A stretch of 64,000 bases of DNA from Antedon mediterranea. Lineage: Eukaryota > Echinodermata > Crinoidea > Comatulida > Antedonidae. This document shows positions 1 to 64,000 of the stretch, piece after piece. Within the stretch, counting starts at the first letter, position 1, and the number at the start of each line of letters is the position of its first letter. A program made the translations under genes and the position numbers. The DNA lies in assembly GCF_964355755.1 (NCBI RefSeq), contig NC_092674.1, forward strand, positions 29,438,001-29,502,000. The letters run 5' to 3'. The notes under the pieces were generated by a model. It ran no database searches and was not told the origin of the DNA. It saw only the letters and a list, made by a program, of their open reading frames with translations.

Positions 1-1629
1 ATGCCACCTTGGTAAATTAATATAGGAGGAAGTGCTTCTGACAAGTATTGTGACTACTGTGTATTTGGATTTTAATGAACAATTTAAAATTGAACTGGCG
101 ATGTAATTGAGAATTGTCAACTACTGTATATGATATAATATTAATAAGTACACTATTGTAACCATGGAGCTATAATACTTTTTCATGATGTAAACAATAT
201 ACTGCATATTTTAATTATTGTAGTTACCATATTGTATAGAAGGTAAATAATTATATGTAATTCATAAATTATATTATAATTTTTAAAACTTGTCACTACT
301 CGGAACTTACTCGGAACTACTTTGAAATACTCGAAACTACTCAGAACTACTCGGAAATACTCAGAACTTCTCGGAACTACATTAAAAAAAAAAAAAAAAA
401 TGTTTTGGGTTTTTTTAAAATTAAATATTGTATAGGAATTTGCTCTATACAGTACTTTACAAAAGTTGGTCTGTATTAAAATTTTAGTATCTAAAATTAA
501 CTCATTAGTTTTTTAGCTGTATTGTACCACTAAGCTTTAAGTTATAGTTTAACAATTATTATTAAATTTAATTAGAAGATGGTTCTACTATTATTACAGC
601 TGATAAGAGTATTCAATAAGTAAGGATGATTATTAATTGACATAATTATTAGAAGAAGTCAGTATTGTTTGCAAAAAGCTATTGTTGTATTTGATTGTCA
701 AACTTGGCCGCCGCCCACTATATTTGTGAATAAGCCTTGAGTTGATTAGTTGGACTTGGGGGCTTGACCTATTACATAATAAGATGAATGTGAATGAGGA
801 CCATTGTGGAATACAGTTTATTGTATATCAGCCACTACTGTAGCTTTTAAGTAGAGCTCTTGTCAATGGTAGGAACACATGAAGGCTAAAGTACTGTACT
901 TGAGGTGTTGGAATTTTTGCTAGGAAGAACACAGAGAAAAATTAATTTAATGGTTCAAATCAAATAGCATAACCATTCTAAAGAGGATAACGATTCATTT
1001 GTCTTGTCCTTTGATAATTTTGTTATAATCTAAGTTAACGTATATCTACAATAGCTGAACTGCAATCGATATTTAAACTTTAAATTTTATTTTCTTATTT
1101 GTGGTGACAGTGTTCATTGTTTTACACTAAAGTCTGTCCTAGATCGAAATTGTACATTTATCCCATAAATCAAGTAGACTAGTCCTCTCCTTAAAAAGGT
1201 ACAGTACAGTACCTCTCCTTAAAAAGGTACAGTACAGTACGATAATCCAATGTGTTAAAATTAGTTACTAACAACGGTAGAGCTATAAAATGAGTAGCTC
1301 CATCTGTAAGCCTAGATGTACAGAATGCATCATTATTCAACAAGTTAAAACCCCATGTTGAATGCACTCTTATCCCATGGGTATGCTAACCCAACACTGG
1401 GTAGGGTCTTGGAATTTTATGTTGTCGCTGATGCATACAAAGGTGGCAATGAACAAGTCGGATGTTGTTTGGTGGCCTACGTCAGCTGATCTCACTTAGC
1501 CAATAGGTTCATTTCAGGTCTAACATTCATCAATATATCTTCTTATTTGATGAATGCATGGGAATACTGTACTCTCTGTGCTGTTATTGTTTTGAATAAA
1601 TAGTTTTTTGATAATGTTGTATTTTTCAG
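1..1629 (+). other. intron of LMO7-like gene (5' part outside window)
   Basis: No coding exon recognised. AT-rich, with direct repeats of actactcgga-type words near 300-380 and a 28-bp unit at 1184-1239 present twice (cctctccttaaaaaggtaca...). It ends in a weak pyrimidine tract and the acceptor tttttcag at 1629. Confidence 0.6.
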
Positions 1630-1730
1630 AATAATCTATCAACGTTTTTGGACGCCTGTGAAGACTTTGGATTGAATCGATCGCAACTTTTCCATTCTGG
1701 GGATCTACAAGCTCTATCAAGTTTTAAAAG
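1630..1730 (+). CDS. LMO7: LMO7-like exon: middle of CH domain
   Basis: Encodes NNLSTFLDACEDFG then LNRSQLFHSGDLQALSSFKR. This matches the conserved stretch (FL..C.. LGL..SQLF.PGDLQ) of the LMO7/LIMCH1 calponin-homology domain. Acceptor cag at 1629, donor gtattg at 1731, phase 2 at the end. Confidence 0.9.
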
Positions 1731-4700
1731 GTATTGTATGCAGCTGTAAACTAGTTACTTTCAGTAATGTCAAACTTTCCGTTTAAATTAATTGATAATT
1801 AAAAAGGAAGCCTTTAATCAGAAAGTGTTAATCCTAGGCTTAATAGGTTTCGCTGGTCAGCTGTCTTCTTGGCTAATTATCAGTTACCGTATGGACCTAC
1901 TATAGGGAAATGATTCTACTGCAGTAACTTACTCTTTAAATCTGAAATAATTTAGCAAGCTTTTGTTGATTTCCACAGCAATGAAAGAAACTAAAATTGT
2001 ACAAATGTAGTTACTGCAGTAACTGCAGTAGAGTCATTTTTATATGACAGCTTACAGGCCTAGAAGTTCAGCATTCTTTTGTAAGATAAATCTATTTTAG
2101 AAATTCTTCCTAAAAAATTACATATAAATGCATTGAGATTTCATCTGACAGTAGAAATCGGCAGTTTTTATTTACAGTATAGAGGGCATACAGTAATACT
2201 GTGCAACCGCCAACTTTGTTCTAACAAATTGCATACTGTATACAGGTCAATCCTTAAGATTTCATCTTATTTTACAGTAAAAATCCCCAGTTTTTTATTT
2301 TTAGAGGACAATAATACTGTGAAAACACCTGTTTTAAGAAAATAACATTTTTGGCTGTCAGTTTTTAAATTATTTTTTATCAGCTGTTTTAAATTATTTC
2401 AGTCTATTTTTAACTCTAAATTACTTTCTCAATCTGAGTAATCCCCACTGCATCTTATTCAACACCTCAAAGCAAAATTAATCTGTTGATAAATTTCACA
2501 ACTTGAGAAGTACAGTAGAATCTTGGGACCAACTATCAGTATCGCCTTTAGACATTTCATATTGACAATCAAAATATGTGAAGTGTACAATACACTACTA
2601 CTGTCACTGTCAGTTCAGTGCTATAAATGTAGTTTTTAGAGGGGTGGTTGATGTCTTCTTCTTCTTGTAGTTGTAATTATACTAGTATTATGTATTTCGG
2701 AAAACCTGGTTTCCAAGTAGAGATGCAATGAAAGGACATACTGTACGCACAACACAAGCTGACCAATGACAAGCCAAGTTTCAAATAGTCCAATAGTCTT
2801 GTAATTGGTCAAACCACTTACTTTACAGTACATTACATTACATCCTCGCGTTGCGTCTCTAGTGTGAACCAAGCTTGAGGGATATTCTACTGCAGTTACT
2901 GCAGTAAGGGATATTTTACTGTTATTAAGTAATCTTGTGTAAATGATGTATACAATATACTTCAGCAGCTTTGCAATGTAATCCATAGAGGAATACACAT
3001 TGTGGATTGCAGTTGACTGCCTCATAAACGTATACTGTACATTGAAACAAATTACAGTAAAACCGTACAGTAGTGCAGTAAAAAAAATGTAGTTACTGCA
3101 GTAACTGCAGTAGAGTAATGTTTACGTGATCCCTAAATGATTCATAGAATTTGTTATTCTGTATTCATTGTAATGTGTTACTGTGTGTGTTCTAACTAGC
3201 GAATTTGCACGCCATCTTTTCTATCCATGAGTCCATTCCCTGGAGATGCTTCTCAGTCTCCATACAGTAAACACACTACCGGTATTTTTATTGTTGTTAT
3301 TAAAATTGCCTCAAGTTATATACCTCACCTTGAAAGCTGCACGATTTCTTTTCTACTTTCACCAGACAGAGAAAATTGATTCAGCAGTTAGATTTAGGGT
3401 AAGGCGTACAAAAGACAAACAAATATGTATATGAAAAAATGTGGGTAAAAGGTGTTAAATAACATCTGCACTGCTTTTTCCATTTTCATTTTACCATATA
3501 TTGTTATCGTATATATTAAACTGTAATAGAAGCTGTAAAATGGTGCACAAGGAATGGAATGGTTTTACTAATATTGACACAATCTCAAAGTAAAACATTT
3601 AAAAACTGTACCTTTCACAAAATAAATAACTTTTCTTTATTTGGAGTGGAGTGAATTAATTCGCTTAAATGGTTATCTTTGGCAATCTGCCTAAATATAT
3701 AAACAAAAACAAACAAACATTTATTAATCTTTTCTTGAAACTTTTTATAATGCTGTACTATTATACTACTGTATACATACTGATAATCTATTACCATTAT
3801 ATACATTCAATAATAAGGTACTGTACTGCACTTTTACGTCGTTATTTTTCTGTAAAAAAGTGAAGCAAATCTTTTATTTTAAAAAATACATTTCATGCCT
3901 TCTTTTGAATTTTAAATAAAAGCGATTTTTCTTTAGATTAGTTAGTATGTGTAGTGTAAACAACTTTGGAAATAAATTAATGTATATCAATAATCATTAT
4001 AGTCTTCAATGCAAAACGTAATATACACTGAATTATGCTTATAATAGCATGCTGCTACAGTACATCCCTCTTAGCACTAGAGAAACTATAAAAAGATAAT
4101 TTGAATTTTTACTGAACTTTGTAAACCATCTTCGATTTTCTACTTTAGCAAAACGCATTACAATTCAAAACACAATCTGTAATGGTACACAAAACACCAC
4201 TTAACCTACTAAGACACTTAATGTATAACATGTATTATTACATTTTATAACATGGGTTCAAGGATGTAGCCAATCAGACGCGCTGAAATTAGTCACATGT
4301 GCACTCTTTATTTTTTCAACTATCAAGTATCATGCAGTGGAGTGCAAAAAGTGTGCAGCAAAAAAACATTTACAGTACTCTGCGTTTAATGGTATTGTAG
4401 AATACCGATCACGCTAGGCTCACTGCACGATTCACGAGTAGGTCGTCTGCACCACGGCCCCATTTAAAAAAACAAAAAACAAACACCTACCACTTATTAT
4501 AGATCGTGTTAATTCTGCTACATGACTGTCTTCGTGTGCGCCGCATCTCCACTAATGCACTCGAACATATTTTCAAGCTATGATTATTAATAAATACAGG
4601 TGAATACAGGTTTTTTTAACAATACAATATGGTACAATGCTGCTTGGCATCCCCGTCATGAGCTTAATTATTTTAACAAAATGTAATCACAGGTTTAAAA

Positions 4701-7700
4701 AGTTTTTAGTGTACTATAAAAATAGGCAGTGTAGACTATTTCATTTTGGCTGGCTAGTAGAATATATATTTTAACAAAATTATCAACTCACTAACTGCTA
4801 TTTCTTTTAGTGTACTTTTTCTAATGGTGCAATTCAAAAGTTTTAAAAAATCATATCATATCCTTGCTATAACAATAATAACAGTATCATCAGATAAATT
4901 AGATGTACTCACAGTCTCAGACCCAATGTCTCTGTGAACGTTTGACAAATTATACCAGAATATACAGTGCATACTGTAAGCTACCTAGATGACAAGAAAA
5001 TGTAGTCTTAGAATAGATATTTACAAATTACTGTACTGAAAAAATTAAAGTGTTTTTAGAAACAATTACAAAAATTTATTCTGGTTAAAAGTTTCTTTCA
5101 ATCTGTATTTTAGGTATACCCTTGAAGAACGAAGAATAGAAGAAGAAAGAAGACTTAAAAAGGTATTTACTTTCTTTACTCTCTCCTTCATCTCTAGTCA
5201 CCTCTCATCTCCATTCTTCAACTTCCTCTTTCTTTTCCTCCTTCACTGTTTCATCTTCACATACTCTTTCATTCCACCTCCATTCTTCTCTATATCCTTT
5301 ATACGTTCCTCTTCGTTCCTGACTTTAACCCTCTATTCACTCTCTTTATCCTCCGTTCTTCAACCTTCTTCCAATTCTCTTACTTTATCAGTTCCCAGAT
5401 CAAGCCAGTTCATATTAAATAATGGCTTTTTATTAACAAGCATATTTTAAAATGACTACACAGATTGTTTTATATAGTTTGCACCATATGTTGCTAGTCT
5501 TCTTGAAATATTGACTGAAATATGTAAATAATTATTATGCAAAATATGACATAACAATCTATTAATTGTATAATTCCAAAGTTTACATTAAATTATTAGT
5601 GGTGGATCATTGCATTACAATTGACACAAGTTTTAATCCATAACATGAAATGATGAAGTATTGCTTTAGTACAATAGACAGTACTCCTGCAATTAGTACA
5701 GTAGTCCCTCCTTCCTTCACGCAGTATCTGTATGTGTTTCAAACCTGTTTTATTAGGGAGGTTTCGCAACCTTACGAATACGATAACGAAAACGGATACG
5801 TCATACATTTGTGAAACTTTTGAGCTGATCCCCATTTCATATTCGTAAAGCGTATTCGTGTTGACGAATATCACCAGTCATATTCGTAACTACAAAACGA
5901 TTATAGTTTTTGATCTATTTTGCACATTTTGCATTTGAATCAGTATTGATTCATGATTATAATATAATTATAGATTTATTGAAAGTAATTTACTAAAGTA
6001 ATTTACTAAAATGCCAAGTCAATTTTGATAAATAGCAGTTTTCAAAGTCCTCACTCGCTTTGATGTTACGCTAGGCCTAGGCAGCCAAGCACCAAGCAAC
6101 ACGTACCTGCGCTTCGCTCAAATTTACCGCAGTCATATTTTGGACGCGCCTCAATATTTCGTTGCCATGCGAAACAGATTTTTTCATGGCTTACGAAAAC
6201 GAATACGTCTGCGTGACGTATCCGTTTTCGTTATCGTATTCGTAAGATTGCGAAACCTCTCTATTATGTGTGTATTAACTGTTTTATTGTGTTGTTGTTA
6301 GGTCTGTACAACCTTGTATTGGTTGGGAAGAGTTGCTGCGCAAAAGCATCATTACCTAGGACCCCAGTTAAACCTTGATGCCTTCGCACCATTAATATTT
6401 GGCTTTGCAAGTTCAATATACAAGGTAAGAATTTATCTCCATATATATTTTTATTTATTCAATTTCTGCCATACAATACACAGAAAAGGACAAAACAAAT
6501 ATAAAAGGAAAAACTAAGCAAGTGCTAAACACCTATGCTAGTTGGTCAACTAAGAACTGAGCACAGAGATAAACTAAACAGAATTACATTCTGCAATAAA
6601 AGCATCTACAAGAAAGCGACCAACTACACACATTTTATTTTAAAATTATTTTAAAAATAAGGATAAATATCATAATGCAGCTAAGAATAAAAAGTGAGGA
6701 CGTAAAGAAAATAAAAATATATATAGTAAGGACGTAGAAGAAATTTAAAAATGTGAATTTATAGACAGCAACTGATTTAAAGAGAAAGCTGGCAGAGAAG
6801 AATTGTCATCAGAAAAAAAAAATTAAATGTTGTTTCTTGTTTGTTTGTTAACACTATTCAATGATAAGTCTGTTAACACATGGGTTTTTTTTTTTCTTGA
6901 ACTATATATTATACTGTAGTTTAAAAATAGAGGGCGCTGTTTCACTTTCTTTGGTTATCAGTCTACTACTAGATGAATCAATGAGCTAGAATTCATTGCC
7001 AGGAATTATTAAATAAAACCCTAAACTTTATGTGTCAAAAAATAAAATGTGATGTGCCCATATATGGACACGATGATGTCATATCACTACCATATTTGGG
7101 CATATCACTACCATATTTGGGTATATCACTACCATATTTGGGCACATCACACTTTTTTGTCAAACTAGTTTGATAGCATAGACACAGAGCTTAAAAATAC
7201 TTATGAAGAGACTTCTTACTGTTCAAATACAACAGATGTCTTAAGAAAGATTATTTTTTCAGGAAACAAGTAGTGGTATTTCGTCATATGACAGCAACGA
7301 CACGACAAGTCAGTACGCTCTAGGATTACTCGACGATGTGTTTGTACACAATGCGGACAATGTAAAACATTACCGAACACGTTCTTGGCAGTCTAACAGA
7401 ATCACAAGCAGCAGTTCAGACGGCAGCGATAACGAGGATACTATTTTGAGCGACTTTAATTTTCTATCGAGCAGTAGAGAGGATATTATTAGCAGTTCAG
7501 ACTGTTCTGTTTTAAAAGTGTGCCCTCGTAGAAAACGGAAAGCAGCGATGGATAGAATGCGCACAGGCGGTTTAAGCCGCTCCTTTGATAGCAGTATGCT
7601 GAATCGTGATGATGAAGAGCCAGAGGAAGGGTCTAATGCGTGGATGTCTGTAAGTGGTTTTGTGGATACAATGAATCTCTCAGTCTAGCTCCCTCTGTTT

Positions 7701-10700
7701 CCACTTGTTAGTGAAAGATTAGTAATAGTAGCAGGATTTGCTCCCAGCTGATCCTAAGTGTGCAAATGGTATATTTTTAAGTACTAAGTAAAAATCAAGC
7801 CTATTAAAAATAAAAAATTAGACTGAATGTTTATTTATACCATATATGATTGAGTATAACAATCCCACCCCCTAATTTAGGATTGATTGAGACACAAGAC
7901 TTTAATGAAATGCAGTACTTATTTCTTTTTAAATAAACAAAGTTAGAATTCGTACAAGAATCAAACATCTATAAATAGAACATGCTTGTGAAAATTCTCT
8001 TCTTAAATCTCTTTAAACATGGCCTATGGATATATTTATTATACTTTCTGTACAATGAAGAGATTAACTATCTAGATTATCTGTTATGTGTATAGGATTA
8101 GTGTCATTAGACTGAGTATCCCTAATACAATTACAAATGCTATACTAATACAATAGACAGATTTACCTAAGGGTGATAACACAATGATTTAACAGCACTC
8201 TTTATACTCCTCCTAAGCTTGCTAACTAAATTTAATTCTAGATTATCTGTGATGTGTATAAGATTAGTGTCATTAGAGTATCCCAAATACAATTACAAAT
8301 GCTATACTAATACAATAGACAGATTTACCTAAGGATGATAACACAATGATTTAACAGCACTCTTTATACTCCTCCTAAGCTTTCTAACTAGATTTAATGC
8401 AACTGCTAAATTTCTTTTGATTTGTTTCCAGAGTCTCAGTAGTTGGAAGTCGAAGCGAATCCAGCACACATCGACTGAACGAGGACGCAAAGCGGAAAGA
8501 GACGAAGTTGAACAAACTGAAACACAACGTCAAAGAAGGAAAAGTAAAACATATCGGGAGATTGTTGAAGAAAAGTAAGTTTTAAAGCTGTTTCATTTAA
8601 TTTTCTGAAGCTGTTTTAATTTTATAAATTTCTAAAATAGTTTTTGCATTTATAAACAGTGTATGCCCTCTATTGTCAAAATTCATTTGAACAGAACACC
8701 TTTCTTTTGTAATTTTGCAGAATGAAGCGAGAAAAAGCATTACAAAAAATATACAAGAAGAAAGCAAGTGTGGATGACGACGATATCGATTACATAATGA
8801 AGTCGAATTCAACAATATCAGATGAAGATTCTTCCAGCAATGAAGAAGATTTTCAACCACAGGTATTCATTTTTATTTAAAGTTGTAACAAGTGTTAATA
8901 TATAGACATTGTATTGTTTATGTTTAAACCATATTTGGTTTTTAGGAAAGTTATTTAAAGAAAATTGTTTTCATTTCACAATTTATGTACACATACTGGG
9001 GCGGACACTGTAAAAAAACGCTGATGTTGATGTGTCTAAACTCCCGAGTGTACACACACAGGGCGCACGCCGTAAAAAATAATTTTGTTGCCTCGGTGTT
9101 TTTCTAGGTTATGTAAAAAATGTTTTAAATACACAGTTACTTTAAGTGAGCATAGCTTAAAAGGTGTGTATAGAAGAGGCCCCAAAATATCAATTTAGAT
9201 TTCACTTTAAGGAAGTGTATTGAAGTTATATAACTACGTTTTCATCATGAATTTTTGCCTGTTCAAAGTATAATATAAGTCCAACACAAAAACCTTTACA
9301 TTTCCAAACAAAATTGAATGTATCGTTATTTTGAATGAAACATAATAGCATTCCATACACACATAGATTACTAGACCTCATCACACCTTACATTGTCCTG
9401 GGAAATACCTTTCTTTTGTTACAAAAGACTGGTAAACATATAACAAGAACTACCTTAGTAAAGTTATGTTTGCAGTACACTATGTGATTCCAAAAGGAAA
9501 TAAAGTAAGGTTGAGAATATCTTGATGTTTTGGTTGTTGTGCTGCAAATCTAACTTTATTTTACCCGTGTTTATACGCCATGCAATTTTAAGAACCTCAT
9601 TTTATCGTTTCATTTATTGTTACATATGTAGCACATATTTTTGTTACTCAATCATGCATTATTTGTTTGTTGTTTATGTTTAAACATTTTGGTAGAGGGA
9701 CATAGACACTGTTCGTACGGTGGTTAAAATAAGCGCTTAATTTCACCCATGCCTCGGGTTATAAATTGAGCGTTGTTCGTACTTGAAATATTTAACCGCT
9801 TAAATGCTTAATCGACGAATCACAAACCGGAAATTACGTTTTAAGGTCAGTTGTCTTTACAACCTACGACCCCATTTTCGCACGCTAGTTTTTTACTCGC
9901 GATCTTTCTTTACAATAACAATTACTTGCTACCTTTTACACTGCTTATCCTTGCGACAAACCTTATGCCTCTTAACGCCGATAATCCTGCCGAAATATGC
10001 CTTCTCCTGACGACCATTATTTTACTCATTGACGAAGAATTTGAGCCCAATGTTACACGACGGAAACACCACCGACCAGCTAGGCCTACTAAGCGGTCTA
10101 CACCAACAAGGACAGCACCAGCTGACAATCGCTCTCGAAGCGTGTATGGAAGAGCTTCGTAGGAGAAATGACTGGCCTAGGCAGCGAACGTTTGTCAAAA
10201 TTTGACACATTGCCTCTATCGGAGATTTATTATCCTCGAAGGCCGAGTATAATTGGATTATCGCTAAAATAACCTGCAAATTTGGTGAACATTTTGCCTC
10301 GAATTTTTTGTAGCCTGAGGCAAAAGTTAATTGGATCACGCGAACGGAAATCGGGAATAAGCTGGTATTTTCAACCCCTACGAACAGGCCCATAGTATAT
10401 TCTTTAGCTAATTGTTATACAGTAATATTTTAATACTTTGGTAAAGAGAACAATATCAATACTTCAGCTAATGGATACCCATACTACACACATTTATTCT
10501 CAGAATTTGTCAAAAATGTTTTGAAAACTTTTATTTACGATGTGTTTTTGTATTACCATAAACAAAATTAGTAAAATAGTATAATATGAATTTATGTGAC
10601 ATAACGACACGTTGATACTATTACATGCCAACCTTGGGTTATAAGGTTGCTTAAATGTTATTATTATAAATTGCAAAATGTATTAATGTAATGCCAACCT

Positions 10701-13700
10701 ACATTTGTGATCCCAAACACACAACTGGTTGTTGTTACCAGGAAAAAGTAGTTAGTTCATTTAAGTGTTTGTTGTAGGAGCAGATCAAGGATTTTCTAAC
10801 CAGGGGTGGGTTAGAGTTAGCGCTAATGATTCATTTATTAATAGTGTCTCAAAAATAATACCATAATTTCAATTTAGCTAGGGCAAAGGTGGGCATGATA
10901 CCCACCTGGATCTGACCTTGTTGTTGTTGCCCTTGTTGTTGTTGCCCTTGTTGTTGTTGTTGTTAACTAGCAAATAAACAATAATAAATAGACTACTAAA
11001 CAATAAACAAACAATACTTCAATTGTCTTATTAAATCCCAAAATCCTCCAATGATTTACAAGTTTATACTTGTTTTCGTCTCCACAAATGGTTGGGTTAA
11101 TTGCACAAATCCAATGATGAGACTGAAAACAAAATTGATATAATTAAAATTTGTTGATATAGTTTACATAACAATAAGGAGTGCATACATAAAACCTTGA
11201 TGTTACACATGGAAGTATTTAGATCAATTTTGGAAGTCTGTCAATTTAGTAATTTATATTTATTAATGAATTCCAATCATTTATTCCGAATATCCTGCAA
11301 AATGAATCCTTAAAAGCCACTAAAACAGCCTTTTATCAGTACCTATTCATTCTGTTCTGTTAACAAGCTACAAACAACCTAAAAAAACTAATAATTTTAT
11401 TGACATTGAAATCCTATTGAAATCAGTTTCCAAATTCAGCAATTCAGGATTCAAGGTCTGATGGATAAAACAAACAGTCTAGAGACATAAAAGGAAGTAT
11501 TTCTGGAAGAAGTTTAGGTGTATTTGAGCATGCTCAGTGAGCCAGAACAAGGCAGTGAATTGTGCCTTCAAACTAATGGGGGCGGGCTGAATCATTGTAC
11601 AGTAGTGTGATTGCATAAACTACAGTAGTGTTTAATGCACTGTAAAGTGCTCACTGTGTGACAAGGAGTGTCTATAGGAAGCCAAGGCCTACAGTAGCTG
11701 ACACTGACAGCTAATAAAAGCACTCTTATTTTCTGCTTTTCTCATTTAAAATATACAATTGCTGTTTGAATAGTTTGGAATTTTTATTTGGATTTTTATA
11801 GGTAAGTTTTAACTGTGATTACTTTTAAATGGTATGTATAATAGATGACATTTGACATATTTTAAGGTTGAAAGGAGTTTAAACCCCCTTGATATTCCAT
11901 GCCCTAACTAATTAAACACAGTCTCGGCTTATCAGTAGTTTTTCAACCTGTTCTTTTTAAAACCACTTTTTTAAGGCTGCCTCTTTCGTTTATGTTTGGC
12001 TTTTGATTATAAAAAAAATTATTTAACACTTTTTTTAGAAGATGAAGTATGTGTAGGAATTTACCATAGGATTGTTGGAACATTAACAAAACAATTGCTT
12101 ATGTTTATGTTGAACTCTATGTATGTAGTTAAAACATAAACTATTTGATTTATTTGAATCATGTTGAATGTGTTTAATGTTTTACATCTTATATTGTATA
12201 CAATGCATATGATATATTGTTTTAAAAACTTATTTTTAAAAGTTGTTTAACAAACTGTTACTTAGTTCGGAAGTAGAAATAGTAGAACTTCCTTTAGGAA
12301 GGATGTCAGTATTTTCTTTAGGGGTAATTTTGACACTCTTTAAGCCTCTAAATGTTCATGTCTCCACACTTTAATGGTTCCATGTTTAGCTACTTTGTGG
12401 GTAAAAACTCAATATTCAGTGTTATATTGGTTGAGAAGGTTATACCTTCATTGTTCAGATTTTGTTAATTAAGTTTTGACATTAATTTGTACCACAGCAT
12501 TCCTTTCTTTTGTTTTGTGGTTTGTTGTTTTGATATTTTGTGGTCAAATGACTTTCATCAAAGCATGATGCTGTACTTGAGAAGGTCAGGCACATAATAA
12601 TAAAAAAAACATATAATTACAGTACAGTACTATATGTAGGTACAGTAGAAGGGACACCATTCGGACCACCTAATAAATTGTCTCCTGAAGAAGGGTTGAC
12701 TGTACAGCAGTAGTGTTAAAACATATTTTTCTTCATGTTCGTTTCACAAGAAAGTGTCTCAGAGGTACCCCTGATTAAGGGTTTTTCCACTGTATAAGTG
12801 TGACAGAATTTGTTATTATTCGTAGTGGTTTATTTTTTATGGATGAAAGTGTATATTCAATAACATTAAAGAAATTTTACTTGAAAAAAACTGCATTTTG
12901 GCATATTGAGTATACACAAAATGCTGTATACTATTTCAACCTAACCTATTAAAACCTAAAATACTGTTTTATTGGTATTCTAATGAAAGGTTTTGACAAT
13001 GTGTGGTACAATAGGTGACCTCAACAATAGCTTAGAGTAGGAAGTATTTGAATGCAATATTCAAGCTGATGACTGTCATTTGTGTTGGCGGTTATTAACC
13101 ACATATTTTAATAAAAACAAATTCTTCAATAAACTGAAAGGTGACATCACTCAAATTGCTTTTAATTGTTTTCATTAAAAAAATATTTTTGTCTGCTAAA
13201 AATGTGGTACTTTTAAGTACAAGGAACCATTAGTCTGTTAGTATAAAATTATTTTATTTCTAGTCACTTTGTGCCATTAAAAATGCTAAAAGAAAATTCT
13301 TTAAAACTTTTCTGCAATCTGTGATTGTATGTTTTATTCAATGTGTTAAATTAACAAACTTTCTCTTAGTGCTTTTGAAGAAAAATTTGGGATTTTTACA
13401 AATTAAAGTGATATTTTATACCATTTGTAACAATATTGAATTAGGCTTAGCTACTGTAGATTTTTTTAATGGATATATATTCACCCTTCAATTTATAGCT
13501 TTGTATACACTATAAACTTTAGGTGACAAAAAAATGTGATGTGCCTGTATATGGACATAATGATGTCATATCACTACCATATTTGGGCACATCACACTTT
13601 TTTGTCAAACTAGTTTGATAGTGTAGACAAAGCTTAAAACAAAATGATCTGTTTTGATTGACACTATAACTATGAAATTAAAATTTGTACTTTGTTTAAA

Positions 13701-16700
13701 TAAATAAATGTCAGTGATATTTATATTATTCATAATTCATTAAGTCAGGTTTGTCACCTGAATGTTAAAATCACGTCTAAATCTTATTGATCTGCAACAG
13801 GTTTGACAACGTATTGATACGATTACCGACCAATTAATCAATAATTACCAATGATACTAGTCAGGTTTACCAGTCAGTTAAAAAAGCATAATAAACAAAA
13901 TTGAACCATAAATGCAATTCAATCAATACAATCAACATTTGACTTATTTCATTTATTTACTAGAATTATAATTTTTAATACTAAACACAGTAGAATCTCT
14001 ATTAAGGGGACATATTTGGCACCCAACAGAGTGGTTCAGGAATAGGGATGTCCCCTAAATACGATCTGGCTGTTTTATTAAACATATTACCCATTGCCAT
14101 ATTCATAAGAAAGTGTGCCTTTAATAGGTGTTCTCTGGAAAAGGGTTGGCCGCAGTGTTAACAAATATATTGACCCATTTTAGTTTATTGAGAAAATGTC
14201 CCTTTAATAGAGGTGTCCAATAATAGAGGTGTCCAATTATGGGTGTGTTCAATTATGGGTGTGTCCCAGAAAAAGTGTACTCTTGACTTGATTTTCTTTC
14301 TTTTTTGGTTTGAAAATTATATCTACTGTATAGCATATTTTTGTTATGTAATGCCTATATTTGCTTTGGTTTGAATAATATATTTTTGCTTATAAATTTA
14401 TTATTATTTGCATTCAATTTATTTTAATCAAATGTATTCTTTAATTTTCAGTCTAATGTAACATATTTTATTTTCTGGTATCTCTTTGATTATTTCTAAT
14501 AATTTAATAACTTTTTGGTTTTTTTTTTCATTACATAAGATAATTCTGTAACTTCATATTATGTTATGTTTTGTTTGCATGCCATTTTGTTTTTCATTTT
14601 CCAGACCAGGTACCGTTCTAATACCCTCCCTAAAAGTTTTGGGAGCCAATTTAAGGAACCGCCCCCAACCGCTCCAAAACCAGCCACAAGACTTGCGCGC
14701 CGAATCCAAGCTCATAAAAAGTCTCCTGAGGAGTCAGAGCGATCGACTCCTCCGATCCGCGACAGGCCGAGTGTCATTGGCCTTTTTGACGAACCTGACG
14801 ACGTTAGTATTTATATTTATCCGCTTTCTGGATTTTTTTTCTGGTTGAAAATTGCACGGTTCTTAGCTTTTGGTATTCTATTCTTTCTACTTTAAATCAT
14901 TTTCATTTCTCAATTATCATTTTATCATGCTTAATTTATTTTCATTATTCGGCCACGTTTTGATTTATTTATTAACAAAACAAACGTTCTATTAATATCT
15001 CATATTCTGATTAATTTGGTTAACTTTGCTTTATTTTTACACAAAAGCTAGCAGCACCATTAAAAAAGAGAATTTATCATCGACAAAATAATTATTCATT
15101 GATTAATAAATATATAATATTTAGCTTTCTTTCATGCAGCTAGTAAACTGGGATCTTTGTTGTCTTTGGAAATGAAATGATTCTACCGATGTTACGCAAA
15201 TTATTTGATTGAGCCATATAGCAATTGTCAAAGTCATCATAATTCAATAAATTCTCTGCAATTTAATTCTGTAAACTCTAAATTCTAAACACCAATATGA
15301 GTCTGTTAGCAAGTTCTGACCAGCATTTATTTTATCAAACAATAATACGTTAATTGAAATAATAATATATGGTATTCAAATAACAGAGCACAATTCAAAT
15401 TTAAAATATTAAAATTGAACCTTTTAAAGTACTTTCAAATGGCTTCATCCTGATGTAGAGTGACCTAAAAAGCAGCCTTGAATATTTAGAATATGCAATA
15501 TTATTGCCATTTAAGACATGTTTTATCTCTATGCTGTTGGGAAATATGTTCTGAAGATTCCTGAAAGATCACCTTCACATTTATCTGTCTAATATCATCT
15601 AATTTTTTACCATTTCTTCTAACTTCTGGACTACCTAGAGTAATAAACTTGCTTCTAAATTTGTCTAAAAATAGAAATTTTGAATATTATTTGTGAAAGG
15701 AAAGAGGATGGTAAACAAAGCCATGTTAAACTAAATCTTATATAAGGGCTTATACTGATCGTGGTACTGAGACAATGCCAGATACGAACCCAGGACTTAA
15801 TTGTGTGCATGTTAACCACCAATAAGTTACTGTACACTACCAATGCACCTCTCCAAGCTTTGTCATTTTATGCAGGCCTTGTCTTTTGAAAATTCTATGT
15901 GTGCAACAAATTGCACTTCTCAACACATTCAGGGAGGAGGGTGTATGTGTGTTGTTTGTATCTTGGTGTGTAAAAGATTACCAAATTTGAATGTGCTGTA
16001 AGTCTCACTCCTCAGGGGCATTTTAGGAGTGTGTTAGGTGAGTGCTCCCAAGCCTCAAAAGACAAGGTCTGCTCATGTTTAACATCTGTATTTTCTTGAC
16101 GCCCGTTTATGAGAGATGTAGACTGTATTACAGTAGAAATTACCTGGTGGTAGGGTTAATTAACTCCAAAAAACAGCATGGTAGTAACAACATGTAAATT
16201 GTTCTCCTTTGTAAAATCATCAAAACTGCAAATATCATTATTTTTTCATTTCATTCTGCACATCTAGATTTCATTTGTTTAAAAAAAAAGTCAAAAAATT
16301 GTGGAATTTCTTTATAATTAATAGATAATTGAACATTTGGAAATTAAATGACTACTTGTAGGACTACCAAATGATGGGGTAAATATTTAAAATTTTAATT
16401 TCAGGTGGGCAAACCAAGGCCACAATTAGTGAAAGAACCGGCAATTCAACAAGAACACAGTATTATGGAGAAATCTAATCCACATGATTTTCGTGGAAAT
16501 TTTAATAGTAAACTTGTAAGTGCTCGTGAGCGAGAGCAAAAAGAAAACAGTAAAAACTCAACAGCATGGCAGCCGGAAAAACGACGTGTTAGCCTGGGAA
16601 TTAAGAGCCGTATGGCTGCTTATAGTCAGAGCCTAGACCTAGATTCGCAAATCCCAAAGAAACCTGAACCAAAGAAAGATGAGGAGGTAAGCAAATAACC

Positions 16701-19700
16701 AATAATTTAAAATAATAACATTTTAAATGCCTTTTCATTCCTCCAATAGTAGTACTGCAGTTTGATGATAATCAATGGATTCATAGTGCATTATTAATGT
16801 GTACAACTTTGTCTACACTCTCAAACTAATTTGACAAATCTGATGTGCCCAAAGTGATATGCTCAAATCGGAAATACCTCCCTGCTCAAATATGGTAGTG
16901 CTATGACATCATCATGTCCATATATGGGCACATCACATTTTGTTGTTGCATAAATTTTGATAGTGCGGACAAAGCTTTAGGTGGTACCTACAGTAGTGTA
17001 AATTTAATACCCAACCTCTCCATTTGACCAGATCTCTTACTTTATTGAGACAAACAGAATGAATCGATCTATTTAATTTGATTGCTTGATCTAATTAGCA
17101 TGAACTCATTTGTAATCATTATCATCTAACCTATCAACTTAGTTTGAAGTGTTCTAACATTGTTGCTCAATTTGTCACAAAACAACACATGTATGCAAAT
17201 TAACATTTGCACTCCCTGCAATAGTAAACACACCAATAGATACTTACGTGCAAAGAAACAACTATTAATTTTGTATCTATATTTTTGTTATTTATTCATG
17301 TACACACAAAAGCAAAATAAAACAGTGTAAATGTATTCATCCAGACATGAGAGTGGCATGCACAATAAACAACACATAAAACACTTTTTTTTTTAAATTG
17401 TCTATCTTGAGAGGATAAATTTACAAAATCAAACCAAAATCATAAAATATATAATGTAGCATTTTTATGAGGTTAATGTTTTAGTTTTTATAACATATTG
17501 AAGGATTTTATTGAAACAATCCTAATAGGGTACTTAACACAATAAAAGTGTTATTCACCTCTGATCAAATACTGTACTTACTACAAATAATCTGGAAAAA
17601 ATATGACATTGAAAACAAATTATGTCTTTATGTTTAGCAAAGTACACTAAACCAAATAAAAATGTGCTGTCACAAATTTGGTGTATTGTTCAGTTGATGT
17701 CCTACCACCTCAATGTTTGTGAGGACATGTGGCACAGTGTTGGACGTTTGATTACTGATTATTCAAATCCAACTCTCGCCTCATTGCTTGTATCCTTAGG
17801 CAAGACACTTTACTTACATTTGCCGGTTCACCCAGGTGTATGAAATGGGTACCCGGTTAGATCAAGACACAACTTTGCGCTGATTACTAGCTGCATTATT
17901 ATGGCAGTATGTTTCCATACGTGTTTGATCCAAAAAAAAATGGCCTGTGTAATAATGTGCAGTGCATTGAGACTGAGAGCTTGCTTATATGCGCTATATA
18001 AGAATGAACTATTATTATTCTATTCCACCAGCCAACATTAAATTAAGTCAATCACTTTCCCAGAACCACCAATATTTCATTCCTTTCATTCTTTTTTCAC
18101 ATTCCATACCCTTTTCCCTAATCATGAAAAAGCACAGCTTTGATCAACTTTTTTTTTTGATGCAAAATAAAATTCAGTACAATCTGCAAATCATTCTTTC
18201 TCAAGTTCATGCAATTTAGTTCATAAAATTTCTTGTTTCTTTCCCACAATTCTTTTTCCACCAAACCTTTTCAGTCAAAAACCGAACCAGAAGTAAGTAT
18301 GAGAGGTCTTTTGTTATACGAGCATTTATTGTGGTTTTTGTATTGTTCGTCTGCATTCCTATCTGTTCATCCATAGCTTTGTGTAAACATCAAGGGTTTT
18401 AGGCTTATTCTGTCAGGGATTCTTTTTGTATCAATTTTGTATTTTTTTCGGTTGTTGACATATTTGGTTCACGTTTTTTATAATCTTATTTCTACATGAT
18501 CTAATACTATGCAAACATGGTTAGCATTGCGATAATCACTTAGGATCGGCTGCGATTTAGTCAGTTCTGGTTGCGATGTAATCAGAATCGAGCGCAAATT
18601 AAACTATACACATGCATTAATGCATTTTAGTTTACAATTTTTGATATACATTATGTTATGTTAACGTAATTCCATTTATCTACAATATTATAATTCAGCA
18701 TAATATTTTGCTTTTTTTATACTTTGCTCTTCTTTTACAATGCTGTGTAAACAAATCGCAATCGCCAGATTGAATATTGTGTTTTTATTAATAATTTATT
18801 ACACTTTACACTTACAGTTATATTATTAGTTTTCTTCTGCTATCTAATTATATGCTTTTATATATATAGTAATTGTTTATTAGTTTTTATGATTTTCAAA
18901 ATAATACCACTATTTTATGTCTTTTTGCCGTACGCAATTGTATTAATTTGACATTACAGTACAGTTGTATGTGTATATGTTTTAAATTTTGTTCTCTATA
19001 TTTTTGTATGTACCGTATTATGTTATGTTTATTTATTGTAAGCTATAATGTTTGGTTTTCACTAGTGACGCAACATAAGGATGTAACGCAACTTAAGTGA
19101 TGTGACCAATCACTGGTGATGGATTATTCAAACTGTCACTTGCCATTGGTCAAATTGTTGCGCTTACGTCGTAGCGTTGCCTCCTAGTGGGAACCAAGCT
19201 ATAAGTAACTCAGGTGTTACATGATTATATATTGTATTGATATTATATTGCATATTTTGGTGCCATATTATCTATTGTCAATGTCACACCATTTTTATAA
19301 TTTCATTTCACAGGGGATGGTCACTAAATAGTTGATTGGTTCATAATCAATTCTGATACTGATTCACTATCATGTTATCATTATCAATTCTGATACTGAT
19401 TCACTATCATGTTATCATTATCAATTCTGATACTGATTCACTATCATGTTATCATTATCACTTCAATCATTTTTTTAATCTCATAGGTCTACTAAATATT
19501 TTTCATTATTCAATATTTTTCTACCCCATCCACACTATTTTATTGGTATCTAATATTGGTACACTGTATATTACTGACCTCTAACCTTTGACTAACTATC
19601 CCGCTTTCTATTCACCTACTCATCTATAGAGGGAGCCTATCTGGTTTCGTCTTTTTGTAAGTATTGCTGTTTGCTATTAATCCTGCACATTTGATACTTT

Positions 19701-22700
19701 TAACTTTATTTTTGGACGTACTATGAACAATTATAAATTTACATTTTATTTTAAATTTTGATTATATAACTTTCACACATCTGGTACATGTTTGTTTATT
19801 ATTTGCCACAATGTGCATATTTGGTTATTTGATCAGAACTATTATTTGAATTTCAATATTTATTTTATCAATATTTCTGCGAATGAATTATTTGCATTTT
19901 GATATACAATTATTTTATTTGGAAAGTTATTCTAAGAAATTTAACGATCATACATATTTTAATTTCAAGCTTGCTTTAAATGCATAATAACTGTAATATT
20001 CATATTAAATATTAATTATTTGTACAAATAATATGCTTATTAACATAATGTATTCACAATTTTGTGTTTTTATAATTATTTAAATAACACAATAATAAAA
20101 CAGATTTAACAGTTAACAGTTTTTTTAGAATCTAAACTATCTAACAGACAGCACAGGGAACGTTTTCTGAGATGTTAGGCCTATGGAAAATGTTTAACAA
20201 TAAATATTTCACGCAAGATTAATCTTATTAATAATTAACTTTAACTTTCAAGTTCATTACAAGACGACAATAAGCATCGTCTCTATTCTTGTCTTTTTAT
20301 CTTAAATTTGATTTATTATTTTCATGATGTTTATTAATGTCACAGGCAAAAAATCGACCTTTCGTTGAGAAGTCTATCGCGATGAACCAACGGCCCTGTA
20401 ACGAGAAGGGATTTGGATTCTCATTTAGTGGTGGGTCAGAGGTCAAGAAGCCACCGACGATTGATAAGATTAGGAAAGGTATGTTATAATGTCTGTGAGA
20501 CTGACTTGATGTCATTTCATATAGTTTTTACTGTATTAGTCAACCCTCTTATTTATACTCTTTTAAAAACCTATTTTACGGTTTTCAATTTCCAAAATTT
20601 GTTTTTAAAAATGGTTATATTTTTTTTTTTTAATAATCATCTTTGAGTATCACCCGTGCTTCATTACAAAAGAATTTTGATATTAAAGGGTCCAAATACA
20701 TATAAAAACAATTTAAAAACATGACAAATCAAAAGAGTGCTAAACATTATTTACAATAGTTTAATTAAGTCTATTAAAGCTATGGAAATACAGCTTCGGG
20801 GATCATTCAGAGATATTTTTGTAAAAAAATAAGTTTAGTTGCAAAAGTAATACAATAGGCGTGAGGCCTTGAAATAAAATAATTATGAGAATCAAGTATT
20901 GATAATATAGTTTTCCACAGTACTTCTCATTTACATACTGCGTTCATACCAAGGGGTATGTAAATAGGAAGGTCACTCTCATTTACATACTGCGTTCATA
21001 CCAAGGGGTATGTAAATAGGAAGGTCACTCTCATTTACATACTGCGTTCATACCAAGGGGTATGTAAATAGGAAGGTCACTCTCATTTACATACTGCGTT
21101 CATACCAAGGGGTATGTAAATAGGAAGGTCACTCTCATTTACATACTGCGTTCATACCAAGGGGTATGTAAATAGGAAGGTCAAATCGTCTGCTCACTAC
21201 ATTCACTCTAATATAGTTTTCCTCAGTACCTCTCATTTACATACTGCGTTCATACCAAGGGGTATGTAAATAGGAAGGTCAAATCGTCTGCTCACTACAT
21301 TCACTCTAATATAGTTTTCCTCAGTACTTCTCATTTACATACTGCGTTCATACCAAGGGGTATGTAAATAGGAAGGTCAAATCGTCTGCTCACTACATTC
21401 ACTCTAATATCTTAGGTTCAACAGCGGCAAGCGTAGATGTTCAACCTGGTGATGTCATCGTATCAGTGAATGGAGACAAAGTACTAAGTGCCTCTTATGA
21501 AGAGATAGAGTACAGTATTAGTCATGCTGTACTCATTGGTAGAATGACTCTGAAAATAAGAAGATATGATGAAGGAGGTACGTTTATTTCTTGTTTGATT
21601 TCAGTTTTTGTTTTTATTTATTATATTCAGTCTTGAAAAAGTAAATATAAATAAGTAAATGTAAAGAAGGAATAGATTAAAATTTATATCATACTTCAGG
21701 ACCCAACAAAGGGGTTGTTATTAGTGTTTTTTGTGGGCCTCCTATCAACAGCCCCTTGGATTTCCTGGAGGTCCGTTTCTTCTTCTTTTAATTTGCTTTA
21801 CTCCTTTTTGCTGTGTGTGTTGTTTTGTTTATGAGATGAATAAAAGAGATTGAATTGGTATTAATTAGTATTAATTGGTATTAATTGGTATTAATTGGTA
21901 TTAATTAGTATTAATTGGTATTAATTAGTATATATTGCCATTCGTTCATTTCATAGAAAGTCCTCTGAATAGTGGTGTCCCAATAGAGGGGCTTTTACTG
22001 TATTTTAATTCTTTTTAAATGTATATTTGTTGCGAACAAAATCTGGAGTTATAATCTGTTAAAAGCAATCCAATTGAGAATGAATAAATAAATAAATAGC
22101 TCAACAATAGCTTTTATTGTAGTAAAAATTAACTTTGCAATACTAATACTTTATTTTAATCAGATTATTTAAAGTAAACCATGATTTGAGATAAGAGTGG
22201 GTAAACTAATTCCTTACAACAGTATTAGAAAAACAAGAATTAGATAGCTCCATGGGTTTACCGATTCCTTACAATCTATAGTGTAACTAAAGTAATTTGT
22301 GAACTTCTTTGAATAGCTCTGTTGAAGTGTATCCCAAGTACTGCAATATAACTGATTTAATCTTGATGTTAGTGTCAAGTAACATGCACTTGTTATCTTA
22401 TTGACGACAGATTCAGGAAGTGTACCACTCGACGATAATCCATTCAAGTCTATGTTATCAGATGAAGCAATCTCACCGCCATCATCGTCAATGGGAATGA
22501 AACGCTCTAAAGACCAGTAAGTTTACCCACCTTGTGTCATAGTCGCAACCTTCTCCTGACCTCTCTATATGTTTCATTTTATTTAATTGTTTAAAGTCAT
22601 TATGTAACTTTTAAAGAAAATTAAAAAAAATGTGTATTTTTTAACAATTGTAGCAGAATGTAGCTTGTATTGTTTATCTGGAGTTGGAGAGACACGCCCT

Positions 22701-25700
22701 TTGGCGATAGTTGTCTTTGACACCTCTTATCTCTCCTCAATGCTCCATTTTATGTTTCACTGAAAAGAATAAATAAATAAACAGAATAAATAATCATATA
22801 GACATCAAATGTACAACGTTAAAAAAAATTCCTACAAAACAATTTAATTAACCCAATATTATAATAATATAAACACATAATTTACAGAAAATACCAAAGT
22901 AGATATTTTAAAATTGATATTTAATCGTTATTAATTAAGCAAAAACGTTGTTTTTAAAGTACAATATAATAGCATTCAATCACTCACCAGTAATATTTAT
23001 TATTGCAAAGAGCTAATGTTTCAGCCATCTGGCATTTACTAAAAACATTGCATATTTTCAATTGGTTTGTTTTGGTTACAGTTGCGTTTTGTTTATCATT
23101 TCACCATTACAGCCTAGCCTACTATAAATAGTTAACAACCCTTTAAAAGAATGCTAAGGAAATCAAATACCTACTTCTCTTTAGTCTCCTGCTTTTTACT
23201 TAAGCAGTTAAAACTTTGGTTAAAAGCTATAAACATGTTATTTCATAGTAACCCTGAAGAGTAATAATAATACAAAACCAGATGTTCTTGAGTTCTGTCT
23301 ATACTATCACACTTTATGTTTTAAAAAAATGTGATGTGCCCATATATGGACATGATGATGTCATATTACTACCATATTTGGGCATATCACACTTTTTGTC
23401 AAACTAGTTTGATAGTGTAGACAGGACTTTAGGCCTAGGCTACAGTGTACGTTATTTCTTTTCAGAAAATTAAATTTTCAAAATGGATTTTAAGAATTTG
23501 TAGATCTGCAGTTTTTGGAAAGTTTACCATTTTCTGCATATAGAATGTTATGTTTTTATTGAAATATAATTTACTTTTGTCCACTTTTTTTAAAGGAATC
23601 CAATTTCTTTACCTTTTGTTTTTAAATAGAAAAATAAACAATTATGAGCAACCAGTACGAGATGTACCGATGCAAAAACCAGCGAAAGCACCCGTAGAAA
23701 TACCAAAGAACCGAAACCACACAGAACATCGGGGGAACTACCCATCAGCAAACGTGAATCATAGCAACCACCACAACGATTCTGTACCGGATGGAATGGT
23801 TGTAGAAGAACCTATGATCCAGATGGAGAAGAAAGCGGTTAAGACCTTTGCCAGCCCTGATGTCTTTAGACCCATCATGGAAGATACCTGCCAACAACAT
23901 GTCATTGTAAGTTGTGTGTTTTTTCATTCAATATTTTACTCAAAGATTCCTGATTTATTTGATTGATTGATTGATTAACAACAGAAGAAGATTAAAATAA
24001 TATAACAATTTAAAAAAGAAATCTTTTGCTGTCAACTAATTATTATTAAGTAAGTTCTTGTTTTGTAAATATTGCAATAACTGCAAGTTTGTATGGTGTA
24101 TCTGTTGCGTTGTAGTTTGTGATTTGTTTGTTTTTTATGATGCGGTTTATTGTTTAATGCACTAACCTATAGGTAATTTTATACACAAGTAATTCAAATG
24201 CTGTTTTTATGTAATAACTACAATGTTCAATTGTTGTTCACATTAAGATCTGATCATGATGAACTTATTCATGATGAACTAGAAGCATTGGTTAGTCTTG
24301 AGTTTAAACCATGTCAGTGCTGTGTTTAATTTAAAAGACCTTTTATAGTTTTGTTTAACTTGTCTTGAATGTGTTAATGTTGCTTGCTGTTTTTTGTTTG
24401 CTCCACTAGCCTAAGGATGAGGGCGCTCCAGGCTTAGATGAGCTGTTCAATAAGGTGAGAATGTCGCTATGCTTGCCTAAAATGCTATAGAAAAATATTA
24501 GATATTTTTATGATCATTTAGTAAACTTTAGGGGGCAGTATTGCATGGCAGTTAATTTTATAGTTCAAACCGTTTTTTATTCATCAAAATTAAAATTAGA
24601 AAAGAAATTTAAAAAAAAACAAATGCATTCTGAATTCATTTAGGTAGAAATTAAAGGCAAAAATTAAATTTTATAGTTGAAATTTCTTAGACAATAGAAA
24701 CGAATATTCTCACATTTGTTGTATTTTATGTTGTAAATGTTTATTTTTCTGTCCGTTGCATGACGCTCTTTCTAAATGTAATCTGTGTCTGTCGTTAAAC
24801 ATTTGCATGCTTCTTTTCTTCTCAGTTAGACAAAATTAGAATCGAAAAGTTAAAGGTATCGTATAAAATAAATCAAAAGGCTTTTAAAAATCATGTATTC
24901 ATTATAAATCTGCACACAGGATTTATTACAGTAGTTGAATCACTGCTAATTAGCATAATTAGTGGCTTCATTTACATATCAACATGCACCGTTAGAAAAA
25001 AATATATATCACTGAAATTGTTTATTTATGCAGAGATCTTGGTAATTGTAGGCTTAAACAAAATGATTAATTTATTGTTGATTAAAATGTTTATTTTCTT
25101 TAATATTAATTATAAATACCAACTTTAATTTATTTGCTTTGAAATAAAGTAACAATATGAATATTTTTAATAGAAATATCTAACATTTATTTCATCACTT
25201 TCATAGAATTATCATATTTATATCCAGAATTTTGAAGTTTTTCCTTTCCATTTTATATTGCTTTTAATATATTGACAAATATTCGAATATATATTTATAA
25301 AATGTGTCTAGTGCATGTATACCGGTAATACAATTTAATATTCAGTTTTTATTTGATAAAAAAAAGTATATAGCTTGGTTAAAATAAAATTATTGTATAA
25401 ATGCATTGAGTGCTGCCCTCTTCAGCCATGTTAGAACAAAGCTCTGTCTACTAGTTTGACCAAAAAAAAGTGTGATGTGCCCAAATATGGTAGTGATATG
25501 TTTAAATATGGTAGCGATATAACATCATCATGTCCTTATGAGCGAGTGAGTGGCCGAACGGTTAAGACAGTGGAACCGTAATTACATAGCCATAACATCG
25601 GCAAGGGTTCGAGGCTCACTCGCTCCATGGTTCTGGTGGTAGAACGAGTCTTCTCGGATAAGGACTATAAACCGTAGGTCCAGTGTACACATAGCTCATG

Positions 25701-28700
25701 CGCACTTTAAAGGACCTAGTACATCTTTCGAGACGAGTAGGGGGTTACCCCGGTGTACTAGTCCACACAAACACAGCCACTGTCACACACAGCCACTGTG
25801 CAAATTGGGACTGGACCGTTTTAGAGGTGTTTACCACCTGTTGGTCCAGATCCTTCACTAACTGAGTTAGTGAGAAGTCGAATAAATTAAAAAAATTATA
25901 TGGGCATGTCACATTTTTCACATAAAGTTTAATAGTATAGACAGAGCTTAACTCACACAGGATTTGAACCTATTACCATGGAATTGTTCATCTACCATTA
26001 AGCTATTCAACTTAACAAGCAAATGATTCAACAGTTTATAATATGCTCTGTCCTATTTGGGAAGAATCTCACTTCTTCCCATGCCCTATGTTAGAACCTA
26101 CCTTTTATTACAATAAATCAATGTTATACTACCAGTGCATACTATACTCTACAAATATTAAACCAACATTACACACAGTTCTTTATTCATCTCAGATGAT
26201 TTTCTGCTACTCAATATAAGTATCATCTACATCTTACTTAATTATCAATTTAGTCTGCTGTTAAGTACCAACTTGATTGATAAATTCATCTTCAATATAA
26301 ATAGAAACATCATTATTAGTAGCTTTTGGTGATCTTATCTTTAGATTTAGCATCAGCACTATCTTGTTTATTGGATTACTATAATAGTTGGGTGGTGTAG
26401 TACAGTATACAAGATCTTCACAGTTTACTTGCTTGTGTATTTTTTCTTAGTGTTATATGTGGTTCATAAATGATTATTACAGTAGTGAAAAAATATGAAT
26501 ACAAATTGTTTTGAATAATAATAATAATAACAACTTTATTTAAAAACGGATGCAACACTTGAATCACCATATTGGTGTTTTTCACAAGGCCGTTACTTAC
26601 TACAAAACTATTTATATACTATGAATTAAAATAGTTATAGGAGAGTCTTCTTCCATTTAGGAGCAAACTTCATAGTTGAAGGCTACTGCTCCACTGGCTG
26701 TTGCAATTCCACTTCTTTTTCATCTTTATTTTTGCATACAGTGTGTGGTGTATATAAATGTTATGGACATTTTAGTATTCATATTTACATACATACTTTA
26801 TCAATAAAAACATTAACATCATCATCAGTGTATCACATTTGTCACCAATTACATTGTCATCATTACATTGTCATTGTCATCATTACAACATTCATCATTG
26901 TAGACCATCACAAACAATTTTACTGAATGAAAATGAACCCAGTGTTTATGAAAAGTAATTCACCACCATCCCATGGGTCCTGTTACATAAAGTACTGAAG
27001 AAGGAGGAGGCATCAGCCTCAAAGCCCTCTACTTACACTAAATACTAATTGAGGCCAACAGCTATCTACATACTTTACTAATCACCACATGCTGTTAACA
27101 TTCTCTAAGCAAGCATCTGATTGGTCAGTTGGGAGAGTATCGGGCATCTTATTCGCCACACCTGCTGTGAACTGATACCTTAGCTATCATTGGTGGTAGA
27201 AATGTGTAGGCTTACACAAGTTTATTGGGATTTCTTGTAGGCCAGGGTTGTGTTCAAAGTGCTCCGATACAATTGTGCTATGAGGATTTGATTGTTTATA
27301 GACTGTTGTTTATTTGGTTCTGGGATATTATTAACTTGATTACTATGTGGTTTCAGTTGGAGTTTGTTCCTCTTCCATCACCAACTCTAGTAAGTAGGTA
27401 TAATTATAGTAGAACACTTAAGCATTAAGGAGATGACCATTCTTTACTCCATGAGATGACCCACCAGCAAAGGGTCCCCTAAATAGAGGTGTCCCCTGAA
27501 TAGAGGTTAGCCCATGTTCATTAGAAAATTTCTCCTTGAATAGTTATGCCCCAAAGGAATGGATCCACTGTAGGCTACATTTTTCTGCTGATCTGATTGT
27601 TTTCGGTTTATTTTTTGTTTTGCTGACTCTTGGCCTTGGGTTGTTATTCTGTTTTGTAACTTGTGATATTTTACTTCACAACACTGTATAGTGGCTTAGA
27701 TGTGACCTTTTCATCATTTACCTCTCCCTGGTATTAGAAAGAAGTAAACAGACTTGTGTTAGTGTTAATCTGGTCACGGGCCATTCATGTTAAAATGCAA
27801 AAACATTCAAATATGCATCCGTTAACTTGGTGCAATCAAGCCTAAAGCTCTGTCTTACACTATTAAACTAGTTTGACAACAAAATGTGTGATGTGCCTAA
27901 ATATAGTAGTGATATGCCTAAATATGGTATTGATATGACATCATCATGTCCATATATGGGCTCATCACATTTTAAAAAAAAATAAAGTTTGATAGTGTAG
28001 ACAGAGCTCTAAAGAAGTCTATATCACAGTATCACAAACTTTTATGGAATTTACAAATTCACCGGTGCTTGACTGGAGTGTAAGATAGATACAATATACA
28101 TCATTATCTATTGTTTATGCATTGGAATACTTTAGGTAGTATTGTTACTTGTATCATTACTTACAATAAATTTCAGTTTCGTTACTTTGTCTTTATTTTC
28201 AGGATGCGGATGATGAACGTAGCATGAGTGAAACAGATCGTGAAGAATATGAAGAAGAAATAATGGATCAGTTGGAACGAGAGGAAGAAGAAGAAAGGAA
28301 ACGTGAAGAGCGCCATCGCTCGATTGAACAAGATGAAAGGGTAAGTTTATTTAAGAAATTTTCTATTTCTACTTTTATTTGAACACACTTAAATTTATTA
28401 TTTTAAAAGGATATAATATGATAATTAATGCTGTATTAATTTTTATTTATTTCCATAGCCTTCTGAAGCTCCAGTATCACAATCTTTAAAAAAACCAGAA
28501 CCAAACTTGAACTTTGACCGGTTTCAAGAACAGAATAGACCTATTAGGTCATCATCACCATCGTACTCGGTTCCAAAACCGTTTAAACCAGCTCAGAACA
28601 AGTTTCACTCAGTTCCGTTAAGAACGCACAAAGACGCTGAGCCAGGCCGCGATAAACTCATAAAACGCAGATCAGATTTCTTCAGTAAGATTCCGGACTT

Positions 28701-31700
28701 AAGTGTCCTGCCGGTGTTTGGCTATTCAGGTAGAAAAGGGTAACTTAAGGGGTCTAAGACATGACTACTCAACCTGCTGTAAAATCGTGTCTGTTGTTTT
28801 GAAATCAACTGTATTACGCAGGAACAATTACTTTCTTCATGATACTGTTACGATAATGCAAACTGAAAAATTAAAAAATAATGTCCACAAAAGTTATTTT
28901 AAGGCTACATTACTCGATTTCAAATTATTTGGTCAACCAGTTCAGTGATTTTGTCTTCACTATAATTTAAATATAATATATAAATTTATACTTCGCTACA
29001 AAATGAAATATTGTTTCTAAATTGCAATTCGTCGTCAGCAGTTGATTTATCAACTACAGGCAATATTTTATTCCCAGCATAACATTTGGTATAAATTTCT
29101 GTATCACATTAACTGGTAAGTAACAAGCCCTTACCCTACCACACCTCATCCACCCACTTACCCAATTACCCTTCCTAACTACACCCTTAACAGCATGGTA
29201 TACCAACAACTACTACCTGACATAGCCAGTCACTTACAGTGCATGTCCAGTAATATTACTCTGCATGTTTAGTTAAGGTTTATTCATACTATTGATTTGT
29301 AATTTAAAAGACTAAAGCTCTGTTTACACTATCAAACTAGTTTGACAAATAAAGTGTGCCCAAATATGGTAGTGATATGACATCATCATGTCCATATATG
29401 GGCACATCACATGTTTTTGTCGCATAAAGTTTGATAGTGTAGACAGAGCTTAAAGGCTTTTTAAAGTATAATAAGCTGTTGTTTTAATGTTTCTGTGTGA
29501 TAAGGATTTTTTTAAAGTTACTAAAGTATCAATAAAAAAAACAAAAAATCTTAAATAAAAATAAAAATACAGTAGAATGAACTCATTCATGCATACAAAA
29601 GAAATCTAGGTGTGAAAAGTTGAGATTAAGAAATAATTATATTAGCGCTTTTTTTCTTGGGCAATGTAACACATTTAGTTTAGGCCTAATTTAAATATTC
29701 TTCCCTATTTTATTTGGTTAAATTAATGATTATAGGACTATGAATGTTTTATGCTTAGTCATATAGATGTATTAATTAGGAGTTTTTAATTAGAAATATA
29801 GATCTATTATAGTTTGGAATTCAAAGTATTCAAATATATTTAAATACAAAGAAATTCCAATGAAAGTACTACAGATAGTACTGTAGTACATAGTTATTAT
29901 TAATTATTAGTGAACAGTATTGAATATAACATTGACAAGTGCATGCATATCATCTCACATTAAGTATGGCAACAATTGTCATAATTTAGTCACTATTTTA
30001 AACAATCTCATCTTATTCTAACTTTTTTCCTTTTTTAAACTCTTTCCTTCTAATATTTCTGTCATTTATATGCTTTGCCAAATAAACTTTATATATATTT
30101 ATATTCTATGTTTATTCATCATATTTTATATTGTGTTTTTATAGATGATGAGGAGAATACAAATGTTGAAGAATTATGGAAGCAAGTGGAACAACCAGTG
30201 GAGAAAGAAAAACCAGTACCGGTAACCGCTCCAAAACCGAGACGTAGAAGCTTCAACGTAGACGAAGAGAGAAAGCGTTTGGAGCGTTGGCAGCAAGAAC
30301 AAGAACGGTTACGACAAGAAAGATATGCTAAGGATCAAGAGAAACTAAGAATTGAAAACCAAAAAGCTTTAGAAAAAGCGGCGGAAGATGAAAAGAAGAA
30401 AAAGAAAATGGAGGATGAAAAATTAGATGAAATGACTCAAAGACTAATTAGTCCTCGTGAAGAAATGGACAGTACAGTTGAAGACCAGTTTATGGATCGA
30501 CTTTTAGAAGAGGAAGAAATTAGAGATAAAAGGAGGTTAAAAGAAAATCATGTAGCAGAGCAACATTCAAATAGGGCAGAATGGGAAAGGCGAGAGGAAG
30601 AAGCTAGAGAAAGAGACAGAGTGAAGGCACAAGAAGAAGAAAGAATGGAAAGAGAACATGCAATGAAACTGAAAAAGGAAAGACAAGAGAAAGAAAGATT
30701 AGAACAGGAACGAAGAGATGAAGCTATACGAAAAGAGCATGAAGCAATGGAAAGGAAGTTAAAAGAAGAAAAGGAAAATTTAGACAGAAAATGGCGAGAG
30801 CTGCAGAAAGAAAAGGAAATGCAAGAGGAGAGGGAACGGCAGGAACGTGAAAGACTTGATCAGCTACGAGCTGAGCAAGATCGGTTGAGACAGGAGCGAT
30901 ACCGGTTAGAACAACAACAATTAGAAGAGAAGCGATTGTTAGATCTTGAACGTGAAAGATTGTTGCGTCAAGCCCGTGCAGAATCGCAACAACACCATGT
31001 GCCGAATAAATCACAGTATCGCCAACTAGCAGGAATCAGTCAAGAACCAAGTCCAATGGAAAGAGACAATCCTTTCAAGGCTTCAACTGAATCTTTGGAG
31101 GATAAATTTTTACCAAAAAACCATGAAGGGAAGAACGGGCATGGACGTGATCGCAATGATAATAAGCTAATTCCAGAAAAAGACAAACCCCAACAATCGT
31201 TTATGTCAAAGTATAAAGGTAAAAAATACAATTGTTTTGTAGCAATATTAAAATTTGATCTTCACTATCAAACTTTATGTGACAAAAAATGTGATGTGAT
31301 AGACACGATGATGTCATATCACTACCATATTTGGGGATATCACTACCATATTTGGGAACCTCACACTTTTTTGATAGTGTAGACAGAGCTTTAAATGTAT
31401 TTATACTTTATTACAGATACAAGTGCACCAGGAAACACTCACTGGTTGGTACAAGAAGCTGAACGACGTCGAGTAGCTGACCAACAGAAAAGAAACATGG
31501 AATCGCCAACAAACCACATCAAAGCTGATCTTGACCGAGAACCTGTACTAGAAAAAGAAACCGCAATCAACTCAGAAAGCAGTCCATTTACAGAGAGCGC
31601 CCCCAACTCTAAATACATCGAGAACGAGGAACCGGTGAGGATGAGAGCGAAACGTAGTAATGCGAACGATTGGCAGGCAAAGAAAGAAAACAGACGATCC

Positions 31701-33322
31701 ATGCCTACATTTGATAACCACCTTGAAGACGACCCTCGACAAACACAAGATGATGCTGATGTTATACGACGTAGTTTTACACCAAATGACACGTTTGCTG
31801 CACCCCCCTCCAGTACTAATGGACCACTCCCAGATGCAGTTATGCAGGTACATTGTTTATTTCATTTTGAGAGGGTAGCCCTCTTAGTAATAAAACTGAT
31901 CTCAAGGTGCCCTATGACACATTTAAAAACCTAACAATTTAAAACAATTTAACCTAAATTTAAGCTTGTTCCCTTTCTATATAGACACCAATCATTAAAT
32001 AGTATACAAATAATGAATGTTTATGATTGTAATGGAATAAATAATGGCATGAGGTACTATTGCACGCCATGTGACCAACAATCATCCAATCAAATGACAG
32101 GAATTTATTTAGGTGTTATATTTATTTAGTGTTATATAATTTATATTGATTGGTTTTACTGTTTTTCTCCAGACATTTCCACAAAAGGCTAATGGTCCAA
32201 ATCCAGTAAACAACCAACTAGCAAACCTTGGTAAAGGCTCCGCATTCCAGCCGTTGGGTCAGAAGAAACAGCCACGGTCAGTCAGCGGCAAAGTCTCATG
32301 TACAAACTGTACCAAACCGTTAGGACGTGGAGCAGCTATGATCATTGAGTCACTGGGACTTCATTATCATATAGATTGCTTTAGGGTAAGTCTTTATGTT
32401 TTTAGTCTCCCCAAGAGAGAGAGAGAGAGCTGCAGAACTGGGCAACTGCAAACAATGACACAGCTAAAGCTCGAAATGCAAATTAATTCAGCCTTAAGAA
32501 CCGATTTAAATTGTCGTCATTGTACTTGTTGCCATTGTACCGAATGATAGCTATATATTTCTTAGTGTCTCAGTTTATCGATTGCATGAGCTGATATTAG
32601 TCGGTATATTTTTCCCTTCTTAAGGCCAATTTACACAGACGAGCGGTAACGGTAATAAAAATATAGAATCTTTTATTTCGTATGATAATTTACACAATAC
32701 GCTCATGATAGATACAATTCTATGTGGGACAAGCTGCACAGTTTTCTACTTATCGTTAAATGGTAAATTGGCCTTTAGTGTTGTGTGTTGTTCTAATGTT
32801 GTATAGGCCGATACTAATTTGTGTATATTTTTCCTTTTTTAGTGTTGTGTGTGTAACATTCTAATGTTGTATAGGCCGATACTAATTTGTGTATATTTTT
32901 CCTTTCTTAGTGTTGTGTGTGTAGCATTCGACTTGGCAACGGAAGCAAAGGTACAGATGTCAGGATAAGAGCCTCCAAGTTACATTGTCAAAGTTGCTAT
33001 AGTAATGATGCAGGTAAGATTAGGTCTATTCTATTTTGTTTGGAAGACAACTATGGGGGCCATAGCCAGCAAGAATTTTCAATTTTCTCCACTCACCCCA
33101 ATTGCCCACCACAGTATTATATTTAAAGCATCCCTGCCTTGTCTGTTTTTAACTTCTCGCTACGGTCTTCAGTATACTGCCTTATGTCTATTCTCATGCA
33201 TTTGTATGTTTAGCAGTGATGTACTGATGTAACAAAATCAAGTGATACTACCTAAACACTATCTTACTGTTTTTTTTGTTATTAATTCCCTCTTTGCAGG
33301 ATTTGAATTTACGGAAGTATAA
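1630..33322 (+). CDS. LMO7: LMO7/LIMCH1-like scaffold protein, 5'-partial, 23 exons
   Basis: Actin- and junction-associated scaffold of the LMO7/LIMCH1 family. Joined exons: 1630-1730, 5114-5162, 6302-6424, 7263-7649, 8432-8574, 8721-8862, 14605-14802, 16405-16686, 18275-18292, 19630-19656 (doubtful), 20346-20478, 21416-21577, 22411-22516, 23630-23906, 24410-24454, 24826-24855, 28203-28340, 28459-28729, 30145-31218, 31417-31847, 32173-32385, 32911-33013, 33300-33322. They give 1,491 residues with every phase kept. Domains by residue: end of CH domain 1-91, charged Ser-rich linker with a basic RRKRK patch, PDZ about 505-585, Glu/Arg/Lys coiled coil about 880-1130, LIM 1422-1479. Vertebrates split this layout into LMO7 (with PDZ) and LIMCH1; one gene with PDZ and LIM suits the unduplicated ancestor. 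The start codon and first half of the CH domain lie upstream of the window. Family assignment is secure; single exon borders could be off by a few bases, and alternative exons are likely. Confidence 0.93.
1731..5113 (+). other. intron, repeat-bearing
   Basis: 3.4 kb with no exon seen. Holds two related small inverted-repeat elements (about 1912-2034 and 2881-3115), a worn family B MITE near 2735-2877, and AT-rich sequence. Short open frames here (for example 2636-3025 minus) have no coding character. Confidence 0.6.
5114..5162 (+). CDS. LMO7: LMO7-like exon: CH domain linker helix
   Basis: 49-nt exon coding YTLEERRIEEERRLKK. It replaces the Glu/Arg helix that precedes LITLYWLGR in vertebrate LMO7. 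Entry phase 2, exit phase 0. A pyrimidine-rich stretch (ctctcctt runs) follows to 5400. Confidence 0.85.
5756..6261. mobile_element. 506-bp TIR element (MITE) in LMO7-like intron
   Basis: Termini are near-perfect inverted repeats of about 48 bp: left gggaggtttcgcaacctta, right cgtaagattgcgaaacctct, with the cgataacgaaaacggatacg block mirrored inside. Direct repeat tatta flanks it (5751-5755 and 6262-6266). No transposase frame, so non-autonomous. The right end lies 40 bp before the next coding exon. Confidence 0.82.
6302..6424 (+). CDS. LMO7: LMO7-like exon: end of CH domain
   Basis: Codes VCTTLYWLGRVAAQKHHY then LGPQLNLDAFAPLIFGFASS. It matches the family signature LYWLGR.A.......G..LNL.AFE. 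The most diagnostic CH exon. 41 codons, phase 0 at both ends; acceptor ttgttgttag, donor gtaaga. Confidence 0.93.
6425..7262 (+). other. intron with one family A MITE
   Basis: AT- and A-rich. The only recognisable content is the family A element at 7018-7193. Confidence 0.6.
7018..7193. mobile_element. Family A MITE, copy 1
   Basis: Contains the family core gatgtgcccatatatggac, atgatgtcatatcactacc and the right end caaactagtttgatag...gacacagagctt. The catatcactaccatatttgg block is triplicated. Four perfect CArG boxes: 7058-7067, 7090-7099, 7111-7120, 7132-7141. Confidence 0.85.
7263..7649 (+). CDS. LMO7: LMO7-like exon: acidic, Ser-rich linker
   Basis: 129 codons, phase 0 at both ends, acceptor ttttttcag, donor gtaagt. 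The product is very rich in Ser/Asp (SSSSDGSDNEDTILSD, SSSREDIISSSD), followed by a basic CPRRKRKAAMDR patch that could be a nuclear localisation signal. LMO7 is known to shuttle to the nucleus; the link to this patch is inference. Confidence 0.88.
7650..8431 (+). other. intron with 166-bp tandem duplication
   Basis: Nothing coding seen. Contains a direct duplication at 8071-8398, listed separately. Confidence 0.6.
8071..8398. repeat. tandem duplication, 2 x about 166 bp
   Basis: The block from tctagattatctg to ctcctaagctt.ctaact occurs at 8071 and again at 8237 with few changes, for example tgttatgtg against tgtgatgtg and loss of gactga. Confidence 0.9.
8432..8574 (+). CDS. LMO7: LMO7-like exon: basic linker
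   Basis: Codes SLSSWKSKRIQHTSTERGRK and on to KSKTYREIVEEK, a Lys/Arg/Glu-rich helix-prone segment. YREIVEEK resembles the DUF4757 region of LMO7/LIMCH1. Phase 0 in, phase 2 out (donor gtaagt). Confidence 0.85.
8721..8862 (+). CDS. LMO7: LMO7-like exon: charged linker
   Basis: Codes MKREKALQKIYKKKASVDDD, then DIDYIMKSNSTISDEDSSSN, ending FQPQ. The shared phase 2 join with 8574 restores Lys. Donor gtattc. Confidence 0.85.
9705..10390. mobile_element. 686-bp TIR element, PIF/Harbinger-like ends
   Basis: Left end gacactgttcgtacggtgg and right end cctacgaacaggccc are inverted, continuing as ggttaaaata against tattttcaacc. A 3-bp direct repeat ata flanks it (9702-9704, 10391-10393). Ends reading GGGCCTGTTCG and a 3-bp AT-rich target duplication suggest PIF/Harbinger. 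Inside, an Arg-rich frame of 103 codons (9851-10162) may be a degraded element gene; it has no motif I recognise. CpG density is higher than in the surrounding intron. Confidence 0.72.
10918..10964. repeat. (ttgttgttgccc)n microsatellite
   Basis: About three and a half tandem units, running into plain ttg repeats. Confidence 0.85.
13502..13636. mobile_element. Family A MITE, copy 2
   Basis: Core gatgtgcctgtatatggaca, then gatgtcatatcactaccata, and right TIR caaactagtttgatagtgta. One perfect CArG box (ccatatttgg); the other site is mutated to ctgtatatgg. Confidence 0.85.
13988..14275. repeat. ctctattaaggggacac-type dispersed repeat
   Basis: Starts cagtagaatctctattaag and contains repeated aatagaggtgtccaat blocks. 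Related pieces occur near 12640-12800, 21955-22005, 27410-27565 and 43030-43110. Probably a decayed DNA transposon family; boundaries are unclear. Confidence 0.45.
14605..14802 (+). CDS. LMO7: LMO7-like exon: Pro-rich linker
   Basis: 66 codons, TRYRSNTLPKSFGSQFKEPP then PTAPKPATRLARRIQAHKKS to VIGLFDEPDD. Proline clusters (EPPPTAPKP) could bind SH3 domains. Acceptor ttttccag; donor gttagt is weaker than its neighbours. Phase 0 at both ends. Confidence 0.82.
14803..16404 (+). other. intron with a short TIR element and a tRNA-like relic
   Basis: Contains the 201-bp element at 15872-16072 and, on the minus strand near 15764-15850, a tRNA-like relic with B-box-like gggttcgtatctgg. No exon seen. 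Confidence 0.55.
15872..16072. mobile_element. 201-bp TIR element
   Basis: gcaggccttgtcttttga at the left is mirrored by tcaaaagacaaggtctgc at the right (17 of 18 match). No coding frame. Probably a MITE; no clear target duplication was seen. Confidence 0.6.
16405..16686 (+). CDS. LMO7: LMO7-like exon: conserved linker with RMAAYSQSL motif
   Basis: 94 codons, phase 0 at both ends; acceptor atttcag, donor gtaagc. Codes VGKPRPQLVKEPAIQQEHSI through KRRVSLGIKSRMAAYSQSLD. RRVS is a basophilic kinase-type site. The RMAAY...L stretch resembles short helical motifs in LMO7/LIMA1-type proteins (inference). Confidence 0.88.
16803..16979. mobile_element. Family A MITE, copy 3
   Basis: Left TIR ctttgtctacactctcaaac, right TIR gatagtgcggacaaagcttt, inverted relative to copies 1-2. 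One perfect CArG box (gtccatatatgggc). Contains an extra aaatacctccctgctc insertion. Confidence 0.83.
17715..18018 (+). mobile_element. SINE with worn tRNA head and (att)n tail
   Basis: The head retains ggcacagtg...ttgattactgatt...ttcaaatcc, reminiscent of A and B boxes. The centre (atccttaggcaagacacttt, cacccaggtgtatgaaatgg, gtacccgg) is shared with the SINE at 47854. The tail is gcgctatataagaatgaact followed by attattatt. Confidence 0.65.
18275..18292 (+). CDS. LMO7: LMO7-like 18-nt microexon
   Basis: Codes SKTEPE. Preceded by a good pyrimidine tract and ttttcag, followed by consensus gtaagt, and phase 0 at both ends, so it can be skipped without a frameshift. Likely alternative. Confidence 0.65.
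19047..19200. mobile_element. Family B MITE (CCAAT-bearing) copy
   Basis: Left end tttggttttcactagtgacg, right end cctagtgggaaccaagct, with inner inverted pair gaccaatcac / ccattggtc. Same family as the copies at 51838, 56322, 59152 and 62547. Confidence 0.8.
19351..19461. repeat. 3 x 37-bp tandem repeat
   Basis: Unit begins ttctgatactgattcactat; starts at 19351, 19388 and 19425. Confidence 0.95.
19630..19656 (+). CDS. LMO7: possible LMO7-like 27-nt microexon
   Basis: Codes REPIWFRLF. The border signals are good (pyrimidine-rich tract then tctatag; donor gtaagt) and the length keeps frame. The product is hydrophobic and unlike the surrounding linker, so it may be a chance pair of sites. Confidence 0.4.
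20346..20478 (+). CDS. LMO7: LMO7-like exon: N-terminal half of PDZ
   Basis: Codes AKNRPFVEKSIAMNQRPCNE then KGFGFSFSGGSEVKKPPTID. KGFGFSFSGG is the PDZ carboxylate-binding loop (GLGF type). Phase 0 in, phase 1 out, donor gtatgt. Confidence 0.93.
20926..21410. repeat. 52/98-bp minisatellite abutting the PDZ exon acceptor
   Basis: Seven units start at 20926, 20978, 21030, 21082, 21134, 21232 and 21330. The first four intervals are 52 bp, the last two 98 bp. Each unit has an atttacatac...gtatgtaaat dyad around a cgttcataccaagg core. The 98-bp form adds caaatcgtctgctcactaca and ctaatatagttttcctcag. The array ends 5 bp before the exon at 21416. Confidence 0.95.
21416..21577 (+). CDS. LMO7: LMO7-like exon: C-terminal half of PDZ
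   Basis: Codes GSTAASVDVQPGDVIVSVNG then DKVLSASYEEIEYSISHAVL and MTLKIRRYDEG. GD.I..VNG and the final beta strand LKIRR are standard PDZ features. Phase 1 at both ends. Confidence 0.93.
21578..22410 (+). other. intron with ggtattaatt repeats
   Basis: Contains about eight ggtattaatt/agtattaatt units at 21855-21930 and a fragment of the ggacacc-type repeat at 21955-22005. No exon seen. Confidence 0.6.
22411..22516 (+). CDS. LMO7: LMO7-like exon after PDZ
   Basis: Codes DSGSVPLDDNPFKSMLSDEA then ISPPSSSMGMKRSKDQ. Phase 1 in, phase 2 out, donor gtaagt. Confidence 0.85.
22517..23629 (+). other. intron with one family A MITE
   Basis: AT-rich; copy 4 of family A at 23291-23432. No exon seen. Confidence 0.6.
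23291..23432. mobile_element. Family A MITE, copy 4
   Basis: Left gttctgtctatactatcaca, right gatagtgtagacaggacttt. Two perfect CArG boxes (cccatatatgg and accatatttgg). Confidence 0.88.
23630..23906 (+). CDS. LMO7: LMO7-like exon: linker
   Basis: Codes KINNYEQPVRDVPMQKPAKA and on to DVFRPIMEDTCQQHVI. His/Asn-rich in the middle (NVNHSNHHNDS). Phase 2 in restores Gln; donor gtaagt, phase 0 out. Confidence 0.85.
24410..24454 (+). CDS. LMO7: LMO7-like 45-nt exon
   Basis: Codes PKDEGAPGLDELFNK. Acceptor ctccactag, donor gtgaga, phase 0 at both ends, so it may be optional. Confidence 0.75.
24826..24855 (+). CDS. LMO7: LMO7-like 30-nt microexon
   Basis: Codes LDKIRIEKLK. It follows a strong ttcttttcttctcag acceptor and has donor gtatcg, phase 0 at both ends. 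It extends the amphipathic LDELFNK of the previous exon, which favours a real exon. Confidence 0.65.
25436..25951. mobile_element. Family A MITE, copy 5, split by a SINE
   Basis: The left part (aaagctctgtctactagttt to catcatgtccttat) and right part (ttatatgggcatgtcacatt to gtatagacagagctta) make one element once 25540-25895 is removed. A CArG box ccaaatatgg remains in the left part. Confidence 0.85.
25540..25895 (+). mobile_element. tRNA-derived SINE nested in MITE
   Basis: The head at 25540-25625 folds like a class II (Leu/Ser-like) tRNA: gagcgagtgag pairs with ctcactcgctc, A-box-like tggccgaacgg, B box gggttcgaggc. The body contains ggataaggactataaaccgt and ggggttaccccggtgtacta. It ends in an A-rich tail. 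Direct repeat ttat flanks it (25536-25539, 25896-25899). Confidence 0.85.
27843..28013. mobile_element. Family A MITE, copy 6
   Basis: aagctctgtcttacactatt at the left, gatagtgtagacagagctct at the right. One perfect CArG box (gtccatatatgggc); two others are changed to ctaaatat. Confidence 0.88.
28203..28340 (+). CDS. LMO7: LMO7-like exon: acidic coiled coil
   Basis: 46 codons, DADDERSMSETDREEYEEEI then MDQLEREEEEERKREERHRS. Strongly charged helix. Phase 0 at both ends, donor gtaagt. Confidence 0.88.
28459..28729 (+). CDS. LMO7: LMO7-like exon: Pro/Ser linker
   Basis: Codes PSEAPVSQSLKKPEPNLNFD and on to SDFFSKIPDLSVLPVFGYSG. Phase 0 in, phase 1 out; donor gtagaa. Reading through the donor meets a stop at 28741, which would give a short isoform only if unspliced. 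Confidence 0.85.
28730..30144 (+). other. intron with one family A MITE
   Basis: Family A copy 7 at 29313-29452; otherwise AT-rich with no exon seen. Confidence 0.6.
29313..29452. mobile_element. Family A MITE, copy 7 (near full-length)
   Basis: aaagctctgtttacactatc to gatagtgtagacagagctta. Two perfect CArG boxes (cccaaatatgg, gtccatatatggg) around a tgacatcatcatg core. One of the cleanest copies. Confidence 0.9.
30145..31218 (+). CDS. LMO7: LMO7-like exon: long coiled coil
   Basis: 1,074-nt exon with 358 codons. Begins DDEENTNVEELWKQVEQPVE, then PKPRRRSFNVDEERKRLERW, then over 200 residues dominated by E, R, K and Q (EERERQERERLDQLRAEQDR). This is the LIMCH1/LMO7 long helix; RRRSF is a basophilic kinase-type site. 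Phase 1 at both ends. Several open frames on the opposite strand are only its shadows. Confidence 0.95.
31260..31394. mobile_element. Family A MITE, copy 8, filling an intron
   Basis: cactatcaaactttatgtga to gatagtgtagacagagcttt. Two ccatatttgg CArG boxes. Occupies most of the 198-nt intron 31219-31416 and ends about 20 bp before the acceptor. Confidence 0.87.
31417..31847 (+). CDS. LMO7: LMO7-like exon before LIM domain
   Basis: Codes DTSAPGNTHWLVQEAERRRV and on to STNGPLPDAVMQ. THWLVQEAERRR matches a conserved block (HWLIQEAE.RR) near the C terminus of LMO7/LIMCH1. Phase 1 in, phase 0 out. Confidence 0.92.
32173..32385 (+). CDS. LMO7: LMO7-like exon: first zinc finger of LIM
   Basis: Ends with CTNCTKPLGRGAAMIIESLG then LHYHIDCFR. 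The CxxC and HxxC ligands of the first LIM finger are present. 71 codons, phase 0, donor gtaagt. Confidence 0.95.
32778..32935. repeat. tandem duplication across the LIM exon acceptor
   Basis: The unit agtgttgtgtgtg...ctaatgttgtataggccgat...tatatttttcctttnttag occurs complete twice, with a third partial copy from 32778. The last two acceptors (32842 and 32910) are 68 bp apart. Only the last gives CCVCSIRL in frame; 68 is not a multiple of 3. Confidence 0.9.
32911..33013 (+). CDS. LMO7: LMO7-like exon: second zinc finger of LIM
   Basis: Codes CCVCSIRLGNGSKGTDVRIR then ASKLHCQSCYSNDAG. Supplies CxxC and CxxC of the second finger, so all eight zinc ligands are present. Phase 0 in, phase 1 out. 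Confidence 0.95.
33300..33322 (+). CDS. LMO7: LMO7-like terminal exon
   Basis: Codes the last residues GFEFTEV and a taa stop. Acceptor ctctttgcag. Short C-terminal tail right after the LIM domain, as in the family. Confidence 0.9.
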
Positions 33323-35330
33323 ATCTACTACAATACAGTGTCAAACAACAGAACAGTGTCAAAAAACTAACTGCAACCTAACGCTACTGAAAGAAAGATC
33401 CAGTTCAGACCTTCCAACTGACGGTGACGTGTAGGATGTTCACGAACAGAGCTAAATGAAAGTGATAAAATATCACATCGTTACACACTACCCAAGGCAT
33501 CTGAAATCTATAAATTGACATTTTGAAATTAATTAATAAGATATTTATCAAATAAGTTTATAACTTTGTTTTGTTTTACAAAATGTGATTCAAGGAGAAA
33601 TAATCAACTGTGTGGTACTTGTGGTTATAAGCTCACCCTCCTGATGGGGTGGGCTTATTCCTGAGTGAGATAAATAAATTGTGGTATTGTTACCATATTT
33701 AATTTAGGATATTTGAATAAAAACTTAATATGTTACTTTGGTAATTAAGAGAGAGTTGGAAATTATTACTTTAATTATTAATATTATGACTCGAAAAAAG
33801 TCTTCTATTTTGGCGTTGTAAGAAGATTTAGTTACTATAGTTACCATAGAGAAGTCTTGTTACTTTTGTCTGTACATAAGAAAGTTTATCATTGTACATT
33901 AAATTGAGACGTTGTTGATAAGTTATGTGGTGGTTTAAATAAGAATGTAAATAAAAATAATGATTACGATAGTACTGTAAAAATTAATGTAATGAATCTT
34001 ACTGACTTTCACTAATTCTTTGTCTTCCAATCAGATATTAGCATAGAGCTATACATTTATAATTTATAGCTACATGATATTAGCAAGATTTCATTTTGGG
34101 ATGGTAGACAAAGGAGACAATAATTGTATACAAAAGAGTAATTTACAAATCACATAGTCTAGGTTCAGCTATTTGACTTAATATTGGTAAAAAGATAATA
34201 TATTTTGGCACACTTGGCGTTTCATACGTATAATAAATACTTGAGCTGGAAGTTTCCAGACAAAAATCAAAACGCTGACTAGTGGATAACAACAACAAGA
34301 GAAAAACAGTAAATAAAAACCTGGGGGAGTATAAACAGCCCAGTATACTCGTTCTATTCATTATCAGAACTTTATTTGATAAATTAATTGTTGTCCTTTA
34401 TCTACCGTCCCAAAACGAAGCCTTGATAGTCTTGTTAACATATCTATTCTCTTGTGCTATACTATTTGTACATTCTACTCATCTTTTAGATTTTTAAAAT
34501 TTTACTTTCAATTCATTTGTATTCATAGAAACTTATCAATAATAACGCAACAAATTTGTGTTGACACAAATTAAGATTTTGTACTAAATACATGGGCTTT
34601 CACAGTATATATGGATGTACAACATGTTTTTGGAGTTATTTTTGTAACCATGGAATCTCGGAATAATTTAGATAGCCAAAAACAATTCTTCTTGCATTAG
34701 TAATAGAAAATTATGTACTTAAATAATTTATATGGTTTATATAGAAATTGCATAATTTACATACATCACTGTGATGCCCAACTGGAAGCCATGTTAGTTT
34801 TATAAAGCCATGAAACTATTTAAAATAATAAATAATTAAATAATATTAATATTTAATTAATAATTAATTGAAGTTCATATCTTAGATTTTTATTTAAATT
34901 CCTCATACTCAGAAAGGCTGTCAAAATACTGAAACATAAATGTTTTTCTTTGTTCTTTATTGAATAAATATATGTGGTGGTATCGCATGCATTTGTTTGA
35001 TATTTATTCTTTTGAATAATAAAGAGTGTTTACCATAAATTGATATAAATTAGAATTATTATATAGTGTATAGGAATTGAATGAGTTAATTTCATATACC
35101 TTTGAAGGTGCTAAGTTCGTTGGATTGTTCAGTTGGATTGTAGGCACCTTTGCAATTATTTTAGGGAACAAATTAAATTTACAGCATAGTTTTGTATATT
35201 TTGGCTTCTTAAATAAAAAGAAACGATTTCTTTAAATTATTATTGTGTGAATTTCTTGTATTTTTTTCTGCCTGATTAAATAATAATTGTGTTTAGCGCC
35301 CTCATTTCCGCCAACAAAATTAGATAAAAG
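33323..35330 (+). other. LMO7: 3' UTR of LMO7-like gene and intergenic spacer
   Basis: AT-rich with no coding frame of substance. AATAAA signals at 33673-33678, 35018-35023 and 35212-35217; the used site cannot be chosen from sequence. SREBF begins about 160 bp further on. Confidence 0.5.
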
Positions 35331-35491
35331 GTCAAATAACAATTAACATAAAAAGGGGAAAGCCCAATGACGCAACGGCTGTACAAAATCGTACGATATT
35401 TTAACGCTGTTTGATTGGATGACAGCTCGTGGCACTACAGTCCATTTACGATAATTCCACACAAAAACATATCGAAAGACAAACAGTGAAG
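35331..35491 (+). promoter_or_regulatory. SREBF: probable SREBF promoter / 5' UTR
   Basis: Contains tgacgcaac (ATF/CRE-like) near 35369 and an inverted CCAAT box gattggatgac at 35412. No TATA box seen. I found no clear sterol response element; assignment rests on position. Confidence 0.4.
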
Positions 35492-35603
35492 ATGGACGAT
35501 ACAGGGCAAGGCTGGCTTTTTCAAGACAGCACTCTGCCCCCGATGGACCCTAATTTTGGAGCTGCCAGTGATGGAAGTGAATTACTGTTTAATGATATTG
35601 ATG
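35492..35603 (+). CDS. SREBF: SREBF exon 1: acidic N terminus
   Basis: Codes [20 protein letters not shown] then [17 protein letters not shown]. Donor gtgagt, phase 1. Mixed acidic/hydrophobic residues, like an activation domain. Confidence 0.88.
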
Positions 35604-38600
35604 GTGAGTTTTTACTCTTTAGTATTGAACAAATACATGATTTAATGCTCGTCTAAAAGCTAGGCTAGTGGAACGTCCGAGGCGACCCCGCTATCAATTT
35701 GTGATTGTGTGTGTAGTGTCAGTGCGTACCTATCTATGAACTGGCCGAGAGCCCTCCCTGTTATGTGACCAAGCATAGGTTTTGTAACAATAATGTTGAT
35801 GTTATTTTTTTTCGAGATATGCAAGCAATTACTAGGCCTAGGCTAACCTAATAAATGGTGGGCCTAGCCTACTTTAAAAACCTTATTAACCCTTTTATGA
35901 TATGTCCTTTCTTTGAGGTTTTTGGTCAGCCAAAGTAATTTTTTTTTGTTCAATTTTGTTTAGCTTGGTTGGCCATTCAGTGGCCTTGCATTATTTAATT
36001 TAAGCTTGACGTAATTTTTTGCCATGCAATAGGGCTTTTTTACTACAGTCCTCATTCACACATTTTATAATAATATATTAAAAATGATCTCATTTCAGAT
36101 ATAATAACTGCAGGTTTTGATTCGAACCAACAAGATTTCTCCATTCTTGATGGCACGTGGGATTCTATGCAGGATGGCTCCCAAACATACCTCACGGATG
36201 AAAGCTTTGACCTATTGCCAGCGGCGCAAGTCCCTCAAAACCAACAAGTATTATCACCGCCAACGCAGGTTGTGCCGCCAACAGTACGCACCGTACTCTC
36301 ACCCTCAATGCAGATACTACCAAATGCACAAATTCTAACCCAATCAGCTCAGATACTGTCCCCTACACCAAAGGTTGTATCCCCCACTCATGAAGCGATT
36401 TCTCCTAAACAAATCCTAACACAGAAGCAAACTCTGACGAATAGCATCCCTCAGCAGCAGGTTCTGCAGCTCCAACTGCAGCCCCAGCAGCAGCAGATTT
36501 TAACACAGCAAACGCAAGCAGTGACTGAGAAGCCAGCAACAGAAAACACTGTACAGCAACAGACAGTACAAATACAGCAAATCATACAACAGTTGCAACA
36601 GGCAGCTCAGCAAGTATCTGCTGCAGCTTGCAAGACAGTTGCAACTTCAGCCGCGGCTTCCAATCAACCATTTAACAAGTCATATCAACAGGTGAAAATT
36701 GAACATTTTAATTCTGTTATTTTCTTTTTATTTTAAATACATTTTGTTTAATAAATGTATTACCAGTAGCTGAATACTAAATGCTAAATGTTCTTTCCTT
36801 TTAGGTTTTGGTTCCACAAATTATCAAGACAGAATCTGGACAGTCCGTACCTGTGGTGGTAACTACTTCCGCTATCTCAAATGTGGTTGTGGAACAACAA
36901 GACAAGATGCGAATTGCACGTATAAATGCGACAAACAACTTGCAAGCACAACAGCTACCGAAGGGAGAAAAACGAACAAACCACAATGCCATTGAAAAGC
37001 GTTATCGTTTCAGTATCAACAACAAGATTCTGGAGCTGAAAGAGATGGTGGTTGGAAATGATGCAAAGGTAACTAAATCTATACATATACTGTAGCTGTA
37101 GCGCCTATGCCTATGTCACTATCTCCTTCTTAAACATGGGGCCAATAATCTACCGTTTTCCCCATTTAATTTCTCCTGATAAGTTTAATCTATGTTTTTT
37201 AGACCAGTTACTTGGAAACGGCTGAAAAAATGTTCTGTAACTGCCCTGGGTATCACATTCAAACTATTTCATGATAAGGAACAATATTCTTAAATAACTA
37301 CTAAAAAGTTATTTTAAAAATTAATTTTGTAGGGTTATGTATTGTCTGTCCAAAGCGGTATAAAATAAGACATTAAATCTGTATTTTATGGATATTTAGA
37401 ACAATTTAAAATTTTTTTTGTTAAATCATATATTTATATTTTTAGAAATTTATAATAAATTAATAGCCTTTTAGTATTCTATAGTAGTAGGATTCTGATG
37501 CAATAATACACACTGGTTTTATGCCTTACGTGTGAATGAACAGCTATACCTCCTTATGTCAGGCCATTGCCTATTAGCCAATCACAGAGCAGTATTTGTG
37601 ATCTGTTGATGATTGCCTTCATTTGTTATGATGAACTTTACCGCAGGTCATGCAGCAAGCAGATATTTCAAATGCCAGATGGCTGTATAGAATTCGCAAA
37701 GATCTGCCTAATTAGTTTCAGATTTAATTAACTTGTTAATATTGCTTCGTTTGTTTTAGTAGTACTAAAGTAATTACTTTCACAAACATAATATTAAATA
37801 ATAATATAATAGATTATGAATTTTAATTGCTAACTGGAAGGATGAATGAAACTGCTGTTCCAAAAAAGTGGCATTGCAGCTTGGTTGTTGAAATACTGGC
37901 TTATTAATTCAAGGTTCTTGGTTCAAGTCCTGCACCAATGTAAAATGCACTAGTGTAAAAAAAAGTAATCTTTATTTTTCAGATTCAGAAATCTGGGATA
38001 TTGCAGAAAGCGATAGATCTTGTTAAATATTTAAGGAAAACTGTAGAGAATTTGAAACAAGAAAATAGAATATTGAAAGCACAAGTAGAAAGACTTAAAA
38101 ATGGTATGAGATTGATTTTAGATTATAATATAATTACCATGACCTTTGACATTGGATCACACACTGAACGCATGATATCCACATGTGCTCTTGAATGCTC
38201 TGAATATTGTATTCAGCGATACAGAAATACATTAATGAAGTAAATTTTTTTTTTTTTAGTTAATTTTTTTCATTTTTATCTATAGAATTTTTTCTGTTTT
38301 AAAGTATAGTAGTAAAAAAACTGCCTTTCTGAAAAACTTCTATATAAAATTTTAATTTATTTTTCGCAAACTTGTAGGTTTGCCTATTGATGACCTTGAC
38401 ATAAAGAATGAACCAATGACGCCACCACCTTCTGAATACAGTTCACCTTCACGTAGCCCTAGTAGTAGCAGTAGTGGAGTTGGCAGTCCAGGCCCATACG
38501 CCATGGAGGATGATAGCCTCTCGGACACCGTTCCAAGCCCTCGTGGAATGCTTGATAGAACTAGGATGGGCTTGTGCATTTTCTTGTTTGCTGTCCTAGC

Positions 38601-41600
38601 TTTCAATCCATTTGGATCTCTTATTACCAATCAGAATTCTCCAAGCGATGATTACGGAACAGGAAGAACATTATTGGGAGTAGACGTTGAAGGTATATTT
38701 TAATGTTTATTGGACTATAAAGCTCTGTTTACACTTTAAAACTAATTTGACAAAAAAAATGTGATGTGCCCAAATATGGTAGTAATATGACATCATCGTG
38801 TCCATATATGGGCACACAATAAACCACATAATATGGCTTACAATAACCTGTCTATATTTCTCTTGTAGCTGAGCAAAGTTGGTATGATTGGATGTTCCCC
38901 TCAATGTTAATATGGGGTATCAACAGCATTGTTGCCCTATTTGTGCTGGCTAGAATCTTGATCTACGGTGAACCAGTCACTCACACCAACTCAAAAGAGG
39001 CTGTTAGCTTCTGGAGGCACAAGAAACAGGCTGACCTGGATCTGGCAAGAGTAAGCAAATTTATATTTACTTTACTAACAATGGTTCATATGCATATTTT
39101 GTTGTTTATTCCATAATTAACGCACTTTTGTAAGTTGTTCCTAAGTACAGATGGATACCAACAGACTAAATTATTTATTTTTTAAATTTTCCTATATTTT
39201 TTTTCTATCCTATTGCCAGTAAAATTGTATTATGTTCAATTGTATGTTTAGGGTGATTACGCATCAGCTACAAGTCAACTCCGTCTTTGTCTAGTTGCTC
39301 TTGGACGACCTCTACCAACCTCAAGAGTTGACCTTGCATCGTGTCTTGCATGGAACTGCCTTCGACACGTGCTAAACAGGTTGTGGATCGGTCGATTGTT
39401 GGTTCGAGGAAGGTTACGTGGAAACAACAAACCATCCGATGTTAAGGTGTCTGCTAAAAATGCATCTTTGATCTACCATAAGTTACATCAGTTGTATATG
39501 ACTGGTAAGCCTATGCTTCATTTTATGTGGATAGATTAATGTATTTAACTTGGTTCAAAGCTATAGAGGCATTATTGCTATACAATATGAATACTTGAAG
39601 GAAATGCAACTTTAAAATTGATTGTGAGAATGGGACAATGGGAAAATACTATGCCTACTATTATTTATTTATTTGAATGTTACTATGATGTGTGATGTAA
39701 ATATTTGAGTGATCTAACGAAAATGTCTTCACTTTATGTTCATCTCATTGCCTACCCTAAGCTTTCTTTAAATTTCATTTTTATTATTACTTTTTCAGGC
39801 AAATCTTCTGACGGCCTTGTACATGCTGTGAACATGGCTTTAAGCGCAATGAACTTGGCCGAAGTAGCTGGAGATGTAATTAGTAAGGACACCTTAGCTG
39901 AAATATATGTCACAACTGCTGTACATATTAAAACACATGTCCATAGACGACTTCATATCTTTTCAGTAAGTACAAACTTTACTATGAATGGGGAAAAGAG
40001 TTAAATTGAGGTTACTCTTGTTCACCGTATGTGTAGTTCCACTTGAATAGGGAATGAAGATGTATTATTTTGTGTGTATAATTTATAAACTTTTTAAAAA
40101 ATTGTCATACATATTAATATATCAATGACATCTTTCAACAGAGATATTTTCTAAGTCGGGCAAGACATGCATGTGCTGGTCAAGAGGGTGCTATTCCTCC
40201 TTCGTTACAGTGGCTATTTCATCCTGCTGGGCATAGCTTCTTTGTTAGTGGCAACTGGAATTGTGAAACTATTGTTGAGAGTATGTTTACAACTACAGGA
40301 AATTGTGGTATGTTGAAAAGTTCTTTTAAGCTCTCAAACTGCCCATATGAATATGTGTCCTTTAAATATTTATAATTTTGTTATGTAATAGTTATGCTGG
40401 CGGATATAATAATCTCTATCTAGTCTCAAGTTTGTACCTAGTCTGTTGAAATATTTTTTTTCCTCTTTTTTAATTTTAGCGGATCCCCTGTCGCATATTA
40501 GTAGAGCGTTCCGTGAAAACTTGCTTGACAAAGCACTGTACACCCTTGTAGCACCAACACAAAAACAAACCAATAGAAACACAGCAGTAACGTCTAATAC
40601 AGATGGGTAAGTTGATTGATTTGATATGACCTAAGATTAGAATGTTTGGACACTAGTTTGAAAAAAATGTGATGAATATGGTAGTGATATAACATCATAG
40701 TTTGATAGTGTGGACAGAGCTTAAAACGCATTGTGATTATTTTCAACAGAATTGCACAGAACCAGTGTTCAGATGTCTGTCAATACCTACAGCTTCTTAG
40801 TGAGTGTTCAGACACAGCTGGGCCACCTCAGCAGGCATCCTTCGCCATTGGATCAAACATGTCTGCAGCCACAGGTATGTTATCTTTTGAAGAAAATATA
40901 CTTTATCCGGTTTTTAAATACCATCTGATAGTATTGTATTTGTAGACAATTTGCTAATTTATTTTCTTTATTAGGCTCAGATCCAGTCTCCAAGTGGTGG
41001 TGTAACATTATTCTTGTAGCGACACATTGGCTGCAGGGTGATGATACGGCTGCAGAGAGGCTGTATTCTAGTATTGAGACACTCCCAATACAATTACAAA
41101 ATAAAGAGTAAGTTGAAGAAATGATTGAAAACAAAATGGAAAAGTAATGATGTTGTTAATGTTTTATAGAAAATCACTTTTTAAATAATTTTTACAGGGA
41201 TCCATTACCAAATAGTCCGATTTTTTTTATGGAAATTTATTTTTGCTTCGTAATTTTTACAGGGATCCATTACCAATAGTAGTTCAATTGGCTTTCAAAG
41301 CAAGACGCATTTTCTTGTCCGATTCCAAGAAGGACCAGTTTAATGAAGAGTGTGTTAGATTATGCAATAAATCAAGTAAATACTTACAGAAAAGCCTCAG
41401 CTTAGCAGACCAACCAAATCAAAGTATTACACAGGTAAATAACATTGTTTATATCGTAAAGAAGATATAAAAATATGACCACACCTACAATTAAGCTGTT
41501 TGGTGCAATGTAGCCACGGCCATAATATGAGCTGTTCCTTTATTCCAGCAAGTCATGTCAATCTCTTTGGTGCATTGTAGTTGCATTGCATGTTATTGTT

Positions 41601-42688
41601 ACTATGCAGTGCTCCAACATTGCAACATAGAGTTTGACTCCACATCAGACTTCATCATCAGCGTCATTCAGTTCACCGAGTTCATCCTCCGCACCGTCAT
41701 CTGCATTTATTAAGTCATTAATTGCATTGAAAGACTAAAGCTCTTTCAAAATCTGCCCAAATATGGTGGTGATATGCCTAAACTTTTGTAGTGATATGCC
41801 TAAATATGGTACGGATATGCCTAAATACGGTAGTGATATGCCTAAATATGGTAGTGATATGAAATCATGTCCATATATAGGCACAGTACATTTTTTGTCG
41901 CATAAAGTTTGATAGTGTAGACAGAACTTAATAATTTAATTTATTTTTGTAGGCAATTCAATTGCTGGTTTGTGATTGGTTGTTATCAACAAGAACAGCT
42001 GTGTGGCAAAAACAAACAGGTAACCAAGGTACCATCAGTTCCACCATTGAGCTGTCAGCCTTCCAGCAAGACCTGGCTAGTCTCAGGAAACTTGCCAATG
42101 TTTTCAAACCAGCTATGGGTAGCGTGTCGAGGCACGAGGCAACGGCACGTTTGATGGCAGGGGCAAATCCAAAACGTACGCAGCAGCTGTTGGATAGAAG
42201 CCTGCGACGGAGAGTCATAAACAGTGCTAATAATGCCATTAAAGGTACAGTACAAATTTGATTTTTTCTTTCATACCCACTGGAATAAGTACCATTAGTT
42301 TGATGTGTGCTTTTGTTCCTATCCCTACAAAAACATTTTTAGACTTAAACCTCAAAATAATTAATGTGATACATGATTTTTTGTTAAATTTGTTGAGAAA
42401 AGTTATCAATATTAATAAGAGCTATATTTCTTAATTTTAGATGATGACATCAAAGTTAGTGACCATAACCGAGGTGCGGCATTAATGATGGCGTGTAAAC
42501 ACCTTCCATCGCAGCTTCTCTCGTCTCCTGGCCAGCGAGAGCGTATGCTCACGGAGGCAGTACAGTCTTTTGAACGAGTAGGTGATCGTAGAAGCGTGCA
42601 AGATTGTCAACAGATGTTAATTTCATTAGAACGAACGAAACCAGTTTGCGTTACAACTTGTCAATCCACCCCGATTCCGTGTTGCTAA
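35492..42688 (+). CDS. SREBF: Sterol regulatory element-binding protein, 15 exons
   Basis: Membrane-bound bHLH-ZIP precursor that controls sterol and lipid genes. Exons: 35492-35603, 36099-36691, 36805-37068, 37983-38103, 38378-38692, 38869-39050, 39252-39504, 39799-39965, 40142-40307, 40480-40606, 40750-40874, 40975-41107, 41263-41434, 41953-42244, 42441-42688. They total 3,270 nt, 1,089 aa, against about 1,140 in vertebrate SREBPs. Order: acidic N terminus; Gln-rich activation region; bHLH-ZIP about 288-360 with IEKRYR, whose Tyr marks SREBPs; membrane segment 1 (DRTRMGLC...NPF, 423-443) with the Leu-Cys/Asn-Pro features of site-2 cleavage; luminal loop with RTLL at 460-463, fitting the site-1 RxxL rule; membrane segment 2; SCAP-binding regulatory domain. 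The ATG at 35492 is the first in frame with the acidic start; the upstream open frame begins with GTG and is probably 5' UTR. A single SREBP, not SREBF1/2, is expected in an invertebrate. Confidence 0.96.
36099..36691 (+). CDS. SREBF: SREBF exon 2: Gln-rich activation region
   Basis: Codes [20 protein letters not shown], then a Pro/Thr stretch and long Q runs ([32 protein letters not shown]). The reading frame and both splice sites fit. Low-complexity region typical of SREBP transactivation domains. Confidence 0.93.
36805..37068 (+). CDS. SREBF: SREBF exon 3: basic region and helix 1
   Basis: Contains [20 protein letters not shown] then [16 protein letters not shown]. The HNAIEKRYR basic region with Tyr in place of the usual Arg is diagnostic for SREBPs. 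Donor gtaact. Confidence 0.97.
37069..37982 (+). other. SREBF intron 3
   Basis: 914 nt. A tRNA-like relic near 37868-37965 carries a B-box-like ggttcaagtcc at 37920. Otherwise AT-rich. Confidence 0.55.
37983..38103 (+). CDS. SREBF: SREBF exon 4: helix 2 and leucine zipper
   Basis: Codes [20 protein letters not shown] then [20 protein letters not shown]. Matches helix 2 (KSA.LRKAIDYI.FL) and zipper (N.KLKQEN..L) of SREBPs. Phase 1 out. Confidence 0.96.
38378..38692 (+). CDS. SREBF: SREBF exon 5: membrane segment 1 and luminal loop
   Basis: Ser/Pro linker ([19 protein letters not shown]), then [20 protein letters not shown] and the loop ending [12 protein letters not shown]. This aligns with DRSRM.LC...CNP of vertebrate SREBPs. 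RTLL is the likely site-1 protease target. Confidence 0.96.
38719..38817. mobile_element. Family A MITE, copy 9 (right end lost)
   Basis: aaagctctgtttacacttta to tgtccatatatgggcacaca. Two perfect CArG boxes. Makes up over half of the 176-nt SREBF intron 5. Confidence 0.85.
38869..39050 (+). CDS. SREBF: SREBF exon 6: membrane segment 2
   Basis: Codes [20 protein letters not shown] then [20 protein letters not shown]. Contains the second hydrophobic segment; the start of the cytosolic regulatory domain follows ([15 protein letters not shown]). Confidence 0.94.
39252..39504 (+). CDS. SREBF: SREBF exon 7: regulatory domain
   Basis: Codes [20 protein letters not shown] then [31 protein letters not shown] matches SREBP C-terminal domains that bind SCAP. 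Confidence 0.93.
39799..39965 (+). CDS. SREBF: SREBF exon 8: regulatory domain
   Basis: Codes [20 protein letters not shown] then [28 protein letters not shown]...K matches the family. Phase 1 in, phase 0 out. Confidence 0.92.
40142..40307 (+). CDS. SREBF: SREBF exon 9: regulatory domain
   Basis: Codes [20 protein letters not shown] then [30 protein letters not shown] and P..LQWL.HP.G..FF match vertebrate SREBPs closely. Confidence 0.95.
40480..40606 (+). CDS. SREBF: SREBF exon 10: regulatory domain
   Basis: Codes [20 protein letters not shown] then [23 protein letters not shown]......F.E.LL..AL matches the family. Phase 1 in, phase 2 out. Confidence 0.93.
40647..40722. mobile_element. Family A MITE, copy 10 (internally deleted)
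   Basis: ggacactagtttgaaaaaaa, gatgaatatggtagtgatat and right TIR gatagtgtggacagagctta with the middle missing. No intact CArG box. Confidence 0.75.
40750..40874 (+). CDS. SREBF: SREBF exon 11: regulatory domain
   Basis: Codes [20 protein letters not shown] then [20 protein letters not shown]. Phase 2 in, phase 1 out. Confidence 0.9.
40975..41107 (+). CDS. SREBF: SREBF exon 12: regulatory domain
   Basis: Codes [20 protein letters not shown] then [25 protein letters not shown]......A..WL.GDD..AE.LY matches SREBPs. Confidence 0.94.
41180..41290. repeat. duplicated 3' splice site before SREBF exon 13
   Basis: tttttacagggatccattac occurs at 41190-41209 and again at 41255-41274, 65 bp apart. 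Only the second continues into [14 protein letters not shown] in frame; the first would shift frame. Confidence 0.9.
41263..41434 (+). CDS. SREBF: SREBF exon 13: regulatory domain
   Basis: Codes [20 protein letters not shown] then [20 protein letters not shown]. Phase 2 in, phase 0 out. The start is chosen by frame from the two duplicated acceptors. Confidence 0.92.
41737..41930. mobile_element. Family A MITE, copy 11, internally expanded
   Basis: Right half typical (gcataaagtttgatagtgta gacagaactta). The inner unit gatatgcctaaatatggtag is repeated about five times between 41756 and 41862. One intact CArG box (cccaaatatgg). Confidence 0.82.
41953..42244 (+). CDS. SREBF: SREBF exon 14: regulatory domain
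   Basis: Codes [20 protein letters not shown] and on to [32 protein letters not shown] and Q.LLD..LR match SREBP C termini. Confidence 0.94.
42441..42688 (+). CDS. SREBF: SREBF exon 15: C terminus
   Basis: Codes [20 protein letters not shown] then [20 protein letters not shown] and ends [10 protein letters not shown], taa at 42686-42688. R..AA.LMLAC..LP..LLS.PGQR matches the family. Confidence 0.95.
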
Positions 42689-43766
42689 CAATCTTATACC
42701 TCTCTCAAAAAAAAAAAAAAGAATTACAGTACCTTCATTTTATAATTTATTGAATCGTACACCACTTATTAAAAAAAATAATTACTGTTCCTTCATTTTA
42801 TAATTTATTGAATCATACACCACTTATTTAAAAGTACTACTGTATACTGTAACATTTTGTGAAATATATTTGTTGCCCATGTACATTCCAATTAAGAGGT
42901 TGACAAAATTTTTTTACTAAACTTATGATTAGATCAGATGTTTTTAAATTAGCATAACGATATGCCTTTATTAGGCACTTCACAGGGTTGTTTACTCATT
43001 TAAGTGTTGTGAACTGGCAAGAAAAGAGTGATTGTTGAACCTCTATTAAGGGACACCTTTAAGACCACACACGTGTCCCCTGAATAGCAAGGGGGGGGGG
43101 GGGATGGTCCTGTGGCCGTATTCATCATTCGCACTTGGGCTAAGGGAAACACCCTTAGAATTGAACAAATCTCCTATCTAAGTGAATATTATTGAGTTAA
43201 GCGAAATACTTAATATTTAAGGGAAATAACTGAAGTGTGATTGGTGAATACAGGAGACACTGGACTGGAGATCAAATAATGAATAGCTTTGTATATTGCG
43301 TATATGACAACTATATTTAGCAGCTTTGTACAGTTATTTCCGTTCCATTGGAGAATATGATCAAATCCGACCTGTACAGTTAACAAACGAAGTCCTATGT
43401 AGTTAATCGCATTGAAGAATGGAATGAAATGATCTAATATGCTTTAGAGTACAAGCTCTTAGCCAATCAAAATAGTTTACAAATGTTTGTTTTTTAGTTT
43501 AGTTACAAGTTTCTGACTACAAAAATACTCTAGTAGTAGTATAGTACACCTTTATTTGCTTTAAAAGTTAAAAAAAAAAAATATGTAGGTTTATAAACTT
43601 AAAACCTACTTTACAAATGTTTACCTTGTTTCTGCAATAGATGGATGGAAGTTTTCATTTTATTTGTTTACATCATATTTCAAACTTGTAGGACAAAGTA
43701 TGAAGTGTAATTCATTATAACTCTGATATCTCTCATACCAAATGAGTTGAAAACTCTATGAATGTA

Positions 43767-43895
43767 AAGCTCTGTTTACACTATAAAATAGTGTGATGTT
43801 TGCCCAAATATAATAGTAATATGATTTCATCATTTCCATATATACTGTATATCATTTAATAAAGTCTCCTGATAGTGTATGGTAGACAGAGCTTT
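43767..43895. mobile_element. Family A MITE, copy 12 (decayed)
   Basis: aaagctctgtttacactata at the left, gatagtgtatggtagacaga at the right. CArG sites are lost (ccatatatac, ccaaatataa). Confidence 0.78.
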
Positions 43896-44481
43896 AGGCA
43901 TAGTACATATGAGCTTTAATAATATAATTTTACTTGCAAGAAATCATTTTATTTTATTTTGCTGATTTAAGGAAATAAGAATTTGACAAATGATAAAGTT
44001 TGTTTTGATTGTTACTTGCATGCTATTATGTAACTACTGTAACTAACAATGACGAGTTTGTTTCACACTGATATGTTATCCTGAATTTAAATTAAGAAGA
44101 ACGACATTCCTACAAAGTGATTGTAAATATTTTTCATAGAGTATAATAAAAGACAGTATGGATGCTGTGCTGTTTATGATAAACTGGATTTCTGTTGTTA
44201 TTTTATACATTGTAAGTACGTGGAGATAATGTAGGTGGCAGTAAACATAGGGAGGAATTGAAACTTTTTTTAAAGAACGTTGGAAATTACTGTACTTTTA
44301 TATGCAGTTTAGCATACATTTTTAAAAGTGCAAACAAACATGTGATGATGATATATAGAATGATGCATTTTCACATTTGGGATCTTTAATCATTACACCG
44401 TCGGCAGGTGGTTTAATAAACAACTTCTTTATCTTACCAAATCAAAAAGTACAGTAACTTTTCGAAAATTGCTCTTCTTTA

Positions 44482-44512
44482 TCACGTGATACTATTTTGA
44501 TTTGTCACGTGA
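44482..44512. promoter_or_regulatory. COMMD8: two TCACGTGA E-box palindromes upstream of COMMD8
   Basis: tcacgtga at 44482-44489 and 44505-44512, 23 bp apart (about two helical turns), 37 and 14 bp before the ATG. Fits USF/MITF/TFEB-type bHLH-ZIP factors. No TATA box. Confidence 0.7.
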
Positions 44513-44525
44513 TATTGGACGAAAC

Positions 44526-46781
44526 ATGGCTTCGGAAGTAGCAAAAGAAGATTTAAATTTGCTTTCCAAATGTCCGAAAGATAGGATCGAAGCGGTACAA
44601 TAAGCGTACTCTTTATAATAGGCTATTATTTAATTGTCCTCTGTAAATATTGATAATAGATATGAACGCATTATACGTTTATTTGCATGCATTTTCTTCT
44701 AGGCCAGGTTGTCGGGCTTGTCGCCTCACCAAGAAATGATCTGAGCGCCCCAGATAAATCAATGACAACTGCGTACATCTAGTTGTATATACAGGCCTAG
44801 GCTTTTTGTCAATGGGCTCTTTAACTTTAGCAACACGAACTATCAATAGAACATAATTACATGATAGGATCTATAAATTTCAAAACCATAAAACAGGGCC
44901 CTGTTTATTTGTAATGGAATTTTGAATTAAATCAATGCAGCCCACAGTCTTTCTTATCAAAAAAGAAAGGCCTACTAAGAAATGTGAAAATGTATTATTA
45001 TTTTTCAGTTCTGTCATGGGTTGATTGATGGATTTATAGGTAGAAGCAAACTAAGGTATAAAGACTATGGTGAATTATGGACAATGGAGGAATGGTTCAA
45101 AGTAGTTGATGCTTGCCAACGCTGTGTCAAAAGGATGTCTCGCAAACAGTTAACAAAAGAAGAGGTATTCAGGATTCTGTAATTGCATGCTATAGGACCA
45201 TTTGTTTAGTGAATCGATTCACTATCCTTCTTAAAGGTGGTGGCAATCCTGTTCACAAGACAAAACGTATACACAAGATGCTCTACATAAACAAAGTCTT
45301 ATTACAAGTCTTTGGGAGTGGAGTTGTAATTTGTCATTAGAAAAAAATCCTGAAATATGACAGGACTTGAACCCAGGACCCTTGGATTGGTTGCCAAGTC
45401 TTATAACCACCAAGACACAACTCTACTATTTGATGTACTACAACAAATCTTTACTGGAAAAATGCACAATTTAAAAGGAAAAAGAGTGCATTTAAACGGG
45501 TCTTAATTAAAAATGGAGATAAACAATTTCAGTAGTAAATATACTGTATGTGACCATGACATCACAGACCTCTGCTTTTATACTAGATTTTATATTTATT
45601 AGTATTGTGTATTGTGATTCAATTTCAACATACTTATTATCTTTTTATATCCTTTTGTATCTTTTGTTTCCATAGATTTCTCAACTTTTTGATGGAGTTT
45701 CGGATGAATACATCCAGCCTTTTGTAAGTTGTGTCAATGTAAGGTCGGAGGATCTACGGAAACATCTGCTGGAGGAAGTCGCTTCAATATCACATTCACA
45801 TCTTCAAGATTTTGATTGGAAGTTAAAAGTTAGTTAAAATAAAGATTTATAAACCTTGTATTATTCAATACTAAATCAACATATGTTAATTTTTAGACCT
45901 GTCTTAGTCTTAGTCCTGTCTGACACAGGAAGTTCAAAAGCACCAAATTGGTGTAGATTTGATGTTATAATTTATTATTGTTTACAGCTAGCTTTGTCAA
46001 ATGACAAAATATCATCAGTTCAAGAACCGTTGGTGACTGTAGAATTTATTACCAAATCGGGCGACGAAAGCAAATCATTCTCAGTAGAAATGAACAAAGA
46101 AGAATTAAAACAATTTGTAAGCTCAATGGAAGCAGCCAACAAGGTTTGTCACATGACCACATTGTTACCTCATCATTTGAAATTAAGTTTAAAGCCAACG
46201 AGGTTAATATCCATGACCATATGTCTTGTACCTCAAGAATGCAAATTAAAAGTTAGTTTATTATATTGTATGTTAATTGCGATAGTAAATACTCCAGGTC
46301 CATTCATTTTAGACCTGTCCTACAGTAGTTTTTTTTCTGGTAAATGTAAAATTGCATAGAGATATTATAGGGAACTATAATATATCTATGCTAAGAGACA
46401 ACCCATGCAGGATCCAGGAACTGAAGGCTATGTAACCACATCATACCAAACCGCTTCACGTTTTTTTTTGTTCTTTGTGGGCGGGTGATAAATTATGTAT
46501 TTGTGGAAAATTGTGGAATCAATGGAAACATAGCTCAAGCTCAATCATATTTTCCATAAAAATGTAACTAATAAATTGCAGTTTAATAAATTGAATTTAT
46601 TAGCATAACACAATTTAATTTTTTTAAATGTTTGACACAAACAAGCGAAATTGAAAACAGAATCACCCAACACTTTCAGTCTGAAAGAACTCCCTGCCTT
46701 GCTCTGCCTTTGTGTTGGAAACATTTTAATATTTTGTTCTTACTGCTGTTGTAGATTATGGTACAGATGAAGACAGAATGA
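44526..46781 (+). CDS. COMMD8: COMM domain-containing protein 8, 5 exons, complete
   Basis: Member of the COMMD family that acts with CCDC22/CCDC93 in endosomal recycling and NF-kB control. Exons: 44526-44594, 45009-45164, 45676-45828, 45988-46143, 46755-46781. All introns are phase 0; product 186 aa (human protein 183). N terminus MASEVAKEDLNLLSKCPKDR, HN domain FCHGLIDGFIGRSKLRYKDY, then HSHLQDFDWKLKLALSNDKI and the COMM domain PLVTVEF...MNKEELKQFV SSMEAANK. AISS.QLQDFDW.VKLALSSDKIA and EMS.EEL..L..SLEAANK of vertebrate COMMD8 match well, which separates it from other COMMDs. Start is the first ATG after the E-boxes, with tag-free frame. AATAAA at 47091 may serve its transcript. An unrelated tRNA-like relic lies in intron 2. 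Confidence 0.94.
45009..45164 (+). CDS. COMMD8: COMMD8 exon 2: N-terminal helical domain
   Basis: Codes FCHGLIDGFIGRSKLRYKDY then GELWTMEEWFKVVDACQRCV and SRKQLTKEE. 52 codons, phase 0 at both ends. Confidence 0.93.
45352..45425 (-). repeat. tRNA-like SINE relic in COMMD8 intron 2
   Basis: On the minus strand: cttggtggttataagacttg as A-box region and gggttcaagtcct as B box, about 55 bp apart. No intact tRNA fold; treated as a SINE fragment. Confidence 0.5.
45676..45828 (+). CDS. COMMD8: COMMD8 exon 3
   Basis: Codes ISQLFDGVSDEYIQPFVSCV and on to SHSHLQDFDWKLK. LQDFDW is the COMMD8-type entry to the COMM domain. Confidence 0.93.
45988..46143 (+). CDS. COMMD8: COMMD8 exon 4: COMM domain
   Basis: Codes LALSNDKISSVQEPLVTVEF then ITKSGDESKSFSVEMNKEEL and SSMEAANK. 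Exon 5 (46755-46781) adds IMVQMKTE and the stop. Confidence 0.94.
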
Positions 46782-47286
46782 CTTTTTATTGTAAATAACG
46801 CAAATATAGAAAACTTATTATTAACCTAGACCAATGGATTGCTCCGGAATTGAATCCTGGTTGAAACAATTTGACAAGGACACTTTATACACAAATACAG
46901 TACAAGAGAGAAGTTTTAATGAGGTTAGCAGAAACTAACTAAACACTACCACAATTACCATACATGGGTTTTCTTTGTAGAAAGAGCATTGTTAAAACTT
47001 TCCTTAAATGAATATGTTTTTATGTATCAAAGTTAAATGATCGAACCAACATACCATATAGTTTATTTTATATTTAGAAATTATGTATTAAATAAAACTG
47101 AAAAAAAAACTAACTTCATACTTTAAAAATGAGCTAAAAAGTGATGTTTTAGAACAAAAAAAGTTAACACTTACTAGATATTGTGTAGTTAATATAGATA
47201 TAATCAATTACCTAAGTTACATGTCCAATATCCAAAAATAAATAATTTTTTATAAATATAATAATCTTATTATAAACTACTACGGT

Positions 47287-47405
47287 AAAGCCCTGTCTAC
47301 ACTATCAAACTTTATGTGCCCATATATGGGCGTGTTGATGTCATATCACTACCATATTTGGACACTTTTTTTGTCAAAGTAGTTTGATAGTGTAGACAGA
47401 CCTTA
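47287..47405. mobile_element. Family A MITE, copy 13 (last in window)
   Basis: aaagccctgtctacactatc to gatagtgtagacagacctta. Two perfect CArG boxes (cccatatatggg, accatatttgg). Confidence 0.88.
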
Positions 47406-47853
47406 AGTTGTAAGCCATGGAAATGTATATAAATCAAATCAGCAAAATACAACTCAAAAGGATTTTCACATTATCAAGGTTGAATATTTTAAAATTGACT
47501 TTAAAAAGTCTATTTCCATAAAATGTATTCCTTTAAATATTTTGGGGTTAGCCATGGGACAGATATAGATGGATTTCCAGTTGTTAACCTGTTAACAAAT
47601 CATTCAAAATTTAAGATTTTACCAAAATAGATTAAATTTAGTGCCCCTTGGGGAGCAGTTTTATTGGAAACAATTTTTATATTCTGAGCAAATTTACAGT
47701 GGAGCATGGCATTCACGTATTTGCAGGGAAGAATGAAATTACCTCTTTTTTTTCCTGGTATTTGTAGTTTTTGACATTTTGCAGTACCGTAAATGTTTTA
47801 TTAAAAATTTAAGCTTATTAAACTGATAATATAATATAAATATATGGTTTCCC

Positions 47854-48177
47854 ATATAGCACTGTGGCACAGTGGTTAGAGCATTGGACTTGCAATCAAG
47901 AGGTTGTCGGTTCAAGCCCGGCCCGGTCACTGCAGTGTTGAGTCCTTGTTGAGCAAGATTCTTTATCCACATTGTTCCTCCCACCCAGGTGATAGAAATG
48001 GGTACCGGTATGTAAAAAGTACTGGGAAGGTAAATCAGACTCGTTTGTGCGGGAGGAGTGGCGTACCCCCCACAAACATACACACTTAGTGGAGTCTGGC
48101 CCAAACGCTAAATAAATGGAGATAGGCACCACGGCCGTTAGCATTAGCTTAGGTTTCGACTTTGCCTTATGGTTTCC
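47854..48177 (+). mobile_element. tRNA-derived SINE with 11-bp target duplication
   Basis: Flanked by tatggtttccc on both sides (47843-47853 and 48178-48188). The tRNA-like head has A box gtggcacagtggttagagc and B box ggttcaagccc. The centre gagcaagattctttatccac and cacccaggtgatagaaatgg matches the SINE at 17.7 kb. The clean target duplication suggests a fairly recent insertion. Confidence 0.88.
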
Positions 48178-49453
48178 CCATTATATCTCTAACACTAATG
48201 GTGTGTTGCCAAAACCTGACCTATAACCGTTTTCCATTGGTTACAACCTGTAAGTATCAGTGAGTGTGAAATATATAGCAGCTCAGCGCACACAAGAAAC
48301 ACATTATTGTAGCCGTCTTCTGAAGACACATGGCCGTCATTGACGGATACTTAGTAACAGTTGACTGTTGGTGTACTAGAGATCCACGTTTATTATCATG
48401 CTATACACTTTTTTTTTTTTTAAAGATCGATATCAAAATATGTCTGCAAATTTCATGATTTATTAAAAAAACACACAAAATACATCTTTAAAAAATAAAA
48501 GAACATACAGTATAGTTCAAGAAAATAAAAATTATATTTAGAATAATAAATTAATTTGTACAGAAACGATAAAAACAAACGTGAATAAATTGTTTATAAT
48601 TAATACAATTGTTGTCATAGTTATTCATAGAACAGGAAGTATTGTCGCCCTTTGTTGCCTAAGATATTATCTAACAATCAGTCATTTCTAAAGGTTGTTC
48701 TTTTTACCAATTTAACAGTCTGTTTATGTCTTACAAAATACAATTAAAAGTTGCAGGCACTTATAAAATATGGCTTGGATATCTGATAAAAGCACAACGG
48801 AACAAGCCATGCAGAAAATAGTAAACTTATTACCAATTCCACCATAAACAATGAGTTACTTCATGAACAAACTAATCAGAAAGGTATAAATCATACTGTC
48901 AAATTATAGAAACAGTGCTCATATTCGAAACATGACCTCATATTCGCGTCGAGCATAGCTCATTGGCGAAAGATTCGTATTTTTAGTTGTATGAAAAAAT
49001 GTCTCTGACGGGATTCAGAAATCAGAAATCTAATTCTAAACTACATCCGTGGTGCCATTCTTTATTATTTTCCATTATAAAAAAAAGTGAATAACTATTA
49101 TGTGACATTAAAATGGCATATTCAACTAAAACATTCAAAAAAAATATTTTTCAGGGGTACAATACATCTTTAACAGTAAAAGAAGAATCTTCATATCTTT
49201 ACATAAATATTTTAAATGAATATTGATAAGCTTAACTGTGCATGTAAATCACAATGAGGAAGATACTGACATACAAATTGATATACGCGCGCGCGTTCTA
49301 TACGGTAACTGATGAAAGTTTACGACTTTTGTGCGCGCGTCAATCCTGCTATACCACCAGTGCGTGCGATTCAAGAGACATCCTCGTGACCACTGCATAC
49401 CATAGATGACTGTAAAATTCTAGATATCACTTTAATACACCGAATAATTTTAG

Positions 49454-49621
49454 TTATGCCGAAATTTTCATGAATTTTGAATTGCGTGGATTTAAAGCTC
49501 GCTCTGTCGAGTTCACCCCTATGACGTCACCATTCCTTTGTATACTTATATAATAGTGTGTGCACGGCGAGTAGATAGCCCCATGCAACCGCTCTGACCA
49601 AAGAGTGTTTCGTCGACCACC
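49454..49621 (-). CDS. FGF-like last exon
   Basis: Acceptor ttttgtttgacag just above 49621. SERLHG...YSP...HYYISIQRNG matches the last FGF exon in spacing. Of three frames only this one stays open to a natural end with this pattern. Stop taa at 49454-49456. Confidence 0.5.
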   Translation of the reverse strand, partial: GGRRNTLWSERLHGAIYSPCTHYYISIQRNGDVIGVNSTERALNPRNSKFMKISA

Positions 49622-51420
49622 CTGTCAAACAAAAAGATTTGGTAACATTTATTAAAATTAAAAAATTAATAGTTTAAAAATTGTATATTGAGTGATTGAT
49701 ATAGAGCATCCTATCTAATTTGTTTGATTAAATTTAAAAAAATTTAATTCTCATTTCTTCGATAAAAAAATAATCGGTTACCAAATATACTAGTGTGATA
49801 TAAGCATCAAGCCGTCTTTACCTTGTGGTCCATCCCGTATTTTAATCACTTCTTCTCTGCCAGACCTCCCCTTATCCCCCTTGTGCTTAGCCATCCCATG
49901 CCCAACTGCTGGCTCTCCTCCATCCCTTGTCTCCCCCCCCCCCCCCCCCCACCCGCATGCTCAGCCTCCTCATACATTGTCGTCCCCTCCCCCCCCCCCC
50001 ATGTTGGGCCTCCACATCATTTCGCACACACTATACCTACCCTAGACCTTGCATAAATATCGCCACTTGTTTCGTTGACTGCTATATAATAATCATGTAT
50101 TTTATCTCTGTATTGTACCGCAGTGTTGAAAGTAGTCATATATATCTCAGCTAAACAAAAATAGACACAAATACATTATTAAATAAATATTGAACATTAG
50201 GACTCAAAACTGGGAAACATAAATGTGGTATAATAAAGCATGGAGGTATAAACCTCCATGAATAAAGCATGGAGGTATAAACCTCCATGAATAAAGTAAT
50301 ACAGTAATGTATAATATAATTATACAGTACTTCAAAAAAGAAAAAAAAAAACAAAATAAAACAAAACCTATAAGTAACGTAGGTGTTATCGGTATCACCC
50401 CCAGAGATGATCCACTCGCAAAATGGAGAAAATATCATACCACCAAATATAAAATGTCAATAAAATAGTTGATTCATATTGAGATTGTTCAGCCCCCCGC
50501 AAACCGGGCCGAAAATATACCGTTATTTAGGAACTAACATTGTACATAAATCTATTAATAACAAGTGCAAGTATTGCGCAAGAGCTATTTGATGGGCTGA
50601 CCGAACTGCAGACAGATAATATTATATAAGTGTTGCATTCTGTCTACCATGAGAACTGATGCAATGTTTGTCTGCCCTCCAGATTGGTTGAGGGCATGTG
50701 TCGAAAAATACGGGAATAAACCAATTTTAAAGCCCACCCTTAAAACACACATTTGCTTGTTGAGTAACTCCTCTTTCCAGTTTCCAGTCGATTTAATTTT
50801 TCGGAGCAGGTGTTGTGGAAGACCCTAAATGACTTAAAGGGGTTAGAATTTGAGACCAAAATCTCGAAATAGCACAGGAAATAACTACGTCGAAAAAAAA
50901 ACGTTTTCCTAATTTATTTCGGTGCGTATAACGTAACAATGATCTATTATTCCTGATTCTAGAGGATTACGTTTTCGGTAAAAATATGTTGCGTTTGTTA
51001 AGAGTAAATAATAATAACAATTCAATACCAGGTCTATGCTCTAGACTGAATTTCGACTTATTGGTAAAAAGATAAATATGTTTGCACGGTTCATACGTAG
51101 GCCTTATAATACTTGAGTTTGAACAAAAACAACATTTGTAAAATAATTATGTCTAACTTTAACTTAATTAATTACATTTTCGTATATTATATTCTGAGAC
51201 TGTGAAGTATATATATATATATATTATATTATAGTACGTTGTATTTTCCTTCATTTATTTACTACATGAAAACATTTTTGTAATATATTTGTAAATTTAT
51301 ATTTTAAGTTAGGGTGCCACAGATTAAAAGCTTTGCTTGCTTGTGGTTATCCTGTTTTTCACACTTTATTGTACTTAATTTTAATTTATATTTTTATGAA
51401 TGTTGTGTGAAAAATAAAAG

Positions 51421-51474
<54 letters not shown>

Positions 51475-53551
51475 CATCATACACAATTTCGGAAACGGAC
51501 GTCCATAGTTACACAAAAAAGTCATAAGCTACAGACTTGAGGCAAGTCTAATCATCTTGTTGATGAAAATAGTTACAGATGATGAATGCAAAAGTTACAT
51601 TCACAGAATGCGTGACTGTATTTTAAAAGATAATTTTAAAAGATAATTCAGCCCCCATGCTGATAACCTGTCTTGTACTTTATGTTTTGCTGTAGTTGGG
51701 GAAGAATCCTGAAATACCGAAGTATGTGCTATAATTATTTTTCAAAAAGAAAAACGCTGTTTTCTAAAATAACTAATAAATTTCTTTTTTTTCTGTTTTG
51801 CGACACCGCCGTTGTAACTGCACTCGAAATAGACCAACACTAAAACGTCGTTCCCACTAGAACGCAACGCAGCGACTTATCAACGCAAAGTGTTGTATTG
51901 CGTAATCACAAGTGGGAACCGACGACGCAATAGTGCTGCAAACATCGAAGGTTTGATTTCACGCAGGCGGGGGCAAACACAATTATTGGAAGGGAATTTC
52001 CTTGCGTTGCTAAAGATTGCGTTGCGTCGCTAGTGAGAACCAAGCTTAGCCATTGCTTTTGATTGGTCATTCGTTTGCGTTGCGGTGTACGTCCTTACAT
52101 TGCGTCCTAGTGGGAACCTAGCTTAGCCATTGCTTGTGATTGGTCATTCGTTTGCGTTGCGGTGTACGTCCTTACATTGCGTCCTAGTGGGAACCTAGCT
52201 TAGCCATTGCTTGTGATTGGTCATTCGTTTGCGTTGCGGTGTACGTCCTTACATTGCGTCCTAGTGGGAACCTAGCTTAGCCATTGCTTGTGATTGGTCA
52301 TTCGTTTGCGTTGCGGCGTACGTCCTTACATTGCGTCCTAGTGGGAACCTAGCTTAGCCATTGCTTTTGATTGGTCATTCGTTTGCGTTGCGGTGTACGT
52401 CCTTACATTGCGTCCTAGTGGGAACCTAGCTTAGCCATTGCTTGTGATTGGTCATTCGTTTGCGTTGCGGCGTACGTCCTTACATTGCGTCCTAGTGGGA
52501 ACCTAGCTTACATAACGGTGGTATTAACTATCTTTTAATGAGGACTTTCTCTAACAATTGGATTGTTTCCGTTTTGCTTTGTATCTTTCTTTTTTTCTTT
52601 TAAAATTATAATATGTTCTCTTCATTTCTGGAGTTATTATGAATAGGTTAGGTACCGTACACTCATTTTTCTCATTGTGTTTCAGTCGACTCGTTCGTTT
52701 TAAAATCATTTAGGTTAACACCAACTTTGTAAGTATGATATCAAGTGTCATAATGTCATAAATTACTCGACGATTTGAAATAACGATATTAGATCAGTTT
52801 TTTTCCCCAGTATTATTGGAATTGGAATATTACGTTTTTTTATAAACGAAGAAATGTGCGAATAAAAACGAAACATTTGTAAAACCTTGTTGGAGGGTCT
52901 ATAGAAATTCTAAATAAACCACCTATATTTTAAAATTTTTAAAATAAGTAAAACAAACAGAATGGGAAAATGAAGACTTCAGAAACACATTCATACGACC
53001 GAATACTATGTTAAACAAAAGAAAGAAGAACATTTGTGAGAATGACAACATAAATACTGTACTATCTGCAAGAAGTATACATACTTTGTCTAAAAAGTAT
53101 TCTAACTATTATAAAGTAAATTGTAAATGGTGACAAATTGTACAATAATTGTAGTGAATATTGACACACGGTACTTACATGCATTATGGTAGTTTCTTGT
53201 TGAGGTGACTTTGCCGTCGCCATGTACAACCAAAAACTTAGAACCATACCAAGTTGTTATTTTGCAAGTGTCGTTAACGGTACAAATCGTCATTAAACTT
53301 GTAAAATGGTGAAAAATTCTGACAGACTTCAGTCCTGTCCATGGTTCGAACGACATCCGGGATATTGTGGTTGATTCCAGCGCCGTTGTTGGTTCATCAT
53401 TTGTCGCTGTTGTATTTATGGTGGCGGTGGTTGATTGCGGTATGGTGGTATTGATGGTGGTAGTAGGTAAATCATCCGTCACCGGTGCAGAGTGTGTATT
53501 TAATGATAAAATACTCAAATATAAAGCTACTAGTAATGCATTTGTGTCCAT
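49454..53551 (-). CDS. divergent FGF-like secreted protein (first and last exons)
   Basis: Read on the minus strand. Exon 1 (53551-53179, 124 codons, phase 1 out, donor gtaagt) codes a signal peptide MDTNALLVALYLSILSLNTH, a Thr-rich linker (TTTINTTIPQSTTATINTT) with N-glycosylation sites, then SVRIFHHFTSLMTI and SKFLVVHGDGKVTSTRNYHN. The latter resembles the FGF start (FLRI.PDGTVDGTR). The last exon (49621-49454, 55 codons and taa) codes NTLWSERLHGAIYSPC, then THYYISIQRNGDVIGVNST and NSKFMKISA, which follows the FGF end (C.F.ERLE...YNTY.S...WYVAL.R.G....G..T....FLP). Exon 1 leaves in phase 1 and the last exon enters in phase 0, so a 104-nt middle exon, usual in FGF genes, would join them. I could not place it securely. 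The key aligned motifs are weak, so another beta-trefoil ligand is possible. Confidence 0.5.
49932..50000. repeat. poly-C tracts
   Basis: Two runs of 12 to 19 C separated by acccgcatgctcagcctcct. Likely unstable in replication and sequencing. Confidence 0.9.
50239..50289. repeat. two 22-bp palindromes, period 29
   Basis: catggaggtataaacctcca(tg) at 50239-50260 and 50268-50289. The same catggaggt arm makes the hairpin at 54048-54076. Confidence 0.85.
51421..51472. repeat. (aatc)13 microsatellite
   Basis: Thirteen perfect aatc units. It follows aaaaataaaag, like the tail of a retroposed sequence. Confidence 0.95.
51838..52513. mobile_element. Family B MITE with six 77-bp tandem units
   Basis: Left end cgttcccactagaacgcaac, right end tagtgggaacctagctta. 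The right part is amplified: units start at 52045, 52122, 52199, 52276, 52353 and 52430, each with gattggtcattcgtttgcg. Each carries one inverted CCAAT box. Confidence 0.9.
53179..53551 (-). CDS. FGF-like first exon with signal peptide
   Basis: ATG at 53551 chosen because it starts a classic signal peptide about 30-35 nt after the start site predicted from the TATA box. The longer frame beginning at 53629 runs through the TATA box and is not credible. Donor gtaagta at 53178. Confidence 0.6.
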
Positions 53552-53608
53552 CGTGAATATGACTTGAGACCGGCTTGGCCAATGAGACCATGACAGCCTA
53601 GCCGGTCC

Positions 53609-53615
53609 TTTTATA
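53609..53615 (-). promoter_or_regulatory. TATA box of FGF-like gene
   Basis: Reads ggctataaaagg on the minus strand, a near-consensus TATA box. The transcript would start near 53585. Upstream on the same strand lie tgacgttg (CRE-like) and attgcaacaa (C/EBP-like). Confidence 0.7.
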
Positions 53616-53629
53616 GCCCCCGATTTCAT

Positions 53630-55006
53630 TACGTATGCACAACGTCATTTCCCCCAAGGCACGCGTTGTTGCAATTACACCGCGTCCCGCGTGGACAACG
53701 GCATTTTATGTAATTTTATTTGCAGAACGAATTACTGTATTGTCAAAACTATATCAACTATAGACGTTTCCAATTAACCCTAACAAAAAACATGGCCGCC
53801 AATGGGCCCACCTGTTGCAGATATGATTTACTTTGATTTATAGTCTGATTGCGTCTATTATCATAATGGTAAGACGTTTTATGTAACACCAATTAAATTG
53901 GAACACATTAAATTCCGGATGTGTTCGTAATAAATCGGAGATTTTTTAAGTATTTCTTCGTGGAAAGGTATACCTTAAAACAATATAGGCCTAATACAAA
54001 TTAAGTTGTACGACGCCTTTTATCAAATTAAATTAGGCAATTATATCATGGAGGTATCTATTTTTATACCTCCATGATTATATTGTTTTGTTTGTAGGTC
54101 TTTCAATTGTGTGGCATTATTACATACACTGACTTTTGTTAACAACAATACGATAAAGACTGAGATAAAATAAAAGTAGGAGAAATCCTAACAAAAGAGA
54201 AAACGACATAACTCCAATAGACAGAGCACATTGTGTCTCTTTATTTAGAGTTACACTTTATTGTTTCATCTGAAATTATTCGGGGAATTTTCTAGCATCT
54301 CTGGAATTGGTTTTGTAACAGTGAAAAGTGTGACGTTGTAATTCCAAATAGTTTGAAAGAACTATCATGATAGGTGCTATAACAAAATTATAACCAAATC
54401 CCAATTCTATTTTAGATGAACGTGAGCAGTATTTGGAAGTGATTGCTTTCACCACACAAACAATGTTAAAACCTGAATCTGGCCTACCACTTTACTCAAA
54501 GATTATGCACATAAAGTGGTTGTAGGTAACAGTATAGAAACGCTCGAGTAACGAAAATGTTTAAATGCTGTTGAAATGGAAATGCATTGCAACCTACACC
54601 TCCCAAACTTTGAATGAAAAGAAGTTTTGATGGTGTTGCTGCGTTGTGTGGTGTAGTGTGAATTGTAGAAAGTAATTAAAAGAATGACGTAACTAAACAA
54701 TGCATTTGAGACAATTGAAAGGCCACGCTATTTAGCTCTTCTATTCTATCTATTTGGAGACAATTGATTTATTATTATTATTATTATTGTTATTTTAGCT
54801 CCTTTTGATATATATTTGTATAGCTTCTTCTACAGTGTATGAACAGGGTTTTCGTCTCTGAAATAAGTTATAAAACGAGGAACGCGGGTTGTTTTCCATT
54901 AAATATCGTGGACCATTAACATTGCATTCACTTGGCAGACACAGTTGAGGTGTCTTTGCGCGGGTACTATCTATTACACTGTTGTTATATAGTCGCCGCC
55001 GACAAT
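53630..55006. other. divergent spacer between FGF-like and SLC13 genes
   Basis: About 1.4 kb. CpG-containing near the FGF-like promoter (accgcgtcccgcgtgg), then AT-rich with a tatcatggaggtat...atacctccatgatta hairpin at 54045-54082. No other gene seen. Confidence 0.5.
54045..54082. repeat. 38-bp hairpin palindrome
   Basis: atcatggaggtat and atacctccatgat arms separated by ctattttt. Shares its arm with 50239-50289, so probably the relic of one element family. Confidence 0.75.
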
Positions 55007-55105
55007 ATGGGGTATCTACAAGAAGTATGGGCTGTTCGACGTTTCTTAATCTTATATCTAACTCCAGTTCTGTTTTCTCCGATTCCAATATGCATCCAAA
55101 GCTCG
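55007..55105 (+). CDS. SLC13: SLC13 exon 1: first membrane helix
   Basis: ATG at 55007 opens [20 protein letters not shown] then [13 protein letters not shown]. An upstream in-frame stretch has no ATG. Donor gtaagt, phase 0. Confidence 0.85.
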
Positions 55106-58100
55106 GTAAGTTAGTAAAGACTTATATAAATAGATACGAACTACAATGTTGTATTTGGCTAGACAGTGTAGTACCTTTGGATGATAATTTTGAATATAGA
55201 TCTTATTTCTGGGAAAACGTACTTGTAACTCCGGTGTAACAGTTACCTTTATGGTGGAGGACTAAACTATGCCCTAATTTCCACCAGCTGGACCTTGTTG
55301 TTACCCACCCTTATTTGATAGAATACTGTCATAAAATAAGACCTAGTCTGAAGGAGACTACCTCATGAAAGTGCATACGGTCGGTGACTGTGACTACTGC
55401 AGATTATTAAACTTGTATATTTTCCAAACACAATCAATAATGTGGACTCTTCTTAGAAATATTGTATTTTATTTTTCTAGAAATTATTGGTACCGTACGT
55501 ATATTAGTAGGGCAGATTCCAAATAGGCCTACTTTTGAACGGCCGGTTCAGGAAAATAACGCATTGTTTAAGTAAAACTGATGCACAGTGTATATTCTGT
55601 TTATTTGTATTGACCCGCATAATCTTCTTCAAACGAGCAAATCTTTAAGTCATTATAGTTATCTTGCCAAGGGTATATGTGTCGGTGTCACTCAGCTCTA
55701 AGCCCATTTGTTCCTAGCTGCCACCATTTTGTGTCATCATAATCATTTTTTTTCTTATCTATATATTTATATGAGGGTCAAAGTTTTATTTTAAACTGCG
55801 GTCATTCCATGCCATCTTGGACTATGTATTTTTGTATTCTTATGGCTAATAAAGAAATGAAAATATTAAATCATGCAGAGAGAAAAATTTTGTTTATGAA
55901 AAACAAAATATATTTTTTCCTTTTCTGTTTCAGGAGGCATACACAGCGTATGTCATTATCATTATGGCAGTGTATTGGTGTACAGAAGCGATGCCATTGG
56001 CTGCTACGTCTTTCCTACCTATTATAATGTTCCCTCTTTTTGGCGTACTGCCTTCGAGCACTGTATGCGCGCAATATCTGAAAGACCTTAACTTTTTGTT
56101 TTTCGGGGGACTACTGGTTGCTGTTGCAGTGGAGCACACAAATCTACACAAACGAATTGCATTGAGAGTACTTTTGTTCATGGGGTCTAAACCAAAGTGG
56201 TAAGTGTGGCGATAGACGAGGTATGCGCCGCCGAAATGTGTTATAGTGATTTTATTATTATTATTTATTCAGGCAAAAGGTTTCTTGGGCTCAACGCAAT
56301 TACGTAGACCGTTGTATGTAAAGCTTGGTTCCCACTAGAACGTAACGCAAGGACGTAAACACAACGCAAGCGTTTTAACCAATGACAAGCGAAGTTATAG
56401 ACAGTTAGCAATCACAAGCGAATAAGCCATCGCTTGTGATTGGTCAATTCACTTGCGTTGCGTTACGTCCTTGTGTTGCGTCGCTAGTGGGAACCACGCT
56501 TAATTTGACTGACAGTCGCGACGCGAAGCATCATCCGAACGAAACAAGCTTAAGAGTTTAGACCATTGCATTGAATAGGGGTACACATGCGTTTGCTATG
56601 TTTTTATTGAATAAAGACGTACACAACATCTTTTCAATCCACTTAATTCACCACTGCACTCTACACCATGTTGACGGGCGTCAAATTATGTGTTCGCTTA
56701 TATTTTAATAACAATTTTGTTTGTAAAATTCTAGGTTAATGTTGGGCTTCATGATAACAACAGCATTTTTATCGATGTGGGTTAGCAACACTGCAACTAC
56801 TGCCATGATGGTACCGATCGTACAAGCTGTCATCGATCAAATTAAAAAGGTACAATTAACTTTTAAAATTCAGGCCCGTATGCAGCATTTATAATGGGGG
56901 GGTGCGAGCGAAGCGAGCAACAATGGCTGGGGGCCAGGGGGCCGCCAAGGGCCCCCGGTCAGTTATTTGACGTTATTGACGTTCTAAAGACTGATTTAAG
57001 ACTCTCTGTTGTGGCTTGGGCTAGTTGAACGATGGACACCAGAACTTAACGCTTTCATGATGAGGCCAACTCAGCAGGGGTGGCGCCAGGATCTTCCCGA
57101 CGCGGGGGCTACATTCCCCGACGAGGGGGCTATGCGAGCGAAGCGAGCATCACTAGGCTGAGGGCCAGGGGGCCGCCAAGGGCCCCCGGTGGGGGCCGCC
57201 AAGGGCCCCCGGTGGGGGTCGCCAAGGGCCCCCTGTGGGGGTCCAGTGGGCGAAGCCCCCGGAAGCAACGCGTTCTAGCGTCATTTGAGGTCTTTTTAAT
57301 CAGATTTAGGGTAGCCATTTTTTCCATTTTTTATAATGCATAAATAAAATACTGCGTGCAAAAAAACGATGCGCGATGACTGTTTCAATCCATATTTTTC
57401 AATTTAAAAAATAAAAGTTCAAAGAAAATTTAGAAAAATAGAGTTGGAGGTCCCGGAAATTGGACTTATTATACTTCAAAACATGAACAAAAATATATAA
57501 GTCCCTATCATGGGTTGTGACTGAGCTAAGAAATGTTTGAAAAATAGAGATGTTAGGTCCCGGAAAATGTACTTCTTGTTCTTCGAAATATGACCAGCTT
57601 TATTGTTGGGGCTGAGCTAAGAAAATGTTTAAAACTAGAGCTGCAGGTCTTCTGAAAAAATTGCATTTTATACTTTGGAAACATCAGGCCTAGAGGCTTA
57701 AAAAACGCAAGCGTAGACCTTTTTCAGTCGGGGAAATAAGTTTATTCCTCCCAGGTGTATGCATGCGTACCATCTGGACTTCCGAGGTGTGAGAAATTCA
57801 TGACATACAGGATATTGAAAATGTAATAACTATAGCTAATGTTGGCTAAGCGAAAATGGCATGTTTTTTTGTTTAGTAATGGATTAAAAATTTATTTTAG
57901 GTGCCCCACGGTACAGAAGGTTACTTGTAAATTAAAAAATTGGTGAACAAACGAACAATTAACATAATTCGTTTTTGCTGTAGTGTAGCGTACGTCGACG
58001 CAGTACACGACGTAACCGTCGGTAAACTTCGCCTGGAAAATAACACATTACACATTTTTGTCCCTGGATGAAACTTGATATCACGCGTCTCGACCCAACG

Positions 58101-61100
58101 TTGAATGATTCGTACAAAGGGATACCGCCAGACAAGTGCGTACCTAGCTAATGTTTAGTAGTAAGTTAGATCCCCGCTGGCAATAATGAATGCATAAAAG
58201 TGCATAATATCACTCTGACGAACTCTCACGGTCAATGGAACGTCGTGGTTTTCTAGGCGCTGAAGCTATAGGAAGTGAACGCGAACGTTTTTTACTGTAT
58301 ATTATATTAATATTCCCCGACAAACAGTACCCGTGTGTCTGTATTTCCAGACACGTCTTTACCGCCGGTTAAGTTGTCTGTATTTCTCCAGCAAACACTT
58401 TACCGCGTACCGCGTACATGAAGCGCTAAGCTATTGCTTGTCGTCACATGATCGACTGCGCATGTTTTACATCGAGTTTGTAGTCAGTTCATATTCCGTA
58501 ATTTAATTACCGGTATTTTTTCCTTTTATATTAGCATATTTTTGTTTGTATACCATTGATAATGTAAATTTTGTATATATATAATGATATTGTCTTTAGT
58601 TAAACAAGACAAGAAAAAATAACAACCGAGGAAATAGTGGACCTTTTGGGACTTGGGGGGGTGCGTCTGCACCCAACGCACCCCCCCCTGGATACGGGCC
58701 TGAAATTAGGCCATACGTAAAAGCGAACAATCTCATCAGTACGACGGGTTTCCATGCACTTATGCATTCGTACGAATCATATATTATGTATGCATTTTGT
58801 TCAAATCAATACAATTATTTATTGACTCCCATCATACGTTACAGTATTGTCATAGAAAACAAATAACAAACAGCACAGAACGAAAACAAATTAAAATGTT
58901 TACACCAAAAAAAAATACGTTATGCATAAATATCGTTTTCGATTTGCGCTTATAAATTCACCTATAAAAAACGTTTTTTAAGACAATTATTTTGTTAATT
59001 AAAGTATGCCATGGATATTTTCTACCGATCATAGTTGCAATTACAGTATTCCATTTTCTTCCTCCATTCGGTTGGATCTGCAGATAAGTCAGAGTTTCAA
59101 ATTGTATTATCTCCCTGTATAATAGTTTCGATAAAGGTTCACGTAAAACATGGTTCCCACTAAAGCGTGGTTCCCACTCTAAAACGCAACGCAGCGACGT
59201 ATTGACGCAAAGTGATGTGTTGCGTAATCACAAGTGGGAACTGACGACGCAATAGTGCTGCAAACATCGTAGGTTTGATTTCATGCAGGCGGGGGAAAAC
59301 CCAATGATTGGAAGGGCATTTTCTTTCTTTGCGTAGATTACGTTACGTTGCGTCGCTAGTGGGAACCAAGCGTTAGTTCCCACACAAGAACGTAACGCAA
59401 CTTAAGTGATTTTACCAATCACAAACGATGGATTATTCAAACAGTCGCGTGTGATTGGTCAACTCGCTTGCGTTGCGTCTCCATAGTTTAATAGTTTAAT
59501 CATTTGACCAATCATGACGCGATGGATACGAACTAGCATTGCGTCCACTCGTTACGTTGAATTTTTCAAGGGAACCAAGCTTTACATTATCCATTACTTA
59601 TCAGAAAAGAAAATGAGAAAAAAAACACCAATTATTAAAGAGTAATTGTAAATATATAACTTAAAGTTTATCGCTGTTATTAAAATTGATGTGTTATCCA
59701 TAACGGAGGCCGTCTAAAAAAACGGTGCTATACTTCTATAGCTACTAATAACTTGACCTTTGACTGTGTTTGTAGCATCAATTACCATCATTTTATTCTA
59801 TATAGAACGATGCTACCAATTATATAGAGTTAAACGCATTGGAAAATAACGCAGTTGAAGAAGAAAAAGAACCAAGGTTAGTGTGGTAAAGATACCATGA
59901 AATATAATTATATTATCTTAGTAGTTGAAATAAAGACTTGAACTTTCAACCTAGTGATCATGCACCCTGGTGGTAGGCCTACTACGCACATTAAACTTTT
60001 ATTTCTTGGAATTTTAATATAAAATTCCATGTAATTTTGCTAATAAATTGAAACACTTTAACAGTTGTCAGTTGATGTATGAGGGTTAATATGAGTTGAT
60101 GATCTCTTAAATGAACATCATTTATCATTAGTTAACAGGTTTATCTCTTTCAAAGAATGTTTTTTATTGCTTAAAAATATGAAGGAATAAATGTTAAAGA
60201 TAGAAAACCATTAAAATTGCCGTATTTGTTGAAGTGATTATTCGGTGTGAATGATACGCTTGGCTGGTTCGTCTTAATCGAAGTCGGCCAATCACAAGAC
60301 GTTTTGATTTGCGATCTGATTGGTCAAATGTTTTTTAATACTACAGGAGTGGACCCAGTGGTATGGGGTACCGGTAGAGGCGATTTGATTTTGAAATTAA
60401 TAACTACAAATACAACAGCATTTTTGTCTGTTTAATCAAAGACATGTCTATAATCTAACACTGTAGGTACACCGAACACAAGCAACATGGTATCAGAAAA
60501 AATGAATGGTTAACCAGGATGAACAAAGGCCTATTAATCTGCGTACCGTACGCCGCCAATATCGGTGGAACAGCTACAATTACAGGCACGGCACCAAACC
60601 TAGTCGCTAGCAACCTAGCGTCAACGTAGGTTGAAATGTCTTTACCGTTTACAGTAGACTTGCCTCAAGTCTCTGGTTATTTTGAGGCTTTTTTAATGTT
60701 TGTCTGAAACAGGAGTTCAAGTAGTACACGTATGAAACGCCATATGTGCAATAAAATAAGTAATATTAAGTAAATACTCCGACTGGAACCCAGACTACGT
60801 TTACATCTACGAACAGAAGACGGCGCCATTCAATTCTCTATGATTTACCATTACTGTACTTATGACAAAATGGCGCCGTGTGAATATATCCTTATCTAAT
60901 CTTAGGCCTAAGAAACGATAGTCGTATTTAAGACTAACCTGTTATTTCCACGGACAAACACGATAAATATTTGCAATAATTGTTGTTTTAATGTTTAATA
61001 GAGATAACGAAATATAATCGAAAACCGTTTTCTTTACTTGGTTATTGTTTTTTTAAATATTATATTTAGTGATTATGGTTCAGTGGCGGGAGTAAACTTT

Positions 61101-63924
61101 TTGACGTGGATGTTATTTGCAATACCCAGTATGATTGTCTGTCTGTTCTTTGCCTGGATTTGGTTGCAGTACATGTTTTTGGGATGCAGGTATTTACTGG
61201 TAACAACAGTACGTCTGTGGAAGTGATTTTACCCGTGAAAATTGGATTTACCCTTTAATGTATATCTTATTAGTTCCAATTTCAATTTTAGTACAGCCCT
61301 TTCCGCTCTCCCCAGCCCACGATTTGTCCCCATCCCCCATCCATTTTTTCTGGTGTGTTTTCAATTCAAATCATCAGTATAAACATTGATATCTTGAGAC
61401 TTAGCAGAACAATATTTTAATTTTAGTTGCAAGTTTTGGCGGTGTAGTTGTCTTCACAAACAGGAGCACGACCAAATTGACACCACCAACGAAGAGTCTG
61501 TTACAGCCGTACTCAGGCAACAGTATAATGCGCTTGGGAAAGTGAGGTAAGTCTAAAAAACCATTCAAAGAATCGGCCTAAAATCAATAGTACTAACTCA
61601 AACACGCGACTGGGTCAGCCACATGTATATTATGGCCTTGTTAAAATTACATTTTTTGTTTTTAATTAAATTCCTTTTTCAGTTTTGCAGAAAAAGCTGT
61701 TTTGTTCCATTTTGTCATTCTGTTGCTGCTTTGGATAACACGTGATCCCAAATTTATTCCCGGTTGGTCAGTTTGGTTTAAAGAAAAGTAAGTACGACAC
61801 GTGACACTCTTAACTTACCAACGATAATTTCCGATCTTAAAATGTACCCTATCTATCTATCTTGCTAAATATTTGTTCTTTTTTCGTTTTAGGTATGTTA
61901 CTGATTCAACGTGTGCGATGCTCATCTCAGTCAGCTTGTTCATGTTTCCAGTAGAACCGCCGGGTTGGACGTGCCGCAGACCGACAACAAAAAGTATGAT
62001 AGGATAATCAAACCATGTAATAAGTCTAGTCGTCACGTCCATATGCAGCTACTGTATACGTATTTTAGCCATAGTATATCTAATCCCATGCGTAGAGAGG
62101 ATTTGGAAGATTGAAACATGATTACGCATGCGTACAAGCTGACGCTTTCGATTCGCGTCCGTGAATAAATTAGCTTAGTTGAAAATTGAGAGTGTTTGTT
62201 CCAGGTTACAGTAGTTTTAAATATATATATTTTTACACCAGCCGTTATCACAGTTAGGTGCTGGGTACGTGCGTAGGATGGCTGCATTCCACCTTTTGGC
62301 TCCCCTAAGTGTGCCTCCTTAGTAGGCCTAATGGCTTATCAGTGACCTTTCACGTGTGTGTTTTGTTTAGAATCTTCTTCACCTGCAGAAGCAGCATCCA
62401 CCACCACAAATGACTGTGGTTCAATCTTAACATGGCCAGCTGTCCACCAGAAGATGGCATGGAACGTCATCATCCTGCTTGGTGGAGGCTTCGCAATGGC
62501 TGAAGCTTGTAAGGTTGTTACAAAACATATCTGTTTTTATTAACTAGAGCTTGGTTCCCACTAGAACGTAACGCAAGTAAGTGATTTGACCATGTACCCA
62601 TAACAAGGAATGAATTATTCGAACAGTGGCTTGTCATTGGTCATCACGCTTGCGTTACGTCGTTGTGTTGCGTCCTAGAGTGGGAACAAAGCATTAGACG
62701 CAACGCAACGACGTAGGCACAACGCAAATGAGTTGACCAATCACAGAGTTTGGATGATGATCCATCTCGTCATGATTGGTCAAATTACTGCTTGCGGCGT
62801 CGTGCTAATGATCTTGCGTTTCGCCAAGTCGCTTTTCTAAACGACAAGTGTCACAAAGCGTGACAATGCGACAATCATTGCAAGTGGGCGACATAAATAA
62901 CTTCTTGAATTCTGTTTGCAATTTTAAGTTTGATCTTGTTATAATCAGTATTATTCTTTTATATCATTAAAAAGAAAATGGTTCGATATCACATTTTTGT
63001 GTAAACATCCTGTATAGGCCCATCGCACCCCCAAGATCCCCACGATAAGGGCGTATAGGCCCATTATCTTCAAGATCACCCAAGATAGATACAACAAGTA
63101 CCCAAATCCAGCTAGCTCTGTATTAAAGGCCAGGTGCGGGCAAAAAATTTCTATTGATCATACATTCCAATAATTATCGATCTATAGTTTCCCCTATGTT
63201 TCATAATTTTTTGGGATTTTATTTGTGTTACAGGAGCTTGTTGAAAATTAGCACTTTCATATCAGTGGGGGGATAGTTCAAATTACACAGTAAAATCTAT
63301 ATTCTTTTGTACACAAATTTTAAAAATAGAGAGGCATTTTAAAAAGCTATGAAAAATAAACGGTGTGGTAAAAAATGTTATCAGATGACTAAATATAGGT
63401 AATATAACTTGAATTTTACATTTCTGGTATTTTTATTCAACTTCAGAATTTTATTTTCATGCTATAGCAAAAATTATCCACCGTATATCCACCATCTTTT
63501 TTCACCTTCTAGGGAGTCACCAGACATGTTATTACATTATGTTAACTACCTAACTACTGAAATAAAGTCTTCCTGTTTTTTTTGGCAGAATTTTGCCAAA
63601 TTTTGTATTTGACCATATTAGGGGAAATTCATGGTTTTTCGTCTTGATTTCTGTTACAAATATTTGATTTATGTACAATTAACCAGATATTATATTTCAA
63701 ATTCATGCCTGTACCTGAGCTTTAAAGTTTAATGATAATTTCGTGGTGGTTTTTTTGCGCAGGAATCTGGACTATCGAAGTGGATCGGAATCCAACTGTC
63801 TAGCCTGGATCAAGTGCCGCCTGCCATTCTCCTCTTCGCCATCACCATTCTCATTGCGTTTCTCACTGAGTTCACAAGCAATACGTCAACTGCTAATATA
63901 TTTCTTCCATTGATGGCTGAATTA
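55007..63924 (+). CDS. SLC13: SLC13-family sodium/carboxylate cotransporter, 3'-partial
   Basis: Plasma-membrane Na+-coupled carrier for dicarboxylates or citrate (SLC13A2/3/5 clade). Exons: 55007-55105, 55934-56199, 56735-56849, 59806-59876, 60467-60625, 61070-61189, 61427-61546, 61683-61787, 61893-61993, 62371-62513, 63763-63924. They give 487 residues of an expected 560-600, all in frame; the end lies beyond the window. [20 protein letters not shown] starts helix 1. The first SNT motif ([10 protein letters not shown], 139-141) and second (FTSNTSTAN, 472-474) form the Na+/substrate sites. [23 protein letters not shown] and [18 protein letters not shown] are family blocks. A hydrophilic loop ([16 protein letters not shown]) splits the two halves as usual. 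Which paralogue and which substrate cannot be told from sequence. Confidence 0.95.
55106..55933 (+). other. SLC13 intron 1
   Basis: 828 nt, no repeat or exon recognised. Confidence 0.6.
55934..56199 (+). CDS. SLC13: SLC13 exon 2
   Basis: Codes [20 protein letters not shown] then [20 protein letters not shown] and [30 protein letters not shown]...FP..G matches the family. Phase 2 out. Confidence 0.96.
56322..56501. mobile_element. Family B MITE copy
   Basis: aagcttggttcccactagaa to ctagtgggaaccacgcttaa. Central gaccaatgacaag / cttgtgattggtca inverted pair. Nearly full-length. Confidence 0.9.
56735..56849 (+). CDS. SLC13: SLC13 exon 3: first SNT motif
   Basis: Codes [20 protein letters not shown] then [21 protein letters not shown] is the sodium-binding clamshell motif. 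Phase 2 in, phase 0 out. Confidence 0.96.
56871..58702. mobile_element. 1.8-kb DNA element with caggcccgtat ends
   Basis: Ends caggcccgtatgcag and ctggatacgggcctg are inverted; direct repeat aaatt on both sides (56866-56870, 58703-58707). Inside: two gcgagcgaagcgagc motifs, tandem gccaagggcccccggtgggg units (57175-57240) and poly-G/C inverted stretches near the right end. No transposase frame. Superfamily unknown; CAG...CTG ends with a 5-bp duplication are compatible with a hAT-like element but not proof. Confidence 0.75.
59152..59583. mobile_element. two family B MITEs in tandem
   Basis: First copy ggttcccactctaaaacgca to tcgctagtgggaaccaagcg (about 59168-59374); second from gttcccacacaagaacgtaa to caagggaaccaagctt. 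Both keep gaccaatca-type boxes in the middle. Confidence 0.85.
59806..59876 (+). CDS. SLC13: SLC13 exon 4: cytosolic loop
   Basis: Codes [20 protein letters not shown] then KEPR. Variable acidic loop of the family; identity rests on phase and position. Donor gttagt. Confidence 0.7.
60467..60625 (+). CDS. SLC13: SLC13 exon 5: [11 protein letters not shown] block
   Basis: Codes [20 protein letters not shown] then [30 protein letters not shown] is strongly conserved in SLC13A2/3/5. Confidence 0.96.
61070..61189 (+). CDS. SLC13: SLC13 exon 6: membrane helix
   Basis: Codes [20 protein letters not shown] then [27 protein letters not shown] is the family signature. Phase 2 at both ends. Confidence 0.95.
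61427..61546 (+). CDS. SLC13: SLC13 exon 7: intracellular loop
   Basis: Codes [20 protein letters not shown] then [23 protein letters not shown].. matches the loop before the next helix. Phase 2 at both ends. Confidence 0.88.
61683..61787 (+). CDS. SLC13: SLC13 exon 8: membrane helix
   Basis: Codes [20 protein letters not shown] then [23 protein letters not shown]......W..R.P.F.PGW matches closely. Confidence 0.96.
61893..61993 (+). CDS. SLC13: SLC13 exon 9: membrane helix
   Basis: Codes [20 protein letters not shown] then [17 protein letters not shown]...A......LF..P..PP is a family block. Phase 1 out; donor gtatga. Confidence 0.93.
61994..62370 (+). other. SLC13 intron 9
   Basis: 377 nt. 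No repeat or other exon recognised; two open frames on the minus strand here have no coding character. Confidence 0.55.
62371..62513 (+). CDS. SLC13: SLC13 exon 10: GGGFA block
   Basis: Codes [20 protein letters not shown] then [14 protein letters not shown]...LLGGGFA.A..C matches the substrate-region helix of the family. Phase 0 out; donor gttgtt is weak. Confidence 0.95.
62514..63762 (+). other. SLC13 intron 10
   Basis: Contains a tandem pair of family B MITEs (62547-62830). The remainder is AT-rich with no exon seen. Confidence 0.6.
62547..62830. mobile_element. Family B MITE, full copy plus partial copy
   Basis: Full copy gagcttggttcccactagaa to gtcctagagtgggaacaaag (about 62547-62693), then gacgcaacgcaacgacgtag with gaccaatcacag / gattggtcaaat, missing its right end. 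Confidence 0.82.
63763..63924 (+). CDS. SLC13: SLC13 exon 11: second SNT motif (last exon in window)
   Basis: Codes [20 protein letters not shown] then [26 protein letters not shown] and LTE..SNT.T..I.LP are family blocks. Donor gtaagt at 63925, so at least one more exon lies outside. Confidence 0.96.
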
Positions 63925-64000
63925 GTAAGTGTGATTTTAATGTGTTAATAAGGTTTATCGCAAATAGCGTACGCAACGCATGATGGGAAGGGTTTGGGAG

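Follow-up and report, generated by a model that had tools for sequence, protein, structure and literature searches.

The question raised by this locus is whether two weakly matching open frames on one strand are the outer exons of a single gene for a divergent fibroblast growth factor (FGF), and whether an exon of the expected phases lies between them. FGF repertoires are used to trace the evolution of signalling, and the small FGF counts of some invertebrates rest on homology searches, by which a gene of this kind might be overlooked. The counts given in excerpts of two papers are one FGF in a sea urchin and six in a hemichordate (PMC3420111), and two in a brittle star, one in sea urchins and five in hemichordates (PMC8180256). 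The window, by which we mean the whole stretch of 64,000 nucleotides that was analyzed, corresponds to C5:29438001-29502000 in a genome of 354 Mb that comprises 18 contigs. Judged from its sequence, the locus very probably encodes a divergent secreted FGF in three exons.

Gene layout and surroundings

The gene was read on the minus strand of the window. A TATAAAA box (53609..53615) was read from the sequence 58-64 nt 5' of the ATG at 53551, with which the coding part of exon 1 begins (53179..53551, 373 nt). Exon 1 encodes a leader, a Thr-rich linker and the first FGF-like strands, carries SKFLVVHGDGKVTSTR close 5' of its GTAAGT donor, and exits at this donor in phase 1. The leader resembles a signal peptide and is hydrophobic, with a mean Kyte-Doolittle value of 2.48 across residues 5-17. 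Intron 1 (50151..53178, 3028 nt) is followed by exon 2 (50041..50150, 110 nt), which is entered in phase 1, left in phase 0, encodes the peptide (S)EIYMTTFNTAVQYRDKIHDYYIAVNETSGDIYARSR and is flanked by TTTTTGTTTAG on its 5' side and GTAGGT on its 3' side. Intron 2 (49622..50040, 419 nt), likewise read from the sequence, leads to exon 3 (49454..49621, 168 nt including the stop codon). This last exon is entered in phase 0 after CAG, provides the C-terminal FGF-like strands with the motif series SERLHG..YSP..HYYISIQRNG..VNST, and closes with a TAA stop that ends at 49454. An AATAAA (49061..49066), 388 nt 3' of the stop codon, is a candidate polyadenylation signal. When joined, the three exons encode 216 residues composed of leader, Thr-rich linker and FGF-like core.

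The preliminary description of this DNA had named a TATA box, a leader, a Thr-rich linker, an FGF-like stretch and the motif series of the last exon, and all of these were present on the minus strand. The start of the last exon, which had been placed at 49622, was moved one base further in to 49621. A middle exon of 104 nt had been predicted from the phases of the outer two; the exon found at 50150-50041 has the predicted phases (1 in, 0 out) and is 110 nt long instead. An alternative in-frame donor for this exon at 50032 scored 9.8 bits compared to 10.0 bits for 50041 in the cassette scoring described below, and an exon 2 that ends at 50032 in place of 50041 is possible.

Repeats were observed in and around the introns. 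A tandem array with a 77-nt period occupies 51953-52568 of intron 1, its central three-unit frames being 97-98% alike, and inverted matches to this array occur at 51850-51879. Palindromic units around CATGGAGGTATAAACCTCCATG are found as two head-to-tail copies at 50232-50289 in the same intron and as a third unit of this type (66%) 5' of the gene at 54040-54068; from their sequence, these units look like a small inverted-repeat element. Long minus-strand G runs were noted in intron 2 at 49921-50001, just past exon 2.

The neighbours identified in the window lie on the plus strand and include a COMM-domain frame (45853-46359, Pfam 45.1 bits), an exon of an SLC13-type transporter (55853-56203, Pfam Na_sulph_symp, 70.1 bits) and a mir-33 precursor (41565-41630, 64.7 bits). 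Nearby frames were read as parts of an SREBP gene, the usual host of mir-33; the one such frame tested gave no Pfam match, and neither did a LIM-like frame at 32140-32547. The presence of mir-33 fits a bilaterian animal. Of two tunicate markers, neither GH6 (for which a negative search does not demonstrate absence) nor bacterial-type cellulose synthase was matched, the protostome marker mir-2 did not turn up in the 60 candidates scored out of 131623, and a search for COX1 was negative. A partial tRNA match on the plus strand at 47864-47923 (33.9 bits, model positions 7-64 of 71) is perhaps a tRNA-derived repeat.

Middle exon, profile evidence and family membership

Profiles for each exon were built from other FGF genes with the window gene left out. 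Pieces of FGF9 and FGF20 were included together with loci of the genome in the profiles of exons 1 and 3, and the exon 2 profile was composed of the genome's loci without these. The search covered the 2114 stop-to-stop frames of the window that are 20 residues or longer. By this approach, exon 1 ranked first (13.7 bits, E 0.0045), exon 2 ranked second (9.1 bits, E 0.11) after a frame at 57299-57403 (9.5 bits), and exon 3 ranked second (9.4 bits, E 0.14) after a frame at 47407-47565 (11.2 bits). On their own, exons 2 and 3 therefore lack significance, each being outranked by another frame.

The middle exon was also scored as a cassette, defined as a splice-bounded segment 80-140 nt long whose phases fit, and was compared to a profile of nine further FGF loci from the genome. 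Exon 2 was the best of the 22 cassettes located between the outer exons (a count that includes exon 2 twice, with its two donors) and, at 10.0 bits, the best of the 1021 cassettes of the window (414 on the minus and 607 on the plus strand). The runner-up besides exon 2's own variant overlapped exon 1 and reached 3.7 bits. When the core was scored against a whole-core profile (built from those nine loci together with FGF9 and FGF20), it gave 23.9 bits, a score reached by none of 5000 shuffles (4888 reported with a score, best 16.8 bits). These results bear on the reading that the locus consists of three unrelated open frames that resemble FGF by chance. The weak match of each exon alone is as such a reading would have it, but the three frames rank 1, 2 and 2 of 2114, are arranged in order on the same strand inside 4.1 kb and fit in phase, the middle cassette tops all 1021, and the core score is beyond the shuffles; coincidence of this kind has hardly any chance of being correct.

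The joined product was then compared to Pfam families, for which the curated cut-offs are 24 bits for FGF (PF00167) and 23.1 bits for Fascin (PF06268). The joined product matched Pfam FGF at 24.5 bits (E 3e-5), a margin of 0.5 bits, and the core matched at 26.1 bits (E 8.9e-6). No Pfam FGF match was detected for any of the three exons alone or for the reversed core. Three of the 20 other cassettes, joined to the outer exons as wrong middle pieces, gave products of 13.5, 14.7 and 13.0 bits, below the cut-off, and two of the five other cassettes joined create a stop codon at the joint. Among the joins tried, the cut-off was passed only with the middle exon, which lends support to the divergent FGF proposed in the preliminary description; the profile search of the joined product called for there placed it narrowly above the FGF cut-off and below that of Fascin. 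Three other FGFs of the genome, used as positive controls, scored 56.2, 86.4 and 65.0 bits with the same FGF model. The suggestion that homology annotation may miss the gene is supported for single exons only, none of which gave an FGF match. The locus was also absent among the matches listed by genome-wide FGF searches in which the best candidates alone were scored.

Further comparisons were made by profile alignment, signature and structure database. By hhalign against a profile of eight other FGFs of the genome, the core aligned over 66 columns with E 2e-4 and a probability of 47%, compared to E 0.75 for the reversed core. For the FGF signature (PROSITE PS00247), six of eight fixed positions were present across the joint of exons 2 and 3, a count reached by 113 of 20000 shuffles; the positions missing are the Cys and the Phe/Leu/Met. 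By the same count, FGF9 and FGF20 have all eight positions each and the nine other loci of the genome have 3-7. A search of the PDB with the core alone returned two teneurin chains (E 0.7 and 0.79) and no FGF. A PDB profile search with all ten sequences matched FGFs, with FGF9 at 4.6e-22; this match is no evidence for the window gene by itself, since nine of the ten rows are other FGFs.

The exon layout provides a separate line of comparison. Among the nine FGF loci of the genome that were modelled, the middle exon is 107 nt in six, 110 nt in one and 104 nt in two, and can be read from phase 1 to phase 0 in all nine; these models were made by visual inspection with knowledge of the phases to be expected, and they show fit to a pattern rather than a blind test. 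Exon 1 was modelled in six of the nine. The three-exon core of the window gene, with its middle exon of 110 nt from phase 1 to phase 0, fits this layout. Membership in the FGF family is well supported by gene architecture and profile taken together, with no strong pairwise match.

A beta-trefoil family other than FGF, fascin-like or interleukin-1-like, was weighed in light of the second Pfam match of the product, which was to Fascin at 16.8 and 18.4 bits. Both scores are below the 23.1-bit cut-off, and similarly weak Fascin matches (21.5 and 17.1 bits) were obtained with two unambiguous FGFs from the same genome. The window gene shares its exon layout with the FGF loci of the genome, and its protein has a leader, whereas fascins are cytosolic. 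We consider membership in such a family very improbable.

A decayed or non-transcribed FGF copy, whose frame happens to stay open, is somewhat less remote than this but still quite improbable. Such a copy would agree with the high divergence of the sequence and with a genome search in which no close paralogue was detected (the gene's own three exons and one match at E 8.7 were returned). By contrast, the frame is open through all 216 codons, and the leader and the splice sites of the two introns are preserved. For a frame fixed beforehand, the chance of staying open over 216 codons is approximately 2e-6 at the stop frequency of the introns, uncorrected for the choice of exons. The distance from other FGFs (best pairwise z 5.7) implies that a decayed copy would have had time enough to accumulate stops. 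On the evidence of its sequence, the gene at this locus is intact, though difficult to recognize exon by exon, and its product is a strongly divergent new member of the known FGF family.

Proposed protein and mode of action

By analogy to known FGFs, the product of the window gene is most likely a secreted ligand of an FGF receptor (FGFR). Many paracrine FGFs carry a secretion signal, and the leader of this protein would direct it into the secretory route. The Thr-rich linker (residues 21-66), in which 20 of 46 residues are Ser or Thr, is likely O-glycosylated. Six N-glycosylation sequons are present in the product, of which that at N123 is created by the joint of exons 1 and 2, and they suggest a glycosylated ligand. 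The protein is thus pictured as transcribed, secreted and glycosylated, with a core that would fold as a beta-trefoil, bind an FGFR-type receptor tyrosine kinase and signal through it.

The segment before the last strand holds basic heparin-binding residues in FGF9 and FGF20. In the alignment, as judged by eye, basic residues are fewer in this segment of the window protein, and a sequon (N198) lies within it. For these two reasons heparan sulphate binding may be weaker than that of FGF9 or FGF20, of which we are less sure; the core is basic overall (pI 9.57, with 19 Lys and Arg compared to 11 Asp and Glu), which argues against weaker binding. It can be imagined, with low confidence, that the gene evolved beside the FGF expansion described below into a heavily glycosylated ligand that is freely diffusing or antagonistic and no longer heparan-sulphate-bound and short-range, with the mucin-like linker as a spacer.

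FGF loci of the genome and closest relatives

Searches of the genome with FGF exons and proteins revealed about 12 related FGF loci that constitute an expanded group. Six of these lie in one 100-kb cluster between C10:17.612 and 17.710 Mb, single loci are found at C10:13.66, C10:23.87 and C5:29.33 Mb, and three are located on C9 at 12.47, 13.86 and 14.30 Mb, one of them as exon 1 only. Some exon matches of the group appear to contain a stop codon, and one exon 1 of the group has no in-frame Met 5' of its leader-like stretch. Further FGFs were found at C5:10.63 Mb (C5:10.631-10.641 Mb), which is FGF9/16/20-like and matches FGF20 in the PDB at E 2.1e-17, at C5:27.01 Mb (Pfam 65.0 bits), and at C4:1.07 Mb, where exons 2 and 3 were read by eye and exon 3 alone gives 20 bits, under the cut-off. 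Including the window gene, the total is roughly 16 FGF loci, a number that comes from our own grouping of exon hits rather than from annotated genes.

In the part of the literature on FGF repertoires and on divergent or expanded invertebrate FGFs that was covered, no paper describes this gene or such a cluster, as judged by titles and the opening lines of abstracts. The window gene illustrates that a probable FGF can escape an exon-by-exon search yet be recovered by way of its gene architecture. If the group of the source organism is thought to be FGF-poor, FGF counts in that group need a second look. The expansion around the window gene may be more striking than the gene itself, whose kind is known.

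Two approaches to subfamily placement gave different answers. In a pairwise comparison with 11 sequences, the C5:10.63 Mb gene was best (score 61, z 5.7, reached by 0 of 300 shuffles) and the next ones had z 3.0; by phmmer, the C5:10.63 Mb gene scored 10.5 bits and the C5:29.33 Mb gene was a close second at 10.0 bits. In a tree, the window gene was joined to the expanded group (98/98), but its end branch measured 8.64 changes per column and five of nine inner branches were drawn open. The pairwise scores favour the C5:10.63 Mb gene and the tree favours the expanded group; the tree was not relied on for the subfamily, since the long end branch invites long-branch error and inner branches are open.

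Compared to the expanded FGF group, the window gene has the same middle-exon phases (the middle exon being 107 nt in the six members modelled), and one member is located about 160 kb away. By contrast, identity to the group is 19-28%, a long insertion in exon 3 of the group is absent from the window gene in the alignment, and the six modelled exon 1s of the group are less Thr-rich as judged by eye. The FGF9/16/20-like gene at C5:10.63 Mb likewise has the middle-exon phases in common with the window gene, and DYYIAVNETSGDIYA aligns with GYYVAMNDTGVIYS in this pair; it differs in that identity to the window core is 26% and in that it scores 86.4 bits with Pfam FGF, compared to 26.1 bits for the window core. 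For vertebrate FGF9 and FGF20 (PDB 1g82 and 3f1r), the pairwise score with the window gene was matched or beaten by 18 and 29 of 300 shuffles, respectively. In the alignment, loops are shorter in the window gene and its last strand is preceded by fewer basic residues, but the order of the motifs aligns with that of both proteins over the core.
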